A stretch of DNA of 64,000 nucleotides from Ceratorhiza oryzae-sativae (lineage: Eukaryota > Basidiomycota > Agaricomycetes > Cantharellales > Ceratobasidiaceae). Under the pieces are notes generated by a model. That model did not search any database, was not told the DNA's origin, and worked only from the letters and a program-made list of their open reading frames with translations. Below are positions 1 through 64,000 of this stretch, piece after piece (position 1 is the stretch's first letter; each line of letters begins with the position of its first letter). The stretch lies in contig JARWMV010000066.1 in NCBI GenBank assembly GCA_030998015.1, forward strand, positions 20,523 to 84,522, given 5' to 3'. The translations under genes were made by a program, and so were the position numbers.

Positions 1-1292
1 GTCACAACAGCCCAGCAGCAGGACACCCAGGACAGTTCAGAACATATGAATTGTTAAATCGCAAATACACATGGTTATCAATGAAAAAATCAGTCAACGA
101 ATATGTCACACACTGCAAGTCATGCATCAGAAACAAGCACAGCAGCCAAGTTCCCCCAGGGCTCTTAAACCCAATACCTGCACCAGAAAAACCGTGGGAG
201 GAAATTACTTATGATCTGATCACTGGGCTACCCCTGTCAGAGGGATTTGATGCCATATTTACAGTTGTCGACCGCCTGACAAAAATGGTCCACTTTATCC
301 CATGTCAATCAGAAGCCAGTGCTATGGATTGCACCAACTTGTTCCTGACATATGTATGGAAACTTCATGGGCTACCACGGAAAACAATCTCAGACTGCGG
401 CCCCAACTTTGCATCCAAATTCTTAAGGCACTTATACAAACGACTGGATATAAAACCCTCCTACTCCACAGCATACCACCCTCAGACAGACGGCCAGTCC
501 AAACAGGCCAACCAAGTAGTGGAAGGGTACATCAGACACTATGTATCAGACAGACAAGATGACTGGGTCTTGCTCCTACCATTGGCTGAATTTGCCTACA
601 ATAATGGTGTCAACGCCTCAACCAGCAAATCACCATTCTTTGCAAACTACAGTTTCCACCCAAGGCTAGCAGTTGGGGACAGGGAGGAACCAGAACTCCC
701 CTTAGTGGACAACCATGCAGAATGGCTCCAAAAGGGCCATGACAAACTTAAGGCAGCCCTGGAAATAGCAAACCAGAGGATCAAGGAATACTACGACCAG
801 AAGCATTGGACTCCCGAAGCTATTAAGGTTGGAGACAAAGTCTGGCTTGATACCAAAAACATACAGACACAGCAGGCCTCCAGGAAACTGGCCCACAAAA
901 GAGTTGGACCATTCAGGGTGGTAGCACAACATGGCACACATGCCTACAAATTGGACCTACCAATAACCATGAAAATACACCCAGTGTTTCATGTCTCACT
1001 CCTGACCAAATATAAAGACGACCCCCATGGCTGTCAGGTTCCCCCACCACCACCTGTGGTAACTCCTGAAGGGGAAGAAGAATTCAAAGTGGAACAGATC
1101 ATAAAGTCACAATACAACAAAAGATCTAACGTCTTTGAATACTATGTCAAGTGGCTCGGCTACAACGAGCGACAATGGTTAACCTATGATGACCTGGTAA
1201 ACACACCAGAACTCATTGCCGACTATGTCAAGTTGCACCCAAAGGCACCCCAGGACCCCCGTGCCTTGAAGGGGGGAAGTGTCACGAACTGA
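1..1292 (+). CDS. Ty3/gypsy chromovirus pol, 3' part (integrase and chromodomain), truncated by the window start
   Basis: The reading frame is already open at the left edge (frame of position 3) and stops at 1292, so this is the C-terminal part of a polyprotein. In order it shows the integrase zinc-binding region (His near position 3, GHPGQF, then C-x2-C in THCKSCIRNKH), the catalytic core (YDLITGLP; SDCGPNFAS; HPQTDGQSKQANQ), a GPF/Y-like segment (VGPFRVV) and a C-terminal chromodomain (YYVKWLGY). Chromodomain integrases direct insertion of chromoviruses to marked chromatin. The last residues and the stop lie inside the 3' LTR, as is common in this family. It is a close relative of the element at 3851-11855. 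The usual E of QSE is K here (QSKQANQ), so a catalytic residue is probably lost and this copy is likely dead. Confidence 0.9.
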   Translation, partial: HNSPAAGHPGQFRTYELLNRKYTWLSMKKSVNEYVTHCKSCIRNKHSSQVPPGLLNPIPAPEKPWEEITYDLITGLPLSEGFDAIFTVVDRLTKMVHFIPCQSEASAMDCTNLFLTYVWKLHGLPRKTISDCGPNFASKFLRHLYKRLDIKPSYSTAYHPQTDGQSKQANQVVEGYIRHYVSDRQDDWVLLLPLAEFAYNNGVNASTSKSPFFANYSFHPRLAVGDREEPELPLVDNHAEWLQKGHDKLKAALEIANQRIKEYYDQKHWTPEAIKVGDKVWLDTKNIQTQQASRKLAHKRVGPFRVVAQHGTHAYKLDLPITMKIHPVFHVSLLTKYKDDPHGCQVPPPPPVVTPEGEEEFKVEQIIKSQYNKRSNVFEYYVKWLGYNERQWLTYDDLVNTPELIADYVKLHPKAPQDPRALKGGSVTN

Positions 1293-1655
1293 CATGCATA
1301 TATCCACTCTATAATATTTTCTCGATTTACTACATTTTATGAGATCATCTTCAAAACATACTTGCCTTTTATGGTATATCTGTGTCATGTGACTCAGGGA
1401 ATGTTCTGGACCAGTAACCAAGATGTATTTCAACTCCAATGTGAAATTCCGCAGTTCTGCAGTCGCTTCTACTGCTTCTATCTCTTATCTGTTGTGACTC
1501 ACTGTACGGACTTGTTTGTTATGATGTGGCTCGTACTATGTATATAAACCAGGTCAAGTTTGCAGAGGACTCCTCAAGAACTTGACCTCTCATCAAATAC
1601 AAGTTCTTTTATTTCCTTACTATTTTCCTTGTCACCTGACTTGTTGTCATTGACA
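1280..1655 (+). repeat. 3' LTR (376 bp) of the partial gypsy element, family gypsy-1
   Basis: It starts TGTCACGAACTGACATG and ends TTGTTGTCATTGACA, giving TG...CA ends. It matches the LTRs at 3851-4226, 10638-11013 and 11480-11855 along the full 376 bp. A TATA-like TATATAAACC lies about 110 bp before its end. The flanking duplication cannot be tested because the 5' end of the element is outside the window. Confidence 0.9.
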
Positions 1656-2195
1656 GCAGAATTTCACATCAGAGTTGAAATACATCTTGGTTATCAGCCT
1701 GGAACATCCCCTGAATCACATGACGCAGATATACCATAAAAGGCAAGTATGTTTTGATGATGATCTCATAAAATGTAATAATTTGAGAAAATATTATAAA
1801 GTGGATATATGCGTGTCAGTTCATGACACTTCCCCCCTTCAAGGCACAGGGGTCATGGGGTGCCTTTGGATGTGACTTGACATAGTCAGCAATAAGTTCT
1901 GGTGCATTTACCAGGTCATTGTAAGTTAACCATTGTCACTTGTCATAGCCAAGCCATTTGACATAGTATTTGAAGATGCTAGACCTCTTGTTGTATTGTG
2001 ACTTTATGATCTGTTCCACTTCGAATTCTTCTTCCCCTTCAGGGGTTACCACAGGTGGTGGTGGGGGAACCTGATGTCCATAGGGATCATCTTTATGTTT
2101 GGACAAGAGCAAGACATGAAATACAGGGTGTATTTTCATGGTTACAGGCAAGCCCAGTTTGAAGGTGTGGGTGCCATGTTGCGCTGCCAACTTCA
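1656..2195 (-). pseudogene. Inverted fragment of a gypsy-1 family element (LTR piece plus chromodomain end)
   Basis: Read on the minus strand, 2195-1829 encodes the end of the same polyprotein: HPVFHVLLLSKHKDD, a proline run, VEQIIKSQYNKRS and YYVKWLGYDK. It runs into an LTR start at 1828 (TGTCATGAACTGACACGC) and an LTR piece that stops at 1656, missing roughly its last 150 bp. It therefore lies tail-to-tail against the LTR at 1280-1655. It has no catalytic domain and cannot work. The right edge is fused directly to a truncated LTR of a different family (2186-3448), so this is a rearranged junction of old elements. Confidence 0.8.
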
Positions 2196-3448
2196 AGCAA
2201 TGCCTCTGTAATTAAATTGTGAAATACTTGAATTTGCATGCACTCTGAATTGTACTATTTTGTGTTACATTAAATAGTACAAAATTCCCGCTCTCCAACG
2301 CATATTTTATTAAGTTTTTACGATAAGATCTCAGAGAGATACAGAGGTTGCGATATTTCCTCTTATCAGGAGATATTGATTACAACATTGCACCGCTCAT
2401 ATCTCGGCAACCGCTTACGCTATCAAGGCGATCTTGTGCTCTATCGATAGCTAATCTTCGGCAGTATCTGCTGCCCGAAGATCGTCGCGATCCACTGGAT
2501 CCTCGCGCCGGAATGGCCCGAAGATCATTAGAATTTTACTGGACCATCAATCAAGATCTAATGACTCCAGTGAGTCAGGAAAGCTTCCCAAATTGATCCA
2601 AAAGCTTCTCTGACTCACTTTATGACTCACTGAGATGTAGCCTCTGTTCATTACATGTATATACTATGATAATATGATCTACAAGCCAATAGCAGGTCTC
2701 AGATGCATCAATGCCTTTGATCCACACCCTGTCTTTACTCTTTTATCCTATACTGGGCTAGGGTGTACCCCAAGTATAGCAGTACCGTCTTTTGATGATC
2801 GCACAGGCATACATGTATCTATTTGGCTCTGGAATGCCCTCCTCAGGGTATAAAAGGACCTCCTCTGAGGCCCTTCCAGACCCACCTCCCTTCACTACTC
2901 AACCCAGACCAGTTATTGGTTTCCTTTTTCTCTTTCCATTTCTCTTGTCTGTGTGTGATTTCTTATATAACTAGTACTGAGGAATAAAGTACCATATTAG
3001 TTATATACTGTCTGATTCATTGTATCTTATATACAGAGATATATAAGGATACAATATTGCCTGATTGAGCGTGACATTAAGTACTGGCTATTAGAGGAAA
3101 TCTAAGTACCTGTAGCTGAGGAAGTACATGCATTAGGCAGCCCACCATCTATCCTATAAGCTATCGCTTAAGCCTAGTATTAAGATTAGTATCAGTTAGT
3201 CCAAGCAACTAGGGCTGAACTACATTTAAGATATCTAAGGGAACCTGACCATAGTAGTCTTGCTCTTTATACCTATAAATTAGTCAGTTTACACTGTGAA
3301 AGATTAAGACTACCTTGAGTGTTACTTGATTGCATTGCAACTACTTTGAGCCTTCTTACTCTAGTCTAAGAAGTATTGAGTACAATTAGTGTATACTAAC
3401 ATATCTACATTTGCTTAAGCTCTAGATATCCAAGTGTACCCTGACCTG
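2186..3448 (-). repeat. Truncated gypsy-2 family LTR, inverted relative to 12258-13571
   Basis: This stretch is the reverse complement of the 1.3 kb LTRs at 12258-13571 and 31900-33206, so the LTR sense strand reads on plus here. About 45 bp at its left end and the terminal eight or so bases at its right end (CATAACA is missing after CCCTGACC) are absent. It includes the conserved TATAAAAGG box (around 2850) and an AATAAA signal (around 2982). It has no recognisable target duplication because both ends are truncated. Confidence 0.85.
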
Positions 3449-3845
3449 TAAAAATAAACCCCAGGACAAACTGTCTTATCCCTCATGGCTTGACCTCCTC
3501 TCCAATAGGACCTCTGCCTTACTTAACTCCTCTGTCTTAATAAGCTTCTGCCCCCTTGTCTAGGCAACTTAGTAAGTTAACTCTTCATATTCTTCATATT
3601 TGAACTAGTGGCCCAGGTTGGGACAAAAGTTTAATAGAATTTCCATGATAATTGAAGTATTCATATCTCCTTCAATTCTTGGCCAGATTCATTGATCTAG
3701 AGTGTGCTAGAATGCTGGAGTTTAGGGCTAACTTTGGTATACTATAAACCTTGGATATTTGAACTTTGCCTGAACTGAAAAACACAAAATTCTCAAAAAT
3801 TCTGTGTTCAATGCCTGAGATAAGGAATCACAGGAATTATGGGTT
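3449..3845. other. No gene seen: AT-rich flank of gypsy-1
   Basis: I see no reading frame with recognisable family features and no repeat shared with other parts of the window. The pre-insertion target of gypsy-1 is at its right edge (TAAGG at 3846-3850). Confidence 0.6.
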
Positions 3846-3850
3846 TAAGG

Positions 3851-4226
3851 TGTCACGAACTGACATGCATACATCCACTCTACAATATTTTCTCGATTTA
3901 CTACATTTTATGAGATCATCTTCAAAACGTACTTGCCTTTTATGGTATATCTGTGTCATGTGACTCAGGGAATGTTCCAGACTGGTAACCAAGATGTATT
4001 TCAACTCCAATGTGAAATTCCGCAGTTCTGCAGTCGCTTCTACTGCTTCTATCTCTTATCTGTTGTGACTCACTGTACGGACTTGTTTGTTATGATGTGG
4101 CTCGTACTATGTATATAAACCAGGTCAAGTTCGCAGAGGACTCCTCAAGAACTTGACCTCTTGTCGAATACAAGTTCTTTTATTTTCTTACCATTTTCCT
4201 CATTGCCTGACTTGTTGTTGTCAACA
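3851..4226 (+). repeat. gypsy-1 5' LTR
   Basis: It is 376 bp, TGTCACGAACTGAC...GTTGTCAACA, the same length as the 3' LTR, and is preceded by TAAGG. It carries the promoter (TATATAAA at 4112-4119) and a short inverted repeat just downstream (AGGTCAAGTTC / GAACTTGACCT, 4122-4159). Confidence 0.93.
4112..4119 (+). promoter_or_regulatory. TATA box of gypsy-1 LTR promoter
   Basis: TATATAAA lies 107 bp before the LTR end. A start site about 30 bp downstream would fall near 4145, exactly where the segment complementary to the primer site begins. The motif is conserved in all gypsy-1 family LTRs here. Confidence 0.6.
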
Positions 4227-4228
4227 TC

Positions 4229-4243
4229 AGGTCAAGTTCTTGA
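4229..4243 (+). other. Candidate self-priming primer-binding site of gypsy-1
   Basis: Two bases after the 5' LTR, AGGTCAAGTTCTTGA is perfectly complementary over 15 nt to LTR positions 4145-4159 (TCAAGAACTTGACCT). That segment is expected at or near the 5' end of the transcript. Tf1-type chromoviruses prime reverse transcription by folding the first bases of their own mRNA onto the primer site, and this layout fits that mechanism. A simple local hairpin is the alternative, because the LTR also contains AGGTCAAGTTC at 4122-4132. No tRNA-like TGG start is seen. Confidence 0.6.
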
Positions 4244-5013
4244 CAATTGTAAGTCTCAGTTTTGTCTGGGATACGTCTGGAACGCTGTTGGCGTCATCTC
4301 AAGATAACTCCCTGTTGCATTCCCCAATCCCACTCCACCTATCCACAGTCACAAGATATCGTTGCCCTATACGCGCCTCTGTGAAACCTTGCATAGCCAG
4401 GTCCCTCACACGTCGTAACAAGCTTTGGTTCTCTAATCTCTTTCGTCAACAAGAGGTGGGGTCACTCATTGCCCTTAAGTAGCTGAGCAACGGAGGTCAC
4501 CTTCCTATTCCAATAGACTCGGGAAAGGGTCTATTTTCCTTTTATCTTGCTCTTGCTCAAGTACATCTCTGACGGAACGCACGGCCCTCAAGTGGCACAA
4601 CCTTTTACAGAAGATCAGCGTTGCCGTCTGTGTGGGTGGTTTGGACACCTGTCAATCCACTGCTTCATGTTGTGACCCTCTGGAGGCTCCCTTGTGGAGC
4701 ACTTAAGTAGTGGCTGCGTTGACGGTTTGGTATTTATGCAGTATGTATTGAGCGTTCTAGTTACAGTGTTTGCTATGGTCTATGGTGGTTGACAAGATAA
4801 AGCAAGCTGAGGCGTCCAGTCTTGCTTTACCCTCCTTATATATACCTGTGGCTGCGGTGGCTGCGGACGTATTATCTAAGCACACTCTGCAGTAGGAGTA
4901 GGTTATGTACAGTACTATGGGTTAGGTAATTGTTTGTCTTAAGTTTGTGCGGCTCTGAATCTTATAGAGCCGTGCAAGGTCCGAGGGTCATGTGACTTTT
5001 GGACTTAAGCACC

Positions 5014-5258
5014 CAGCGCTTAATCGCTGGATAAGCGCCAAGGTCACGTGACAACTCGCTCCTCGCTCCAGGTAACATGGGAGAGAAACGCTGGAGCGAG
5101 TTGAGGGTAACCACCAGCGCTTAATCGTTGGGTAAGCACCGAGGTCATGTGACAACTTGCTCCTCACTCCAAGTAACATGGGAGAGAAACGCTGGAGCGA
5201 GTTCAGGGTAACCATCGGCGCTTAATCGTTGGGTAAGCGCCAAGGTCATGTGATCTTG
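5014..5258 (+). repeat. 101-bp tandem repeat, about 2.4 copies, in the gypsy-1 leader
   Basis: Units start at 5014, 5115 and 5216 (partial). Each has CGCTTAATCG, GGTAAGC, AGGTCA(C/T)GTGACAAC and AACATGGGAGAGAAACGCTG. The first unit holds a CACGTG E-box core, which is decayed to CATGTG in the later ones. The rest of the leader, 4244-5321, has no recognisable gene. Confidence 0.8.
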
Positions 5259-5321
5259 TTTATGCTTTGTTCCGCTTCAGGAAGAATGCCATAAATCTGT
5301 ACAATATTCGGTTGTTAGGTT

Positions 5322-6170
5322 ATGTCTGCTAGGCAGGTCATAACACTTCACCCTCAACTCGGTCGAAAGTATCCTTGAAGAAGCTGGGCACATCGACTTC
5401 AACCAAGTAGTAATCATCAAAGTCCGCCCCCAGAAAGTCGGATGCGCCCAACAAGCCTTCGTCACCGAGCCAGGCGCCCCCGAGTGCAAAATCTGCTTTC
5501 GGGCAAACAGAGCCACCTTCCCAGTGCACTGCCCTTATTGTCCTAAGAAGGACAAATTCCTTTACTACTACACCATCCCCTGCAACCAGCTATAAGCTGG
5601 AGAACCTTGGCCAACAGCTTCTTCGTCACCTGCTAAACACTATTGAAAATTTTCAAGACAGGTACTGTTATTACCGGAATAAGTACGAAGAAACCTGTGA
5701 AAAACTTCACGAAGCCAAGGCCCGCTGCGCATACTTAACCAAGCATTTGCACAAACACCAGGAGGATTACCTATCCCTCCTCCAAGACCATCTCAGACTA
5801 GAAGCTATAGTCCGAGAAACAATTGAACCCCACAAGTACGCCTTCCCCGTCTTTTCAATGCCGTCAGACCTCCCTCACCCCACCTTTCTAAGTGGCACGA
5901 ACTTGCCAATTCAGGAAGAAACACCCCTTCCAGCAGCCCAAATCAATTCTCCCCAAGGAAACACTCCTGCGGGATCAAACTAAACTAAAGAGGGTGGAGT
6001 GCCCATATTGTTGCCAAGACACCAAAAGTTGGGACTTGGACAACACCTGGTTAAGATTTGCAGGGATCAGAAACTTTGAAATTTATAGACTCATGCGGGG
6101 AACAGAAATCCTATACTACCAAAACAATTCCCAATTCCCTGTACTTCCTTATCGTCTCCGTCGCCTTTAG
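5322..6170 (+). pseudogene. gypsy-1 pre-gag ORF: Cys/His-rich plus coiled-coil protein, frameshifted
   Basis: An ATG at 5322 opens a short frame. With single-base shifts near 5340 and 5590 and another near 5980 the stretch reads as one protein. The first part has a probable zinc site (C-x2-C, then HCPYCPKK). The second is a heptad-like helical stretch (NKYEETCEKLHEAKARC, roughly 5660-5820) followed by a proline-rich tail. The last part, after about 5990, has a second C-x2-C (ECPYCCQD). I do not recognise the family. It lies between the leader and gag on the sense strand, so it would be carried by the genomic RNA. It could be an accessory nucleic-acid-binding protein or a decayed N-terminal extension of Gag. 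Confidence 0.5.
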
Positions 6171-6193
6171 AATTTTATCAAATCCTCTCTGAA

Positions 6194-7585
6194 ATGGCAT
6201 CACAGCCCTCTGCCCCTGCTTGGGCAAATATGTCTGATGGGGAAAAGGTCGTCTATATGCTCCAGTCAATGGACGAATTACAAGAACGAACCAACAATCT
6301 CCAAAATGATATTGGGGATGTTGAACACAATAATAAAACTTACACGGACTTACTGGAGGCCAAACTCACCACCAGTCAGACAAAAATAGACACAGATATG
6401 GCGGGATTAGCCACCAACATCAACAATCTAGTGGGGATGTTAGCCATTCTCCAGACCACTATCACGCGCATCGAAGCGCAAGTCAACCCTTCCACGGGAG
6501 GTTCGGGTGCTGCCCAAGTACTGGCTCCCTCCAGCACAGCCCAACCACAACCAACAGCACCCACTCCCTCTAGTGGATCGACAGCAAAGGTTAAGATGGC
6601 TGCCCCTCAAAAATTCGATGGCACAAAACGAGAAGACGCCATCTTGTTCAGAATCGCATGTGCCCGATACATCAATACAAACATGAGTGGGCATTTGGCT
6701 GATCAAGTGGTTGCCTTCATCACCTCTTACCTTGAAGGGTCCGCGGCTGAATGGGTTAACTCCTACAAGGAATTTGAAATCTTAAACCCTGGAACTGCAA
6801 TCCCATGGCTCCATGACGCCAACCTGTTTTGGCAGGAATTCACCACCTGATATGGGGACTTGAACTGTACTGAAAATAACTGCGACAAATGGTGGAAACT
6901 GAAACAATCCAAAACAGTCCAAGACTACCTCACTCTGTTCAACCTATACTCGACTGGGCTCAACTACAACGATGCAGCCATGCGTGATCAGTTCTACGAT
7001 GGTTTGTCAACTGACGTAACAGATAGCATGGTAGCCCAAAACTATGACCCCTGCACAAAGACATTTGCCCAGCTCACACAACGGGCCTTAGAAATTGACC
7101 GCCACCTCATCTCTTTCAGTAGCAAGAGGACATCTCATGGGGGTAACAAGTCCAGCAGCAACAATGCTTCGACCAGCAGGCCCACAAATAACCCCCAAAG
7201 CGCTCCCCAAAAAGAGAAATTCAAGAATGGGGAACGAGTATACAAGATTAAAGATGGCAGGGCTGTAAAGGGTCAAATTGTAGCCATTGGGCCCAATGCA
7301 AAGGGCTTTACGGTTCCAACCGTCCGCTACGACGGCAGTAATGCCAACGTACAAGAATCCTTCAAAGACATAAAGAAGGATAATCATCCGCCGGTGGCCC
7401 CCAAGGCAAAGGACCCAGACACAATGGACTTGGACGGCGCAGGGAAAGGAAAGGGGACAAACACCTGCTACAACTGTGGAGGGCGCGGCCACATTGCCGC
7501 CAAATGCCCATCAGCCAAGATGTCAGGATACGAGGCAGTGGTTGAGGATGTAGAAACAACCGACGACGAGTTGGTAAAAGAATGA
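6194..7585 (+). pseudogene. gypsy-1 gag with one in-frame TGA
   Basis: The frame runs from ATG 6194 to TGA 7585 and is interrupted only by a TGA at 6848-6850; both halves are in the same frame. The N-terminal part has a coiled-coil-like segment (MDELQERTNNLQNDIGDVE). The middle is a retrotransposon capsid domain (KMAAPQKFDGTKREDA; FITSYLEGSAAEWVNSY; VQDYLTLFNLYSTGLNY). The C-terminal part has a CCHC zinc knuckle (CYNCGGRGHIAAKC) near 7467-7510. Gag builds the particle and the knuckle binds the RNA. The stop stands where TTRYGDLN would read through if it were CGA, so it is probably a C-to-T change. The final TGA overlaps the pol ATG as ATGA. Confidence 0.85.
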
Positions 7586-10500
7586 GCTCAAACCGTGCCA
7601 GGGGGGCGGTCTTGGGCGCTATGTTACAAAATGCGCATAATGAAAATAAAAATATGGAAATGGAATGTATGTCGCTAGGAAACCAATCACAACTACAGTT
7701 TTTCTTTCATGCATTCCCTCTGCGCATAACCCCCAAACACAAGTCTGCATATAACATGAAAAAATTCAACAGATGGGCCATGATTGACTCAGGGGCCATG
7801 TCAGTATTTATACATGAAGATTTGGTTAAACAATACCGTATTCCTACCTTTGCCCTAAAAACACCCAAGAAACTGAGGGTAATCGATGGAAGGGAGATAG
7901 ACTCCGGGTCTGTGACCCACTACTGCACCTTTGAGCTGTGCATTCAAGAGCACCAAGAGATCCTCAGCGCCTATGTTGTGAACGTTGGCAAAAATGATTT
8001 AGTCCTGGGCATGTCATGGCTCAAATTCCATAACCCCAACATTGATTGGGATGGAAAAGACATGAAGTTCAACTTGCCAATATGCCTGAAGCATTGCATC
8101 ACAAAACCCTTGCACATGCGTGCAAATGAACCTAAGGAGCTTCAGCTGGACTCCCTAGACTCCCTCCCAACAAAATATAAAGAATTCCAGAAAATATTTG
8201 CTGAAGAAGACGACATCCAACCACTACCACCCCATAGAAAGTGGGATATGGAAATAGATTTAAAACCAGATGCCAAGCCAAGGCATGGTCCCATATATAG
8301 CGTGGGTGTCAAGGAAGATGCAGAATTATGCAAAACCTTGGATTGCCAACTGAAAGCAGGGCATATCAGACCCTCAAGGTCACCAATGGCATCTCCAGTC
8401 ATATTCGTCAAAAAGAAGAACGGGAAGCTGTGCATGTGCATTGACTACCGGCGGCTAAACGAAATGACTGTCTCCAATGTGTACCCGCTCCCACACATCA
8501 ATGATATTGTGGAAACCTTGCGTGGGGCAAAGATATTCACCAAGTTTGACCTAAAGTGGGGTTTCAACCTCATACGAATTAGGGAAGGAGACGAATGGAA
8601 GGCTGCTTTCAAGACCAAATACGGGCTGTATGAGCCCCTAGTCATGCAATTTGGTCAAAAGAATGCACCAGGAACCTTCATGGCCATGATCCGAGAGGAA
8701 TTCCAGGACATTGAAGGCATTTACGTTGTAATTTACATGGATGACATATTAGTATTCTCAAAGAACCAGGAAGAACACGATGAACATGTCAGAGAAGTCC
8801 TGCGCTGGCTTCAAAAGGCTGGTCTATACTGCGCCCTGGAGAAATGCGTTTTTGACATCACTGAAGTGGACTACCTGGGAATAGTAGTAACTCCCCAAGG
8901 GATTAAAGTAGACCTGGCCAAGGTTGAAAAGGCTGTTGAATGGCCAACCCCTACAAACCCAACCGAAGTCCTGGAAGGGTTGGGGTTTGCAAACTGGTTA
9001 AGGCACTTCATAAAAGACTTCTCAAAAATCACAAAATGTCTCTACAAACTTGTCAAGAAGGACACAAAGTGGGAATGGACAGAAGAAAGGGATCAGGTGT
9101 GGAATTTGCTAAAACAGAAATTGAAAGAAGCACCCCTCCTAATTCAGCCAGAACCCAGCAAACCATTTATCTTAGAAACAGACGCCTCAGGCTATGCCAC
9201 AGGTGCTGTATTATTGCAATATGGAGAAGATGGAATGCTTCACCCAATCTCCTACTATTCCAAAGCAATGGTCCCAGCAGAAAGAAACTATGATATCTAC
9301 AACAAAGAAATGCTGGCAATTATAAAAGCCCTCAAACACTGGCGTCACCTACTAGAAGGGGCTGAACACCCAGTAAACATTGTTTGTGACCACAAGAATC
9401 TGGAATATTGGAAGACAAACCAGCCACTGAATGGCCGAGTCACACGATGGCATGAGTTCCTGTCCAGGTTCAAATTCAAGATTCTATACATCAAGGGGGC
9501 AAAGAATGGTTGGGCAGACATACTCTCTAGGCTGTCAAGGCACATCCCTAAAGAGGGGGGTGAGAGCCAAGCTCTGCTTGCACAAAACCAATTTTTGGAA
9601 TTAAAATCTCTGTGGTTACAAGCCATCACACCGGACCACGACCTGGAACAACTCATTAGGGACGCCATCCCAGGGGATGAGCACCTGTCAAAAGTGCTAA
9701 AAGCCCTAGATGACAATGAGAAGGTCAAAGATTGGAAATGGGATGAAGGACTCTTACGACACAAGGGCAGAATCTACGTCCCAAATAACAAAGAACTTTG
9801 CAAACTGGTCATTGAAAGCTGTCACGATAGTCCAGCAGCAGGACACCCAGGACAGTTCAGAACATATGAGTTGTTAAATCGCAAATACACGTGGTTATCA
9901 ATGAAAAAATCAGTCAACAAATATGTCACACATTGTGAATCTTGTATAAGGAACAAGCACAGCAACCAGGTTCCCCCAGGGCTCCTAAACCCAATACCAG
10001 CACCAGAAAAACCTTGGGAAGAAATCACCTACGATCTGATCACAGGACTACCCCTGTCAGAAGGGTTCAATGCTATATTCACAGTAGTCGACAGACTAAC
10101 AAAAATGGTCCACTTTATCCCATGTCAGTCAGAGGCCAGTGCCATGGACTGCGCAAACTTGTTCCTAACCTACGTATGGAAACTTCATGGACTACCATGG
10201 AAAACCATTTCAGACTGTGGCCCCAACTTTGCATCCAAATTCCTAAGGCACCTGTATAAATGGCTAGACATAAAACCCTCCTACTCTACAGCATATCACC
10301 CACAAACGGATGGCCAGTCAGAAAGGGCCAACCAAGTAGTAGAAGGGTACCTGAGACACTACGTATCAGACTGGCAGGACAACTGGGTCTCACTCTTACC
10401 TCTGGCTGAATTTGCCTACAACAATGGCATCAATGCTTCAACTGGCAAAACACTGTTCTTTGCAAACTATGGTTTCCATCCAAGGCTGGCAGTTGGAGAC

Positions 10501-10650
10501 AAGGAGGAACAGGAATTCCCTGTAGCAGATAATCATGCAGAATGGCTTCAAAAGGGCCATGACGAACTCAAGGCTGCTCTGGAACTAGCAAACCAGAGGA
10601 CCAAAGAATACTATGATCAGAAACATCGGACCCCAGATGTCATGAACTGA
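7582..10650 (+). pseudogene. gypsy-1 pol: protease, RT, RNase H, integrase; split by a solo LTR
   Basis: The frame opens with ATG at 7582, which overlaps the gag stop. The aspartic protease has DSGA at about residue 69. RT has YPLPHINDI, FTKFDLKWGF and YMDD at about residue 385. RNase H has ETDASGYATGAVL and YDIYNKEMLAI. The integrase has its His/Cys zinc region (CHDSPAAGHPG to CESCIRNKH) and D,D,E core (TYDLITGLP, SDCGPNFAS, TDGQSERANQ). The protein stops just after HRTP because a 376-bp LTR is inserted; coding resumes at 11014. The RT fingers/palm segment MQFGQKNAPGTFM departs from the usual FGLxNAPxTFQ. Apart from the insertion this long frame is intact, so the protein would lack only its integrase tail and chromodomain. 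Confidence 0.92.
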
Positions 10651-11013
10651 CACGCATACATCCACTCTACAATATTTTCTTGATTTACTACATTTTATGA
10701 GATCGTCTTCAAAACATACTTGCCTTTTATGGTATATCTGTGTCACGTGACTCAGGGAATGTTCCGGACCGGTAACCAAGATGAATTTCAACTCTGATGT
10801 GAAATTCCGCAGTTCCGCAGTCGCTTCTACTGCTTCTATCTCTTATCTGTTGTGACTCACTGTACGGACTTGTTTGTTATGATGTGGCTCGTACTATGTA
10901 TATAAACCAGGTCAAGTTCGCAGAGGACTCCTCAAGAACTTGACCTCTCATCGAATACAAGTTCTTTTATTTCCTTACTATTTTCCTCGTTGCCTGACTT
11001 GACGTCGTCGACA
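10638..11013 (+). repeat. Solo LTR of the gypsy-1 family inserted in gypsy-1 pol
   Basis: A full 376-bp LTR (TGTCATGAAC...GTCGACA) is flanked by a perfect 5-bp duplication CCAGA at 10633-10637 and 11014-11018. Removing the LTR and one CCAGA restores the pol frame across RTP|EVIKVGDK, as in the related copy near 815-835. A whole element inserted here and then recombined between its LTRs. Confidence 0.95.
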
Positions 11014-11492
11014 CCAGAAGTCATCAAGGTGGGAGACAAAGTCTGGCTTGACACCAAGAACATACACACACAACAGGCCTCCAGGAAATTGGCCACAAGA
11101 GAGTTGGACCATTCAAGGTGGTAGCACAACATGGCACTCATGCCTTCAAACTGGACTTGCCAGTAACCATGAAAATACATCCAGTATTTCATGTCTTGCT
11201 CCTGACCAAACATAAAGACGACCCCTATGGCCGTCAGATTCCCCCACCACCACCTGTGGTAACTCCTGAAGGGGAAGAAGAGTTCGAAGTGGAACAGATC
11301 ATAAAGTCACAATACAACAAAAGATCTAACGTCTTCGAATACTATGTCAAGTGGCTCGGCTATGACAAGCGACAATGGTTAACCTATGACGACCTGGTGA
11401 ACGCACCAGAACTCATCGCCGACTATGTCAAGTCACATCCAAAGGCACCCCAGGACCCCCGTGCCTTGAAGGGGGGAAGTGTCACGAACTGA
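11014..11492 (+). pseudogene. gypsy-1 pol, C-terminal remainder with chromodomain
   Basis: The pol frame continues as EVIKVGDKVWLDTKN and then loses frame by a one-base deletion near 11090 (GGCCACAAG here against GGCCCACAAAAG in the copy at 885-900). After the shift, 11118-11492 encodes HPVFHVLLLTKHKDD, a proline-rich linker and the chromodomain YYVKWLGYDKRQW, ending in the 3' LTR. The chromodomain itself is intact. Confidence 0.88.
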
Positions 11493-11855
11493 CACACATA
11501 CATCCACTCTACAATATTTTCTCGATTTACTACATTTTATGAGATCATCTTCAAAACATACTTGCCTTTTATGGTATATCTGTGTCATGTGACTCAGGGA
11601 ATGTTCCGGACCGGTAACCGAGATGTATTTCCACTCCAATGTGAAATTCCACAGTTCCGCAGTCGCTTCTACTGCTTCTATCTCTTATCTGTTGTGACTC
11701 ACTGTACAGACTTGTTTGTTATGATGTGGCTCATACTATGTATATAAACCAGGTCAAGTTCGCAGAGGACTCCTCAAGAACTTGACCTCTTGTCGAATAC
11801 AAGTTCTTTTATTTTCTTACCATTTTCCTCGTTGCCTGACTTGTCGTCGTTGACA
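11480..11855 (+). repeat. gypsy-1 3' LTR
   Basis: TGTCACGAACTGACACAC...GTCGTTGACA, 376 bp, followed by the target duplication TAAGG (11856-11860), which matches 3846-3850. Confidence 0.93.
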
Positions 11856-12064
11856 TAAGGTCTGCAATAATGATGAGGATATTCTTGACTCATTTGTTTG
11901 ACTATATAATGCATATGACAGAATGTCAATATCCATAACACTCACCCTCATCTACAGCTCATGTCTGCTGTACAATGTGCATCCCAAGTTTGCTTCATAG
12001 AACAAAACAGTCCTTGCATGACCACAGCCTAACATCAGCAAAAAGATTCCAAGATATGAGGTGG

Positions 12065-12246
12065 TATCAGAAATGGACTATGATTTAGGTGATTTGGAGC
12101 ACTTTGAAGCACACCCATGTGATTTGAAGTGATATGGAGCACTTCAAATTTAGGCCCCTACTTTCAATCTGCTCCAAATCACCTCATATCACATGGATCT
12201 GCTCCAAAGCACTTCAAATCACCTAAATGATAGTCCACTTCTGATA
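12065..12246. mobile_element. Non-autonomous inverted-repeat element (MITE), about 182 bp
   Basis: The two halves form a nearly continuous imperfect inverted repeat of about 77 bp per arm. TATCAGAAATGGACTAT and GATTTAGGTGATTTGGAGC on the left mirror ATAGTCCACTTCTGATA on the right. TA at both ends would fit a Tc1/mariner-type target site, but no related transposase is in the window, so the class is uncertain. It ends 11 bp before gypsy-2. The rest of 11861-12257 shows no gene. Confidence 0.65.
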
Positions 12247-12257
12247 GCACTCCATAT

Positions 12258-13571
12258 TGTTATGGGTCAGGGTACACTTGAATATCTAGAGCTTAAGCAA
12301 ATGTAGATATGTTAGTATACACTTATCGTACTCAATACTTCTTAGACTAGAGTAAGAAGGCTCAAAGTAGTTGCAATGCAATCAAGTAACACTCAAGGTA
12401 GTCTTAATCTTTCACAGTGTAAACTGACTAATTTATAGGTATAAAGAGCAAGACTACTATGGTCAGGTTCCCTTAGATATCTTAAATGTAGTTCAGCCCT
12501 AGTCGCTTGGACTAACTGATACTAATCTTAATACTAGGCTTAAGCGATAGCTTATAGGATAGATGGTGGGCTGCCTAATGCGTGTACTTCCTCAGCTACA
12601 GGTACTTAGATTTCCTCTAATAGCTGGTACTTAATGTCACACTCAATCAGGCAATATTGTATCCTTATATATCTCTGTATATAAGATACAGTGAATCAGA
12701 CAGTATATAACTAATATGGTACTTTATTCCTCAGTACTAGTTATATAAGAAATCACACACAGACAAGAGAAATAGAAAGAGAAAAAGGAAACCAATAACC
12801 GGTCTGGGTTGAGTAGAGGAGTGAAGGAGGTGGTCTGGAAGGGCCTCAGAGGAGGTCCTTTTATACCCTGAGGAGGGCATTCCAGAGCCAAATAGATACA
12901 TGCATGCCAGTGCAATCATCAAAAGAGGGTACTGCTATACTTGGGGTACACCCTAGCCCAGTATAGGATAAAAGAGTAAAGACAGGGTGTGGATCGAAGG
13001 CATTGATGCATCTGAGACCTGCTATTGGCTTGTAGATCATATTATCATAGTATATACATGTAATGAACAGAGGCTACATCTCAGTGAGTCATAGAGTGAG
13101 TCAGAGAAGCTTCTGGATCAATTTGGGAAGCTCTCCTGACTCACTGGAGTCATTAGATCTTGATTGATGGTCCAGTAAAATTCTAATGATCTTCGGGCCA
13201 TTCCGGCGCGAGGATCCGGTGGATCGCGATGATCTTCGGGCAGCAGATACCGCCGAAGATTAGCTATCGATAGAGCATAAGATCGCTTTGATAGCCTAAG
13301 CGGTTGCCGAGATATGAGCGGTGCGATGTTGTAATCAATATCTCCTGAGAAGAGGAAATATCGCAACCTCTGTATCTCTCTGAGATCTTATCGTAAAATC
13401 TTAATAAAATATGCGTTGGAGAGCGGGAAATTTGTACTATTTAATGTAACAGAAAATAGTACAATTCAGAGCGCATACAAATTCAAGTATTTCACAATTT
13501 AATTACAGAGGCATCGCTTGAGGTTGGCAGAGCAGACTAAAATAATAGAAAATGTTAGTGATCCATAACAT
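12258..13571 (-). repeat. gypsy-2 3' LTR (1,314 bp)
   Basis: TGTTATGGGTC...GATCCATAACA. On the sense (minus) strand it carries TATAAAAG (12858-12865) and, downstream, AATAAA (12723-12728). The GC-rich core near 13190-13260 holds palindromic GATCTTCGG / CCGAAGATT segments. An 82-codon open stretch in the core has no ATG and is not annotated. Confidence 0.92.
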
Positions 13572-13581
13572 AGCCCCCCCA
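13572..13581 (-). other. Polypurine tract of gypsy-2
   Basis: The sense strand reads CTGGGGGGGCTA immediately before the 3' LTR, with a run of seven G. This is the expected place for the plus-strand primer of an LTR retrotransposon. Confidence 0.6.
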
Positions 13582-13601
13582 GTCTGGTATGTCAACTCAC
13601 A

Positions 13602-14630
13602 TTAGAGAGAATCATATCCCTCATCATCAGAGCTGATGTAAATGTACTCCCTCTCTTCTAACTGGCTTGGTTCAGCTGGTTCAGAAGGAGTGGAGGCACC
13701 AGACACAGTAAAGGACTCCTCATCTGACTCTTTAGCCTCAGGATCAGCTTCAGAGAGAGAGACAGATTGGGATGGTCCAGCTTCATTTTCAAAATGAACC
13801 CTAGGGTGACCATCTGTCACCCCTGTATCCTTGGGGTTGGAAGACCAAGGGACAGTTTTGGGCCCTGCAGCAGCAGCCAATTGTTCCATCTTGCTTGTCA
13901 GGAACTGGTAAAACTTCTTGGCAGACAATTGCTGCCTCAGAGTGAAGTAGACATGCATATCATCTCCCCAAGTCTTGGGAACTCCAGACTTATTGGGCTC
14001 CAGCCATCCCTTCTTGCAGAATATAGAGCAATATAGATGGAAACAATCCTTTCCTGCAGCTATCATGGCACAAGGGAAAGGAGGGAGGACAGATGTCTTG
14101 TCCCTACCATCATACATAGCCAGACAGCACAGGCTGCAAACCATCTGTAAGGCCCAAATCTGCAATCAAACCACTTCAGAAATAAGGGCAGGAAGAGATT
14201 CAAAAGGATTCTGCCAGTCCCAAGCAGTGAAGCCTGTTATTGGCTCTATAGGGAAAGCAATTCCTGCTTCCCTGAAGCATGCATATAGAGGTGAATCCAC
14301 TGAAAAGTTATGAGACCTGTAGGCCTCTTCCAAAGTCCCATTCTGCAAGTAGGTTCCCACTGCATCTTGCACTTGGAGAAGTGCATCTACCAAGGCATGG
14401 GCTACTTGATCATGCACATACCATCCATCAGTGCCCCAGTCCTCATTGAAACTATAGTAGATTTCAATGCCATCCCTGAACTTTCGTTCCAGGATGGAAG
14501 TACTGGAGGCATACAGCCCTTCCCCCATGCACATAGAGGCTGCCAGGCAGGCGAAGTATTTGGACAGCAGAATTGAATCTGCTACTGCCTTGGCTTGCTC
14601 CTCATTTAGCATCATAGGAGGGGACTGCAT
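13602..14630 (-). pseudogene. gypsy-2 accessory gene C: Cys/His-rich protein with acidic tail, one in-frame TGA
   Basis: The frame runs from ATG 14630 to the stop at 13602, broken only by a TGA at 14166-14168 after LISEVV. Read through, it is about 342 residues. The N-terminal half is helical and acidic (NEEQAKAVADSILLSKYFAC). The second half has a possible zinc cluster (VCSLCCLAMYDG...DCFHLYCSIFC) and then a Ser/Glu/Pro-rich C-terminus ending SSDDEGYDSL. I recognise no family. It is the last gene before the 3' LTR, on the sense strand, where retroviruses keep env or regulatory genes, but nothing here resembles an envelope protein. If the TGA was CGA the residue would be Arg. Confidence 0.55.
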
Positions 14631-14827
14631 TGTGTAAGAATAGGAGAATAGTAGGTGGAAGTGCTTAAGAGCTAGGAGGGTGTTGAACCGCTGAGGAGAG
14701 AGGGCTCTCCAAGGCTGTTTTTATAGCCCAGAGATGTCCTGCTTTGCTCTTTGGAATTATAGGATTGTCCCTTAAGTTCACACAGGTGGAATTGGGGGAC
14801 AATAGCATAAATTCCAAGCAGACCAAA

Positions 14828-15663
14828 CTAATACATGTCATGGGTCTCCATGATATCCCTCAGACGTCTTTGCGCGGCTCTGAGGTTCCCTACTTCTTCC
14901 ACTAGTTCCCTATTCAACTCTTGTACCCTACTTTCTAGGGCCAACTCTGTCACCAGAAGGTCACCAGATGACTCAGTTCCATCAGAAAATGAGTCAGATG
15001 GTGATCCTGGCTGGTATTCCAGAGAAGGGGAAGGAGGGTAAGCAAGTCTAAACAAGTCAACTTTAGATCTTGACTCAAGAGAAGCAAACTCACTGATATT
15101 CAGGAAGCTCTCCTCCTGACTCATTTTCCCCATCAGTAGGTGCTTCAGAGAGCATGGAAGGCTCTCTGGAAGCATCATGGGGCCGATGTGCATAATCCCT
15201 AAACAAATCAGCTTTAGATCTTGACTCAATCGAAGTCAAGAACTCACCAGTCCATTCTCTCCAGGAACTCCTCATAGTCAACAGGGCTTATGCTCCTTGG
15301 GGGAGGCACAGGCCTTTCATCCCTCCTGCCCCATCCATGCATCAAGACCAGATCAAATGGGGTTGGCTCCAACCCAGGAGAAGGGGGAGTTGGCCATCCA
15401 ATCTCAAAATGAGGGCCTTGACTTGGTGCTTCCAATGGGTAAGTTGGAAGTGGAGGATAGAGTGGAGAGGGTGCTGGATTGGGATACACAGGAAGAGGCA
15501 CATCTGGGGCAGGCTCAATGCCCTCCCTTCTAGATTGTCGCCTATTCTGCCTGTTTTGAGATCGCACCCTAGTGCGTTCCCATCTGAGGCCCATAAAGCG
15601 ACGCTCCAGAATGTCCAGATGGGTGCTGGGAGTCTGGGGACGTTCAATAGAGTAATCAGACAT
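14828..15663 (-). CDS. gypsy-2 accessory gene B: spliced, proline-rich and coiled-coil protein
   Basis: ATG 15663 opens a frame that becomes a clean 246-residue protein if two short introns are removed: 15199-15247 (49 bp) and 15048-15093 (46 bp). Both start GTGAGT, end TTTAG, and resemble each other (TCAAGATCTAAAG in each). Exons are 15663-15248, 15198-15094 and 15047-14828, total 741 nt. The N-terminus is basic (RSQNRQNRRQSRR), the middle is proline-rich, and the C-terminus is a heptad-like helix (ALESRVQELNRELVEEVGN). The family is unknown. Introns on the element's sense strand imply a spliced subgenomic RNA, since ordinary retrotransposition would erase them. I infer the splicing from consensus sites and frame continuity only. 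Confidence 0.6.
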
Positions 15664-16200
15664 GTTTAGGGGGTAAAACTGTGCAGTATACAGCTGTAGT
15701 ACCTTAGAGACAACACAAAAATCTTATACTGCATGTATTTCACATCCAGTTGCCAATAGGAAGCTTATTCCAAAATAAAAGAAGCTTGTAACCGGCCAAA
15801 TAGAGTGCGCTCTGCTGTTATCTGTACAGTTATCACATGCTGATCCTTCCAGATCTTTCTTATCTAGTCCTTAAACCTTACAGTTGGTGATCGGTCCAAG
15901 CAGTCAACTGAGATTACTTTGCAGTGACTCATTCTGATGATTGCTTAGGGGATCAGACAACTTTATACTTTAAATCTATATACAGAAAGATCTGGTACAA
16001 GACTTAAAGAGGAGATAAGGGGAAAGGTTTCTTGATGGGGACTAGATGTGATCGATCCAAATAGATCAGTGGACTTGATAAGATGATCAGGAAAGATCTG
16101 ACTTACCAAGCTTGGTTAATCTTATCTACAGCTGTAGAAAAGATCCTAAGTATTGCTGTCGCTCCATCCCTTGCATTTGATCTGTCCAGAACCATAAGTA
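15664..16200. other. Spacer between gypsy-2 accessory genes A and B, rich in GATC
   Basis: There is no reading frame of note. The sequence is AT-rich and contains at least a dozen GATC tetramers between about 15840 and 16190, several as AGATCT or TGATC. It may hold an internal promoter or leader for accessory gene B. Confidence 0.4.
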
Positions 16201-16656
16201 TTAAACCCAGTAAATAGGTTTGGACTTACAATATGGATGATCAGGCAGGATGAAAAGTTCAGAGGGCATGCCTCTGTTTCCTGGACCCCTGTAAGGGCTG
16301 TATTGCCTGCGATTCCTCACCAAGGCAATGGAGAGGATGTTGGCAGGCTTTACTGTCCAGCGGGTTCTCTGCCTGCTAAAGTATACTAGCTTGTATGGCA
16401 GAGAAATCACCACCCTGCCAGTGACAGTAATGGTGTGCTCTAGGTTGGAATACTCCAACACTACCTTTTGTCCAGGTGCGACCCATAGGAAATCTTCTCC
16501 TAGACTGTATAGGTAGTAAAGGACAGCCAGAATCATGAGAGTGATGGGGAGAGTAACAGCAGTGATGATAGAGAAGTTAGCCATGGTTGGTGTGGTGTTT
16601 CCAGAGGTAAATGCCAGCCGATTTATATCTACAAAATGACTTTTGTCAGTAAACAA
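16201..16656 (-). CDS. gypsy-2 accessory gene A: small single-pass membrane protein
   Basis: The frame runs from ATG 16656 to the stop at 16201 (151 residues); an internal ATG at 16584 (MANFSIITAV) is an equally good start. Immediately after it comes one strong hydrophobic segment (ITAVTLPITLMILAVLYYLY). The following roughly 95 residues are mixed and basic (RQRTRWTVKP; VRNRRQYSPYRG). It looks like a type III or signal-anchor protein with a cytosolic C-terminus. It lies directly downstream of the integrase/chromodomain frame. An envelope-like or particle-release role is only a positional guess: there is no large ectodomain, cysteine pattern or fusion peptide. Confidence 0.55.
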   Translation of the reverse strand: MFTDKSHFVDINRLAFTSGNTTPTMANFSIITAVTLPITLMILAVLYYLYSLGEDFLWVAPGQKVVLEYSNLEHTITVTGRVVISLPYKLVYFSRQRTRWTVKPANILSIALVRNRRQYSPYRGPGNRGMPSELFILPDHPYCKSKPIYWV

Positions 16657-16704
16657 ACAACAGAGAAATCACATGTTGTTCTTGGACTGATTTTCAGGAA
16701 AGGG

Positions 16705-18801
16705 TTAAGACTTCTTAGATGCCTTGAGGTGTTGCTTAAGTTCCCATTCCTTGAGTATCCTGGGAGCATTTGTCAACTGCTGCCTGGATAACCATTCATC
16801 CCATTCAGGTGGATAACCCACAAATCTTGTAAGATATCAACGCTGCTTTCTCTGTCCTTTCTTTATCATCTTTTCATCCAGAATCTCTTCCACTTCCCAT
16901 TCAGGTTCCTTGTCAAAGTCAGATCTGTTCAGATGTTTCTTGGGATGGTCTGTACCATCTTTATCTCTATGATAAGGTTCCAGATGAGCTATATTAATCA
17001 CAGGGTGAATCTTGTAGCTGGCTGGAATCTTGATGCGATAAGTTACATCTGAAAGCTTCTCTAGAACCTCAAAGGGACCATCATACTTCATCTGGAGTTT
17101 CCTTCCTTTTCTCTTCTGATTTCTCAGCAGGTTCAGGGAATGTGGATTCAGCATGACCAAATCTCCTTCCTGTAGATCAAGATAACTATGGTTCTTGTTG
17201 TATTGATCCTCCATGTGCACCTGAGCCAATTTCAAGGCATCCTGAGCTTGAGAGCGAATTGCTTTCATCATCTCATCAAAGTTCACAGCTTTAGGATCTT
17301 CTACAGAGGGTCTGGCTAAAGCTTTACCAGTAGAAGTAAGTAAATCTGAGGGTCAAAGTGGTTCAAATCCTAAAAGAAGATAAGAAGGTGTAAATCCTGT
17401 AGATGTATGCTCCATGGTGTTGTAAGCAAAGCTAAAATCATTTAGGAGGTCACTCCAATTGTCCATTGAAGGAAAGACAAAAGCTCTTAAGGCAATCTCT
17501 AAGGTTTGGTTCATAATCTCACTCTGTCCATCAGCTTGTGGGTGATAAGCTGTAGTAAGCAATCTCTGAATGCCAACCAAAGAGGTTAAGTGTTCCCAAA
17601 AGGCTCCTGTCCATCTAGAGTCTCTGTCAGTAATAACCTGTCTTGGAAGACCATACTTGGTCCATATGTGCGCATGGAATAGTTTGGCAGTCTCTTCCTC
17701 ATTGATGGAAGTATTGCAAGGGATAAAGTGCACGTGCTTAGTCAATTTATCAACTATAGTTAGTATGGCATTAAATCCATTGCTAGGAGGAAGATCCATT
17801 ATAAAATCCATGGTTACTACTTCAAAAGGCTGACTAGGAATTGGAATAGATTGAAGAAAACCTCTTTGTCCATGTCTTTTAGGCTTAGCCTTTTGACAAA
17901 TATCACAAGTGCACACATATTCCTTAATGACTTGTACCATCTTAGGCCAGTAGTAGGTAGAAGCTACTTTGTTGTAAGTCCTATGGTAGCCAGCATGAGC
18001 TCCTTCTTGAAGAGAGTCATGTATTTCAGCTACTACTTCCTTTTGTAAGTCTTTAGGGACACACAGCTTGTAATTGTCATCTCTGCAAAAGTAAATAAGA
18101 CCATTTTCTCCAATCCTGTATTGTTTGTAGGGTGGATTTAGATGATCATACTCACCTTGCAGCTTCTTGAGTACATCAGCAAAATGGGGATCATTAGTGT
18201 ATGCTTCATAAAAGTGATTAACTTCAGATTCATTAATACTGATGTGTAGCTCATTCAAACCTGATGTAGCAAGAGAGACATTAGCTTTATATACTTTGTT
18301 TCTTACCTTAAACCTTGTCCTAAAGCCTTTGGAAGGCTTTTCTTCATTGGCTAAAGCATGCATAGTCGACTGGACTAGCAAATCTTTCTCAAAGTCTACA
18401 CCTATTTCTTGGTACAGATTCTTCAGGGCATCTTCAGTGTCATTGTTAAAGGTAAGAGGGGTTGATAAGTCTGCTAAAGGTCCATCTTGTCTAGGGATCC
18501 TTCTTCTTAGTCTAGAGATTGGGTCAACATTAGTATGGACTTTGCCTGCTCTATGAACTATTACTAGGTCTGGGAAGGCAGCTATTACTATGCCATAACC
18601 AGATAGTCTTCTGTTCACAGTTTGGTAAGTCTTACTCCATTTAAGGGCAGCATGATCTGACACTACTACAACTTTAGCACCTTCAAGATACATGTGGAAT
18701 TTCACTAGACCATCTCTTACACCTAGAGCTTCTCTCTCAGTGGCTGAGTACCTTGTCTCAGCTGATTTGAGAAGTCTTGACCAATAGGCAATGACTCGCT
18801 C
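16705..18801 (-). pseudogene. gypsy-2 pol, 3' part: RNase H end, integrase, chromodomain
   Basis: Coding starts at the Tc1 insertion point (VIAYWSRLLKSAETRYSATE) and runs through the RNase H end (SDHAALKW), a zinc region (AEIHDSLQEGAHAGYH to CDICQKAK), the integrase core (TMDFIMDLP, TDRDSRWTG, ADGQSEIMNQ), a GPF-like segment (YDGPFEVLE) and a chromodomain (RFVGYPPEWDEW), stopping at 16705. Two in-frame TGA codons break it, at 17353-17355 (GFEPL|PSDLL) and 16837-16839 (KKGQRKQR|YLTRF). Both sit where Arg is expected and would be CGA before a C-to-T change. No frameshift is seen between them. Confidence 0.9.
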
Positions 18802-18803
18802 TA

Positions 18804-20416
18804 CACTGGCTCACAAAAGAAATGCAGCACATGACGGAAAAATCTTCAAGCTCCAATCCTGTGCAACATACTGTATTTAGAGAGTACATGCATTAATAGA
18901 TAATATGCGTAGAGGAGTAGAGTGTAAGCATGTAAAATATCTAACGGTTCCGTGCAGTTCTCACAGTGAGAGGGGACTTGTAAATCATGGCTAGCTGCAT
19001 TACTTTTGTAATGTAACCTTGCCTTCAGCCATTCTCATGAACTCACTGCTCTTTTGCACATTCACCACACCAAGAAACTCACTCCGTAGGCTATCTGTCA
19101 TGACTCGCTATGCTACACCCGAAGTTCGTGCTTGAATCAATGAGCTACGCCATCAGGGGATGTCATTCCGCAAGATTGGACCTACAGTCAGAGTTCACCC
19201 AACTACAGCTAGTCGCATTTACACCCGCAATTGTAAAACCCGCAGTTTGACGTCTGTAGCTGCCAAGTCTGGTCGCCCACGCATTCTTACTGTCTCTGAC
19301 GCCAAATTTGCTGGGCTCTCACTTGCTCGAGGCCAAACTAGTAATGCAGTGCAGGTTTGCAACCGCCTTTTCCCCCATGTCAGTGTCCAGACTGTGCGCC
19401 GAAATCTCAAGGGGATTGGGCTTAGAGCATATGTACGGTGTCGCGTTCCACTCATCTCACGCATCAACAAGCAAATTTGGCTCACCTGGTGCCAAGAACA
19501 AGCGACTTGGACGGCAGCTGATTGGGCTTGCATGATGTACTCGGATGAAAAGAAAGTCAATTTATTTGGCTCGGATGGGCGCCAATATTTGTATAGAACA
19601 GTAGGGAAGTCAATGGATCCACGATACACTCAAAAAACTGTGAAACACGGTGGTGGTAGTCTCATGACATGGGGGGTCATCCACCAACGTGGTGTTGGGC
19701 AACTTGTCCGTATCCATGGAACCTTGACTGGGCAGTATTACACAGAAATACTACAGGAGGGACTTCTAGGGATGCTGAAGGATGCAAAACTCAAGAAAAG
19801 TCAGATGATATTCCAACAAGACAACGACCCGAAGCATACCTCGCATGTGGCCCGAGACTGGCTAAGCGCCAAGTCAATCCACATATTGCCATGGCCAGCT
19901 CAGAGCCCGGATTTGAATATAATCGAGCATGTATGGAGCTATGTGGATCGGAAGGTTCACTCTAGGTGTGTTTTGCCAAGTAATCTAGAGGAACTATGGG
20001 ACGCTTTTCAGGAGGAGTGGCATTGTGTACCTCAGGACTTCATTGATCATTTGTACGAGTCCCTTCCTTGTAGAGTACAAGCTGTGATCCAAGCAAGGGG
20101 TGGGAATACAGAGTATTGATCTTCTTTCATATGTATATACATAAAGATTCATCTAAAATACGACTGTGCCTTGTAGATTGCCTTGGAGAAGTCTTTCGTA
20201 GTGTTACATTACAAAAGTAATGCAGCTAGCCACAACTTACAAGTCCCCTCTCACCGCAAGAACTGCGCGGAACCGTTAGATATTTTACATGCTTACACTC
20301 TACTCCTCTACGCATATTATCTATTAATGCATGTACTCTCTAAATACAGTATGTCGCACAGGATTGGAGCTCGAAGATTTTTCCGTCACGTGCTGCGTTT
20401 CTTTTGTGAGCCAGTG
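18804..20416 (+). mobile_element. Tc1/mariner element nested in gypsy-2 RNase H
   Basis: The element is 1,613 bp, flanked by TA on both sides (18802-18803, 20417-20418). It has terminal inverted repeats of about 215 bp (18804-19018 and 20202-20416) starting CACTGGCTCACAAAAGAAA. Removing it with one TA restores the host RNase H frame (EVHIE|RVIAYW). The left arm differs from the right mostly where the right arm has CG and the left has TG or CA. Confidence 0.95.
19100..20119 (+). pseudogene. Tc1-like DD34E transposase with an early TGA
   Basis: A frame from ATG 19100 (MTRYATPEVRA) is stopped by TGA at 19133-19135, codon 12. It continues in the same frame from an internal ATG at 19160 for 319 residues. 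It shows the N-terminal helix-turn-helix region (GRPRILTVSDAKF; VSVQTVRRNLKGIGL) and catalytic residues in YSDEKKVNLF, QQDNDPKHTS and SPDLNIIEHVW. The last D and E are 34 residues apart, the DD34E signature of Tc1. All three acidic residues are present. The lost N-terminus contains the start of the first DNA-binding helix, so the copy is probably inactive, unless the internal ATG suffices. Confidence 0.9.
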
Positions 20417-20418
20417 TA

Positions 20419-20755
20419 TGTGTACTTCAGTTTCTTCAAAGTCTTCATTCCAAGTATCTTCATAGTCAAAAGTTTCAGTACCATCAGCCCCCCCAGTCAG
20501 GATGACCTTTCCTTTGGAGTCAGGTGTAATAAACCTGGGGACAGGTAACCCTTCTTGGTGAGCTTTCTTACATTGATCATAAACTCTAGTTCCTTTCAGC
20601 TCCTTAAGTTTCATGGTTTGAATTTGCTGTAAGATAGCAGCTATTCCAAAGTCACATGCATCAGTATAAAGCCTATAGGGCATCCCTGGTATTGGGTAAG
20701 AGAGAACTGGTGCATTGGCTAGGACTAGCTTAGCTAGTTTGAAAGCATGGGATTC
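20419..20755 (-). pseudogene. gypsy-2 pol: RNase H, N-terminal part between the two nested elements
   Basis: On the minus strand this reads ESHAFKLAKLVLANAPVLSY, then RLYTDACDFGIAAILQQIQ, the RNase H start with its first catalytic Asp, and a spacer ending EDFEETEVHIE at the Tc1 site. It joins the RT part (25737) through the copia insertion site and the integrase part through the Tc1 site, both in frame. Confidence 0.9.
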
Positions 20756-20760
20756 CAATT

Positions 20761-21052
20761 TGTTGAATTTACAATCATATGCGTGTATGTATGCGCATAT
20801 TTGTTTCTGTTTCGTATCCCCCCTCTCTGATATCATGCGCGAGTTCGCGGGAATCCCCCTTCTTCTTCCTTAGTTCTCTACCTTCGTAGTTGAGCTAAGG
20901 TATCGTATTTTCTTTCTTTTCTCATGTATTCTATTCACACTGTACTCTATAGTACGATTTGTATCTTAGGTACAGTATATACAGTTCTCTACCTTCGTAG
21001 TTGAGCTAAGTACGATTTGTATCTTAGCCACAAGTTACCTCCCTGCGTGAGA
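20761..21052 (+). repeat. copia 5' LTR
   Basis: TGTTGAATTTACAATC...CCCTGCGTGAGA. The ends are TG...GA rather than TG...CA, but the boundary is fixed by the CAATT duplication and by identity with 25440-25731. A 24-bp internal repeat, CTCTACCTTCGTAGTTGAGC plus TAAG, occurs twice (about 20874 and 20984). Confidence 0.92.
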
Positions 21053-21064
21053 GGTTATGAGCCC
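21053..21064 (+). other. copia primer-binding site matching the initiator tRNA-Met anticodon arm
   Basis: GGTTATGAGCCC directly follows the 5' LTR. It is the reverse complement of GGGCTCATAACC, the anticodon stem-loop of eukaryotic initiator tRNA-Met (as in yeast). Drosophila copia uses a cleaved half of the same tRNA, so an internal tRNA fragment is the likely primer here. Confidence 0.75.
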
Positions 21065-22055
21065 CGCAGCCTCTACTAATACGAAACCAGAGAGCCCCGT
21101 CGACCCGGTAACAGTCCCGCCAGCGATGTCTTCGAGCCACAAGCCAAGCTACTTGAGCAAGAAGTCGCTCGATGTTCCCGCTCTGAAGAGCGACGGATCT
21201 AATTACACGGCATGGAAATTTCGTCAGCAAATGGTCCTACGCCTACGAGGCCTAGAGGACATCGTTCTCGGAGTCGAGAAACCCCCGGCTGAACTCACCG
21301 ATGCCGATGCCAAAGACAAATCAAGGTCGAGCGAATATACTGAATCCCTAGCCGAGTGGCTAAAACGCGATCAAGAGGCTCTCGCCCAGATCGCATTGGC
21401 GATGGAAGATGAGGCGCTAGCCGATATCGTCGAGGCCGAAACATCGCAAGAGGCATGGACGCGAGTCGTCGAAAGGTGGGAAGGGAAGGGAGCTCAATCG
21501 ATATCCTTCCTGTACCACCAACTAGTCAATACGAAGATCGAAGAAGATCATGACATTACCGCGGGTATAAATTCCCTCCGTACGATCGCTTCGAAGATGA
21601 AAACACTAGGCGAACCGATTAGCGACTCTATGCTCGCTCAAATTATAATGAATGCGTTACCTCCATCGTATGCCGTCGTCAGCACGGTCATCCAGACGTC
21701 GAATCAATCGGGTTCAATTACCTCCGATTTAGTTATAAAGGCCGCATTAGCCGAGGAAGAGCGTCGCAAGAAGGGTCTTGGACTCACCGCGATGTTCACG
21801 AGCATTGCCAAGGGCAAAACTGCGACGTCGAAGGCCAAGGAACAGCAGTCCAGGCAGAGCCCTAAGACCTGTTCCAATTGCGGCAAGCCCGGACACTTAA
21901 GGGCTAAATGCTGGGCGAAAGGAGGTGGTGCAGGGGCCAAGGACCGTTCCAAAAGCGGCAGTCGCCGAAAGATAAAGGGAAAGACAGGGAGAAACCCAAA
22001 TCCGGTGATGCGAAACCAAAAGTCGAATCAGCGCAGATCGCGACGACATTTGTAG
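21057..22055 (+). CDS. copia gag
   Basis: The frame is 332 residues from ATG 21057, four bases into the primer site. It contains the copia-type Gag domain (LKSDGSNYTAWKFRQQMVLR; ETSQEAWTRVVERWEGK; YHQLVNTKIEEDHD) and a CCHC knuckle CSNCGKPGHLRAKC near 21870-21911. After the knuckle the frame drifts into Arg/Lys-rich sequence and stops at 22055, while the protease lies in another frame. A one-base indel near 21950 therefore separates gag from pol; in intact copia elements they are usually one frame. Confidence 0.88.
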   Translation: MSPAASTNTKPESPVDPVTVPPAMSSSHKPSYLSKKSLDVPALKSDGSNYTAWKFRQQMVLRLRGLEDIVLGVEKPPAELTDADAKDKSRSSEYTESLAEWLKRDQEALAQIALAMEDEALADIVEAETSQEAWTRVVERWEGKGAQSISFLYHQLVNTKIEEDHDITAGINSLRTIASKMKTLGEPISDSMLAQIIMNALPPSYAVVSTVIQTSNQSGSITSDLVIKAALAEEERRKKGLGLTAMFTSIAKGKTATSKAKEQQSRQSPKTCSNCGKPGHLRAKCWAKGGGAGAKDRSKSGSRRKIKGKTGRNPNPVMRNQKSNQRRSRRHL

Positions 22056-25000
22056 CTACGGACGACGTACCAGAGATACCGACGCTATATGCGCTACCCG
22101 TAGTCGATGAAGAGACAGCCGCGCACTATTGGCTGATCGACTCAGGGGCATCTCGTCACATGACCCCTCAGCGCGAATGGTTTTCGATTTACCGGTCCCT
22201 TGTACCTCCGGTCCCGGTTCGAGTCGGCGACGGAACCAAGATATATGCGGTCGGCATTGGCCGGATCCTAGTCACGCTTCGTAATCGTAAGGGTCATGAG
22301 ACCGATGCATACATGGAATCAGTGCTGCACGTACCCGATCTAAACGCGAGCCTGATGTCGGTGACCCAGCTCAATGAGAAGCACATGAACGTTTTATTCC
22401 AGAGGGGTATCGGCGCGATTATGATCAGTCAGGATGGTCGAGGCGACGAAATAGGATGGGCGAAGCAGTCAGGGCAACTCTACAAGGTTCAAGCGAAAAT
22501 TACACACACCGATTCTACCGCGCATACGGCCTTCGTAGAGCCAGACAGCAAAAATAACGATAGCGATTTACATGCCCAAGAATTCGTCGCATATACCGCG
22601 AGTACAGTTGCGCGAGCAGACCTACCTACCTGGCACCGCCGATTTGGTCACCTAAACTACGAATATGTGCTAGATATGGTGAGGAAAGGCGCGGTTGAAG
22701 GATGGATATAGTGGGAAACCGCTCACCTCCCAAGTCGAAATGCGGCCCATGCCTCCAGGGGAAGCATACACGCGCACCTTTTCCACCGTCCCAATCTCGT
22801 ACCTCTGAGGTACTCGAGCTTATGCACAGCGATCTACACGGCCCCTTACCCGTTCAAGCGATCGGAGGATTCCGATATTTCGCCGTCACGATTGATGATA
22901 AGTCCCGCAAGATATTCGTGCATTTATTGCGCAACAAGAGCGATTACGCGGGTCAATTCAAGGACCTCAAAGCGTCAATCGAGAATCTTACGGGAAGGCA
23001 AATTAAACACTTACGGACGGATGGTGGTGGCGAGTACGGGTCAAACGCCTTCGAGGCTTTCTTGCGAGCGGAAGGAATCCAGCACCAAAAGACCGAAGCA
23101 GATTCGTCGGCCAGTGTAATGGCGTAGCCGAGCGAGCGATACGTACCCTAAACGATTGTCAGCGCGCGATGCGATTCGACGCGCATTTACCCGAGAAATA
23201 TTGGGGTTACGCAATCTTACATGCGGCTCACCTGTGGAACGTAACGCCGAAGAAACGCCTAGATGGCCGAACGCCGAGTGAAGCATTTAGCGGCAAGATC
23301 CCAAATGTATCGGGATTACGTACGTTGGATGCAAGGCCTGGGCTCGTGTGCCAGACAATATGCGCACGAAACTCCAAGCGCGCTCAATCGAGTGCATATA
23401 CCTCGGATTCGCTCCTAATAGGAAGGCGCACGTGCTTGCTCAGCGCGGTACCGGTCGCATAATCACCTCACGTGATGTTAGTCTTTGACGAAGGGCTGGA
23501 CAATCGGCAGCGTGTGGTTATCGAGGATCATGATGAAAGCCCAACCGATGACGATGAGAATAAATCGGATGAATTACCACCCATTCAGATAGAAATTCAC
23601 TCACCCGAATCATCCGATATAACCACTCGAATCGTCAGAACCCGCGCATATACCCGATGAACCAGAAGCCTTACCTTCCGAGAGCCCGGACTTGGAGCCT
23701 GAAGATCAGGAAATAGTTTTTTTACAGCCAGATCCGCCGCCGGTGCGTCGATCCACGCGCGAACGAAGAGCACCAGAACGGTATGGAGCGCAAGTGGGCG
23801 CCTTAGCGCATACAGACGGACGAGAGGACGAAGAGGCACTTACTGCGATAATAGAATCGCCGCCTCAGACGTTCGATGCCATGCGTCGTCCAGACGCGAA
23901 TCTATGGCTTGAAGCGATGACAGAAGAGCTGAAATCGATCGAGCAGCACGAAGTATGGACGCTCGTGAGCCGTCCTATCGACAAAAATGTCGTTAAATGC
24001 CGATGGGTTTTCGACTACAAGCGTGGAGCTGATGGCGAGATCGTTCGCTACAAGGCTCGATTAGTCGCGAAGGGCTTTTCTCAGCGCCCTGGAGTCGATT
24101 TTGTCGAAATTTCGTCACCCGTCGCTGCTGCTGACTCCTTACGGACACTCTTAAGCATCGTAGCCGCTCTAGACCTCGAGCTTCACCAAATCGACGTTAA
24201 AACAGCCTTTTTACATGGGGATCTCGACGAGGAGATTTATATGGAGCAACCTCCAGGCTTTGTCGAAGGCCTAGAATCTGTCTGGAAGCTCAACAAGGCG
24301 ATTTACGGTCTCAAACAGGCGGCGCGAGCCTTCTATATGCGTCTCAAGAAAATCCTTGAAGATATAGGATTTAAACGATGCGATACGGATCACTCTGTAT
24401 TCTGGCTACACGATGGTGACGAAGTAGCGATTATACTTAGCCATGTGGACGATATGCTACTCGCTGGATCGTCTACAGAAATCCTCAATAAGGTTAAGGC
24501 TAAAATCGCTGAATCACTTGAAATCGTTGATCTAGGCGAGGCCAAAATGTTCGTAGGCATCAACGAAATTGAGCGCGATCGCAGCGCTGGAACTCTCAAG
24601 ATCTCTCAGCGCCGTTATATCAACGATATTCTTGCTCGCTTCAATATGTCCGACTGTAAATCATGCGAAACTCCGATGGCCGAATCTCCCAATCTACCAA
24701 AGCTCGAAGCGCCATCAATCGATCGGAACTGCTACCAGCAGCTCATCGGGTCTCTTATGTATGCTATGATTTCTACCTGACCCGACATCGCATATGCTAC
24801 TGGTATACTCACGCAACATGCGATGAATCCTGGTGAAGAACACTGGAACTCCGGCAAATGAGTTCTCCGCTATCTCAAAGGTACTATGGACTTAGGCATT
24901 GTCTATAATTGCTTTTGCGATTTAAATCTACTTGGATATGTCAACGCTGATTATGCCAGTGATAAGCATACAAGCCGTTCGACTACCAGCTGGGTGTTCT

Positions 25001-25388
25001 TACATGCCGTGGCGTAATTGCTTACTCATCTCGGAAACAGCCGACTATTTCCCTATCAAGTACCGAAGCCGAATATGTCGCCGATGCTAGTGCCGGACGC
25101 GAACTTTTATGGATTCGCCAATTTTTATCCGAACTTGGTTTTCTCTCTGAGGGCGCTACTCCCTTATTCTCGGACAACCAGTCTGCTATGGCCCTAGCTA
25201 AGAATCCCGTCAATCATCAGACAACGAAGCATATACGCGTCAAGTATCATTTTATTCGCGAAGTGATCGCTCTGAAAGAACTCGACCTGCAATATATACC
25301 TACAGAGAAACAGCTCGCGGATGCGCTTACTAAGCCCCTAGGACGCCTCAAGTTTACTCGCTTTGTGTCTGCGATGGGAATGGTGTGA
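21930..25388 (+). pseudogene. copia pol (protease, integrase, RT, RNase H), multiply broken
   Basis: The protease is IDSGASRHMT (around 22136). The integrase starts WHRRFGHLNYEYV, then CGPCLQGKH, DLHGPLP, RTDGGGEY and NGVAERAIRT. RT has WLEAMTEELKSIE, FLHGDLDEEIYMEQPPGF, YGLKQAARAFY and LSHVDDMLL. RNase H has STEAEYVADAS, KHIRVKYHF and ADALTKPLG, ending at 25388. Breaks are frameshifts near 21950, 22700, 23100, 23340-23660 and 25015, and TGA codons at 24778 (in IST|PDIAYA) and 24859 (in GK|VLRYLKG). At both TGA sites the family has a conserved Arg, so CGA-to-TGA is likely. The copy cannot make its own enzymes. Confidence 0.9.
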
Positions 25389-25439
25389 AATTCTATTCTT
25401 TTCTTTATCCGTACATTCACGCATAGGATTGAGTGGGCG

Positions 25440-25731
25440 TGTTGAATTTACAATCATATGCGTGTATGTATGCGCATATTTGTTTCTGTTTCGTATCCCC
25501 CCTCTCTGATATCATGCGCGAGTTCGCGGGAATCCCCCTTCTTCTTCCTTAGTTCTCTACCTTCGTAGTTGAGCTAAGGTATCGTATTTTCTTTCTTTTC
25601 TCATGTATTCTATTCACACTGTACTCTATAGTACGATTTGTATCTTAGGTACAGTATATACAGTTCTCTACCTTCGTAGTTGAGCTAAGTACGATTTGTA
25701 TCTTAGCCACAAGTTACCTCCCTGCGTGAGA
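25440..25731 (+). repeat. copia 3' LTR
   Basis: It is 292 bp and shows no difference from the 5' LTR by eye. It is preceded by a purine-rich stretch AGGATTGAGTGGGCG (polypurine tract) and followed by CAATT. Confidence 0.93.
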
Positions 25732-25736
25732 CAATT

Positions 25737-26886
25737 TATCCCATTTCCACTTGACACTCTTCTTTAAGAGATTAAATAATGGAGCTACTATCCAAGTATA
25801 ATATGGAATATAACTTGAAAAGTAGGTCATCATTCCTAAGAATGTTTGTAATGTAGGTATATCCTTAGGTTCCTCTAATTGTAGAATGCCTTCCACTTTC
25901 TCCTTATGGGTAGACATGCCAAGTCTGGACACCTTTTGTCCTAAAAGGAGCAGAGATTGATATCCAAGGTGGCATTTACCAGGAGAAAGAGTCAATCCAG
26001 AGTCTGCAATGGCCTTTAATACTTTGTCTAAATGCTCACAGTGGTCTTCAAATGACTTGCTGTATATCACAATGTCATCTATATATACTAGAGCAAATAT
26101 CCATAAGAATGGGGCCAAAACATCAGTCATAACCCTTTGGAATACTGGAGGTCCATTTCTCCATCCAAAAGGCATTCTTCTGAATTGAAAGTGTCCTCTG
26201 TGACATCTAAATGCTGTCTTAGGCCTATCCTCATCCTTTATCTGGAGTTGAGTAAAGCCTGCTAGAGCATCTAGAGTACTGAGATATTGGGCTCCTTCAA
26301 GTGAATGAAGGATGTCTTGTTGCCTAGGTAGAGGGTATTCATCTGGTATAGCTACTGCATTAAGCTTCCTGTAATCAATGCACAAGCGAGGCTTATTATT
26401 CCGCCATACTACAAGCACTGGGAAGCCCCAAGGGCTCTTAGATTCCTCAATTACACCTAAGCGCAACCAATCATCTATTTGCTTGTCTATAGCAGCCTTA
26501 GCTTCTTCACTTGGCCTGTAAGGAGTTAAAGCAATTTCCTTTGTACCTGGTCTGAGATTAATCTCTACCCTGGCTGGGTAATTACCAAGTCTGCCATCTA
26601 ATCCAAAAGCTTCAAAGTTCTTCTTCACCACCTTTTGCAAGCTTTTCTTCTGATCTGGAGTCAAATTGTCTCCCCAATGTACTTCTGCCAAGAGTCTTTC
26701 CCTAGGGACTGGCTCTGGGTCAGGCAGTTCAGCAGTTTTAGGGCCTCCCTCTGGCTGCTTTGAGAGTTCAATCTCTTCAGCAGTAGGAGAAGGTATTTTG
26801 ACTTCCTTCATAAGAGTATTTGTTAGATGTGCCTTGGCTTCTCCTGCCTTCCTAAGTTTTTCAGGCAAGTCTTTTCTTTGTCCAAT
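25737..26886 (-). pseudogene. gypsy-2 pol: reverse transcriptase
   Basis: On the minus strand, from about 26886, the frame reads the linker (TLMKEVKIPSPTAEE), RT fingers (VVWRNNKPRLCIDYRKLN), YPLPRQQDILHSLEGAQ, STLDALAGFTQLQI, FGWRNGPPVFQRVM and the active site LVYIDDIVIYSK, then the thumb/connection region (LQTFLGMMTYFSSYI), up to the copia insertion point. The active-site YIDD and motif A Asp (STLDA) are present. Entry into this frame from the protease frame needs two single-base shifts (near 26990 and 26885), so the polyprotein is not continuous in this copy. Confidence 0.9.
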
Positions 26887-26967
26887 GCAATCTTGGGGTC
26901 CTGCATATATCCTATGACAAGTCCTTTGGGTAAATGCACTGGCCTCTGAGAAAAGTTGGTCTGTAGT

Positions 26968-27690
26968 TCAGTAGGACATTCCATGAGTTCCATTATTACT
27001 TTCTAGACTACCTTCAATAAAACCTTCTTGCTGTCCTTCCTGGAATTCAACTAGAATAGGCACTTGTGTAATGAATTCAGCCTTTAAAAATACATCCCTA
27101 GCTAATTTAACAGGGGTAGCACCTTCAGGCCCTTTCTTTAAGGCTTTCTTCTTAGAAGATTTTTTCCTGTGAAAGGCTCTTCTCTCTGGGTTTGTCTTGA
27201 AGTCTGGTCTAGTGTAAACTTGAAATACATTTCCAGCTTCATCCAATCTTGGTTCAGTTTCTAATTCAATTACTTCAGCAGACCTACCAGAGTTGCCAAA
27301 GAGTATTCTGCTAGGAGAGGAAAGACGATCTAAAGAGATTCTATATTGGTTAGAAAAGTCATTACCCAGAATGAAAGGTACTTTCATTCCTTTCACTACA
27401 TAGGCTTCTACCTGCATCTTTACAGGTCCATCCTTAGTAGGGAAGGTTAAGTCTAATACTACATATCCTGTAATACTAGTTTTACCAGTCACTTGAATAA
27501 GATTTATCTTTTGGCCAGATTTCTCTTTAGGAGGTTGTTTCAAGCTAGTCAGAAAATTATAGCTAATCAGGGTAATATCAGAGCCTGAGTCAACAGTAAT
27601 TTCTGTTAAGCCTTCTTCATTCCCTACCCTAGCCATAGCTACTGTAGGTCTAGTTCCCAAGAAATGAGTTCCTGAAGGACGTTCCATCAC
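26968..27690 (-). CDS. gypsy-2 protease region
   Basis: This is a 240-residue frame with the aspartic protease signature VDSGSDITLISYNFL near its N-terminus and the flap/second-strand region IQVTGKTSITGYVVLDL and VPFILGNDF. This layout is typical of gypsy retropepsins, which cleave Gag-Pol. It then runs into a Lys-rich linker (KKSSKKKALKKG). It is followed by a frameshift before RT. Its true start is unclear because it would be made as part of a longer Gag-Pol protein. Confidence 0.82.
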   Translation of the reverse strand: MMERPSGTHFLGTRPTVAMARVGNEEGLTEITVDSGSDITLISYNFLTSLKQPPKEKSGQKINLIQVTGKTSITGYVVLDLTFPTKDGPVKMQVEAYVVKGMKVPFILGNDFSNQYRISLDRLSSPSRILFGNSGRSAEVIELETEPRLDEAGNVFQVYTRPDFKTNPERRAFHRKKSSKKKALKKGPEGATPVKLARDVFLKAEFITQVPILVEFQEGQQEGFIEGSLESNNGTHGMSY

Positions 27691-27892
27691 CTTTTTAAGA
27701 GTAATAGTTTTATCCTCAGGGATTGATTTAAGGTCAAGAGGCTCATTCCTGTAGATAATTGAATAGAAAATGATTTGGTAGCCATTGTTTGATTTGCTAA
27801 TGCATTATAATTGTGTACTGCCTGTATATCCTGGTCATCTGCATTTACTCCCAAGTCCTCTGTCTCATTAGATTCAGAAGGCTGGGAATTAA

Positions 27893-28885
27893 TTAAAAAT
27901 CCGAGTCAGAAGAAGAGCTAGAAGAATCAGATTCTTCCTCTTGGTCTTCAGATGGCTCAGTTTCAGATGATTCAGGATCAGAATCATTGCAGGCAGCTTC
28001 ATATTCAGCATAAGCAGTTTGTTCAGCTTCAGTAGTTTCAGCAAAATAAACTTGGACATTGTTAGCATTAGATTTATTATGCTTGCACTCCTTGTCATAG
28101 TGCATAAGACTTCCACAATGAATACAGCCTCTCATTCCTCTAGCTTTAGGAGTCCCTTTCTTATGTTTGGAAACATTAGAATTGTCTGGAGGGAAGGGCC
28201 TCTTATAGCCTTTGAATTTATCAGGCTGCTTTGACTTGAACTTAGAGTTAGAAGAATTTACTGCATGAGCACTAGCTTTGTGACCATGCTTTTTCTGATG
28301 CTTTTCAGCCTTCAAAGCTTTGATCACTTCCTTGACTGTGTCATAGGTAGCTTGGTTGTTCATATGCAAGGCCAATCTTGCAATAAATCTTCTTGTTCCT
28401 TAATTCTAGTCACATAGGTGGACCAGTCTGCAATATCCTCATGGTTGACTATAGTTCTCCATTGTGTAGGAGCTGACCTAGCCACTTCAGCAATGATAGT
28501 GAGGTCATCCCAATCTTCAACCATGTCAAGCAGTTTCTTTTTGCGAAGTGCATACTGAACTGGTTTCTTTATTGTTGCCTGAATCCTTGAACCTGGCTGC
28601 CAAAGCTTTGTTCCTAGCCTTGGTAATCCAAGTAGGAGTCCGAAAGAAACTAATTAAGCAAGCTCTCATCTGATTCCAATCTGTAGACATTCTAAGCCTT
28701 TGTTCCTCATTGAACTGATACCACCATTGTTTAGCATCTCCAGTGAACCTGAATGGGATAGTCAGGGTGAGTCTGTTGTTCTCATTTAAACCCATGGCTA
28801 TATATCGACTAATTTGGTCTATCCATTCATATAATTCATCTGGATCACCATCATACTCTGGTATCACTTCAGGCTTGAGTTTCAT
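27893..28885 (-). pseudogene. gypsy-2 gag: capsid and zinc knuckle
   Basis: The capsid is 28885-28526 ([51 protein letters not shown]). The nucleocapsid is 28375-27893, with a CCHC knuckle CIHCGSLMHYDKEC near 28110-28150 and a long acidic Ser/Asp/Glu tail ending SSSSSSDSDF. A frameshift near 28560 and loss of frame to about 28380 separate the two. The Met at 28885 is internal: the same frame continues upstream through a collagen-like tract, so it is not the start of Gag. Confidence 0.85.
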
Positions 28886-29370
28886 GTCTAGATGAGGTCG
28901 ATTATTTTGGTTGTTATTGTTACCATTTCCTCCAGCTCCTCTAGGGCCTTCTGGGCCTGGTGGACCTGGTGGACCTGGTGGACCTGGTGGACCATCTCTT
29001 CCATCCCTGCCATCCCTTCCAGGGGGACCTTGGTCTCCTGGACATCCTGGAGGGCCTTGAATCCAAGGATAAGGACCATTAGGAGGATTTCCAGGGGGCC
29101 CTGGAGGTCCAGGTGGTCCTGGTGGTCCTGGTAGTCCTTGTGGCCTAGGAGTATTGGGTGGAATAGGTGGAATGGGAGGAACATGAGGAATATGTCCTCC
29201 TCCTTGCTGAGGGTAACTTTGACCTACTGGAGGGTTAGGTGGCCCCTGTCCTCCTCCTGGAGGATTAGGTGGACCTGCACTTCCTCCTGAGAAATTCCTA
29301 CCACTAGAGGCAGGAGGTCCAGTGGGAGGAGGTCCTGGTGGCCTCCTAGGTGGAGTAGAAGCCAGACCAG
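28886..29370 (-). pseudogene. gypsy-2 gag: collagen-like Gly-X-Y tract
   Basis: In frame with the capsid, the minus strand reads runs of Gly-Pro-Pro and Gly-X-Y triplets: [16 protein letters not shown], then [19 protein letters not shown], then a second [16 protein letters not shown] before the capsid. This is a collagen-type repeat embedded in a Gag protein. The upstream part (29370-29200) is Pro/Gly-rich as well. It is open through to [13 protein letters not shown], so it belongs to Gag and not to a host collagen gene. A single-base shift near 29370 separates it from the next upstream segment. Confidence 0.75.
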
Positions 29371-31428
29371 AGAACCTGGTCCTAGATTTATCACAAAGGG
29401 TTGATAAGGATCAAACCTCTGAGTTCTAAATGTTTCAGCTTCAGTAGGTCTAGAGACTTGTGGCATATGTATGCTAGCATCAGCAGGTAATTGTGACTGA
29501 GGTACTAATGGCTGGAAACCTAATAAGGTATTCCCTTCAGGACTATAAACTGGCATCTTTGAAGGATCTCCAGTCATAGTTACAGAAGGTCCAGTAGGCT
29601 CTCTAAAACCTTCAGCCCTATGATCTTCTGTAGGCCTACCTGCTTCAGCATCTGAAGTTCTATTAGAACTCCTATGCCTAGGTCTCCTAGCTTCTTCCTC
29701 AGAAGAGTCTTCTTCACTAGTAGTAACAATAAGGGGAACAGCTCCTTGAGGAACAGTCCCAGAGTCATCCCTTACTGGCCTAGAAGGGGTTATTGGCTCC
29801 CTAGGTGGGTAAGGAGATGCTGGTCTTCCAGTATACTGTTCCTGAGGAGGAAACTCTTCCTCAATAGTGACTGCATGACCTTTGCTAAGTCGACCCCTAA
29901 AGGTTCCTTCTAATAGCATTGTCAAAGATTGACGGTCTAGCAGGTTTATTTACCAAGGGAGAGTCCTGGTCCTGATCAGTATCATCCTCATTTACTTCTC
30001 CAATAGTGGGTAAAGCTGAAGGACCAGCTTCAGTCACTTGAGCAGGAGGTAATAGAGGTTCTAGCACTCTTCCTGATTGCCTAGGACCTACTCCTATGCG
30101 TCTAGGATAGTCTTTCTCTACAGGAGTAAATGAAGTTCCTAGATAACTTTCCAAGTAAGTAGAAGGACCTCTAACTCCCAGAATGCGAGTAGCTTCTATT
30201 TGAGAAAATTCTGGAGTAAATAGAGCTTGTAGTCTCTTCTCACTTGGAGTCCTTATAGGAGTAATTGCACCTAAAGCTTCTGGTCTAGCTGGAGAACTAG
30301 TTACAGGGCCAAGGAAGCTCCTTCCTGAGCCATAGCTGAAGTAGATGCAAATCCAGAAGGTTGAATTGCAGTCATGGTAGTATCCTCAGCAGAATCATCT
30401 GCTATCCTTGTGATATCTTCCACTTCCTGCTCTTCTATTTGAACTAGCTCCTCTCCACCACTCACTGGCTCATCTGGATCCTCCTGAACTTCTAGAGGTT
30501 TGAATTCTAGACGACCAGTAGGAGATCTAATTGAGTCAATAGTGTGCTTAGGATGAGGGGCTGGAGCATATTCTGGAGTCTTGGATCTGCTTTCAGAATT
30601 TTCCCACATTATTTCATTGAGCTCCCTTTGCTTCCCTTTACCAAGGTCTTGCATAGCTTGGTGTTCAATAAAGAGGTAAGCCAAAAAGCGCTCAACTTCA
30701 TCCCTGAATAATACACAAGCAACTTCATGCTGTTTCTTACTGAAAGCAAAATGCTTCCTAGTTTCAGGGAATGCAGGAACATCTGGGTGAGGTATAGGAT
30801 GCCTGCTCCTAACAGGGAGTAGTTGGGACTTGAAAGCAGAGAGCTTAGTCCTAAAACTCCTATGCCTGTTCAAGTCAATGAACATGACAGGTTCTCCAGA
30901 TGCAGACCAAGACCATTCTGGCCTAAATGTACATAAATAATCCAATTCTTGTAAGAGATCCTTGAAGAATTCTCTACACCCAATGGATGGATATTTAATG
31001 TGCATTACATGGGGATGAGGGCGTTCATATATCTTCCTACCTACTGCTCTAACTAACCTTCTCCTCTCTGCTATCTCTGGATGCATCCTTGTTAGGTTTG
31101 TCATCCTAGTAGCAGCAGGTTGGTAAGTCAGATGCCTTTGCTCTCTAGGAGTAAGAGCAATATATGAACTAGATCCATTAGGAGGGATGGGCAAATATTG
31201 TTCATAATCTACAGTATCTTGGTGATGATAACTATAGTCTGATTGTACATGCCTACCTCCTGCATCACTTCCTACCATGGAATCTGATACATAAGGATCT
31301 TCAGGTGGTAATGGGTGATGTGTACTGTCCCAAAAACTTCCAGGGACATGCACAGACATATTTGAAGTACTGGCCATTACAGTTCTTCTCCAATTCAAGA
31401 TGAATTTGTACTTAGGAATAATTTTCAA
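29371..31428 (-). pseudogene. gypsy-2 gag: long N-terminal region
   Basis: The ATG at 31428 (or 31377, MASTSNMSVHVPG) opens 375 residues to 30301. These contain a compact, tryptophan- and histidine-containing region (REFFKDLLQELDYLC; FAFSKKQHEVACVLFRDEV) and an acidic end. A one-base shift near 30300 and another near 29900 carry it through PARPEALGAITPIRTPSEKR and KGHAVTIEEEFPPQ to the collagen-like tract. I do not recognise the N-terminal domain. Together with the collagen-like part and capsid the undamaged Gag would exceed 1,000 residues, far longer than usual. It could instead be a separate gene upstream of gag. Confidence 0.5.
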
Positions 31429-31852
31429 AATAAGTTTCTGTCACAAATTGATAAATGGCTTGATAAACTGTATCCCAGTAGCTGGTATGGGGTGACCAGA
31501 AAGACCTAATAAATGTGTGTTGAACTTTTATTGGTTGTGGTTGATCAGGAAGATGTTGAATATAGACTTCAAATTCAAGTCCAGCACTTAGAGCACTTGA
31601 TACTGAATTTATTGGAATATATGGCCTATAATTCCTAAAGGTAAATGTCAGAGTAATATGTGGGGGTGGACCACCAGTACTACTATAACCTAAAACAGTA
31701 ATTGTAGGGTTTGGGGCTTGAATCCAGACAGGATCTATCTCAAGAGCCCAAGATATGTTGTTGTATTCTGTGGTAAGAAAAGTATTTCTATACACAGAGT
31801 GGTCAAAATTGAGAAATTCCGTTTTGGGCAATAGATTGACCAAAAATGGCAA
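31412..31852 (-). CDS. gypsy-2 first ORF, unknown 146-residue protein
   Basis: ATG 31852 lies about 50 bp inside the 5' LTR boundary and the frame ends at 31412, overlapping the next frame's ATG at 31428. The protein is rich in aromatic and beta-type residues (ITLTFTFRNYRPYIPI; EFEVYIQHLPDQPQPIKVQH) with no recognised motif, signal peptide or membrane segment. As the first ORF of the genomic RNA it would be efficiently translated. The function is unknown. Confidence 0.45.
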   Translation of the reverse strand: MPFLVNLLPKTEFLNFDHSVYRNTFLTTEYNNISWALEIDPVWIQAPNPTITVLGYSSTGGPPPHITLTFTFRNYRPYIPINSVSSALSAGLEFEVYIQHLPDQPQPIKVQHTFIRSFWSPHTSYWDTVYQAIYQFVTETYFENYS

Positions 31853-31879
31853 TGTTAGTTGATAGTTACTTGATGTAAG

Positions 31880-31899
31880 GACCTGGGTCGCTTCACCAA
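31880..31899 (-). other. Candidate tRNA primer-binding site of gypsy-2
   Basis: Directly inside the 5' LTR the sense strand reads TTGGTGAAGCGACCCAGG. From the second base it starts TGG, as expected for pairing with a tRNA 3' CCA end, implying a tRNA ending GGGTCGCTTCACCA. I cannot name the tRNA. Confidence 0.5.
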
Positions 31900-32364
31900 T
31901 GTTACGGGTCAGGGTACACTTGAATATCTAGAGCTTAAGCAAATGTAGATATGTTAGTATACACTAATCGTACTCAATACTTCTTAGACTAGAGTAAGAA
32001 GGCTCAAAGTAGTTGCAATGCGATCAAGTAACACTCAAGGTAGTCTTAATCTTTCACAGTGTAAACTGACTAATTTATAGGTATAAAGAGCAAGACTACT
32101 ATGGTCAGGTTCCCTTAGATATCTTAAATGTAGTTCAGCCCTAGTCGCTTGGACTAACTGATACTAATCTTAATACTAGGCTTAAGCGATAGCTTATAGG
32201 ATAGATGGTGGGCTGCCTAATGCGTGTACTTCCTCAGCTACAGGTACTTAGATTTCCTCTAATAGCTGGTACTTAATGTCACGCTCAATCAGGCAATATT
32301 GTATCCTTATATATCTCTGTATATAAGATACAATGACTCAGACAGTATATAACTAATATGGTAC

Positions 32365-32370
32365 TTTATT
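32365..32370 (-). terminator. Polyadenylation signal of the gypsy-2 LTR
   Basis: AATAAA on the sense strand, about 125 bp downstream of the TATA box. The R region would lie between the two signals. Confidence 0.5.
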
Positions 32371-32493
32371 CCTCAGTACTAGTTATATAAGAAATCACAC
32401 ACAGACAAGAGAGATAGACAGAGAAAAGAAACCAATAACCGGTCTGGGTTGAGTAGAGAGGAAGGGTGGTCTGGAAGGGCCTCAGAGGAGGTC

Positions 32494-32501
32494 CTTTTAT
32501 A
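32494..32501 (-). promoter_or_regulatory. TATA box of the gypsy-2 LTR
   Basis: TATAAAAG on the sense strand, conserved in all three LTR copies (also 12858-12865). It would start the genomic RNA about 30 bp further left, still inside the LTR. Confidence 0.6.
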
Positions 32502-33429
32502 CCCTGAGGAGGGCATTCCAGAGCCAAATAGATACATGCATGCCAGTGCGATCATCAAAAGAGGGTACTGCTATACTTGGGGTACACCCTAGCCCAGTAT
32601 AGGATAAAAGAGTAAAGACAGGGTGTGGATCGAAGGCATTGATGCATCTGAGACCTGCTATTGGCTTGTAGATCATATTATCATAGTATATACATGTAAT
32701 GAACGGAGGCTACATCTCAGTGAGTCATAGAGTGAGTCAGAGAAGCTTCTGGATCAATTTGGGAAGCTCTCCTGACTCACTGGAGTCATTAGATCTTGAT
32801 TGATGGTCCAGTAAGATTCTAATGATCTTTGGGCCATTCCGGCGCGAGGATCCAGTGGATCGCGACGATCTTCGGGCAGCAGATACCGCCGAAGATTAGC
32901 TATCGATAGAGCATAAGATCGCTTTGATAGCCTAAGCGGTTGCCGAGATATGAGCGGTGCGATGTTGTAATCAATATCTCCTGATAAGAGGAAATATCGC
33001 AACCTCTGTATCTCTCTGAGATCTTATCGTAAAAACTTAATAAAATATGCGTTGGAGAGCGGGAATTTTGTACTATTTAATGTAACACAAAATAGTACAA
33101 TTCAGAGTGCATACAAATTCAAGTATTTCACAATTTAATTACAGAGGCATCGCTTGAGGTTGGCAGAGCAGACTAAAATAATAGAAAATGTTAGTGATCC
33201 ATAACACATATCACCTTATATCTTGGAACCTTTTTGCTGATGAACTCCATGCCTTCAAACCACCTGAGTTCACCAGTGCCACCTGGTTTGGGGTTCCTGT
33301 CAACCCACTCCCTTGTCCTGTTCAACCTGCCCCTCCATCAATCTGCCTACTCAGGAAAAACTTGTGGGGGTAATAGTGGGTAATCACCCCTAATTATCTC
33401 ATTATCCTATTAATACACCCCCCCTTTTC

Positions 33430-33485
33430 ATTACACCTAATTACACCCTAATTACCCCATGTAATTACCCCATGTAATTACCCCA
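33430..33485. repeat. Short tandem repeat, TAATTACCCCATG units
   Basis: About four units of roughly 13 bp in AT-rich DNA just right of gypsy-2. The surrounding 33212-34130 has no recognisable gene. Confidence 0.6.
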
Positions 33486-34137
33486 TGAAATTTACATGTA
33501 ATCACACCAGATAATAGAACTGTTTCATTATGCCAGGTTATGACCCAATGTGATGACAAGTCATGGTTATGGTGGGTTTTTACCATATATCTTATCCTAG
33601 TGATAGCACACAGTCTCATAATTTAGTATCATTAGCCAAGAATCATTATAGGAGGCCATTACACTGGGTCAGTAGGTGAGGTAATAATTCTATGTAAATA
33701 CAGCAGGTAAGTATAGAAGTAAATTACCAAGTGCCCTTACACTGCTGAAAATAGCTAATTGTTGATTTACCAGTCAATTAATCAAACCCTCACCTGATTC
33801 ATCAGAATGCCAAGATTGGATGTAAATAGACACAGAAATATTGCTGTACTACCCATGCAGTACCCCAAATTATAAGGAGTGAGGGATATACATTCATTTG
33901 GGATTACTAAAGTACAATATAGGCCAATAGCCAAGAGAGAAAACAACAAACAAATGACAGTGCTGTGATCACACAAAAGTAGACTGTCAGCCTCAGACTC
34001 ATCATGTGGAGCAAGGAAACACTCACCAGGATGCTGAGCAACAAGTTAGGAGAGTGGCAGGTACAAATGCACATCAAGATAACAGGACAGGACACAAGAT
34101 AAAAGGGTGAGGAGGGATGCAAGATGTACAAGGCAGA

Positions 34138-37100
34138 TCAAGGGGGGATGAGCAAGATGTACACAATGGAGGGGGGTTTGTATGTGTGGAAAACTGGATC
34201 AACAATATATAACACACATGGGCACTGAGAGAAAATTGTCTGATTGTTCAACAAATACTTACTTGTGCCTGAGTGGGTATTGTTGGCAGCAGGTGGTTCA
34301 TTCTTCATCAAGGTTGACTGATGCACCCAAATATGCACTGGCTCAACAGTTAGTTACTTCTGTACATAGGTGTACTACAATACAACTCACATGCCATACT
34401 TGAGCCATTCATTTTGTAAGTTGAGAAGTTGTTCATGCACTGTTTTGTTAAATTTTTGTAGCACTTCTAAGTATGACTGATAGACCTTGGCCTGCATGTT
34501 GGCATGTAGAACCATCAGCACAAATCAGCCAGTTGCCTATTTGCTAACATGGTGGTGCATTGTCATTAAGGTTCCAGCAACAGCAGGAAGGAGCAATGGC
34601 TGCATGCGATTGTTATAGGTAACCCTGACTGAGTCCAGCCCCCAGAAATACAATGCCACAATGCACTCCTCAATGGTGACATGCTCAAACTCATTGACTA
34701 CAGGTTTGAGGTTATATGTAGTGTGTTAGAGATGAATCAAATGTTAGCTTGAGAAAACTTACTTGGAAGTGCAAAGCACCAGGTTGTAGGAGTTTCTTTA
34801 CTAGTTGCTTGTTGAATTGGATATTGTCAGGTGTGCATGGTGGATTGATGAGCAAATACAGATAGTTTATTCTTGGCTGCACCTGTTCCCTCATGCTCCT
34901 GTGAAAGGTTGAGGCATGGTGAATAATCTGGGAATTTTCAGTAATTTTAATGAGAAGAAGATAGTACATTACTTACAATTGATCATAGGGCATGAGGAGT
35001 CTTCTCAAATGGCTGATTTGGCACTTTGCAAGGCCAGAGTTTGCCCCAGATTTTGACTACCAGATTGTCAAATACACCAAACATCTTGTAGAGACCCTGA
35101 CAGCATGCCATAACAACAAACTTGGGGATAGCCAGCAAGGCAATTTCTTGCCATGTGCCTGTAAAATTGGCAAGCATGGGCTTCCTGCATTGTGTAAGCT
35201 TTAGCACATGAAGCATTTGAACAAATAATTGTACTCACAATATGCTCACCTAGAACAAGACCTGCCTCTGCTTCAAGTACCTCAGTGTTGTCATTGATGA
35301 AATTTGCATGGCATTGATATCATCCCAAATGACATGTGCTGGACAAACCTGGGGAGTGGAGGTGGGCAGCCAACCACAGACACCAGTCAAGACTTGGGCC
35401 AAAAGGTTGTAAGCCAGCTGGTTGGCCTTGAGAGCTTGGCTCAACCCACTGACCCTTTGTGTTACTTGGGTTGCAAGATGAGCTGCCCAAGTAAGCACAG
35501 CAGGAATGTCTGAAGTCAATGGGGGATCCAGGTTGAGGGATGATAACAATGAGGGCAGCAGCAGACAGACAGGGCACAAGAATCAACCAAGCCAGAATCA
35601 GCCTGGGGTGTGGCAGACTTGGGGGGAGCATGGTGTAAATGTGGGGGTTGACAAGTGTCCAGTGCAGCTGGCAGTGGCCATGTATGCTTCAAACCACCCA
35701 AGCTATGCAATAGGCAACAAGGTGAGGTGTGGAGGGACCTTGAGATGGTGTTGGTTCAAGATGGGGCTGCTTGCTGGCACATGAGGCTTCAGGGTTGGGT
35801 TCAGGATCAGAGTCCAACTTTGCAGGTTTGATGTTGAGGGCAACACTGCCAGATGCATGATTAGGATGTTTGAAGGAGGGGGGTTGTTTGATTGCAGGGT
35901 AGGTGGGGTTGGTTGGTCAGGAGTTTGATGGAGGAGTAGGGAGGCAAGGCACATGAGCACCAAACAGTGGTTGCTGCAATATGGAGTCACCTGGCCCCAG
36001 CTTGACAAGCTCAGACTCAGACTCAGACTCAGACTCAGACTCAGTGGCTGTATTGTCATCAGCCAGTACTGTCTGCCATGCCTTGCCTAGTTTCATGCCA
36101 GCTAGCTCTGCAGTGAGTGATCTATATACCAAACAAGTCAATTTACTTACTTTCAATTGCTGAGGTGTGGGGCTGGTGTCCACTGCCCAAGACCAGATGT
36201 TTGGTTAATTGCAGGACAGGCTGTATTCAATGTTAGGTATATAAAATTATTGATTACACTACACCTACTGGAGCACTGCCCCCTTCATCCACCAAGGAAC
36301 CTGAATGATATTTAGTGTTTCTTGAGATTTTGGCAATAATTTTTTCAAGGACTTTTGGTGCAAGCCTTGAGGTGTCAGCACCAAGGAACACTGTTGCACA
36401 GTGGATGTCTTTGGCTTTCTTGCTGGCTGGACCTTGGCTTGCCATTTGCAAATTGCTGTTGTTGTATTCAGGCAAAGTAAATGGTTCTGTTTGAGGGAAT
36501 ATCAGCATTTTATAGTTACAAAAATTAAAGAATTGTGTCACTTACCTGGTGAGCTTTTGTAGCTCTGCTTCCTAGTGGGTTGGAAATCTGTCCAGGATGT
36601 TTGCCTGGTTTCCTGGTGTTTGACTTTGGTTTCCCTTGGGACTGGGGCTGGGATGGTGTTGTTGGGCAGCTTGATTGCTGGGTCTCTGATAGGTAGGCAT
36701 CTTGGACCATATGAGTATAGATGAGTTATCTGTGAATAAAAGTACTTACCCAACTGGCATTTGTTGCTTGAAGGCTTACTCACACAAGTGGATCATTGGA
36801 CAGCCAGATTGGACATGAGTGTTGAGTTTGTCTGAGAGCCTGAACAAATTTGTGTTAGCAACTGCCATGCAATAGAAGAATTACTTACAAATCTGTAGAT
36901 GCCAGACTCAAGTACAAGTGGATGTGTGTAACAATCCCTAGTTGGCTCAACAGGGGTAGCACAGATGAGAAAGGTCCACTGACTTTTGTGCTGTTAAATA
37001 CAAGATGGAATCAGGAGCACTTGGGAATAACAGTTTGGCTTGCCTGGTGTGTATGGCCAATGCAATGACAATTGTTTTGTGTATCCTCAGAACATGGTGC

Positions 37101-37400
37101 TTGCCAGAGCTGGGTTGTTTGGGCTTGGTCTGGATATAGGATAGGTGCCAGTAGTGTCAGGCAAACTTGAAGTGGGTGCGCAACCAAGATTGAGAAAATC
37201 ACAGCCAACTGAATTGATATTTATAATATGACCAAATGCAAAACATGGAACAGCAGGCTCAACTGGTTGATTTGGGTGCCAGAGCATGCCATTCACACAT
37301 CTGACCAGATGGGTACAATGCAGCCCCCTTGCTAGCCAGATATGTTGAACATGACAGGTAGACTCAGATGAGTACACAATTCCTAAGTAAAATGTTTTAT
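34138..37400 (-). pseudogene. Decayed multi-exon gene of unknown family
   Basis: The minus strand shows short open pieces separated by plausible fungal introns (repeated ACTTAC and CTCAC donors on the plus strand, for example near 34760, 34975, 35235, 36150, 36545 and 36750). Pieces include HHASTFHRSMREQVQPRIN, EFEHVTIEECIVALYFWGLD, CRKPMLANFTGTWQEIALLA and SNLQMASQGPASKKAKDIHC. Several carry internal stops. I do not recognise the family; a degraded DNA-transposon gene or an orphan host gene are both possible. It is the host DNA into which gypsy-2 inserted. Confidence 0.35.
36008..36043. repeat. Microsatellite (CAGACT)n
   Basis: A hexamer run, about six copies. On the minus strand it would encode alternating Ser-Glu. 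Confidence 0.85.
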
Positions 37401-37552
37401 AAATGGTGTAATATGATGTAGAAGCATGTGCCTGTATCGTCTGAACACTCATCTGCGTCCTCCCAACTGAACTGCACCTACCAAAGTCTTGCCTCTGCAC
37501 TCTGATGGCTTGAGGCAGAAGCATGTATGCGCATGCTGTGCACCACACCGCA

Positions 37553-40500
37553 ATGGTCCTTCCCAAACTACATGACGAAAAGTTCACCAACCCACTCCAT
37601 ATTCATAATTGGCAACTCACCTGTCCTCATTGCCACAAACACCTAAAGACTGAGCTTGGACGTGATTTGCATATCCTGTTTCGTCCACACTGTTGCTTGA
37701 TGCACCAATATCGACTTCAGCGAAAAGGGAAACCCACAAGGAAACGAAAGCAGAAACGAACACGAATTGAGGACGTACCTTGTGAGCGGGTTACAGACGA
37801 GCCACCAGCGAAACGGGTACGATTTGCCCCAGATCCCCCACCCATTGCTGGCCCATCTCGTCTTCCCCCGCCCCGTGATCATCCAGATATGCAACGCACA
37901 CATAGCAGACGCTGGGTCGAGGCGTTCCCGTATAGCTCTGCCGGTTCGTATAGCGGTGCACGCACGAAGATGCGTCACGTCCGAAGTAACCTCTGGGTAG
38001 AGCCGTTTCCAGTGAGCACAGCCGGGGTGCCCGTTGGGAGACGCAAGAAAAAGGAGTTGGATTTGCCAGGCTACCTGAAATCATGTGGGTTGCTCGGTCA
38101 GCTGGAGGCGTTCAATACGGCCGAAACCTTGATGACGACGGGTTTAACTGGGGGTGAAAGGACTAGGCATCTTAAAAGCGCAATTGTGAGTACATATAGC
38201 ATTGATATATCGATTAGCGCTCACCTTTGAGGTAGTATAAGGGGAAGGGGGTGTGGAAGGACAATGCCGCACTGGTAGGAGATGTGGATTGGCTTCCGCG
38301 AGGACCAAAGTGGAAGACGGAGGAAGTCGTCGTGGGCGAGGGACCGTATGAGCAATCATACACTGTCTACTTACGGAGCATCTTGGATGTAATTCGTGAG
38401 CTGATTGGTGCGCGGCGGTTTCGGGCAAATATGCGTTACGTACCTGGGCGTCACTGGACGTCGTCGCAATGCGAGAACCAGGTGTACGACAAAATGTGAC
38501 GTGGAAACTGGTGGTGGCGAATGCAGGTAAGACTGAGTGATTGTTGAATAATTGAAAACTCACGTTTAACCAGTATCTCATACACAACAAAAGCGGCACC
38601 GTTGTGCTGCTTATCATTTCTTCGGACGAAACTACCTATGCCAGCGACCCACATAGCGCTAAAGCCCACCCCGTATATCTAACGATTGGGAACATCAATA
38701 AATCCATACAGTCTAAACCATCAAAGCACGCTATGGTTGTGATTGGTTACTTACCAGTCGAGTCCTTCAAGCACGTTTCGAATAAGGCCACACGCGTTCA
38801 ATATCGGGGGGAGTTACTACACAAGTCGCTCGCGAAAATCTTCGAACCCCTAAAGGCTGCGTCCGACGAAGGCCTCCTTGCTTGGTGTGCCGATGGATAC
38901 CTTCGCCACATATATCCCATAATCGCTGCCTGTGTTGCTGACTGGCCCGAGCAGAATGATCTCGCTTGCACCGTGAGGAACGGGTGTCCCAAGTGCAATC
39001 AAAAACACTGGGGACGAGGTCAGGGGAGGCCACTGGCGCCCGTGCGAGATCAAGAGAAGATAAGTGAATCGCTGCGGACTTACCAGAGAACGATGCAATC
39101 CTTGGTGTTGCGCACCCACCGTTTGAAGCCATGGCCGCCGTTCTGGGACGGTATCCCTCACTTCGACATCGGATTGAGCTTTACGCCCGATCTCCTTCAT
39201 CAGTTATACTTGGGGCTATACAGCCACGCCCGTGACTGGATTGAAGACTTTCTAGGTACTAGGGAGTTTAACAGACGGTTCAGGGCCATGCCGCTTGCAC
39301 ACGACTTACGGCATTTTAAGCGGGGTGTTACACTCACCAAACGGTGGACAGGACAGGAGGCGAGGCAGATGATGCAGCAGTTTCTGCCGATAGTTGTTGA
39401 CGCTCAAGCACCGTCTGATCTGGTTCGAATGGTTCGTGCACTTAGTGACTTTTCGTATTTGGTCCATAGCAGTCAACTAACCGAAGTTGACCTGGTGGAG
39501 CTAAACGAATCTCTCGCACGATTCCACGAGTCTAAACAGGTACTGGTTCAGTTGGGTATCGTATCAAGTCAAAGCGCGTTTGATCACATACCGAAAATAC
39601 ATATGCTTTCCTACTACGCGGAGTCGACTCGTGAGTTTGGAACACCTGACGGCTACAGTATGGAGACGCCCGAGCACTTACATATTCTATACGTCAAAAT
39701 TCCATGGCGTTTCTCGAACCGCAAGAACCCGATCCCTCAAATCGTCAAGTACGTTCGGCGGCTCGAAGCCCTCCTAGTCCAACGATCGCTAATCGAAGAG
39801 GCTTATGGCGAGCGCCCAGCATTCAAGATACAAGAGCCCATGTACGACGACAACGAAGACAAGACGTGTGGTGGCGGAGATGATGCAAGCAGTGACGAGT
39901 ACGAGGACGAGGACATGGTCATCTTAGAGTCGGATGAGCCGGTATCGGTATTGAAGCGTCTAGTGTATGTATAGTACGCTTCGGTAACTTAGCGTAGTGT
40001 ATGCGAAGCGGAAGAGCTCAACGAAATGTATAATACGCAAGTGAGAGGTGAAAGTCGCTGAGTAGAGAGGCGACGCATACATTCAGTTATATAGTAAGAA
40101 ACGGAGAATACAACGCGTGAATAACGGGTGTATCTATCTAATGTATCTACGAATGGAGTTAACATACGAAACTCGGGGTACATGCGGAGAGTAAGGAACA
40201 ACGTCGATATAACATCGAACAATATACGGGTCAGTTCAACAATCGGATACCGCGTGCTATCCCCGACCCAAGTTTGCAATCGCTCGGCACCCAACCGCTC
40301 CGCAAGTCCCCGGTCGAGACCTGATTATGTTATATGGAGCCTCCGACTTCTTCCGGGCGCTTCGCCGCTTTCTTCTTCCCAAGGCTCGCCTCCGTGGCGA
40401 GTCTCTCTCTTTCCTCCCCTCTGACCGGTACGACGTCTGGCACAAGGTCGGTCTCATCCACTTGCCGCTCGTTTTAGACCCCGACCAGCCTTGCCACCAT

Positions 40501-41019
40501 GATGTGATCCGCCTTATCCCTCGAGCGCGAGATGCGGCTGGCCGTCTCTCTCGACACAGCCGGTTCGATACCATCCTCTTTACTGGCTTTACTGGTGACC
40601 GAAAAGATTTCGGGCTGCCTCGTAAGTACCTTGCTCTAAAATCTACACCTCCTTGCTGATCCCGATCGTTTTCATATGTGCGCAGGATTTCGTGCGGCCG
40701 TGTACGTGCCATCTTCACACTTCCCCCCCGCCTCGAGCACCTGCATCGTGGTCGGCTAGTTTTCGTTGATGTATTTTTACCTTTCCTGCCTGATAGCTCC
40801 GCGTCACACAGATTGTATTCCACGGTACCAGCTTACTCGGACGGCGTCCCAGTTTCGCTGGTAATGCCTCTCGGTTGTCTCGTGATGGCTTGCCACCTTG
40901 CGCCGGACTTCTCTATATACCCACAGTCTCCAACCCCACCTCGTCTCGTGTTCAATACCTTCTACAACCACTTTACTTATCTTTCCTTGTCCTACTGGCA
41001 GCGACTCGGCTTGCTTTGA
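37553..41019 (+). pseudogene. Plavaka-family transposase, split by a solo LTR and with one TGA
   Basis: The start is ATG 37553 (MVLPKLHDEKFTN). Exon 1 has a C-x2-C...H zinc motif (LTCPHCHKHLKTELGRDLH). Introns at about 38186-38235 and 38527-38573 lead through WKDNAALVGDVDW, VYDKM, a TGA at 38497, then RGNWWWRMQ. The core IISSDETTYASD, YLTIGNINKSIQSKPSKHA and VVIGYLPVESF is the Plavaka hallmark of Agaricomycetes. A solo LTR (39949-40241) interrupts the frame after DEPVS. Without it the frame continues as DTACYPRPKFAIARHP into the C-terminal domain (SDRYDVWHKVGLI; RFDTILFTG), a small intron or frameshift near 40620, then GRVRAIFTLPPRLEHLHRG to 41019. The TGA replaces an expected Trp. Confidence 0.8.
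39949..40241 (-). repeat. Solo LTR (family copia-like 2) inside the Plavaka gene
   Basis: The stretch is 293 bp; read on minus it starts TGTTGAACTGACCC and ends TTCAATA. It is flanked by the 5-bp duplication ATCGG (39944-39948, 40242-40246). The same sequence lies in opposite orientation at 41912-42203. TG...TA ends and about 292 bp length resemble the copia LTR at 20761 in style but not in sequence. Confidence 0.88.
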
Positions 41020-41906
41020 TGTGTGCCTTTGTTACCATGATCTTACAAGTGTAACTTGTGGCCATCGAATTTTGTATTTGCGATACAAAATATTATCTGT
41101 TTGTGTTGTACTACATACGCGTGCACTGGGGGACTACTCAAAGGCTCGAAAGGTGCAATATATATAATCCTTTAAATGCTATGGCATGACAAAACAATAT
41201 AACCCTGTACAAGTACTTTCATTCGAGCAATTACGCTGTTGTCCAGCGTCAAAACCGCTGTGTAATAGTACGCCGTAAAAACGTGTGATCGTGTGTAAGA
41301 ACGCCATTACGACACCCACTGTTTCATTGCCCGAGGTTACACCTCAAGTTTTTCCTGAGTACCCTGTGTCCATATCCATTGTGTGCATCTTTGACTCGTT
41401 CGTTTCTCATTGTTGAGCCATAAACGCTGCGCATCCATCCTCTGCAGCAATTTACAATCGTACAGGGCCATAGCTTCTATGCTGCTCCTTACTCAAGAAT
41501 GCTCTCCACGATGCAGGATCCTCAGACCCACCGGTCCTACAAGCTGGGCGTCGTAGGATTCCATCCGCCGGATCGTGGCGTGACGTAACCAGCGGTACAA
41601 CTTTACTTCACACAAAATGCCGCCCGCTGAGCTCTATCAACACGATAGCCATCCAACCGCGTCGATGGTGGGCGCTTTCTGAGAAGTATCATCGGACGCC
41701 AGTGGATTGCTCTCTTAAGGCGTACTGATTTAGGTCTCAACCCGCTCGACGAGGCCAGCGGATGAGCGCTGGCCGGTGGGTCGCTCCAGGCTCGACTATA
41801 GACCTAACTCAGGCTCGACTGAGCTGACGAACGATCCTTGGTCGCGCCCCGGCTACCAGCATGCATCCTACACCCCAGCAATATCGACCCTCGATACGCA
41901 TGCTTT
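41020..41906. other. No gene seen between Plavaka and the second solo LTR
   Basis: No convincing reading frame. Near 41740-41830 there are short GC-rich repeats (GAGGCCAGCGG / CTGGCCGG; CAGGCTCGACT twice). The right end of the Plavaka element should lie here, but I could not identify its terminal repeat. Confidence 0.4.
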
Positions 41907-41911
41907 CCTTT

Positions 41912-42203
41912 TGTTGAACTGACCCGTATATTGTTCGATGTTATATCGACGTTGTTCCTTACTCTCCGCATGTACCCCGAGTCTCGTATGTTAACTCCAT
42001 TCGTAGATACATTAGATAGATACACCCGTTATTCACGCGTTGTATTCTCCGTTTCTTACTATATAACTGAATGTATGCGTCGCCTCTCTACTCAGCGACT
42101 TTCACCTCTCACTTGCGTATTATACACTTGTTGAGCTCTTCCGCTTCGCATACACTACGCTAAGTTACCGAAGCGTACTATACATACACTAGACGTTTCA
42201 ATA
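41912..42203 (+). repeat. Second solo LTR of the copia-like 2 family
   Basis: TGTTGAACTGACCC...GACGTTTCAATA, 292 bp, with the duplication CCTTT at 41907-41911 and 42204-42208. It is nearly identical to the inverted copy at 39949-40241, with a few substitutions and a small indel. Confidence 0.9.
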
Positions 42204-42903
42204 CCTTTTGCACCACCTACACCGAGCGAGGCGCGACACCACTTGGACCCGCTCACCGAACAACGCTCGCCGCCAATCCCAAGGTCCAACGCGAGCTTGC
42301 GATAGAGGCAGGATACCATTGGACGCCTAGTGTATGTGAGTCCTCTGCGTCCCGTGCGCTCGCAAATGTAGCGGTATCTAGATCATAGCTCTTGCATCGA
42401 TCACAGCCCCTTTGTTTCTTCACCATCGCGATGCAGCTCTCCCTTGCATGTATATATCAATTCGGTCGACCGGTGACCTCGAATACATAGGAACCCCGAT
42501 ATGTCGTGCGATTCCATTCATTCTTGTGGAAAATATGAAAAGCTCCAGCGTCCGTTCGACTCTGTCCATGCAGCCCAGTGTAGGGTACGGTAAATAATTC
42601 ATTTGGAGTTATTTACTATGTATATATGAATGTTTGTATACATCATGGTATGCAAGCCTGTAAGAGTACTGTCGAGTGGTGTATGACATAAACATTTTAT
42701 CGAGCAAACACTAGAAGTTGCACAGTACATCTAGTAGCAAGTTATCCAGTTGTGCTGAATTGGTCTCCGAAGAGCCAACGACGCTTCGGGCCGCAGGTTT
42801 TGATCTTCTCCATGCTCAACTACCCCAGGAACTGGGTCGTCGCTAATTAAGTCACGCAACAAGCCCTCTCGCAAATCAACCCCCTCGGTCAAGTACTTTT
42901 AAA

Positions 42904-43514
42904 CTATTCATCCGACCCATGAAGTGCTGGTATAATCTCATCAAAGCCTGCCTCGGCCTCCCACGTATCCAGGCCTTCTTGCGAAGCGTTGGGCTCGGCA
43001 TCGGATAATCTCTCCCTAGACAGTTTCAGAGTTGGTTCTCCAGCTTGCTTAACATTGCCGGATAGCTCACGGAAACACACAGCGGGGCGCATGTAGCTGT
43101 GTTTGGCGCCCTATAAGCAATATATATGCTTAACTCTCTTTGTTGCTGGTTGTAATTATAATATACTCATGTTTCGTTGATGGTGTTCGTGTTGTTTGAT
43201 CTGAGTCATAAAAATAATAGTGCTCGCTTTTGCCTGCCGCGATCCGGAGATTGTAGCTTTGTAAACTTGGAGACCGTCCGCTTCTCAGCCATAGAGTTCG
43301 GGGCAAACGAATATAACTCGATGGCAAGATAGCTCAGCACGCAAGCATCGAGGTGGCGAGAAAGGCTAGCCCAGTATTCAAGAGCAGTCGCCGATTGGAG
43401 ATATCGGTCAAATTGAGATCTTTGTCGAACGTATGCTTCGAACTCGGTTCCAAACTCATCAAAAACGGTTAAAGGACCCCTGAACCGATCCTGTGTCCCC
43501 AATTCATTCATCAT
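42904..43514 (-). pseudogene. hAT-type transposase relic, C-terminal part
   Basis: The minus strand 43514-43206 encodes ALEYWASLSRHLDACVLSYL, then AIELYSFAPNSMAEKRTVSKF. This is the arrangement of a hAT dimerisation domain (W-x-SL, then NSM-x-E+R-x-S-F). A second piece (43092-42904) after an intron-like gap is Glu/Ala-rich. The N-terminal and catalytic parts are missing, so it is a remnant. It is a different lineage from the hAT gene at 52613. No terminal repeats were found. 42209-42903 and 43515-44250 show no other gene. Confidence 0.5.
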
Positions 43515-44250
43515 CGACTACGAAACCTTGAAACGGGTAGGCGAACACGAGGGGCTGGGACTTTGGTGGTGGCTGTGAGAAGAGGTCGCAGCGTTTGTAG
43601 CTCACGTTGAATGTCAGGCGGGGGTCGCCATAGTGTCGGAGGAAGCGGAATGTAGTTACGGGAGTATTTTACGCAGCGCATATACGAAGAGCTTTTGAGT
43701 GGCCGAGCAGCTACGAAGGACCGACAACCGTGCAGTCGATACCAGCCATCTAATGAAGACGAACTGCTGGGCCGGCGTAATTAAAAACACGTTTATTTAC
43801 CATGTTTTTTATGTATGTAAATGTCCGGCATGTAACCAATTGGTCCTTACAGTACCCTAGCCCAGTGGCTTGATGTAATCACGGCAGCTTGTGCATTTCT
43901 CGCTTGGCACCGACCAGCTCCCCTCTGGACGTGAGCCAAAGGACCCTGGCTTTGTGGCCTACTTGCCGCCGCGAATCTTGCCACAATATACGTACCTCCT
44001 GTTTTTTTTGTCCCACATATCCATAGCACCCAAACACAAAATTCCGAATGCAGAAAACAGCCTCATCCTCACTCGTCACCCATAATTAACCACCCCACAA
44101 ATCCTTTCCTCGTCATTTGACAACAGATACAATCCTTTGTTTATCAGCCGGCGCAGTCCAGTGCACCCGTTTGTTCCCATAACCTTCTTCATCGCCTTAT
44201 TTCCCCACATCCCTCTCCTTGATGATCTCCTTGATCTGAAGTTTATCGCG

Positions 44251-45523
44251 TCAATTGAGGTCTGGGTATATGTCGACTGCACCGACCTTGTCCCGGACGC
44301 CAGCAGCACTAGGACGACTCGCGGGGTGCATTGCCCAGCAGCTCTCGAGCAGATCCCACATCATATCTGTGTGTTTGATCCCAACAGTAAGAACGCTGGG
44401 TCGGTTGGGCTGAACGCCACTCATGACCATGTGGATCACCTCGAACTGCCCAATCCCTTGGTATGGGATTGAACCTGTGAGAACCTCCTGTAATATCATC
44501 GGGACTCAGTCTTCACATCAGAGAGGCTAGCGGCTATTGCACGCACGAGAATCGTCTGTGACAGAAATCAATTTCAGTACTTGGTTGGGCGTGTGAAAGT
44601 CGGATTGTGAGCGCACCATGCCGAGTGAATATACATCAGTCTCGGGAGATTTTTGTGGTGCATTCTTAAACAGCTCGGGTGGCTAAGGTGAGTTCTTAGT
44701 GACTCGCACCCCGGTTCAGGTCGTGTGCGTACCGCCCAAGGGATTGAGAGGCTTGCATTGGTCTTAGTCATCGAAAACTGCAAAGTATACTCGCGCAGCT
44801 CTGCACATCCAAAGTCGGTCAACTTGGGGATGAGGTCTTTTGATACCAGCACGTTGTCCTACAGCCATCGAGTCGTTACCCAGGGCATTAAAAACTAGTA
44901 CCCTGGGAGCGCCTACCCCCTTAAGATCACCATGGACCTGAAACAAACGTTCGAAAATCATTCAAGTGCGTATGCGCAACTCGGCTCGAGAGGGATGCTT
45001 ACCACGCCAACTCCATGCAGATACGCCACCCCGTCGCTGATTTGAAGGCACTGGCCACAGAGCGTCAAAGCGACCCGGGGTCCATAATATTCCGGACCTA
45101 CCAGGCCGTACCGATCAAAGCCTAGCCGCGATGCCACAAAACGTCGCACGCTGCCGTGCTCCATCCAAGGCGATACCATGGCGAGTTGACCCCGGAACTC
45201 AGCTAGTCCGATCAGGTCCAGGACGTTTGGATGGTTGCACTTTGACCACACATACAATTCCCGCGCTGCGCGCTGCCCAGGTGTTCATACTTTATACTGT
45301 GCCAAGCGGCTTGGTCGGAACTCACTTTGAACTGCTTCTTAGCGACATCCGGTTGATCATGGTATGGTCTAAGGCATTTCAGTGCAACAGCCGTCGTATC
45401 ACGAAGAGTACCGCTGTAGACGTCACCGAGGCCGCCATGAGAGACAGCATGCCGGCTACACTTTTCGGTATCGATATCGTCACCAAGATTCTTGCAACCG
45501 CGACGACCCAAGTGCGCAATCAT
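44251..45523 (-). CDS. TKL-like protein kinase, apparently intact, multi-exon
   Basis: Exons on the minus strand give a continuous kinase domain. The Gly-rich loop is HGGLGDVYSG and the VAIK Lys is AVALKCLRP, ending at about 45331. Then come RELYVWSKCNHPNVLDLIG and YLHGVGV, the catalytic loop VHGDLKG, NVLVSKDLIPKLTDFG with DFG intact, PWAPPELF spanning an intron, TDVYSLGM, EVLTGSIPYQG, and LLESCWAMHPASRPSA. Introns are short with GT-AG ends. HGDLKG in place of HRDLKxxN still has the catalytic Asp. This style of short TKL kinase is amplified in Rhizoctonia and related fungi. The stop is at 44251. The N-terminal start at 45523 is tentative. A signalling role is inferred from the family only. 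Confidence 0.75.
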
Positions 45524-45675
45524 ATCCGCAACCGGCTACCAAGTATGAAATTCAGATCTGATACAACAGGGCACAGTACGTGAGGACTTGCCGTCTCGCG
45601 TGTGATCACAATGTCTTCCGTCTCCCATAAAATTTCCGCCAGCTGTGCGGTTGCTCTATTGAGCCATGATCCATC

Positions 45676-47043
45676 TCATGTCAATACACCAACTTTTTCC
45701 TTGACCTCCCCGGAGGTCGGACGAGTTGTAGGATCCTTTGCCCAGCAGCTCCTAAGCAGCAACCATAGCATATCCGAGGGGCCCTCCCCCGCTGGAAGGC
45801 ATTCTTGCGGCCGTTCGGGGATTGAGCAATCAAGGATGCTCTTGCGGATGACTGATTCAGGGCTCCCAGCGTACGGAATCAATCCAGAAACAAATTCCTA
45901 TTGGAGGACCCGTTCATTATCCTGATAGTTCGAAAGGGCAGTTTGCTTACATATATGGTCTACGCGAGGAGCTCATTTATGTAGCTGTCGATATGGCACC
46001 CCTACTATCAGCGAGACCTACCATTCCAAGAGAGTACACGTCCGACGCAAAGTTGGGTTGTGTTGTGCTCTGAAGCATTTCGGGGGGCTGGAAGTGGCTT
46101 ATAAGTATTCATCAATACGAGGGGAATCTCAGGTACACACAGCCCAGTTGAGGGATACGTTGTAATGGCCATTCTGGAACTCTTCGGGCCCTCCGATAAG
46201 GCGTGCATTTCCGAATCCACAAATATGAGCATCCAGCTCGCCAGAGAGTAACACATGGTCCTAGGTGAGATAGCGTATGAGTACGCTTCGATTCCAGCCG
46301 CTCATTCAGATATGCATACAGCTTTGAGATCCCCGTGAGCCTGAAATCCAGGGTACCGAGTGAATGTCCTCAGTGATACCGTCTAAGCTAAGATGCACGC
46401 TTACAATGCCAATGGTGTGCAGGTAGTCAACTCCTTCGATGACTTGTGCGCACTGCTCATGGTTTCTCAGTCACGCTGCCAGAGTGAAATCAAACTTTAC
46501 AATACGAGGTTGTATCGCTTCTCTCGAGGTTGTCCAGCCACGAGAGGCCTGGTGTTCGAATGGTTCATCCATGGTGATATCATTGTGAACTGGTTGCGAA
46601 ACAGAGCCATCCCAATTAAAGGCAGGATGTTCGTGTGATGGCACCTCGACCAGATGAACACTTCCCGAGCGGCGCGCTATGTAACATCAGAGTCGGTCAC
46701 GCCCACCAAACCTACAACTGACCTTCAGCTCCCTTTCCATAATCTCTTGGGAGCTCAGGTCCAGCCGGACACATTTTAGTGCGACCGTATCGCCTTGATG
46801 GAGCTCCCCGGTGTAGAAGTGCCTGGAGAGATTAGACAAGGCAGGGGACTCACCAAACGTCGAAACGTCAAGTTGACTCGTGGCATCCTTGCAACCGTGC
46901 TTGCGCAAAGATCCCATTATGTCCGAAATCTGTTGAGGATGAATGAGAGGTGAAAACAGGAAACAGAGGGTATTGTATAGTTCACGGTTTTCGGCTTGAG
47001 TCGGGGGACGAGTTTGGTCATATCCTAGGAAGAGGGAAAGCAT
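45676..47043 (-). pseudogene. Second TKL-like kinase, decayed paralogue
   Basis: It lies upstream of the intact kinase in the same orientation. Recognisable pieces in order are LRKHGCKDATSQLDVSTFGE and DTVALKCVRLDLSS (N-lobe, near 46770); then REVFIWSRCHHTNILPLIG and FTMISPWMNHSNT (near 46560-46680); GELDAHICGFGNARL (near 46220), where DFG has become GFG; QPPEMLQSTTQPNFASDVYS (near 46050); and LLLRSCWAKDPTTRPTSGEV (45882-45676). The pieces are in different frames and the catalytic loop is not found, so it is a pseudogene or pseudokinase. Confidence 0.6.
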
Positions 47044-47063
47044 AACGGTGTCAGCAAACTAAA

Positions 47064-48230
47064 ATGTCATTGAAGAGCACAGGTCAGCTCCCCACTATCG
47101 TAAAAGGGTTTGATGGGGGGGAACATAGAGTTCTGGTGATAGGGAAAGGGCAAGAAAGCGCGATCTCACCTCGTTCAAAATGTGACTGGGGTGCTGCGAT
47201 AGGAACTGAAGAAAGGAGTAAGCAGCTGGAGTCGAGGACTATTGAACTCTGGCATACATGCTATCATGCGCCAGATGAAAAGGACATCAACAAGCGATCA
47301 GGGCATCCAAAAGTAGATTGACGGACTTCCTGGTAAGTTGTTAGGGGGTTTCACTGGCTTGCATAGCTGGATTGGAATGATACATACCACCTGTCAAGAA
47401 TAAAAGCCTGGATTACACGATAGGATTCTCAAGGAAGCTCACAGCCTGGGCGGAAAGTAGAATCCACGGACCTCGTAAATAAAGATTCTCAAAGGGGAAA
47501 ATGATACTCACAGCCTATAAAACTTGAAGTCAGAATGAAAACAGAGGGATTGCGGATGATGGGTTGTAGAGCCGACATACGTCCTAACGCAACAAAATTC
47601 GACGCCAATAAGTTCGAGGCGCTTTGAGTCAAAGACGGCTCTAACTGAATTACATACAATCTATAGACATCCAAAAAATCGATGTGAATATCAGTCCTGA
47701 GGTCACCGACAGCATGGAACATACAGCCTAGCCTCAAGGAATCAAAATGTAACTTAGAGGGGAACATGAAATTAGGTACCTCCTGAAGGGTAGATAAGGG
47801 GAGCCAGGAGTTAGTGACAGTGACGATGGCTATGGGCTGAAAGTGATACCCTCTGTACCAGAATGAACCAAATGGACTGAGTAGCTAGGTTTCAAAGTGA
47901 AGGGGACTGACCAGCTTTATGCCGCGATATAAAAGGAGTGAGCATGTGTGACCCGGTGGGATCCTGGGACATTGCCCACCGTCTAACGAGATGTTGACCA
48001 TATTATCAGGATGGGTCACAAAGGATTGAAGCGATGAGACTTGCTTGCTGATTGGTTCATGGCGACGAAACGATGAATTAATCTGGAGTTCATGGCAGTT
48101 ACTGAAGACTTACAAACTAAGTGTGGTGGAAGGTGAAAGGAGGAAGGTTAATTCAGGAATGTGAATCGCAGTGGAGAAGTCCAGAAGAGTGTTGATTGTT
48201 TGAGTATCTTAACCGAAGGGCCAATCGCTC
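47064..48230. other. No supported gene between the kinase pair and the minisatellite
   Basis: There is a 92-residue open frame on minus at 47489-47767, but I see no motif, intron context or family signal in it. The right end (48222-48247) contains a rudimentary start of the satellite unit. Confidence 0.5.
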
Positions 48231-48247
48231 GAACATACAGACTGAGG

Positions 48248-50994
48248 CCACCCAAGGTCAGATATCCCCACACAGGCCAGCCGGCAGGTCGAGGTGAGCA
48301 TACACCGTCAGCATTCTCGTCGCTCGATCTAGCGCTCATACGCACTTCCTAAGACCACCCAAGGTCAGATATCCCCACACAGGCCAGCCGGCAGGTCGAG
48401 GTGAGCATACACCGTCAGCATTCTCGTCGCTCGATCTAGCGCTCATACGCATACTGAGACCACCCAAGGTCATATATCCCCACACAGGCCAGCCGGCAGG
48501 TCGAGGTGAGCATACACCGTCAGCATTCTCGTCGCTCGATCTAGCGCTCATACGTACATACTGAGGCCACCCAAGGTCAGATATCCCCACACAGGCCAGC
48601 CGGCAGGTCGAGGTGAGCATACACCGTCAGCATTCTCGTCGCTCGATCTAGCGCTCATACGCACTCCTAAGACCACCCAAGGTCAGATATCCCCACACAG
48701 GCCAGCCGGCAGGTCGAGTGAGCATACACCGTCAGCATTCTCGTCGCTCGATCTAGCGCTCATACGCACTACTAAGACCACCCAAGGTCAGATATCCCCA
48801 CACAGGCCAGCCGGCAGGTCGAGGTGAGCATACACCGTCAGCATTCTCGTCGCTCGATCTAGCGCTCATACGCACTCCTAAGACCACCCAAGGTCAGATA
48901 TCCCCACACAGGCCAGCCGGCAGGTCGAGGTGAGCATACACCGTCAGCATTCTCGTCGCTCGATCTAGCGCTCATACGCATACTGAGCCACCCAAGGTCA
49001 GATATCCCCACACAGGCCAGCCGGCAGGTCGAGGTGAGCATACACCGTCAGCATTCTCGTCGCTCGATCTAGCGCTCATACGCACTCCTAAGCCACCCAA
49101 GGTCAGATATCCCCACACAGGCCAGCCGGCAGGTCGAGGTGAGCATACACCGTCAGCATTCTCGTCGCTCGATCTAGCGCTCATACGCACGAGCTAAGAC
49201 CACCCAAGGTCAGATATCCCCACACAGGCCAGCCGGCAGGTCGAGGTGAGCATACACCGTCAGCATTCTCGTCGCTCGATCTAGAGCTCATACGCACTCG
49301 CTAAGGCCACCCAAGGTCAGATATCCCCACACAGGCCAGCCGGCAGGTCGAGGTGAGCATACACCGTCAGCATTCTCGTCGCTCGATCTAGCGCTCATAC
49401 GCATACTGAGCCACCCAAGGTCAGATATCCCCACACAGGCCAGCCGGCAGGTCGAGGTGAGCATACACCGTCAGCATTCTCGTCGCTCGATCTAGCGCTC
49501 ATACGCATCCTAAGCCACCCAAGGTCAGATATCCCCACACAGGCCAGCCGGCAGGTCGAGGTGAGCATACACCGTCAGCATTCTCGTCGCTCGATCTAGC
49601 GCTCATACGCACGAGCTAAGACCACCCAAGGTCAGATATCCCCACACAGGCCAGCCGGCAGGTCGAGGTGAGCATACACCGTCAGCATTCTCGTCGCTCG
49701 ATCTAGCGCTCATACGCACTCCTAAGACCACCCAAGGTCAGATATCCCCACACAGGCCAGCCGGCAGGTCGAGGTGAGCATACACCGTCAGCATTCTCGT
49801 CGCTCGATCTAGCGCTCATACGCACTCCCTAAGTCCACCCAAGGTCAGATATCCCCACACAGGCCAGCCGGCAGGTCGAGGTGAGCATACACCGTCAGCA
49901 TTCTCGTCGCTCGATCTAGCGCTCATACGCACTAGCTAAGACCACCCAAGGTCAGATATCCCCACACAGGCCAGCCGGCAGGTCGAGGTGAGCATACACC
50001 GTCAGCATTCTCGTCGCTCGATCTAGCGCTCATACGCATACTAAGACCACCCAAGGTCAGATATCCCCACACAGGCCAGCCGGCAGGTCGAGGTGAGCAT
50101 ACACCGTCAGCATTCTCGTCGCTCGATCTAGCGCTCATACGCACTCGCTAAGACCACCCAAGGTCAGATATCCCCACACAGGCCAGCCGGCAGGTCGAGG
50201 TGAGCATACACCGTCAGCATTCTCGTCGCTCGATCTAGCGCTCATACGCATACTGAGGCCACCCAAGGTCAGATATCCCCACACAGGCCAGCCGGCAGGT
50301 CGAGGTGAGCATACACCGTCAGCATTCTCGTCGCTCGATCTAGCGCTCATACGTACATACTGAGGCCACCCAAGGTCAGATATCCCCACACAGGCCAGCC
50401 GGCAGGTCGAGGTGAGCATACACCGTCAGCATTCTCGTCGCTCGATCTAGCGCTCATACGCACTCGCTAAGACCACCCAAGGTCAGATATCCCCACACAG
50501 GCCAGCCGGCAGGTCGAGGTGAGCATACACCGTCAGCATTCTCGTCGCTCGATCTAGCGCTCATACGCACTCCCTAAGACCACCCAAGGTCAGATATCCC
50601 CACACAGGCCAGCCGGCAGGTCGAGGTGAGCATACACCGTCAGCATTCTCGTCGCTCGATCTAGCGCTCATACGCACTCCCTAAGTCCACCCAAGGTCAG
50701 ATATCCCCACACAGGCCAGCCGGCAGGTCGAGGTGAGCATACACCGTCAGCATTCTCGTCGCTCGATCTAGCGCTCATACGCATACTGAGCCACCCAAGG
50801 TCAGATATCCCCACACAGGCCAGCCGGCAGGTCGAGGTGAGCATACACCGTCAGCATTCTCGTCGCTCGATCTAGCGCTCATACGCACTCGCTAAGACCA
50901 CCCAAGGTCAGATATCCCCACACAGGCCAGCCGGCAGGTCGAGGTGAGCATACACCGTCAGCGTTCTTGTCGCTCGATCTAGCGCTCATACGCA
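48248..50994. repeat. Minisatellite: 26 tandem copies of a 104-107 bp unit
   Basis: Each unit has a nearly invariant 97-bp core, beginning CCACCCAAGGTCAGATATCC and ending GATCTAGCGCTCATACGCA, joined by a 7-10 bp variable linker (for example CTCCTAAGA, TACTGAG, CTCGCTAAGA, CGAGCTAAGA). Starts of the core are at 48248, 48355, 48460, 48567, 48673, 48778, 48884, 48988, 49093, 49200, 49307, 49411, 49515, 49622, 49728, 49835, 49942, 50047, 50154, 50259, 50366, 50473, 50580, 50687, 50791 and 50898. Core substitutions are very few, so the array is homogenised. Open frames on the minus strand arise only because many units are near 105 bp. Confidence 0.97.
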
Positions 50995-52285
50995 CCACCT
51001 AATTTCAATTCACACCGCTTAGTATCCTCAACCTCGTGCCTATCCCTCACGCTTACTATCTAATGTTTTGTTTCATCAACCCGACGTCAGTATCCCATAC
51101 GCATGACCTCGATCTTTCATTCCACCTCCTGTTTAGTTATCGTTGTTTTCATTGTCCTATTCATCATGTCTTCCTTACTTACATACTATGGTCCCAGCGT
51201 TTCCATACATCGATTTATACAGACCCTTTTTATCAACATATCACATCCTGAATTCTCACAGCCACTCACTTTGTATGGCTTCATGAAACCGGACCGACTC
51301 CAACTTCATCTTCCGAACGCACGGTTACAGGGCCCTCACTTACCTGATATCCTCCCGTCGACTGTTCACTGACACGTCAACTCTCTCGCTAGCCAACCCG
51401 ATAGACTTGTACTTGCCCACTAGCATTATCAGATATTCAAACTTACTGAATGGGCCTTGCATGAATGGTATTACCACCTACCTCCTGTCCCAACAATGAA
51501 TCTAGGTAAATTCCCATCGGAATCGTTCAAGATTTAAACTACCAACCCACTGAACACTCATTCAGACGGACGATGCAGTCGAGGACGGGAGCAGTCAACA
51601 ATCCAGAATCGATAAAGGAGCCTGGCGGTCAGCCCTATTCCCTCTTCTCCCATTTCTGAAGCTCACAATCTGCCCGTTCCCATGGGGCACCAATGGGTTC
51701 GATGACGGCAACAAGTGTTGTAATGTCCGTCAAGTCGTGCCTTCATTTGCCGAATGCACATACCCTCAAATTCCTATCACCGTGGGCGAAAGTTTTTTTC
51801 GATCACCAACGCAATGTTTATTGTTTCGTATCGTGGAATTGTCTCCGATGTCAGTTTTATCTTGGATAAACCTTGGGAATCCACGGGTACGTACACCCTA
51901 ACCAGAAACCAACCAGCGCCAACGTTAGCTGGAAAATAAAACCCGTGAATTGGATTTCCTACCTCGGCCCTCTCGATCTAACAAAGCACTCAATCCTCGT
52001 CAGCTTGCTTGATTTCCTGAACGTACCCACTGGGAAGTATTGTTGATCAGTGTAGGATGTAACAAAAGCGAAGGAACCTACTTTGATTTCAACCTCCATG
52101 CTCGCTGTGGGGTTCTCGATTCTTTACGATCTCGTACGCTATCAGTTGCCGTGCTGTCGTCGTTCGGGGCAGAGGGACTTGCACGTGTGCAAGGGGTTTC
52201 CCACCATCAGGCGCTTAGATACGATCACTTCCGGATAGAGACTGCACGCTAATCGTGGGCGAATCGCCCACCACCTAGGCTCGTG
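50995..52285. other. No supported gene right of the minisatellite
   Basis: About 1.3 kb with only short, unconvincing open frames. No transposon ends or repeats shared with the rest of the window. Confidence 0.5.
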
Positions 52286-52404
52286 ACCAGCCGTCGTAGC
52301 AAATTGACCTGCTATATCAGGAGGATGACCTAAGATCAAGCCACGAGGGAATCATCAAGAAGCAGACAAAACGGGGCACAGGTCAATTTGCTACGACGGC
52401 TGGT
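52286..52404. repeat. Perfect 24-bp inverted repeat with a 71-bp spacer
   Basis: ACCAGCCGTCGTAGCAAATT plus GACC at 52286-52309 is repeated exactly in reverse complement at 52381-52404. No target duplication is apparent. It could be a tiny foldback element or a strong hairpin. It lies beside the left (3') end of the hAT element. Confidence 0.85.
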
Positions 52405-53814
52405 ATTAGCGTTGCCGCGAGACCGTATCGAGCCCGTCTCGAGACAGATGAGTCAGCCGGCTCGTCTCGCCTCGTCTCCAGATTTTATGATGTAAGCTTG
52501 GATTTGATTTACAAAACCCTAGTTGCCCGCCTGTCAGTGTCGAGACAATGCACAAATAGATACAACACAGATAAATTCTAAGGAAAACAACATCTAATAT
52601 CTAATCTCAAGCTTAGTTCCAACTTTCTCCGTCGTTTTCGTCCTCACTACTCGAGCCAACTACATGGGCCATGAAGTCGAGTGTTTGGTGGTTCTCCTCG
52701 TTGCCTCGGCGGCGATGGAGCGAGTGTTTGAGCACTTGTAAATATTCCATGTTCTCTGCCGAGATCTTGCTTCGCTCGCGAGTGCACGTCATTTTGCTGG
52801 ACGAGAAGGCTCGCTCGGAGGAGACGGAGGATGCCTGCACAGGCAACACGTCCATTGCGACCTGGTAGATGAGCGGGAAACCGTAATGATGTGCCTAAAT
52901 TGAATCATTAATAAGATGAACCATAATTAAAGCGATAAATTTGTTTTTACTGACCTTCCAGAAGTCAACCATATTCAATGTACCCATACTCTTCTCGTCG
53001 TACTCATCAAACGCTTCCCATCGAAGTAATTCAGCGTCAACTTCTGCCATGTGGCGCCTAAGGAGATCGTCCGCGCTCTGCGAAGGTGACGGTGGTGGAG
53101 GAGATGACGATGGCACAGTTGACAGGCCGGGATTGCTATTTGATGGCCTACAAACATTGAATATAAGCTAAGCTCTTAAAAACTTATAAAGATAATAATT
53201 ACCTTCCGTATTGCAAAGCCTTACGCGTGTCTGGCCTCCGGTGGTCGTCACCGCTAAGTTTTAATAAGCGCATATATCCATTCGCCTGAACTTGTGTAGC
53301 ACGCTCAGTGCTTGTTTCCGTATGGACCGCCGATGCAGCAGACGCTCTGCGCTGGCGCTGCCGAACTTCTAGCATCTAGAGAAAAGGAAGATTAGCATAA
53401 GAAGAGCCAATATTGATGGTGTACTACTTACCCGCTCCTTAAGTTCGATACATGCCTCGTTGCGTCGAATACGGCCCCAGTGCGCGTCAATCCACCTAAA
53501 CTTGAGGCATGGGTTGATAGCCATCGCAGTCGTGTATACCGGTATTGTTCGTGTAGTAGCAACGTAAGCATCCAGTTTGCTGATGCCACATTCGATGGCA
53601 TGCTGAAGCATCGGGAACTCAAACGCACGATTCCGCAGTGCTTTGATCAGGTTTTCATAGACAGGGAGTGCAAGAGCAAGAGTGGGTGTGCGCTCAGCAG
53701 AAAGGAGCTCTTGTGCACCATCAAGATCGGATAAGATGGAGACAATATCTTCGAGAACCTCGTATTGTCGGTGGGAAACTAAGGGAATCTTCATGTCTGG
53801 ATGATCAAGTGAAT

Positions 53815-53964
53815 GGATGACTTCCCGTAAGGGCCAAATCTAAGCTAAGCTAAGCTAAAGTCTGGATGATGTCATAAGTTATTAATGTCTGATTACTCCA
53901 CGTTGTAATCATTCCGCCTTTAGAATAGCTTAGCTTTAGTTTTAGCTCTTACGGGAAGTCATCC
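53815..53964. mobile_element. 150-bp MITE related to the adjacent Harbinger element
   Basis: It starts GGATGACTTCCCGTAAG and ends CTTACGGGAAGTCATCC, the same terminal repeat as the 3.4 kb element at 54130-57507. It has a 3-bp duplication AAT (53812-53814, 53965-53967). It has no coding capacity, so it is a non-autonomous derivative that could use the neighbour's transposase. Confidence 0.92.
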
Positions 53965-54283
53965 AATATCGGAGCACCGCCTAAGGATAGACAAGTCATT
54001 TTACCGAAATATAAACTATAGAAACATACTCACCGGATACAGCTGAAGATAGCGTTTGATCATATAGTAAGTTGATGACCAGCGTGTATCTGAATCGCGA
54101 AGGAGTTGCAAGACAGGCAAAATGATACTGGATGACTTCCCGTAAGCGCTAAAGCTAAAGCTAAGCTAAACTTTCCGCTGCTAAAGACAGGAACCCTGCG
54201 GCAATACGTCATATCGAATGACGTGTACTTTCGTGTACTTTCGTGTACTTTCGTGTTCAATCTGTACATCCTTCTCTTCCACC

Positions 54284-55640
54284 ATGTATCGCTCGAAAAT
54301 GCAGACAAATCGCAAACATGCTGTATATTCGCTTTTATTTCATAAAAACAAACAGACTGCCCGACTCAGATTCAAAAAGCTGGCCGCACTTGTTCTGCTC
54401 GCTCGCCTAGCCAAGGTCTCCAAGGTTCTAGAGCGCCGTGCTCGATACCGCCACCTACTCCGCTCCCATCTACTGTCGAATCCTCGACTTGACACGCCAT
54501 GGCAACAGGTGCGCCGCAGCCACGACGATCGGGCGTACCTAGCAACAATGGGATTAGATGTCAAAACGTTCAAATACATACTCGGAAAGGGATTTGAGGA
54601 ACTATGGAACACGCATACCATTGTCCGAGGGGATGTGGGCGAGCAGGGGCGACCTCGGCTTCGCAGGCGATCGCTTCGAGCTGACGGTGCGCTGGGTCTG
54701 GCATTGTATTGGTTAACTTCAACCGAAAGCGAGGCTGCCTTGGGACAGACCTTTGCACTGGTGCCTTCGGTTTTATCCGGTACCTCTCGTTTGCCCTGCG
54801 AATCCTTCTACACATCCTTCGAAACACCTCTGAGAGCCGAGTCGCTTGGCCTACTCCAGACCAGATGGGCAAGTTCTCAGAGCTGATCCAGCGTCGACAC
54901 CCCTCAATTTGTGGAGCATTTGGGTTCATGGATGGCCTCAACCTGCCAGTTGGAACAAGTTCGGATCCGCAAGAAGAAGAGGCAACGTACAACGGCTGGT
55001 TGCACTCACACCGGGTGAGCAACATATTTGTTTTTGCGCCTGATGGTAAGCATACAAGTAATTCAAGCGGTGGATCAAACTCACCTAACGATATTGCGTA
55101 GGCTGTGTAATTGCATGCAAACTCAACGCACCAGGTAGTTGGCATGACGCTCGAATTGCTCGGGATGTGTACTTGAAGCTGGTTAACGACACACCTGAAG
55201 GATTTTTCCTGATCGCTGACACCGCATTCCGTAACAACTCGGTGGTACTTGAGGGAAAAATACGCACCCCACTCAAGAAGGGGAGCCGGCTTCCTTCTAA
55301 TCGCCACAAACGCAGGAGAGTAATCCAAGAGAGCAACAACCTGACGCAGGCACGCCAGGCTGCTGAATGGGGAATGCGCTCCTTGCAGGGGGTGTTTGCT
55401 CGACTTCGGTTACCTCTAGACATCAACAATCCAGAGGGACGCCAAGTGCTGCTGGAGGTGTGTGTCCGACTCCACAATCTGCGAACACGCTGCGTTGGAA
55501 TCAATGAAATTCGGTCAGTTTATATGCCTCGGGAGGACACACTTGGTGCATCAATATGCAATTATGCTCACCGTGTTTTGTTATCGAATGTTCGTGCGCA
55601 CAATCGCACCCGACGCTTCTACCTAGAAGACAACGAATAA
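54284..55640 (+). pseudogene. PIF/Harbinger transposase (DDE_4 type)
   Basis: The chosen start is MYRSKMQTNRK at 54284; the longer frame from 54218 adds only the subterminal repeat. The N-terminal region (GLDVKTFKYILGKGFEELW) resembles the helix-turn-helix part of HARBI1-like proteins. The catalytic core has GAFGFMDGLNLPVGTS (first Asp), an intron 55046-55101, GSWHDARIARD, FLIADTAFRNN (second Asp) and AAEWGMRSLQG (Glu). The stop is at 55640. A one-base shift near 54780 (VLS to RYLSFALRILL) is needed, so this copy is probably inactive or has an unrecognised tiny intron. It acts with the Myb-like partner in this family. Confidence 0.85.
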
Positions 55641-56100
55641 TCTTTATTTTATTGTGTAGATACATCTGTCGTTTTGAGTATCTCAGTTCATCGTGCTTTA
55701 CACGCAGCCAAGAAACTTACTTGAACGGCACCTCTAACTTTGAATCATCCATGTAAGGGGAGGGGGGAAGGTGCGAGTGGAACTTAGGCAAAAATCGGAG
55801 GCTCCACCTGACTCAGCATGCACAGCCCAAGTGATCCGTAGATCCCAGCGCTTCGCAGAGTGCCAGAATGTTCTTCGCTCTGCCACCACAATTCAGCATG
55901 GTTTCTCAAGTCGTACAAGAAACAACAGCTTTGGTATACAACAAAATGTCATGGTATGTACAAAAATGAGCTCTAAGTACAGATTTTCTCATGTATACCT
56001 CAAAGCCAACTACGCCATGGTACACACCCACAGTCCATATCAACTGCAACGTAATTGGCCATCTGTATGTAGAACTCCAGAAAATCCACAATGGCAAGCC

Positions 56101-57194
56101 CTAATAATGACGAGTCCCAGATCCTGAGGCATCCGAGCGCTCTGGAGGTGGTCCAGGCTTCCAGCTTGGGTGAGCTTCGCCAGACGTGCGTCGAGGAGGA
56201 GTGTCAGGCCAGAAGGATGGATCGAGGGGCTCACTAGACGACAACCGAGGGACTTCTTGCCATGGAGCTGGGTTACGATAAGGTATAACACCCGATTCAC
56301 GAGTCAAAGCAAGCTGACGAATCTGCTCTCGCACCTGAATCTCAATCTGGCGCTGCATCTCCTGGTTCCGAAGCTGGTTCTCTAGTGCGTGGCTCCTCTG
56401 ACGCTCCTGCGAAAGCTCAGCTTGAAGGTCCCGAATAGTGTCATTCAGAGACAGAATGGTAAGTCGCCCAATATCATCCTCTCGCTGGCGATTGATCAAC
56501 TCTTGCTCTGTGGCGGGACTAAGAATCAAGGCAAGATGTGCAGTGGCTGCGTCAAGTGAGTTACGAGCCTGGACGGGTTGCGAGTTGGGATGGATCTTGC
56601 GAGCAACAGCACGAAAAGGCGGAGAAGAGGGTGCGTTGCGTTTACCAGAGGCTGCCGTAGAGGGTGAAGCACAGGTGGGTCCAATATCTCTGGCTCAGAG
56701 TCCGATGATGACAATTGAATTGTCCCCTGGTCACTGGTGTAGGCGATGAGTCGTCGAGCACACGTGTGTACTCCATTCCCTCCAGGTCTTGATCAATTTC
56801 GACAGCCTGTCATGCAGCTCATTCGCTTGGGTTGCCAGTTGGTTTGGGCATACGAACCAGCTACAGCAATTTAGGTGAGCATGGTATCTGAGCGTTTAAT
56901 AAAAGCTGACCAACCTTGTCAAATCGCGTTCGGAAGGTTTGTAGCACGACGCTCGCGACTGGTGGGTACCAAAGCGTTATACACTGCTTCGATAGCCGCC
57001 CAGTCGCTTGCAGTCCGCGGTCGATGCATCCGGACAAGCCTCAAAAGCAATCGGAGCTCGCTAGGCGAGTACGTCACAGCACCAGCGCGTCGACCACGAC
57101 GAGCAGCCAACCGCAGACTCAGGGGTGGTGATGGGGACGGAGTACGACAAGCACGAGCTTTACCTCGCGCTTTCTGAGACTTCTTGGGTGCCAT
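56101..57194 (-). pseudogene. Harbinger second gene: Myb/SANT-like DNA-binding protein, damaged
   Basis: ATG 57194 begins MAPKKSQKARGKARACRT. A Myb/SANT-like stretch follows (YSPSELRLLLRLVRMHRP; SDWAAIEAVYNAL) and, after a frameshift near 56920, RTRFDKVGQLLL. Further left on minus, EIDQDLEGMEYTRV (near 56790) and a coiled-coil segment, RQREDDIGRLTILSLNDTIR (56490-56430), may be its C-terminal part, read in another frame. In Harbinger elements this protein binds the ends and brings the transposase to the nucleus. Exon structure is uncertain. Confidence 0.6.
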
Positions 57195-57597
57195 TTGAAG
57201 CAGTACGCGATAGTGTGGTACAGTATAATCGAGGGGGTATGCCGAAACCATCATGTATTTTCTACTCAATTTATATACATTTTCGTCGCTGAAACATGCG
57301 GTACGTCCTGAACATACAAACAGAAAGCGTCATCACGACGTGAGGCCACATATGACATGTAAGAGAAATTGCTCGAAATTTCGCCAACAGTACCTGCCAG
57401 ATCGGTTTTGTGGTCCCGGTCCAAACCACGGTCATTCAGCCAATAGACAATCTTTAGCGCTGGAAAGCTTAGCTTAGAATAGCTTTAGCGCTTACGGGAA
57501 GTCATCCACTCTTGCCGTTCTCGGTCCCAAACCAGCTGTGGAAATTACCAAGCTTGATGCTTTCAGTGAAACCATCTCGACGAAGGTTGGTCTTGCG

Positions 57598-57607
57598 TTA
57601 GGTTAGG
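57598..57607 (+). repeat. Telomeric junction TTAGGTTAGG at the broken hAT gene
   Basis: Two TTAGG units lie exactly between the truncated hAT coding sequence and the first Penelope-like unit. The G-rich strand runs toward the chromosome end, as at the terminus. Confidence 0.85.
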
Positions 57608-57662
57608 TGGAGCGAGGAGTCGTGAGTGCGAGCGGAGCGAGCACGAGCGGCGACGAGCGGAA

Positions 57663-57728
57663 GAAAGGCTAAGAACTCCTAGGTAAATACCCGGGAGAGA
57701 CTTTCGTAGATACTCATCAGAGCCCTTC
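57663..57728 (-). ncRNA. Candidate type I hammerhead ribozyme, copy A
   Basis: On the element sense strand: stem I strand GAAGGGCT, core CTGATGA, short stem II GTATCTAC, core GAAA, a stem III hairpin containing CTCC/GGAG, then a CTT cleavage triplet (NUH) and the other stem I strand AGCCTTTC. Stem I can form 8 bp with one G-U. Stem II is very short (2-3 bp) and stem III imperfect. Hammerheads are known in Penelope-like elements, where they lie in the LTR-like terminal repeat. It is conserved in three copies here. Confidence 0.6.
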
Positions 57729-58196
57729 CACTGTGTCTTTTTATGCCGTGGCAGACGAACATGCCACGTCACTGGCGTGAGAAACGCCAAGGGAAGAAGA
57801 CTTAACCGAACAAAGGAGAAGAACAGCTGACTGATCCTGACCGCATGGTAACCGTCCATGTGATCACTCCTCCACACGACTGGCCAATCAGGGGGAGACA
57901 CCTGACTAACGCCAAGAACCATCAAGGTCCGAACCGAGCTGATCCGTGTGAAGCCGAGGCTCCCACGGACTCGGCGATCCGAGGATCAACCGGCCGAGGG
58001 CTCAACTCAACTCCACCCAGACCCTGCCCGGGGGACCCTGAAGGTTCTCAAAGCGCCAGAACAGGCGCTCAGACCCTGAGGACCGAGAAGTGCCTGACTA
58101 AGTGACCAGGGATTTGTAATATACCCTGAGTCACGTGACACTTAGTCAGCTAGAGAGTAAAGGACAAGTCATCCAAGATGACTAATCCTCCCTTAA

Positions 58197-58262
58197 CCAT
58201 TACCTAATCTGGTTAGGATTAAAGGTTAGGTTAAGTTCGGTTAGGTTGTGTTAGGGGTTGGG
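58197..58262 (-). repeat. Degenerate telomere-like tract in the 3' region of unit A
   Basis: On plus: GGTTAGGATTAAAGGTTAGG, TTCGGTTAGG and GTTAGGGGTTGGG. The same tract is at 59980-60031 in unit B, so it belongs to the element rather than being a separate telomere relic. Confidence 0.7.
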
Positions 58263-58289
58263 TTTGAACCAACTCTATCACACACTTGT

Positions 58290-59361
58290 CTAATGCAATG
58301 AAGGATCTGTGTCAAGATCCTCCCATACACGATTGAAGATGTATTCTGGCAAGCCAAAACGTTCATCCTCATTGTACGCTAGTACTATTTTTCGCCAGGT
58401 TGATGTTAAATCTCCAATTGCCAAAGGGCGTTTGCGAGATAATATCAGGCGTTGACTGACTAGTTGGGCAAGGGCATCATCCTTTGTCCTAAGGTTTTTT
58501 CGTGCTGTCCTGTCCTGTATTCCAAGCCGCGCGGACCTGGGTAGGTGATCTTCTTCCTCCTGATCGGAGTCAGACTCACTAACCACCTCCGACACAGAAG
58601 CGAGGTTAGCTGTAACACGCGCCACCTTGCGACGCCGGGTTCTGCGTTGGGGCTGTGCCACCCCAACCTCGAACAGTGTAAGCTGTCGAGCTGTTTGCCT
58701 TGGAACAATATCTTTGTTCCATTCACTAAGTATCGCATTGTGTACTTCGTGTATGTCAACGTAATCCCATACTGGATTAAACACTGTCTTAATGACGTGC
58801 AACCCGCCTGTCTGTTCTGATGCGACATCTTTTGGAGCCAACCGGTTCCTCCAGCGTTCAGTTGCATGCTTATTCAGCCATGTTTTTAATACAGTGAGGT
58901 GGGTACCCCCTGGCCAAGTACAGATCCCGCAGATCCTTCAAGGCCAGTTCATAGTACTCCTTAGTACTTGATAGGGTAGCCATCCTGGTAATCTCACCAA
59001 TGAAGGTGCCTCTTTTGACATCAAGAGGGTGGTGAGACGCCCATGGGATACGTTCTTGATTGTTCTGCGCTTTCTTGTACACTCTATAATGGACGCGGTT
59101 ATCCTTTATAAATATGAACATATCCAGAAAGATAGAGAAATCTCTATTCGCAGACCATACGATTTCGCAACCATCGAACTTAATACCGCTACATATTTTC
59201 AAGGCTTCTTCATGGTCATCTGCCTCTACTATAGCTAGTACATCGTCGATATACCTTCGGTAGAATAATATTCTAGATTCCGTTGGTATAAATTGTTCCT
59301 CAAAATAAGCACCATAAAGGTTGGCTATGTCTGGGGATGACGCTACCCCCATAGCCAGGCC
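58290..59361 (-). pseudogene. Penelope-like reverse transcriptase, C-terminal fragment (unit A)
   Basis: It starts within motif B (AMGVASSPDIANLYGAYF) and contains the active site FYRRYIDDVLAIVE, the thumb region and the C-terminal basic/acidic tail, ending DLDTDPSLH. A one-base insertion in a T run at 58883-58887 (five T against four in unit B) shifts the frame after YPPHCIK; the rest continues in another frame from MAPKDVASEQ. No GIY-YIG endonuclease follows the RT. This copy is dead. Confidence 0.9.
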
Positions 59362-59371
59362 TTAGGTTAGG
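59362..59371 (+). repeat. Telomeric junction TTAGGTTAGG between units A and B
   Basis: Two TTAGG units join the truncated 5' end of unit A to the 3' end of unit B. This is what telomere addition to a truncated element followed by new attachment would leave. Confidence 0.88.
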
Positions 59372-59426
59372 TGGAGCGAGGAGTCGTGAGTGCGAGCGGA
59401 GCGAGCACGAGCGGCGACGAGCGGAA

Positions 59427-59492
59427 GAAAGGCTAAGAACTCCTAGGTAATCACCCGGGAGAGACTTTCGTAGATACTCATCAGAGCCCTTC
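59427..59492 (-). ncRNA. Candidate type I hammerhead ribozyme, copy B
   Basis: Same core (CTGATGA, GAAA) and stem I pairing as copy A. The stem III loop differs from copy A at a few positions (GGGTGATTACC against GGGTATTTACC), which keep or improve the inner pairing. Confidence 0.6.
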
Positions 59493-59979
59493 CACTGTGT
59501 CTTTTTATGCCATGGCAGGCGAACATGCCACGTCACTGGCGTGAGAAACGCCAAGGGAAGAAGACTTAACCGAACAAAGGAGAAGAACAGCTGACTGATC
59601 CTGACCACATGGTAACCGTCCATGTGATCACTCCTCCACACGACTGGCCAATCAGGGGGAGACACCTGACCAACGCCAAGAACCAACAAGGTCCGAACCG
59701 AGCTGATCCGTGTGAAGCCGAGGCTCCCACGGACTCGGCGATCCGAGGATCAACCGGCCGAAGGCTCAACTCGACTCCACCCAGACCCTGCCCGGGGGAC
59801 CCTGAAGGTTCTCAAAGCGCCAGAACAGGCGCTCAGACCCTGAGGACCGAGAAGTGCCTGACTAAGTGACCAGGGGTTTGTAATATACCCTGAGTCACGT
59901 GCCACTTAGTCAGCTAGAGAGTAATGGACAAGTCATCCAAGATGACTAATCCTTCCTTAACCATTACTTAATCTGGTTA

Positions 59980-60031
59980 GGATTAAAGTTAGGTTAAGTT
60001 CGGTTAGGTTGTGTTAGGGGTTGGGTTTGAA
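59980..60031 (-). repeat. Degenerate telomere-like tract in the 3' region of unit B
   Basis: Matches 58197-58262 of unit A with a one-base difference (AAAGTTAGG against AAAGGTTAGG). Confidence 0.7.
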
Positions 60032-60052
60032 CCAACTCTATCACAAACTTGT

Positions 60053-63000
60053 CTAATACAATGAGGGATCTGTGTCAAGATCCTCCCATACACGATTGAA
60101 GATGTGTTCTGGCAAACCAAAACGTTCATCCTCATTGTACGCTAGTACTATTTTTCGCCAAGTTGATGTTAAATCTCCAATTGCCAGTGGGCGTTTGCGA
60201 GATAATATCAGGCGTTGATTGACTAGTTGGGCAAGGGCGTCATCCTTTGTCCTAAGGTTTTTGCGTGCTGTCCTGTCCTGTATTCCAAGCCGCGCGGACC
60301 TGGGTAGGTGATCTTCTTCCTCCTGATCGGAGTCAGACTCACTAACCACCTCCGACACAGAAGCGAGGTTAGCTGTAACACGCGCCACCTTGCGACGCCG
60401 GGTTCTGCGTTGGGGCTGTGCCACCCCAACCTCAAACAGTGTGAGCTGTCGAGCTGTTTGCCTTGGAACAACGTTTTTGTTCCATTCACTAAGTATCGCA
60501 TTATGTACTTCGTGTATGTCAACGTAGTCCCATACTGGATTAAACACTGTCTTAATGACGTGCAACCTGCCTGTCTGTTCTGATGCGACATCTTTTGGAG
60601 CCAAACGGTTCCTCCAGCGTTCGGTTGCATGCTTATTCAGCCATGTTTTAATACAGTGAGGTGGGTACCCCCTGGCCAAGTACAGATCCCGCAGATCCTT
60701 CAAGGCCAGTTCATAGTACTCCTTAGTACTTGATAGGGTAGCCATCCTGGTAATCTCACCAATGAAGGTGCCTCTTTTGACATCAAGAGGATGGTGAGAC
60801 GCCCATGGGATACGTTCCTGGTTGTTCTGCGCTTTCTTGTACACTCTATAATGGACGCGGTCATCCTTTATAAATATGAACATATCCAGAAAGATAGAGA
60901 AATCTCTATTCGCAGACCATACGATTTCGCAACCATCGAACTTAATACCGCTACATATTTTCAAGGCTTCTTCATGGTCATCTGCCTCTACTATAGCTAG
61001 TACATCGTCGATATACCTTCGGTAGAATACTATTCTCGATTCCGTTGGTATAAACTGTTCCTCAAAGTAAGCACCATACAGGTTGGCTATATCTGGGGAC
61101 GATGCTACCCCCATAGCCAGGCCTTTAAGTTGCCTATAGAACTGGTCTTGAAATCGAAAGATGAGGTTGTCGTTAGCTATGTCAAAAAGATCATAGAACG
61201 CTTTCATCTTGTGGATCTGGTTTTCTGATAATTCTCCCAATTCGTCATTATCATTGAACCATTCAGGATAGTAGTGGTCTATACAGTATGTGGCCACAAT
61301 CTTCCTACTCTCAATGAGTGGAACATTCGGATAATAGGCCGTGACATCGCCTGAGACTATCCATACTTTCCGATCCTTGGGGAGTTTCACCCCTTCGAGC
61401 GCTATAGCTAACGCCTTACTTCCTTCTAACACGTAAGGCCGCGCCTTGACTATAGGCTTGAGTATATGGCTGAAAATCTTAGCGGCTGGATTTACCATCG
61501 CTGAGTGACATGGAACGATTGGTCTCATCTTCCATGGGTTTTTATGTATCTTGGGGATACCGTAAAACCTGGGCATCCCTTTCCAAGGGTCCCATTCAGG
61601 GATGGCGTGTACACACCACTTACGTTGCTGTTTAGAGACACCGGGCCATTCCCCTTCTTTAGCCAGTTTCCTAATAGCTTCGCGTTTTCTAACCATATGT
61701 CCTAATGCTATGAATGGGACTATTTTTTGATAGTCCTTAGATTCAAGCATTTTTAGGCACTGCTGAAGGTACCATTCACGTGTTACGACCGCACATCCGA
61801 GGTTTTTGTCCGTAGGAAGGACTAAGTATCCACCGTTGTCGATGAAGTCCTTAACAGGCTTTAATTGCACAAGACCGTGATCTCTTGGCAATCCATGAGG
61901 GGGAATAGCATCGAGCATTCGCTCAATAGACGCTTGCCCTTTCTCAAGACCTGCTTCCATGTTTCGACTCATATCAGGTGCACCTTCTGAGGTTTTACCC
62001 TTAAAGTCGAACTGCGGTAGGTACTCTGCTTCAGCATCATCGTCAGCATCTTTATTCAGGAAGAAATACTTCCATCTTAACCGGTTGCAAAAGTCTTGCC
62101 ACGCATTACTGACAATCGCACGATTCACGGGTGAGAATACCATATATTTCAAACCAGCAGACAAATGAATCGATACATTAGTGGGGAGAACTACCCCTGG
62201 CCCAACGTGAACCCCTTTCCTAAACGCCGCTAACCTCCTTATTTCATAAGGGACACGCTCGAGTAGGACTTTTATGGCTATGTTAATTGGTAAGTATAAA
62301 ATATCGTCTGGATAACTAGACGGATGTTCATACCTCCATTCAGAGCTTCTGATCACTTGGATCTTCTGCTCGGCCCAGCGTTGGAATTGCCGCCTTTGTT
62401 CTTGTTCGCGCCTTGGCCCTTGAACTTGCGTTTCTGGGCAGGGCCATAGTGGAGGGGGGCTGCAAGTCCTGTCTTGGGACTCGTATGGCCTGTCTTCCCC
62501 TTGCCTTTGCGCGCGATCGGGCCTAACTTGGGAGCTTTGCCCTTGGGAGCGGGCTTGGCGATCGGCTAAACCGATGTTAGGTTGTGAGTTACCTGACCAA
62601 TCGAAAATACTCACATTTTGATTAAGCGCACGCTTAATCTCTGCACCAACCATGGCCCTGATAGCGGCGGGGTCCATGGGTTTATCGTCGACATCCATGT
62701 CGACGTCGGCAGCGTCCTTGATGGCTGTCTTCCTTGCCACCTTCACCTTCTCTGCGACCGCGCGAGCATTTTGGATCTCGATGATCCGAGTGCCGAAGGT
62801 GGGGAGGTCTGCAAGGAGACGGTCCTTTTCGCCTTTGCGGAAAGGGTCCTCCACGTATTCGATGGCTGGAGGTTGACCCTCAACAGCCTCGGCAACGCGG
62901 GGGGCAATGGTGCGTTGGAGCGCCACATAGGCGTCCTCGACCTTCCGCTTCCAAGTTGGGCACCAGACGTCGTGCGCCAACTGTGACCGGAGGAATGACT

Positions 63001-63457
63001 CCTCAGCGGTCTTGAGTTCACGACCATGCGCGTACGCTTGGTCGACATAGGCGGTGTGGGCGGCAGAGAGCGTCTGCAGCATCTCTGACCCTTGCGGGTT
63101 GGCCCTGAACTCCTTCGACACTTGCCACGCAGGTTCTTTCAAACCGCGGACTTGTGTCGGTAGCTCGCCCTTGTTCATCGACTCGCCTAAGCGAGCGACT
63201 ACCCTCTGCACGTTATGGAATTTCTCCACTAGGGAGTTTAGTTCCTTGAACGGCTCGCGTAAGGTGTCCCTGTACGCGAGGGGGACGAGTTCCAAGAGCT
63301 CCGTCCAGCTCTTGGCATGCCCAGAGGCCACCATACGCTTCTCTGCATCAGCGATGGCGGCGGTAGACATGTGCCCTAAAAGGGCCGGGGACATGGCACG
63401 GGCGAACGATGGCATAGAGCCAGTCGCGGTCGAAGAACGGGCTTGGGGGGCGACCAT
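60053..63457 (-). CDS. Penelope-like reverse transcriptase, endonuclease-deficient (Coprina type)
   Basis: From ATG 63457 (MVAPQARSST) the frame has 1,134 residues. The frame is open further upstream to 63820, but that part is the neighbouring 3' repeat, so 63457 is preferred. The N-terminal third is Gag-like and helical, followed by a low-complexity linker. RT motifs are FYGIPKIHKNPWKMRPIV (motif 2), IVSGDVTAYYPNVP (motif A, Asp near residue 704), LKGLAMGVASSPDIANLY (motif B) and YRRYIDDVLAI (motif C, Tyr near residue 815). The C-terminus has an Arg-rich patch (PQRRTRRRKVAR) and an acidic stretch, but no GIY-YIG domain. These RTs are the closest relatives of telomerase RT and extend chromosome ends. 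No stop or frameshift breaks the RT. Confidence 0.92.
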   Translation of the reverse strand: MVAPQARSSTATGSMPSFARAMSPALLGHMSTAAIADAEKRMVASGHAKSWTELLELVPLAYRDTLREPFKELNSLVEKFHNVQRVVARLGESMNKGELPTQVRGLKEPAWQVSKEFRANPQGSEMLQTLSAAHTAYVDQAYAHGRELKTAEESFLRSQLAHDVWCPTWKRKVEDAYVALQRTIAPRVAEAVEGQPPAIEYVEDPFRKGEKDRLLADLPTFGTRIIEIQNARAVAEKVKVARKTAIKDAADVDMDVDDKPMDPAAIRAMVGAEIKRALNQNVSIFDWSGNSQPNIGLADRQARSQGQSSQVRPDRAQRQGEDRPYESQDRTCSPPPLWPCPETQVQGPRREQEQRRQFQRWAEQKIQVIRSSEWRYEHPSSYPDDILYLPINIAIKVLLERVPYEIRRLAAFRKGVHVGPGVVLPTNVSIHLSAGLKYMVFSPVNRAIVSNAWQDFCNRLRWKYFFLNKDADDDAEAEYLPQFDFKGKTSEGAPDMSRNMEAGLEKGQASIERMLDAIPPHGLPRDHGLVQLKPVKDFIDNGGYLVLPTDKNLGCAVVTREWYLQQCLKMLESKDYQKIVPFIALGHMVRKREAIRKLAKEGEWPGVSKQQRKWCVHAIPEWDPWKGMPRFYGIPKIHKNPWKMRPIVPCHSAMVNPAAKIFSHILKPIVKARPYVLEGSKALAIALEGVKLPKDRKVWIVSGDVTAYYPNVPLIESRKIVATYCIDHYYPEWFNDNDELGELSENQIHKMKAFYDLFDIANDNLIFRFQDQFYRQLKGLAMGVASSPDIANLYGAYFEEQFIPTESRIVFYRRYIDDVLAIVEADDHEEALKICSGIKFDGCEIVWSANRDFSIFLDMFIFIKDDRVHYRVYKKAQNNQERIPWASHHPLDVKRGTFIGEITRMATLSSTKEYYELALKDLRDLYLARGYPPHCIKTWLNKHATERWRNRLAPKDVASEQTGRLHVIKTVFNPVWDYVDIHEVHNAILSEWNKNVVPRQTARQLTLFEVGVAQPQRRTRRRKVARVTANLASVSEVVSESDSDQEEEDHLPRSARLGIQDRTARKNLRTKDDALAQLVNQRLILSRKRPLAIGDLTSTWRKIVLAYNEDERFGLPEHIFNRVWEDLDTDPSLY

Positions 63458-63497
63458 GTTAGCGAGCAGAGAAGAGGGGGCGGGGCACTCAATTGGG

Positions 63498-63502
63498 TTA
63501 GG
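63498..63502 (+). repeat. Single TTAGG at the junction of units B and C
   Basis: GGGTTAGG joins the B leader to the 3' terminus of unit C. Confidence 0.7.
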
Positions 63503-63919
63503 TGGAGCGAGGAGTCGTGAGTGCGAGCGGAGCGAGCACGAGCGGCGACGAGCGGAAGAAAGGCTAAGAACTCCTAGGTAATCACCCGGGAGAGACTTTC
63601 GTAGATACTCATCAGAGCCCTTCCACTGTGTCTTTTTATGCCATGGCAGGCGAACATGCCACGTCACTGGCGTGAGAAACGCCAAGGGAAGAAGACTTAA
63701 CCGAACAAAGGAGAAGAACAGCTGACTGATCCTGACCACATGGTAACCGTCCATGTGATCACTCCTCCACACGACTGGCCAATCAGGGGGAGACACCTGA
63801 CCAACGCCAAGAACCAACAAGGTCCGAACCGAGCTGATCCGTGTGAAGCCGAGGCTCCCACGGACTCGGCGATCCGAGGATCAACCGGCCGAGGGCTCAA
63901 CTCAACTCCACCCAGACCC
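63503..63919 (-). mobile_element. Penelope-like unit C: 417-bp 3' stub capped by telomere
   Basis: It matches the first 417 bp of the 3' regions of A and B, is cut at CCCAGACCC, and continues straight into TTAGG repeats. It is either a severely 5'-truncated third insertion or the remaining upstream repeat of unit B. Confidence 0.88.
63558..63623 (-). ncRNA. Candidate type I hammerhead ribozyme, copy C
   Basis: Identical in core and stems to copy B. It lies upstream of the RT start of unit B, where self-cleavage could trim the 5' end of the B transcript. Confidence 0.6.
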
Positions 63920-63920
63920 G

Positions 63921-64000
63921 TTAGGTTAGGTTAGGTTAGGTTAGGTTAGGTTAGGTTAGGTTAGGTTAGGTTAGGTTAGGTTAGGTTAGGTTAGGTTAGG
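63921..64000 (+). repeat. Telomere: (TTAGG)16 to the end of the window
   Basis: Sixteen uninterrupted pentamers with the G-rich strand running to the right edge. The unit is TTAGG, not the common fungal TTAGGG. The window may stop before the true end. Confidence 0.95.

Follow-up and report, generated by a model that had tools for sequence, protein, structure and literature searches.

The last 6.4 kb of contig C66 consists of head-to-tail pieces of one retroelement, units A, B and C, followed by G(TTAGG)16. We conclude that these units very probably belong to a young family of endonuclease (EN)-deficient, telomere-attached Penelope-like retroelements (PLEs), the host of which is a basidiomycete, probably from the Ceratobasidiaceae, with telomerase and TTAGG telomeres, and which follows the cycle proposed below. 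The element seems to lack a DNA-cutting enzyme of its own and to copy itself onto telomere repeats. We class it as a further instance of an established type, whose history becomes easier to read through an RNA-cutting motif and the repeats at its ends.

Tandem units and reverse transcriptase at the end of contig C66

The window that we analysed is a stretch of 64,000 nt, positions 20523-84522 of C66 (84,522 nt), from a 48.8-Mb genome in 253 contigs. Given that the right edge of the window coincides with the end of C66, the array is the contig end; the assembly is the basis for taking it to be a chromosome end as well. Units A, B and C are direct repeats with 98% and 97% identity over 300 nt, and alignments of A with B (97.2% over 1769 nt), C with B (99.3% over 427 nt) and C with A (98.1%) confirmed the three tandem units that a preliminary description of this sequence had placed here. 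The sense strand of the element in this array is the minus strand. As that description also had it, TTAGG lies in the telomeric orientation at each boundary, A and C are 5′-truncated, ending ~1.77 kb and ~0.43 kb from the element 3′ end, and C runs into the terminal repeat (Table 1). The boundary before A and that between A and B are, as we read them, occupied by TTAGGTTAGG. Unit B carries the entire 1134-aa frame; directly past this ORF, four TTAGG words fall within ~45 nt (the internal telomere-like block); in B, a further two TTAGG mark the 3′ end and another two lie at other places. Comparison with other contig ends revealed the same configuration, a truncated copy and then TTAGG, at the ends of C148 and C79, with shorter TTAGG runs; no other contig has a TTAGG array as long as that of C66.

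Table 1 Features of the retroelement array, in positions of the window
Feature	Position	Strand	Remark
Two TTAGG, proximal boundary of A (A 3′ end/non-element DNA)	57598..57607	+	
Unit A, 5′-truncated, 3′ end centromere-ward, RT remnant in two frames	57598..59361	-	
Hammerhead-ribozyme motif, A 3′ segment; predicted cleavage between 57671 and 57670	57656..57732	-	Rfam negative
Internal telomere-like block of A, just past ORF end	58213..58266	-	Limits by inspection
Two TTAGG, A-B boundary, 5′ part of A absent	59362..59371	+	
Unit B, complete body: 3′ segment, internal telomere-like block, ORF, short 5′ leader	59362..63497	-	
Hammerhead-ribozyme motif, B 3′ segment	59420..59496	-	
Internal telomere-like block of B	59977..60029	-	
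ORF (1134 aa) with N-terminal helical region and telomerase-like RT (YIDD); GIY-YIG not matched in Pfam	60053..63457	-	
Lone TTAGG of B-C junction (CAATTGGG-TTAGG-TGGAGC), read as template-encoded	63498..63502	+	
Unit C, 3′-segment copy, read as upstream pseudo-LTR of B, 5′-truncated	63498..63919	-	
Hammerhead-ribozyme motif in C	63551..63627	-	
Terminal telomere repeat G(TTAGG)16, C66 end	63920..64000	+	

The reverse transcriptase (RT) is of the telomerase-related (PLE) type: its closest fold is telomerase, and it has the YIDD motif noted in the preliminary description. The absence of GIY-YIG claimed there was borne out by a Pfam search, in which none of 30 family members (the RT of B and 29 relatives) matched GIY-YIG at E 0.1. 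The RT of B itself gave a single insignificant match in Pfam, so its assignment rests on its relatives and its fold. A PDB sequence search returned weak RT matches only. Among the best 120 of 758 relatives, the named ones are Lentinula, Bondarzewia and Psilocybe proteins, and precomputed Pfam assignments of the relatives are PF28514 and PF26215; in IMG/VR we found no relatives. Full-length frames without a stop are present in three copies (C66, C72 and C51). The host genome also carries a telomerase gene.

A 107-bp satellite of ~26 copies (96% match) occupies 48248-50995, ~7 kb proximal to the array. The ORFs at 51-1292, 7582-10650, 17353-18705, 21057-22055, 23692-24780 and 25714-26868 look Gypsy- or Copia-like, which gives 51-26868 the look of a repeat-rich subtelomere. 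Among the best 120 of 5777 relatives of the Gypsy element at 7582-10650, the top named fungal ones are from Ceratobasidium and Rhizoctonia, and the two ranked highest of all are frog records. By eye, the ORFs at 38604-39974 and 54218-55640 appear to be transposase-related.

Copies and TTAGG junctions across the genome

A 300-nt probe from the element 3′ end matched the genome 44 times (30 matches are given with loci) and a protein probe 41 times; most copies that we read were 95-97% similar to B. We found 63 matches to (TTAGG)3 in the 48.8 Mb, against one for a control read backwards, indicating that the matches do not arise by chance. They merge into 32 arrays, 28 of which lie inside a copy or within 12 nt of one; the arrays away from copies are on C40, at C72:55921, at its duplicate on C96, and on C250. 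TTAGGG was rejected as the true repeat, since the genome contains no (TTAGGG)3. The available text of PMC7884421 reports Rhizoctonia scaffolds that end in TTAGG, and gives TTAGGG in its methods. From these TTAGG ends and the fungal relatives of the Gypsy element, we place the host probably in the Ceratobasidiaceae.

The preliminary description placed the 3′ ends centromere-ward on TTAGG, and the attachment to TTAGG recurs at other copies: among the fetched loci, 43/45 distinct 3′ junctions bear 1-7 TTAGG in register and 2/45 bear none, in a set that excludes hits beginning past query position 12 and has C17 and C62:49 kb outside it. The proximal flanks at these 45 junctions are mostly unlike each other. 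At readable 5′ ends, TTAGG is present at the break in 22/31 and absent in 9/31, and copies are cut short at distances of 24 to 3907 nt from the element 3′ end. On C17, element pieces of 7 and ~36 nt lie between TTAGG runs (locus positions 585-642), and are apparently serial, heavily truncated additions. With the 3′ probe, none of 25 contigs has copies on both strands, and copies are directed toward the nearer contig end in 20 of the 25. For 43 of the 44 probe matches (a 49-nt fragment was omitted), nine copies are directed away from the nearer end and 25 lie at least 10 kb inside contigs, which, like the duplication of subtelomeres described below, speaks against a strict restriction to chromosome ends; TTAGG is present at few contig ends. 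Together, the TTAGG junctions, 5′ breaks, TTAGG tracts and strand uniformity are marks of addition to chromosome ends. We conclude that the type assigned in the preliminary description, an EN-deficient, telomere-attached PLE, is upheld by the junctions, the 5′ truncation, the capping and the RT.

Some copies have also been carried along in larger segments. The full-length copies on C24, C72 and C9 have a common distal flank (100% over ~710 nt), shared by eye with C31, which is a recent subtelomere duplication. Distal to many copies (9 loci), we observed several distinct, partly TTAGG-like repeat families that start at TTA or TTAGG.

The internal block, the B-C junction and the hammerhead motif

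Truncated copies often end at the internal telomere-like block. With the C24 group counted once, positions 617-670 contain 9/29 listed 5′ ends, or 10/33 when four additional ends (C17, C95, C62 and C44) are included; for this range, which was picked post hoc, the clustering has p 1e-7 if ends are uniform over 1800 nt and 3e-5 over 700 nt. At C24, C51 and C148, the next element begins on the block. Once exposed, the block may provide a seed for a telomere; alternatively, it may offer homology for recombination. We rejected the block as a start site for copying: of six distant copies, four begin at the normal 3′ end, and the other two begin at 382 and 1443, neither on TTAGG.

The boundary between B and C is different in kind from the other two. 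Nine copies match the protein from residue 1 (C66, C44, C148, C100, C51, C24, C72, C9 and C31), and we read the 5′ ends of all nine. In 9/9, CAATTGGG is followed by a single TTAGG and then by (T)GGAGCGAGG, leading into another 3′ segment that stops after 21 to about 650 nt and is truncated in each; C24, C72, C9 and C31 count as one case because of their common distal flank. We reasoned that independent additions would vary in TTAGG number, as do the other 40 junctions (0 to 7 units; one unit in 12/40), whereas this type of junction is constant, as expected if C is a pseudo-LTR (pLTR). Consistent with this, C and the 3′ segment of B differ at 2/412 positions, whereas no other compared copy differs from C at fewer than 5; the 3′ segment of B is the nearest of 37 other copies. 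The same comparison gave a result like that of C66 at C100, a tie for first at C44 and third place at C148. The preliminary description took the order of addition to be directly readable; on that version there would be three independent additions, with C joined to a complete B exactly at its 5′ end. In favour of that reading, C presents the 3′ end of an element on a correctly oriented TTAGG, and the starts on the internal block at C24, C51 and C148 suggest that additions may need few TTAGG; given the constant single TTAGG and the closeness of C to B, we nevertheless regard it as very unlikely. On the sequence comparisons, C is probably the upstream pseudo-LTR of B, and the total is probably two additions. 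The order A then B can still be read. On this reading, the element has a pLTR-ORF-pLTR organisation, with the upstream repeat truncated in each copy.

Recombination among older copies, whether by unequal exchange, break-induced replication or subtelomere duplication, could also assemble an array. Segmental copying is real, as the common flank of the C24 group demonstrates, and exchange between telomere-like tracts would yield many ends at the internal block. However, the element 3′ end is constant while the number of TTAGG varies, proximal flanks mostly differ and the remaining truncation points are scattered. In addition, A and B differ by 2.8%, which argues that they are not a fresh duplication. 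We therefore consider recombination a highly improbable origin for the array, and favour addition to chromosome ends.

The sense strand of each 3′ segment contains CTGATGAGTATCTACGAAA, a hammerhead-ribozyme motif found in 3/3 units about 50-135 nt from the 3′ end, with predicted cleavage between UU and AGCC. We composed a descriptor after the motif had been noticed (stem I of at least 4 pairs, core, stem II, the A-U closing pair of stem III, and UH). It matched these three places only in the window, which are copies and so count once, and nothing in 80 Markov-randomised windows. The motif might instead be non-working, a chance or decayed resemblance that is uniform merely because the copies are young. 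An Rfam search of the region gave no hit, a competing fold is more stable than the hammerhead by 3.4 kcal/mol, and mean variation across the 77-nt motif is unexceptional (120/540 windows are equally low), with two stem-I positions varying by >10% among copies. The CUGAUGA core is intact in 20/20 distinct sequences, and GAAA in 18/20, its absence from the other two likewise favouring a non-working motif. Against this, core, stems I-III and the UH site satisfy one descriptor that no randomised window matches; variation is highest in the apical loop of helix III (37% and 30%), as compared with a mean of 0.8% in the stems; and the motif lies beside a telomere-complementary 3′ tail, as in the Terminons of the available text of PMC6431247. 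A non-working motif thus appears unlikely, and we retain the hammerhead as a candidate ribozyme. The pseudo-LTR, the hammerhead motif and the internal block should be added to the preliminary account.

Proposed cycle and comparison with known systems

We propose the following cycle. The start of transcription would lie either within the 3′ segment of the neighbour on the distal side or within the upstream pseudo-LTR, so that full-length RNA would begin with part of that segment; the hammerhead in this leader would then trim the RNA 5′ end. The junctions suggest that the RNA 3′ tail, ...CCACCUAACC(UAACC)n, would pair with the G-rich TTAGG strand that is exposed at the chromosome end, and that this end would be extended directly by the telomerase-like RT, with no need of an endonuclease. 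Frequent early stops in synthesis, or erosion of the end, would leave the truncated 5′ ends, and telomerase or the next element presumably supplies the TTAGG that caps them; repeated rounds would build head-to-tail arrays. At C66, A would have been added and truncated, and B would have been added on A together with its upstream pseudo-LTR C; lastly, C would have been truncated and telomerase would have made the terminal (TTAGG)16. We considered the GG ahead of the TTAGG run as microhomology for priming, but an RNA tail ending in CCUAACC accounts for it equally well, and GG was therefore not used for the mechanism.

EN-free PLEs are a natural model for the relationship between telomerase and retroelements. 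Copies 95-97% like B, three open frames, 45 junctions and three contig ends together make it possible to test, in a fungus, end-priming, processing by a ribozyme and the interplay of the element with telomerase.

Coprina is the name for fungal EN-deficient PLEs. The element described here matches published EN-deficient telomeric PLEs (Athena, fungal PLEs and Terminons), a class known since 2007 according to a citation in the available text of PMC6431247. The fungal group is described in the available part of PMC3846280, and PLEs near chromosome ends are reported for Agaricus bisporus in that of PMC7473861. In common with the fungal group, the element has a fungal host, an RT lacking GIY-YIG, telomere repeats as its site of attachment, and 5′ truncation capped by such repeats. 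The same portion of PMC3846280 describes protist and fungal EN-deficient PLEs as departing from the structural organisation of Penelope, which has direct and inverted repeats, whereas full-length copies here have a pLTR-like direct repeat, which extends the fungal picture. Our search of open-licence papers turned up no fungal EN-deficient PLE reported to carry either a hammerhead or a pLTR.

The Terminons and Athena elements of bdelloid rotifers share with it, per the PMC6431247 excerpt, a 3′ hammerhead just ahead of reverse-complement telomere repeats, head-to-tail arrays of units 5′-truncated by short telomere repeats, and an RT protein without endonuclease. They use rotifer repeats where TTAGG is used here, and Terminons are giant, with accessory ORFs, in contrast to ~4.1 kb and one long ORF. 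A giant Terminon distal to the C24 copy was considered and rejected, as by eye no RT is present among the ORFs of the next 10 kb. The available passages of PMC6155905 and PMC7761336 portray PLE hammerheads as minimal forms without helix III, whereas helix III here would form a long, extended hairpin. With canonical Penelope/Poseidon elements, the element shares a telomerase-like RT, a hammerhead (here, the motif) and a tandem or partial-tandem arrangement, of which pLTRs are described as the product, giving pLTR-ORF-pLTR (PMC11167929). Those elements have a target-cutting GIY-YIG endonuclease (PMC11167929); we found none here, and the target is TTAGG.

Drosophila HeT-A, TART and TAHRE, as covered by the available text of PMC5537684, likewise form head-to-tail arrays with 3′ ends centromere-ward, in which the 3′ segment of a neighbour is placed to act as promoter, creating an LTR-like unit. 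They are non-LTR elements that replace telomerase, whereas the present element uses a telomerase-like RT, in a host that itself carries a telomerase gene. It is conceivable, and we suggest only tentatively, that the fungal element has arrived convergently at the strategy of HeT-A. The 3′ segment would combine promoter, hammerhead and telomere-pairing tail; copies would be driven by the 3′ segment of the distal neighbour, so that new full-length copies would carry a neighbour-derived leader; at the chromosome end, this leader would be consumed; and through the internal block that follows the ORF, a shortened copy could serve telomerase, or the next element, as a fresh telomere seed.
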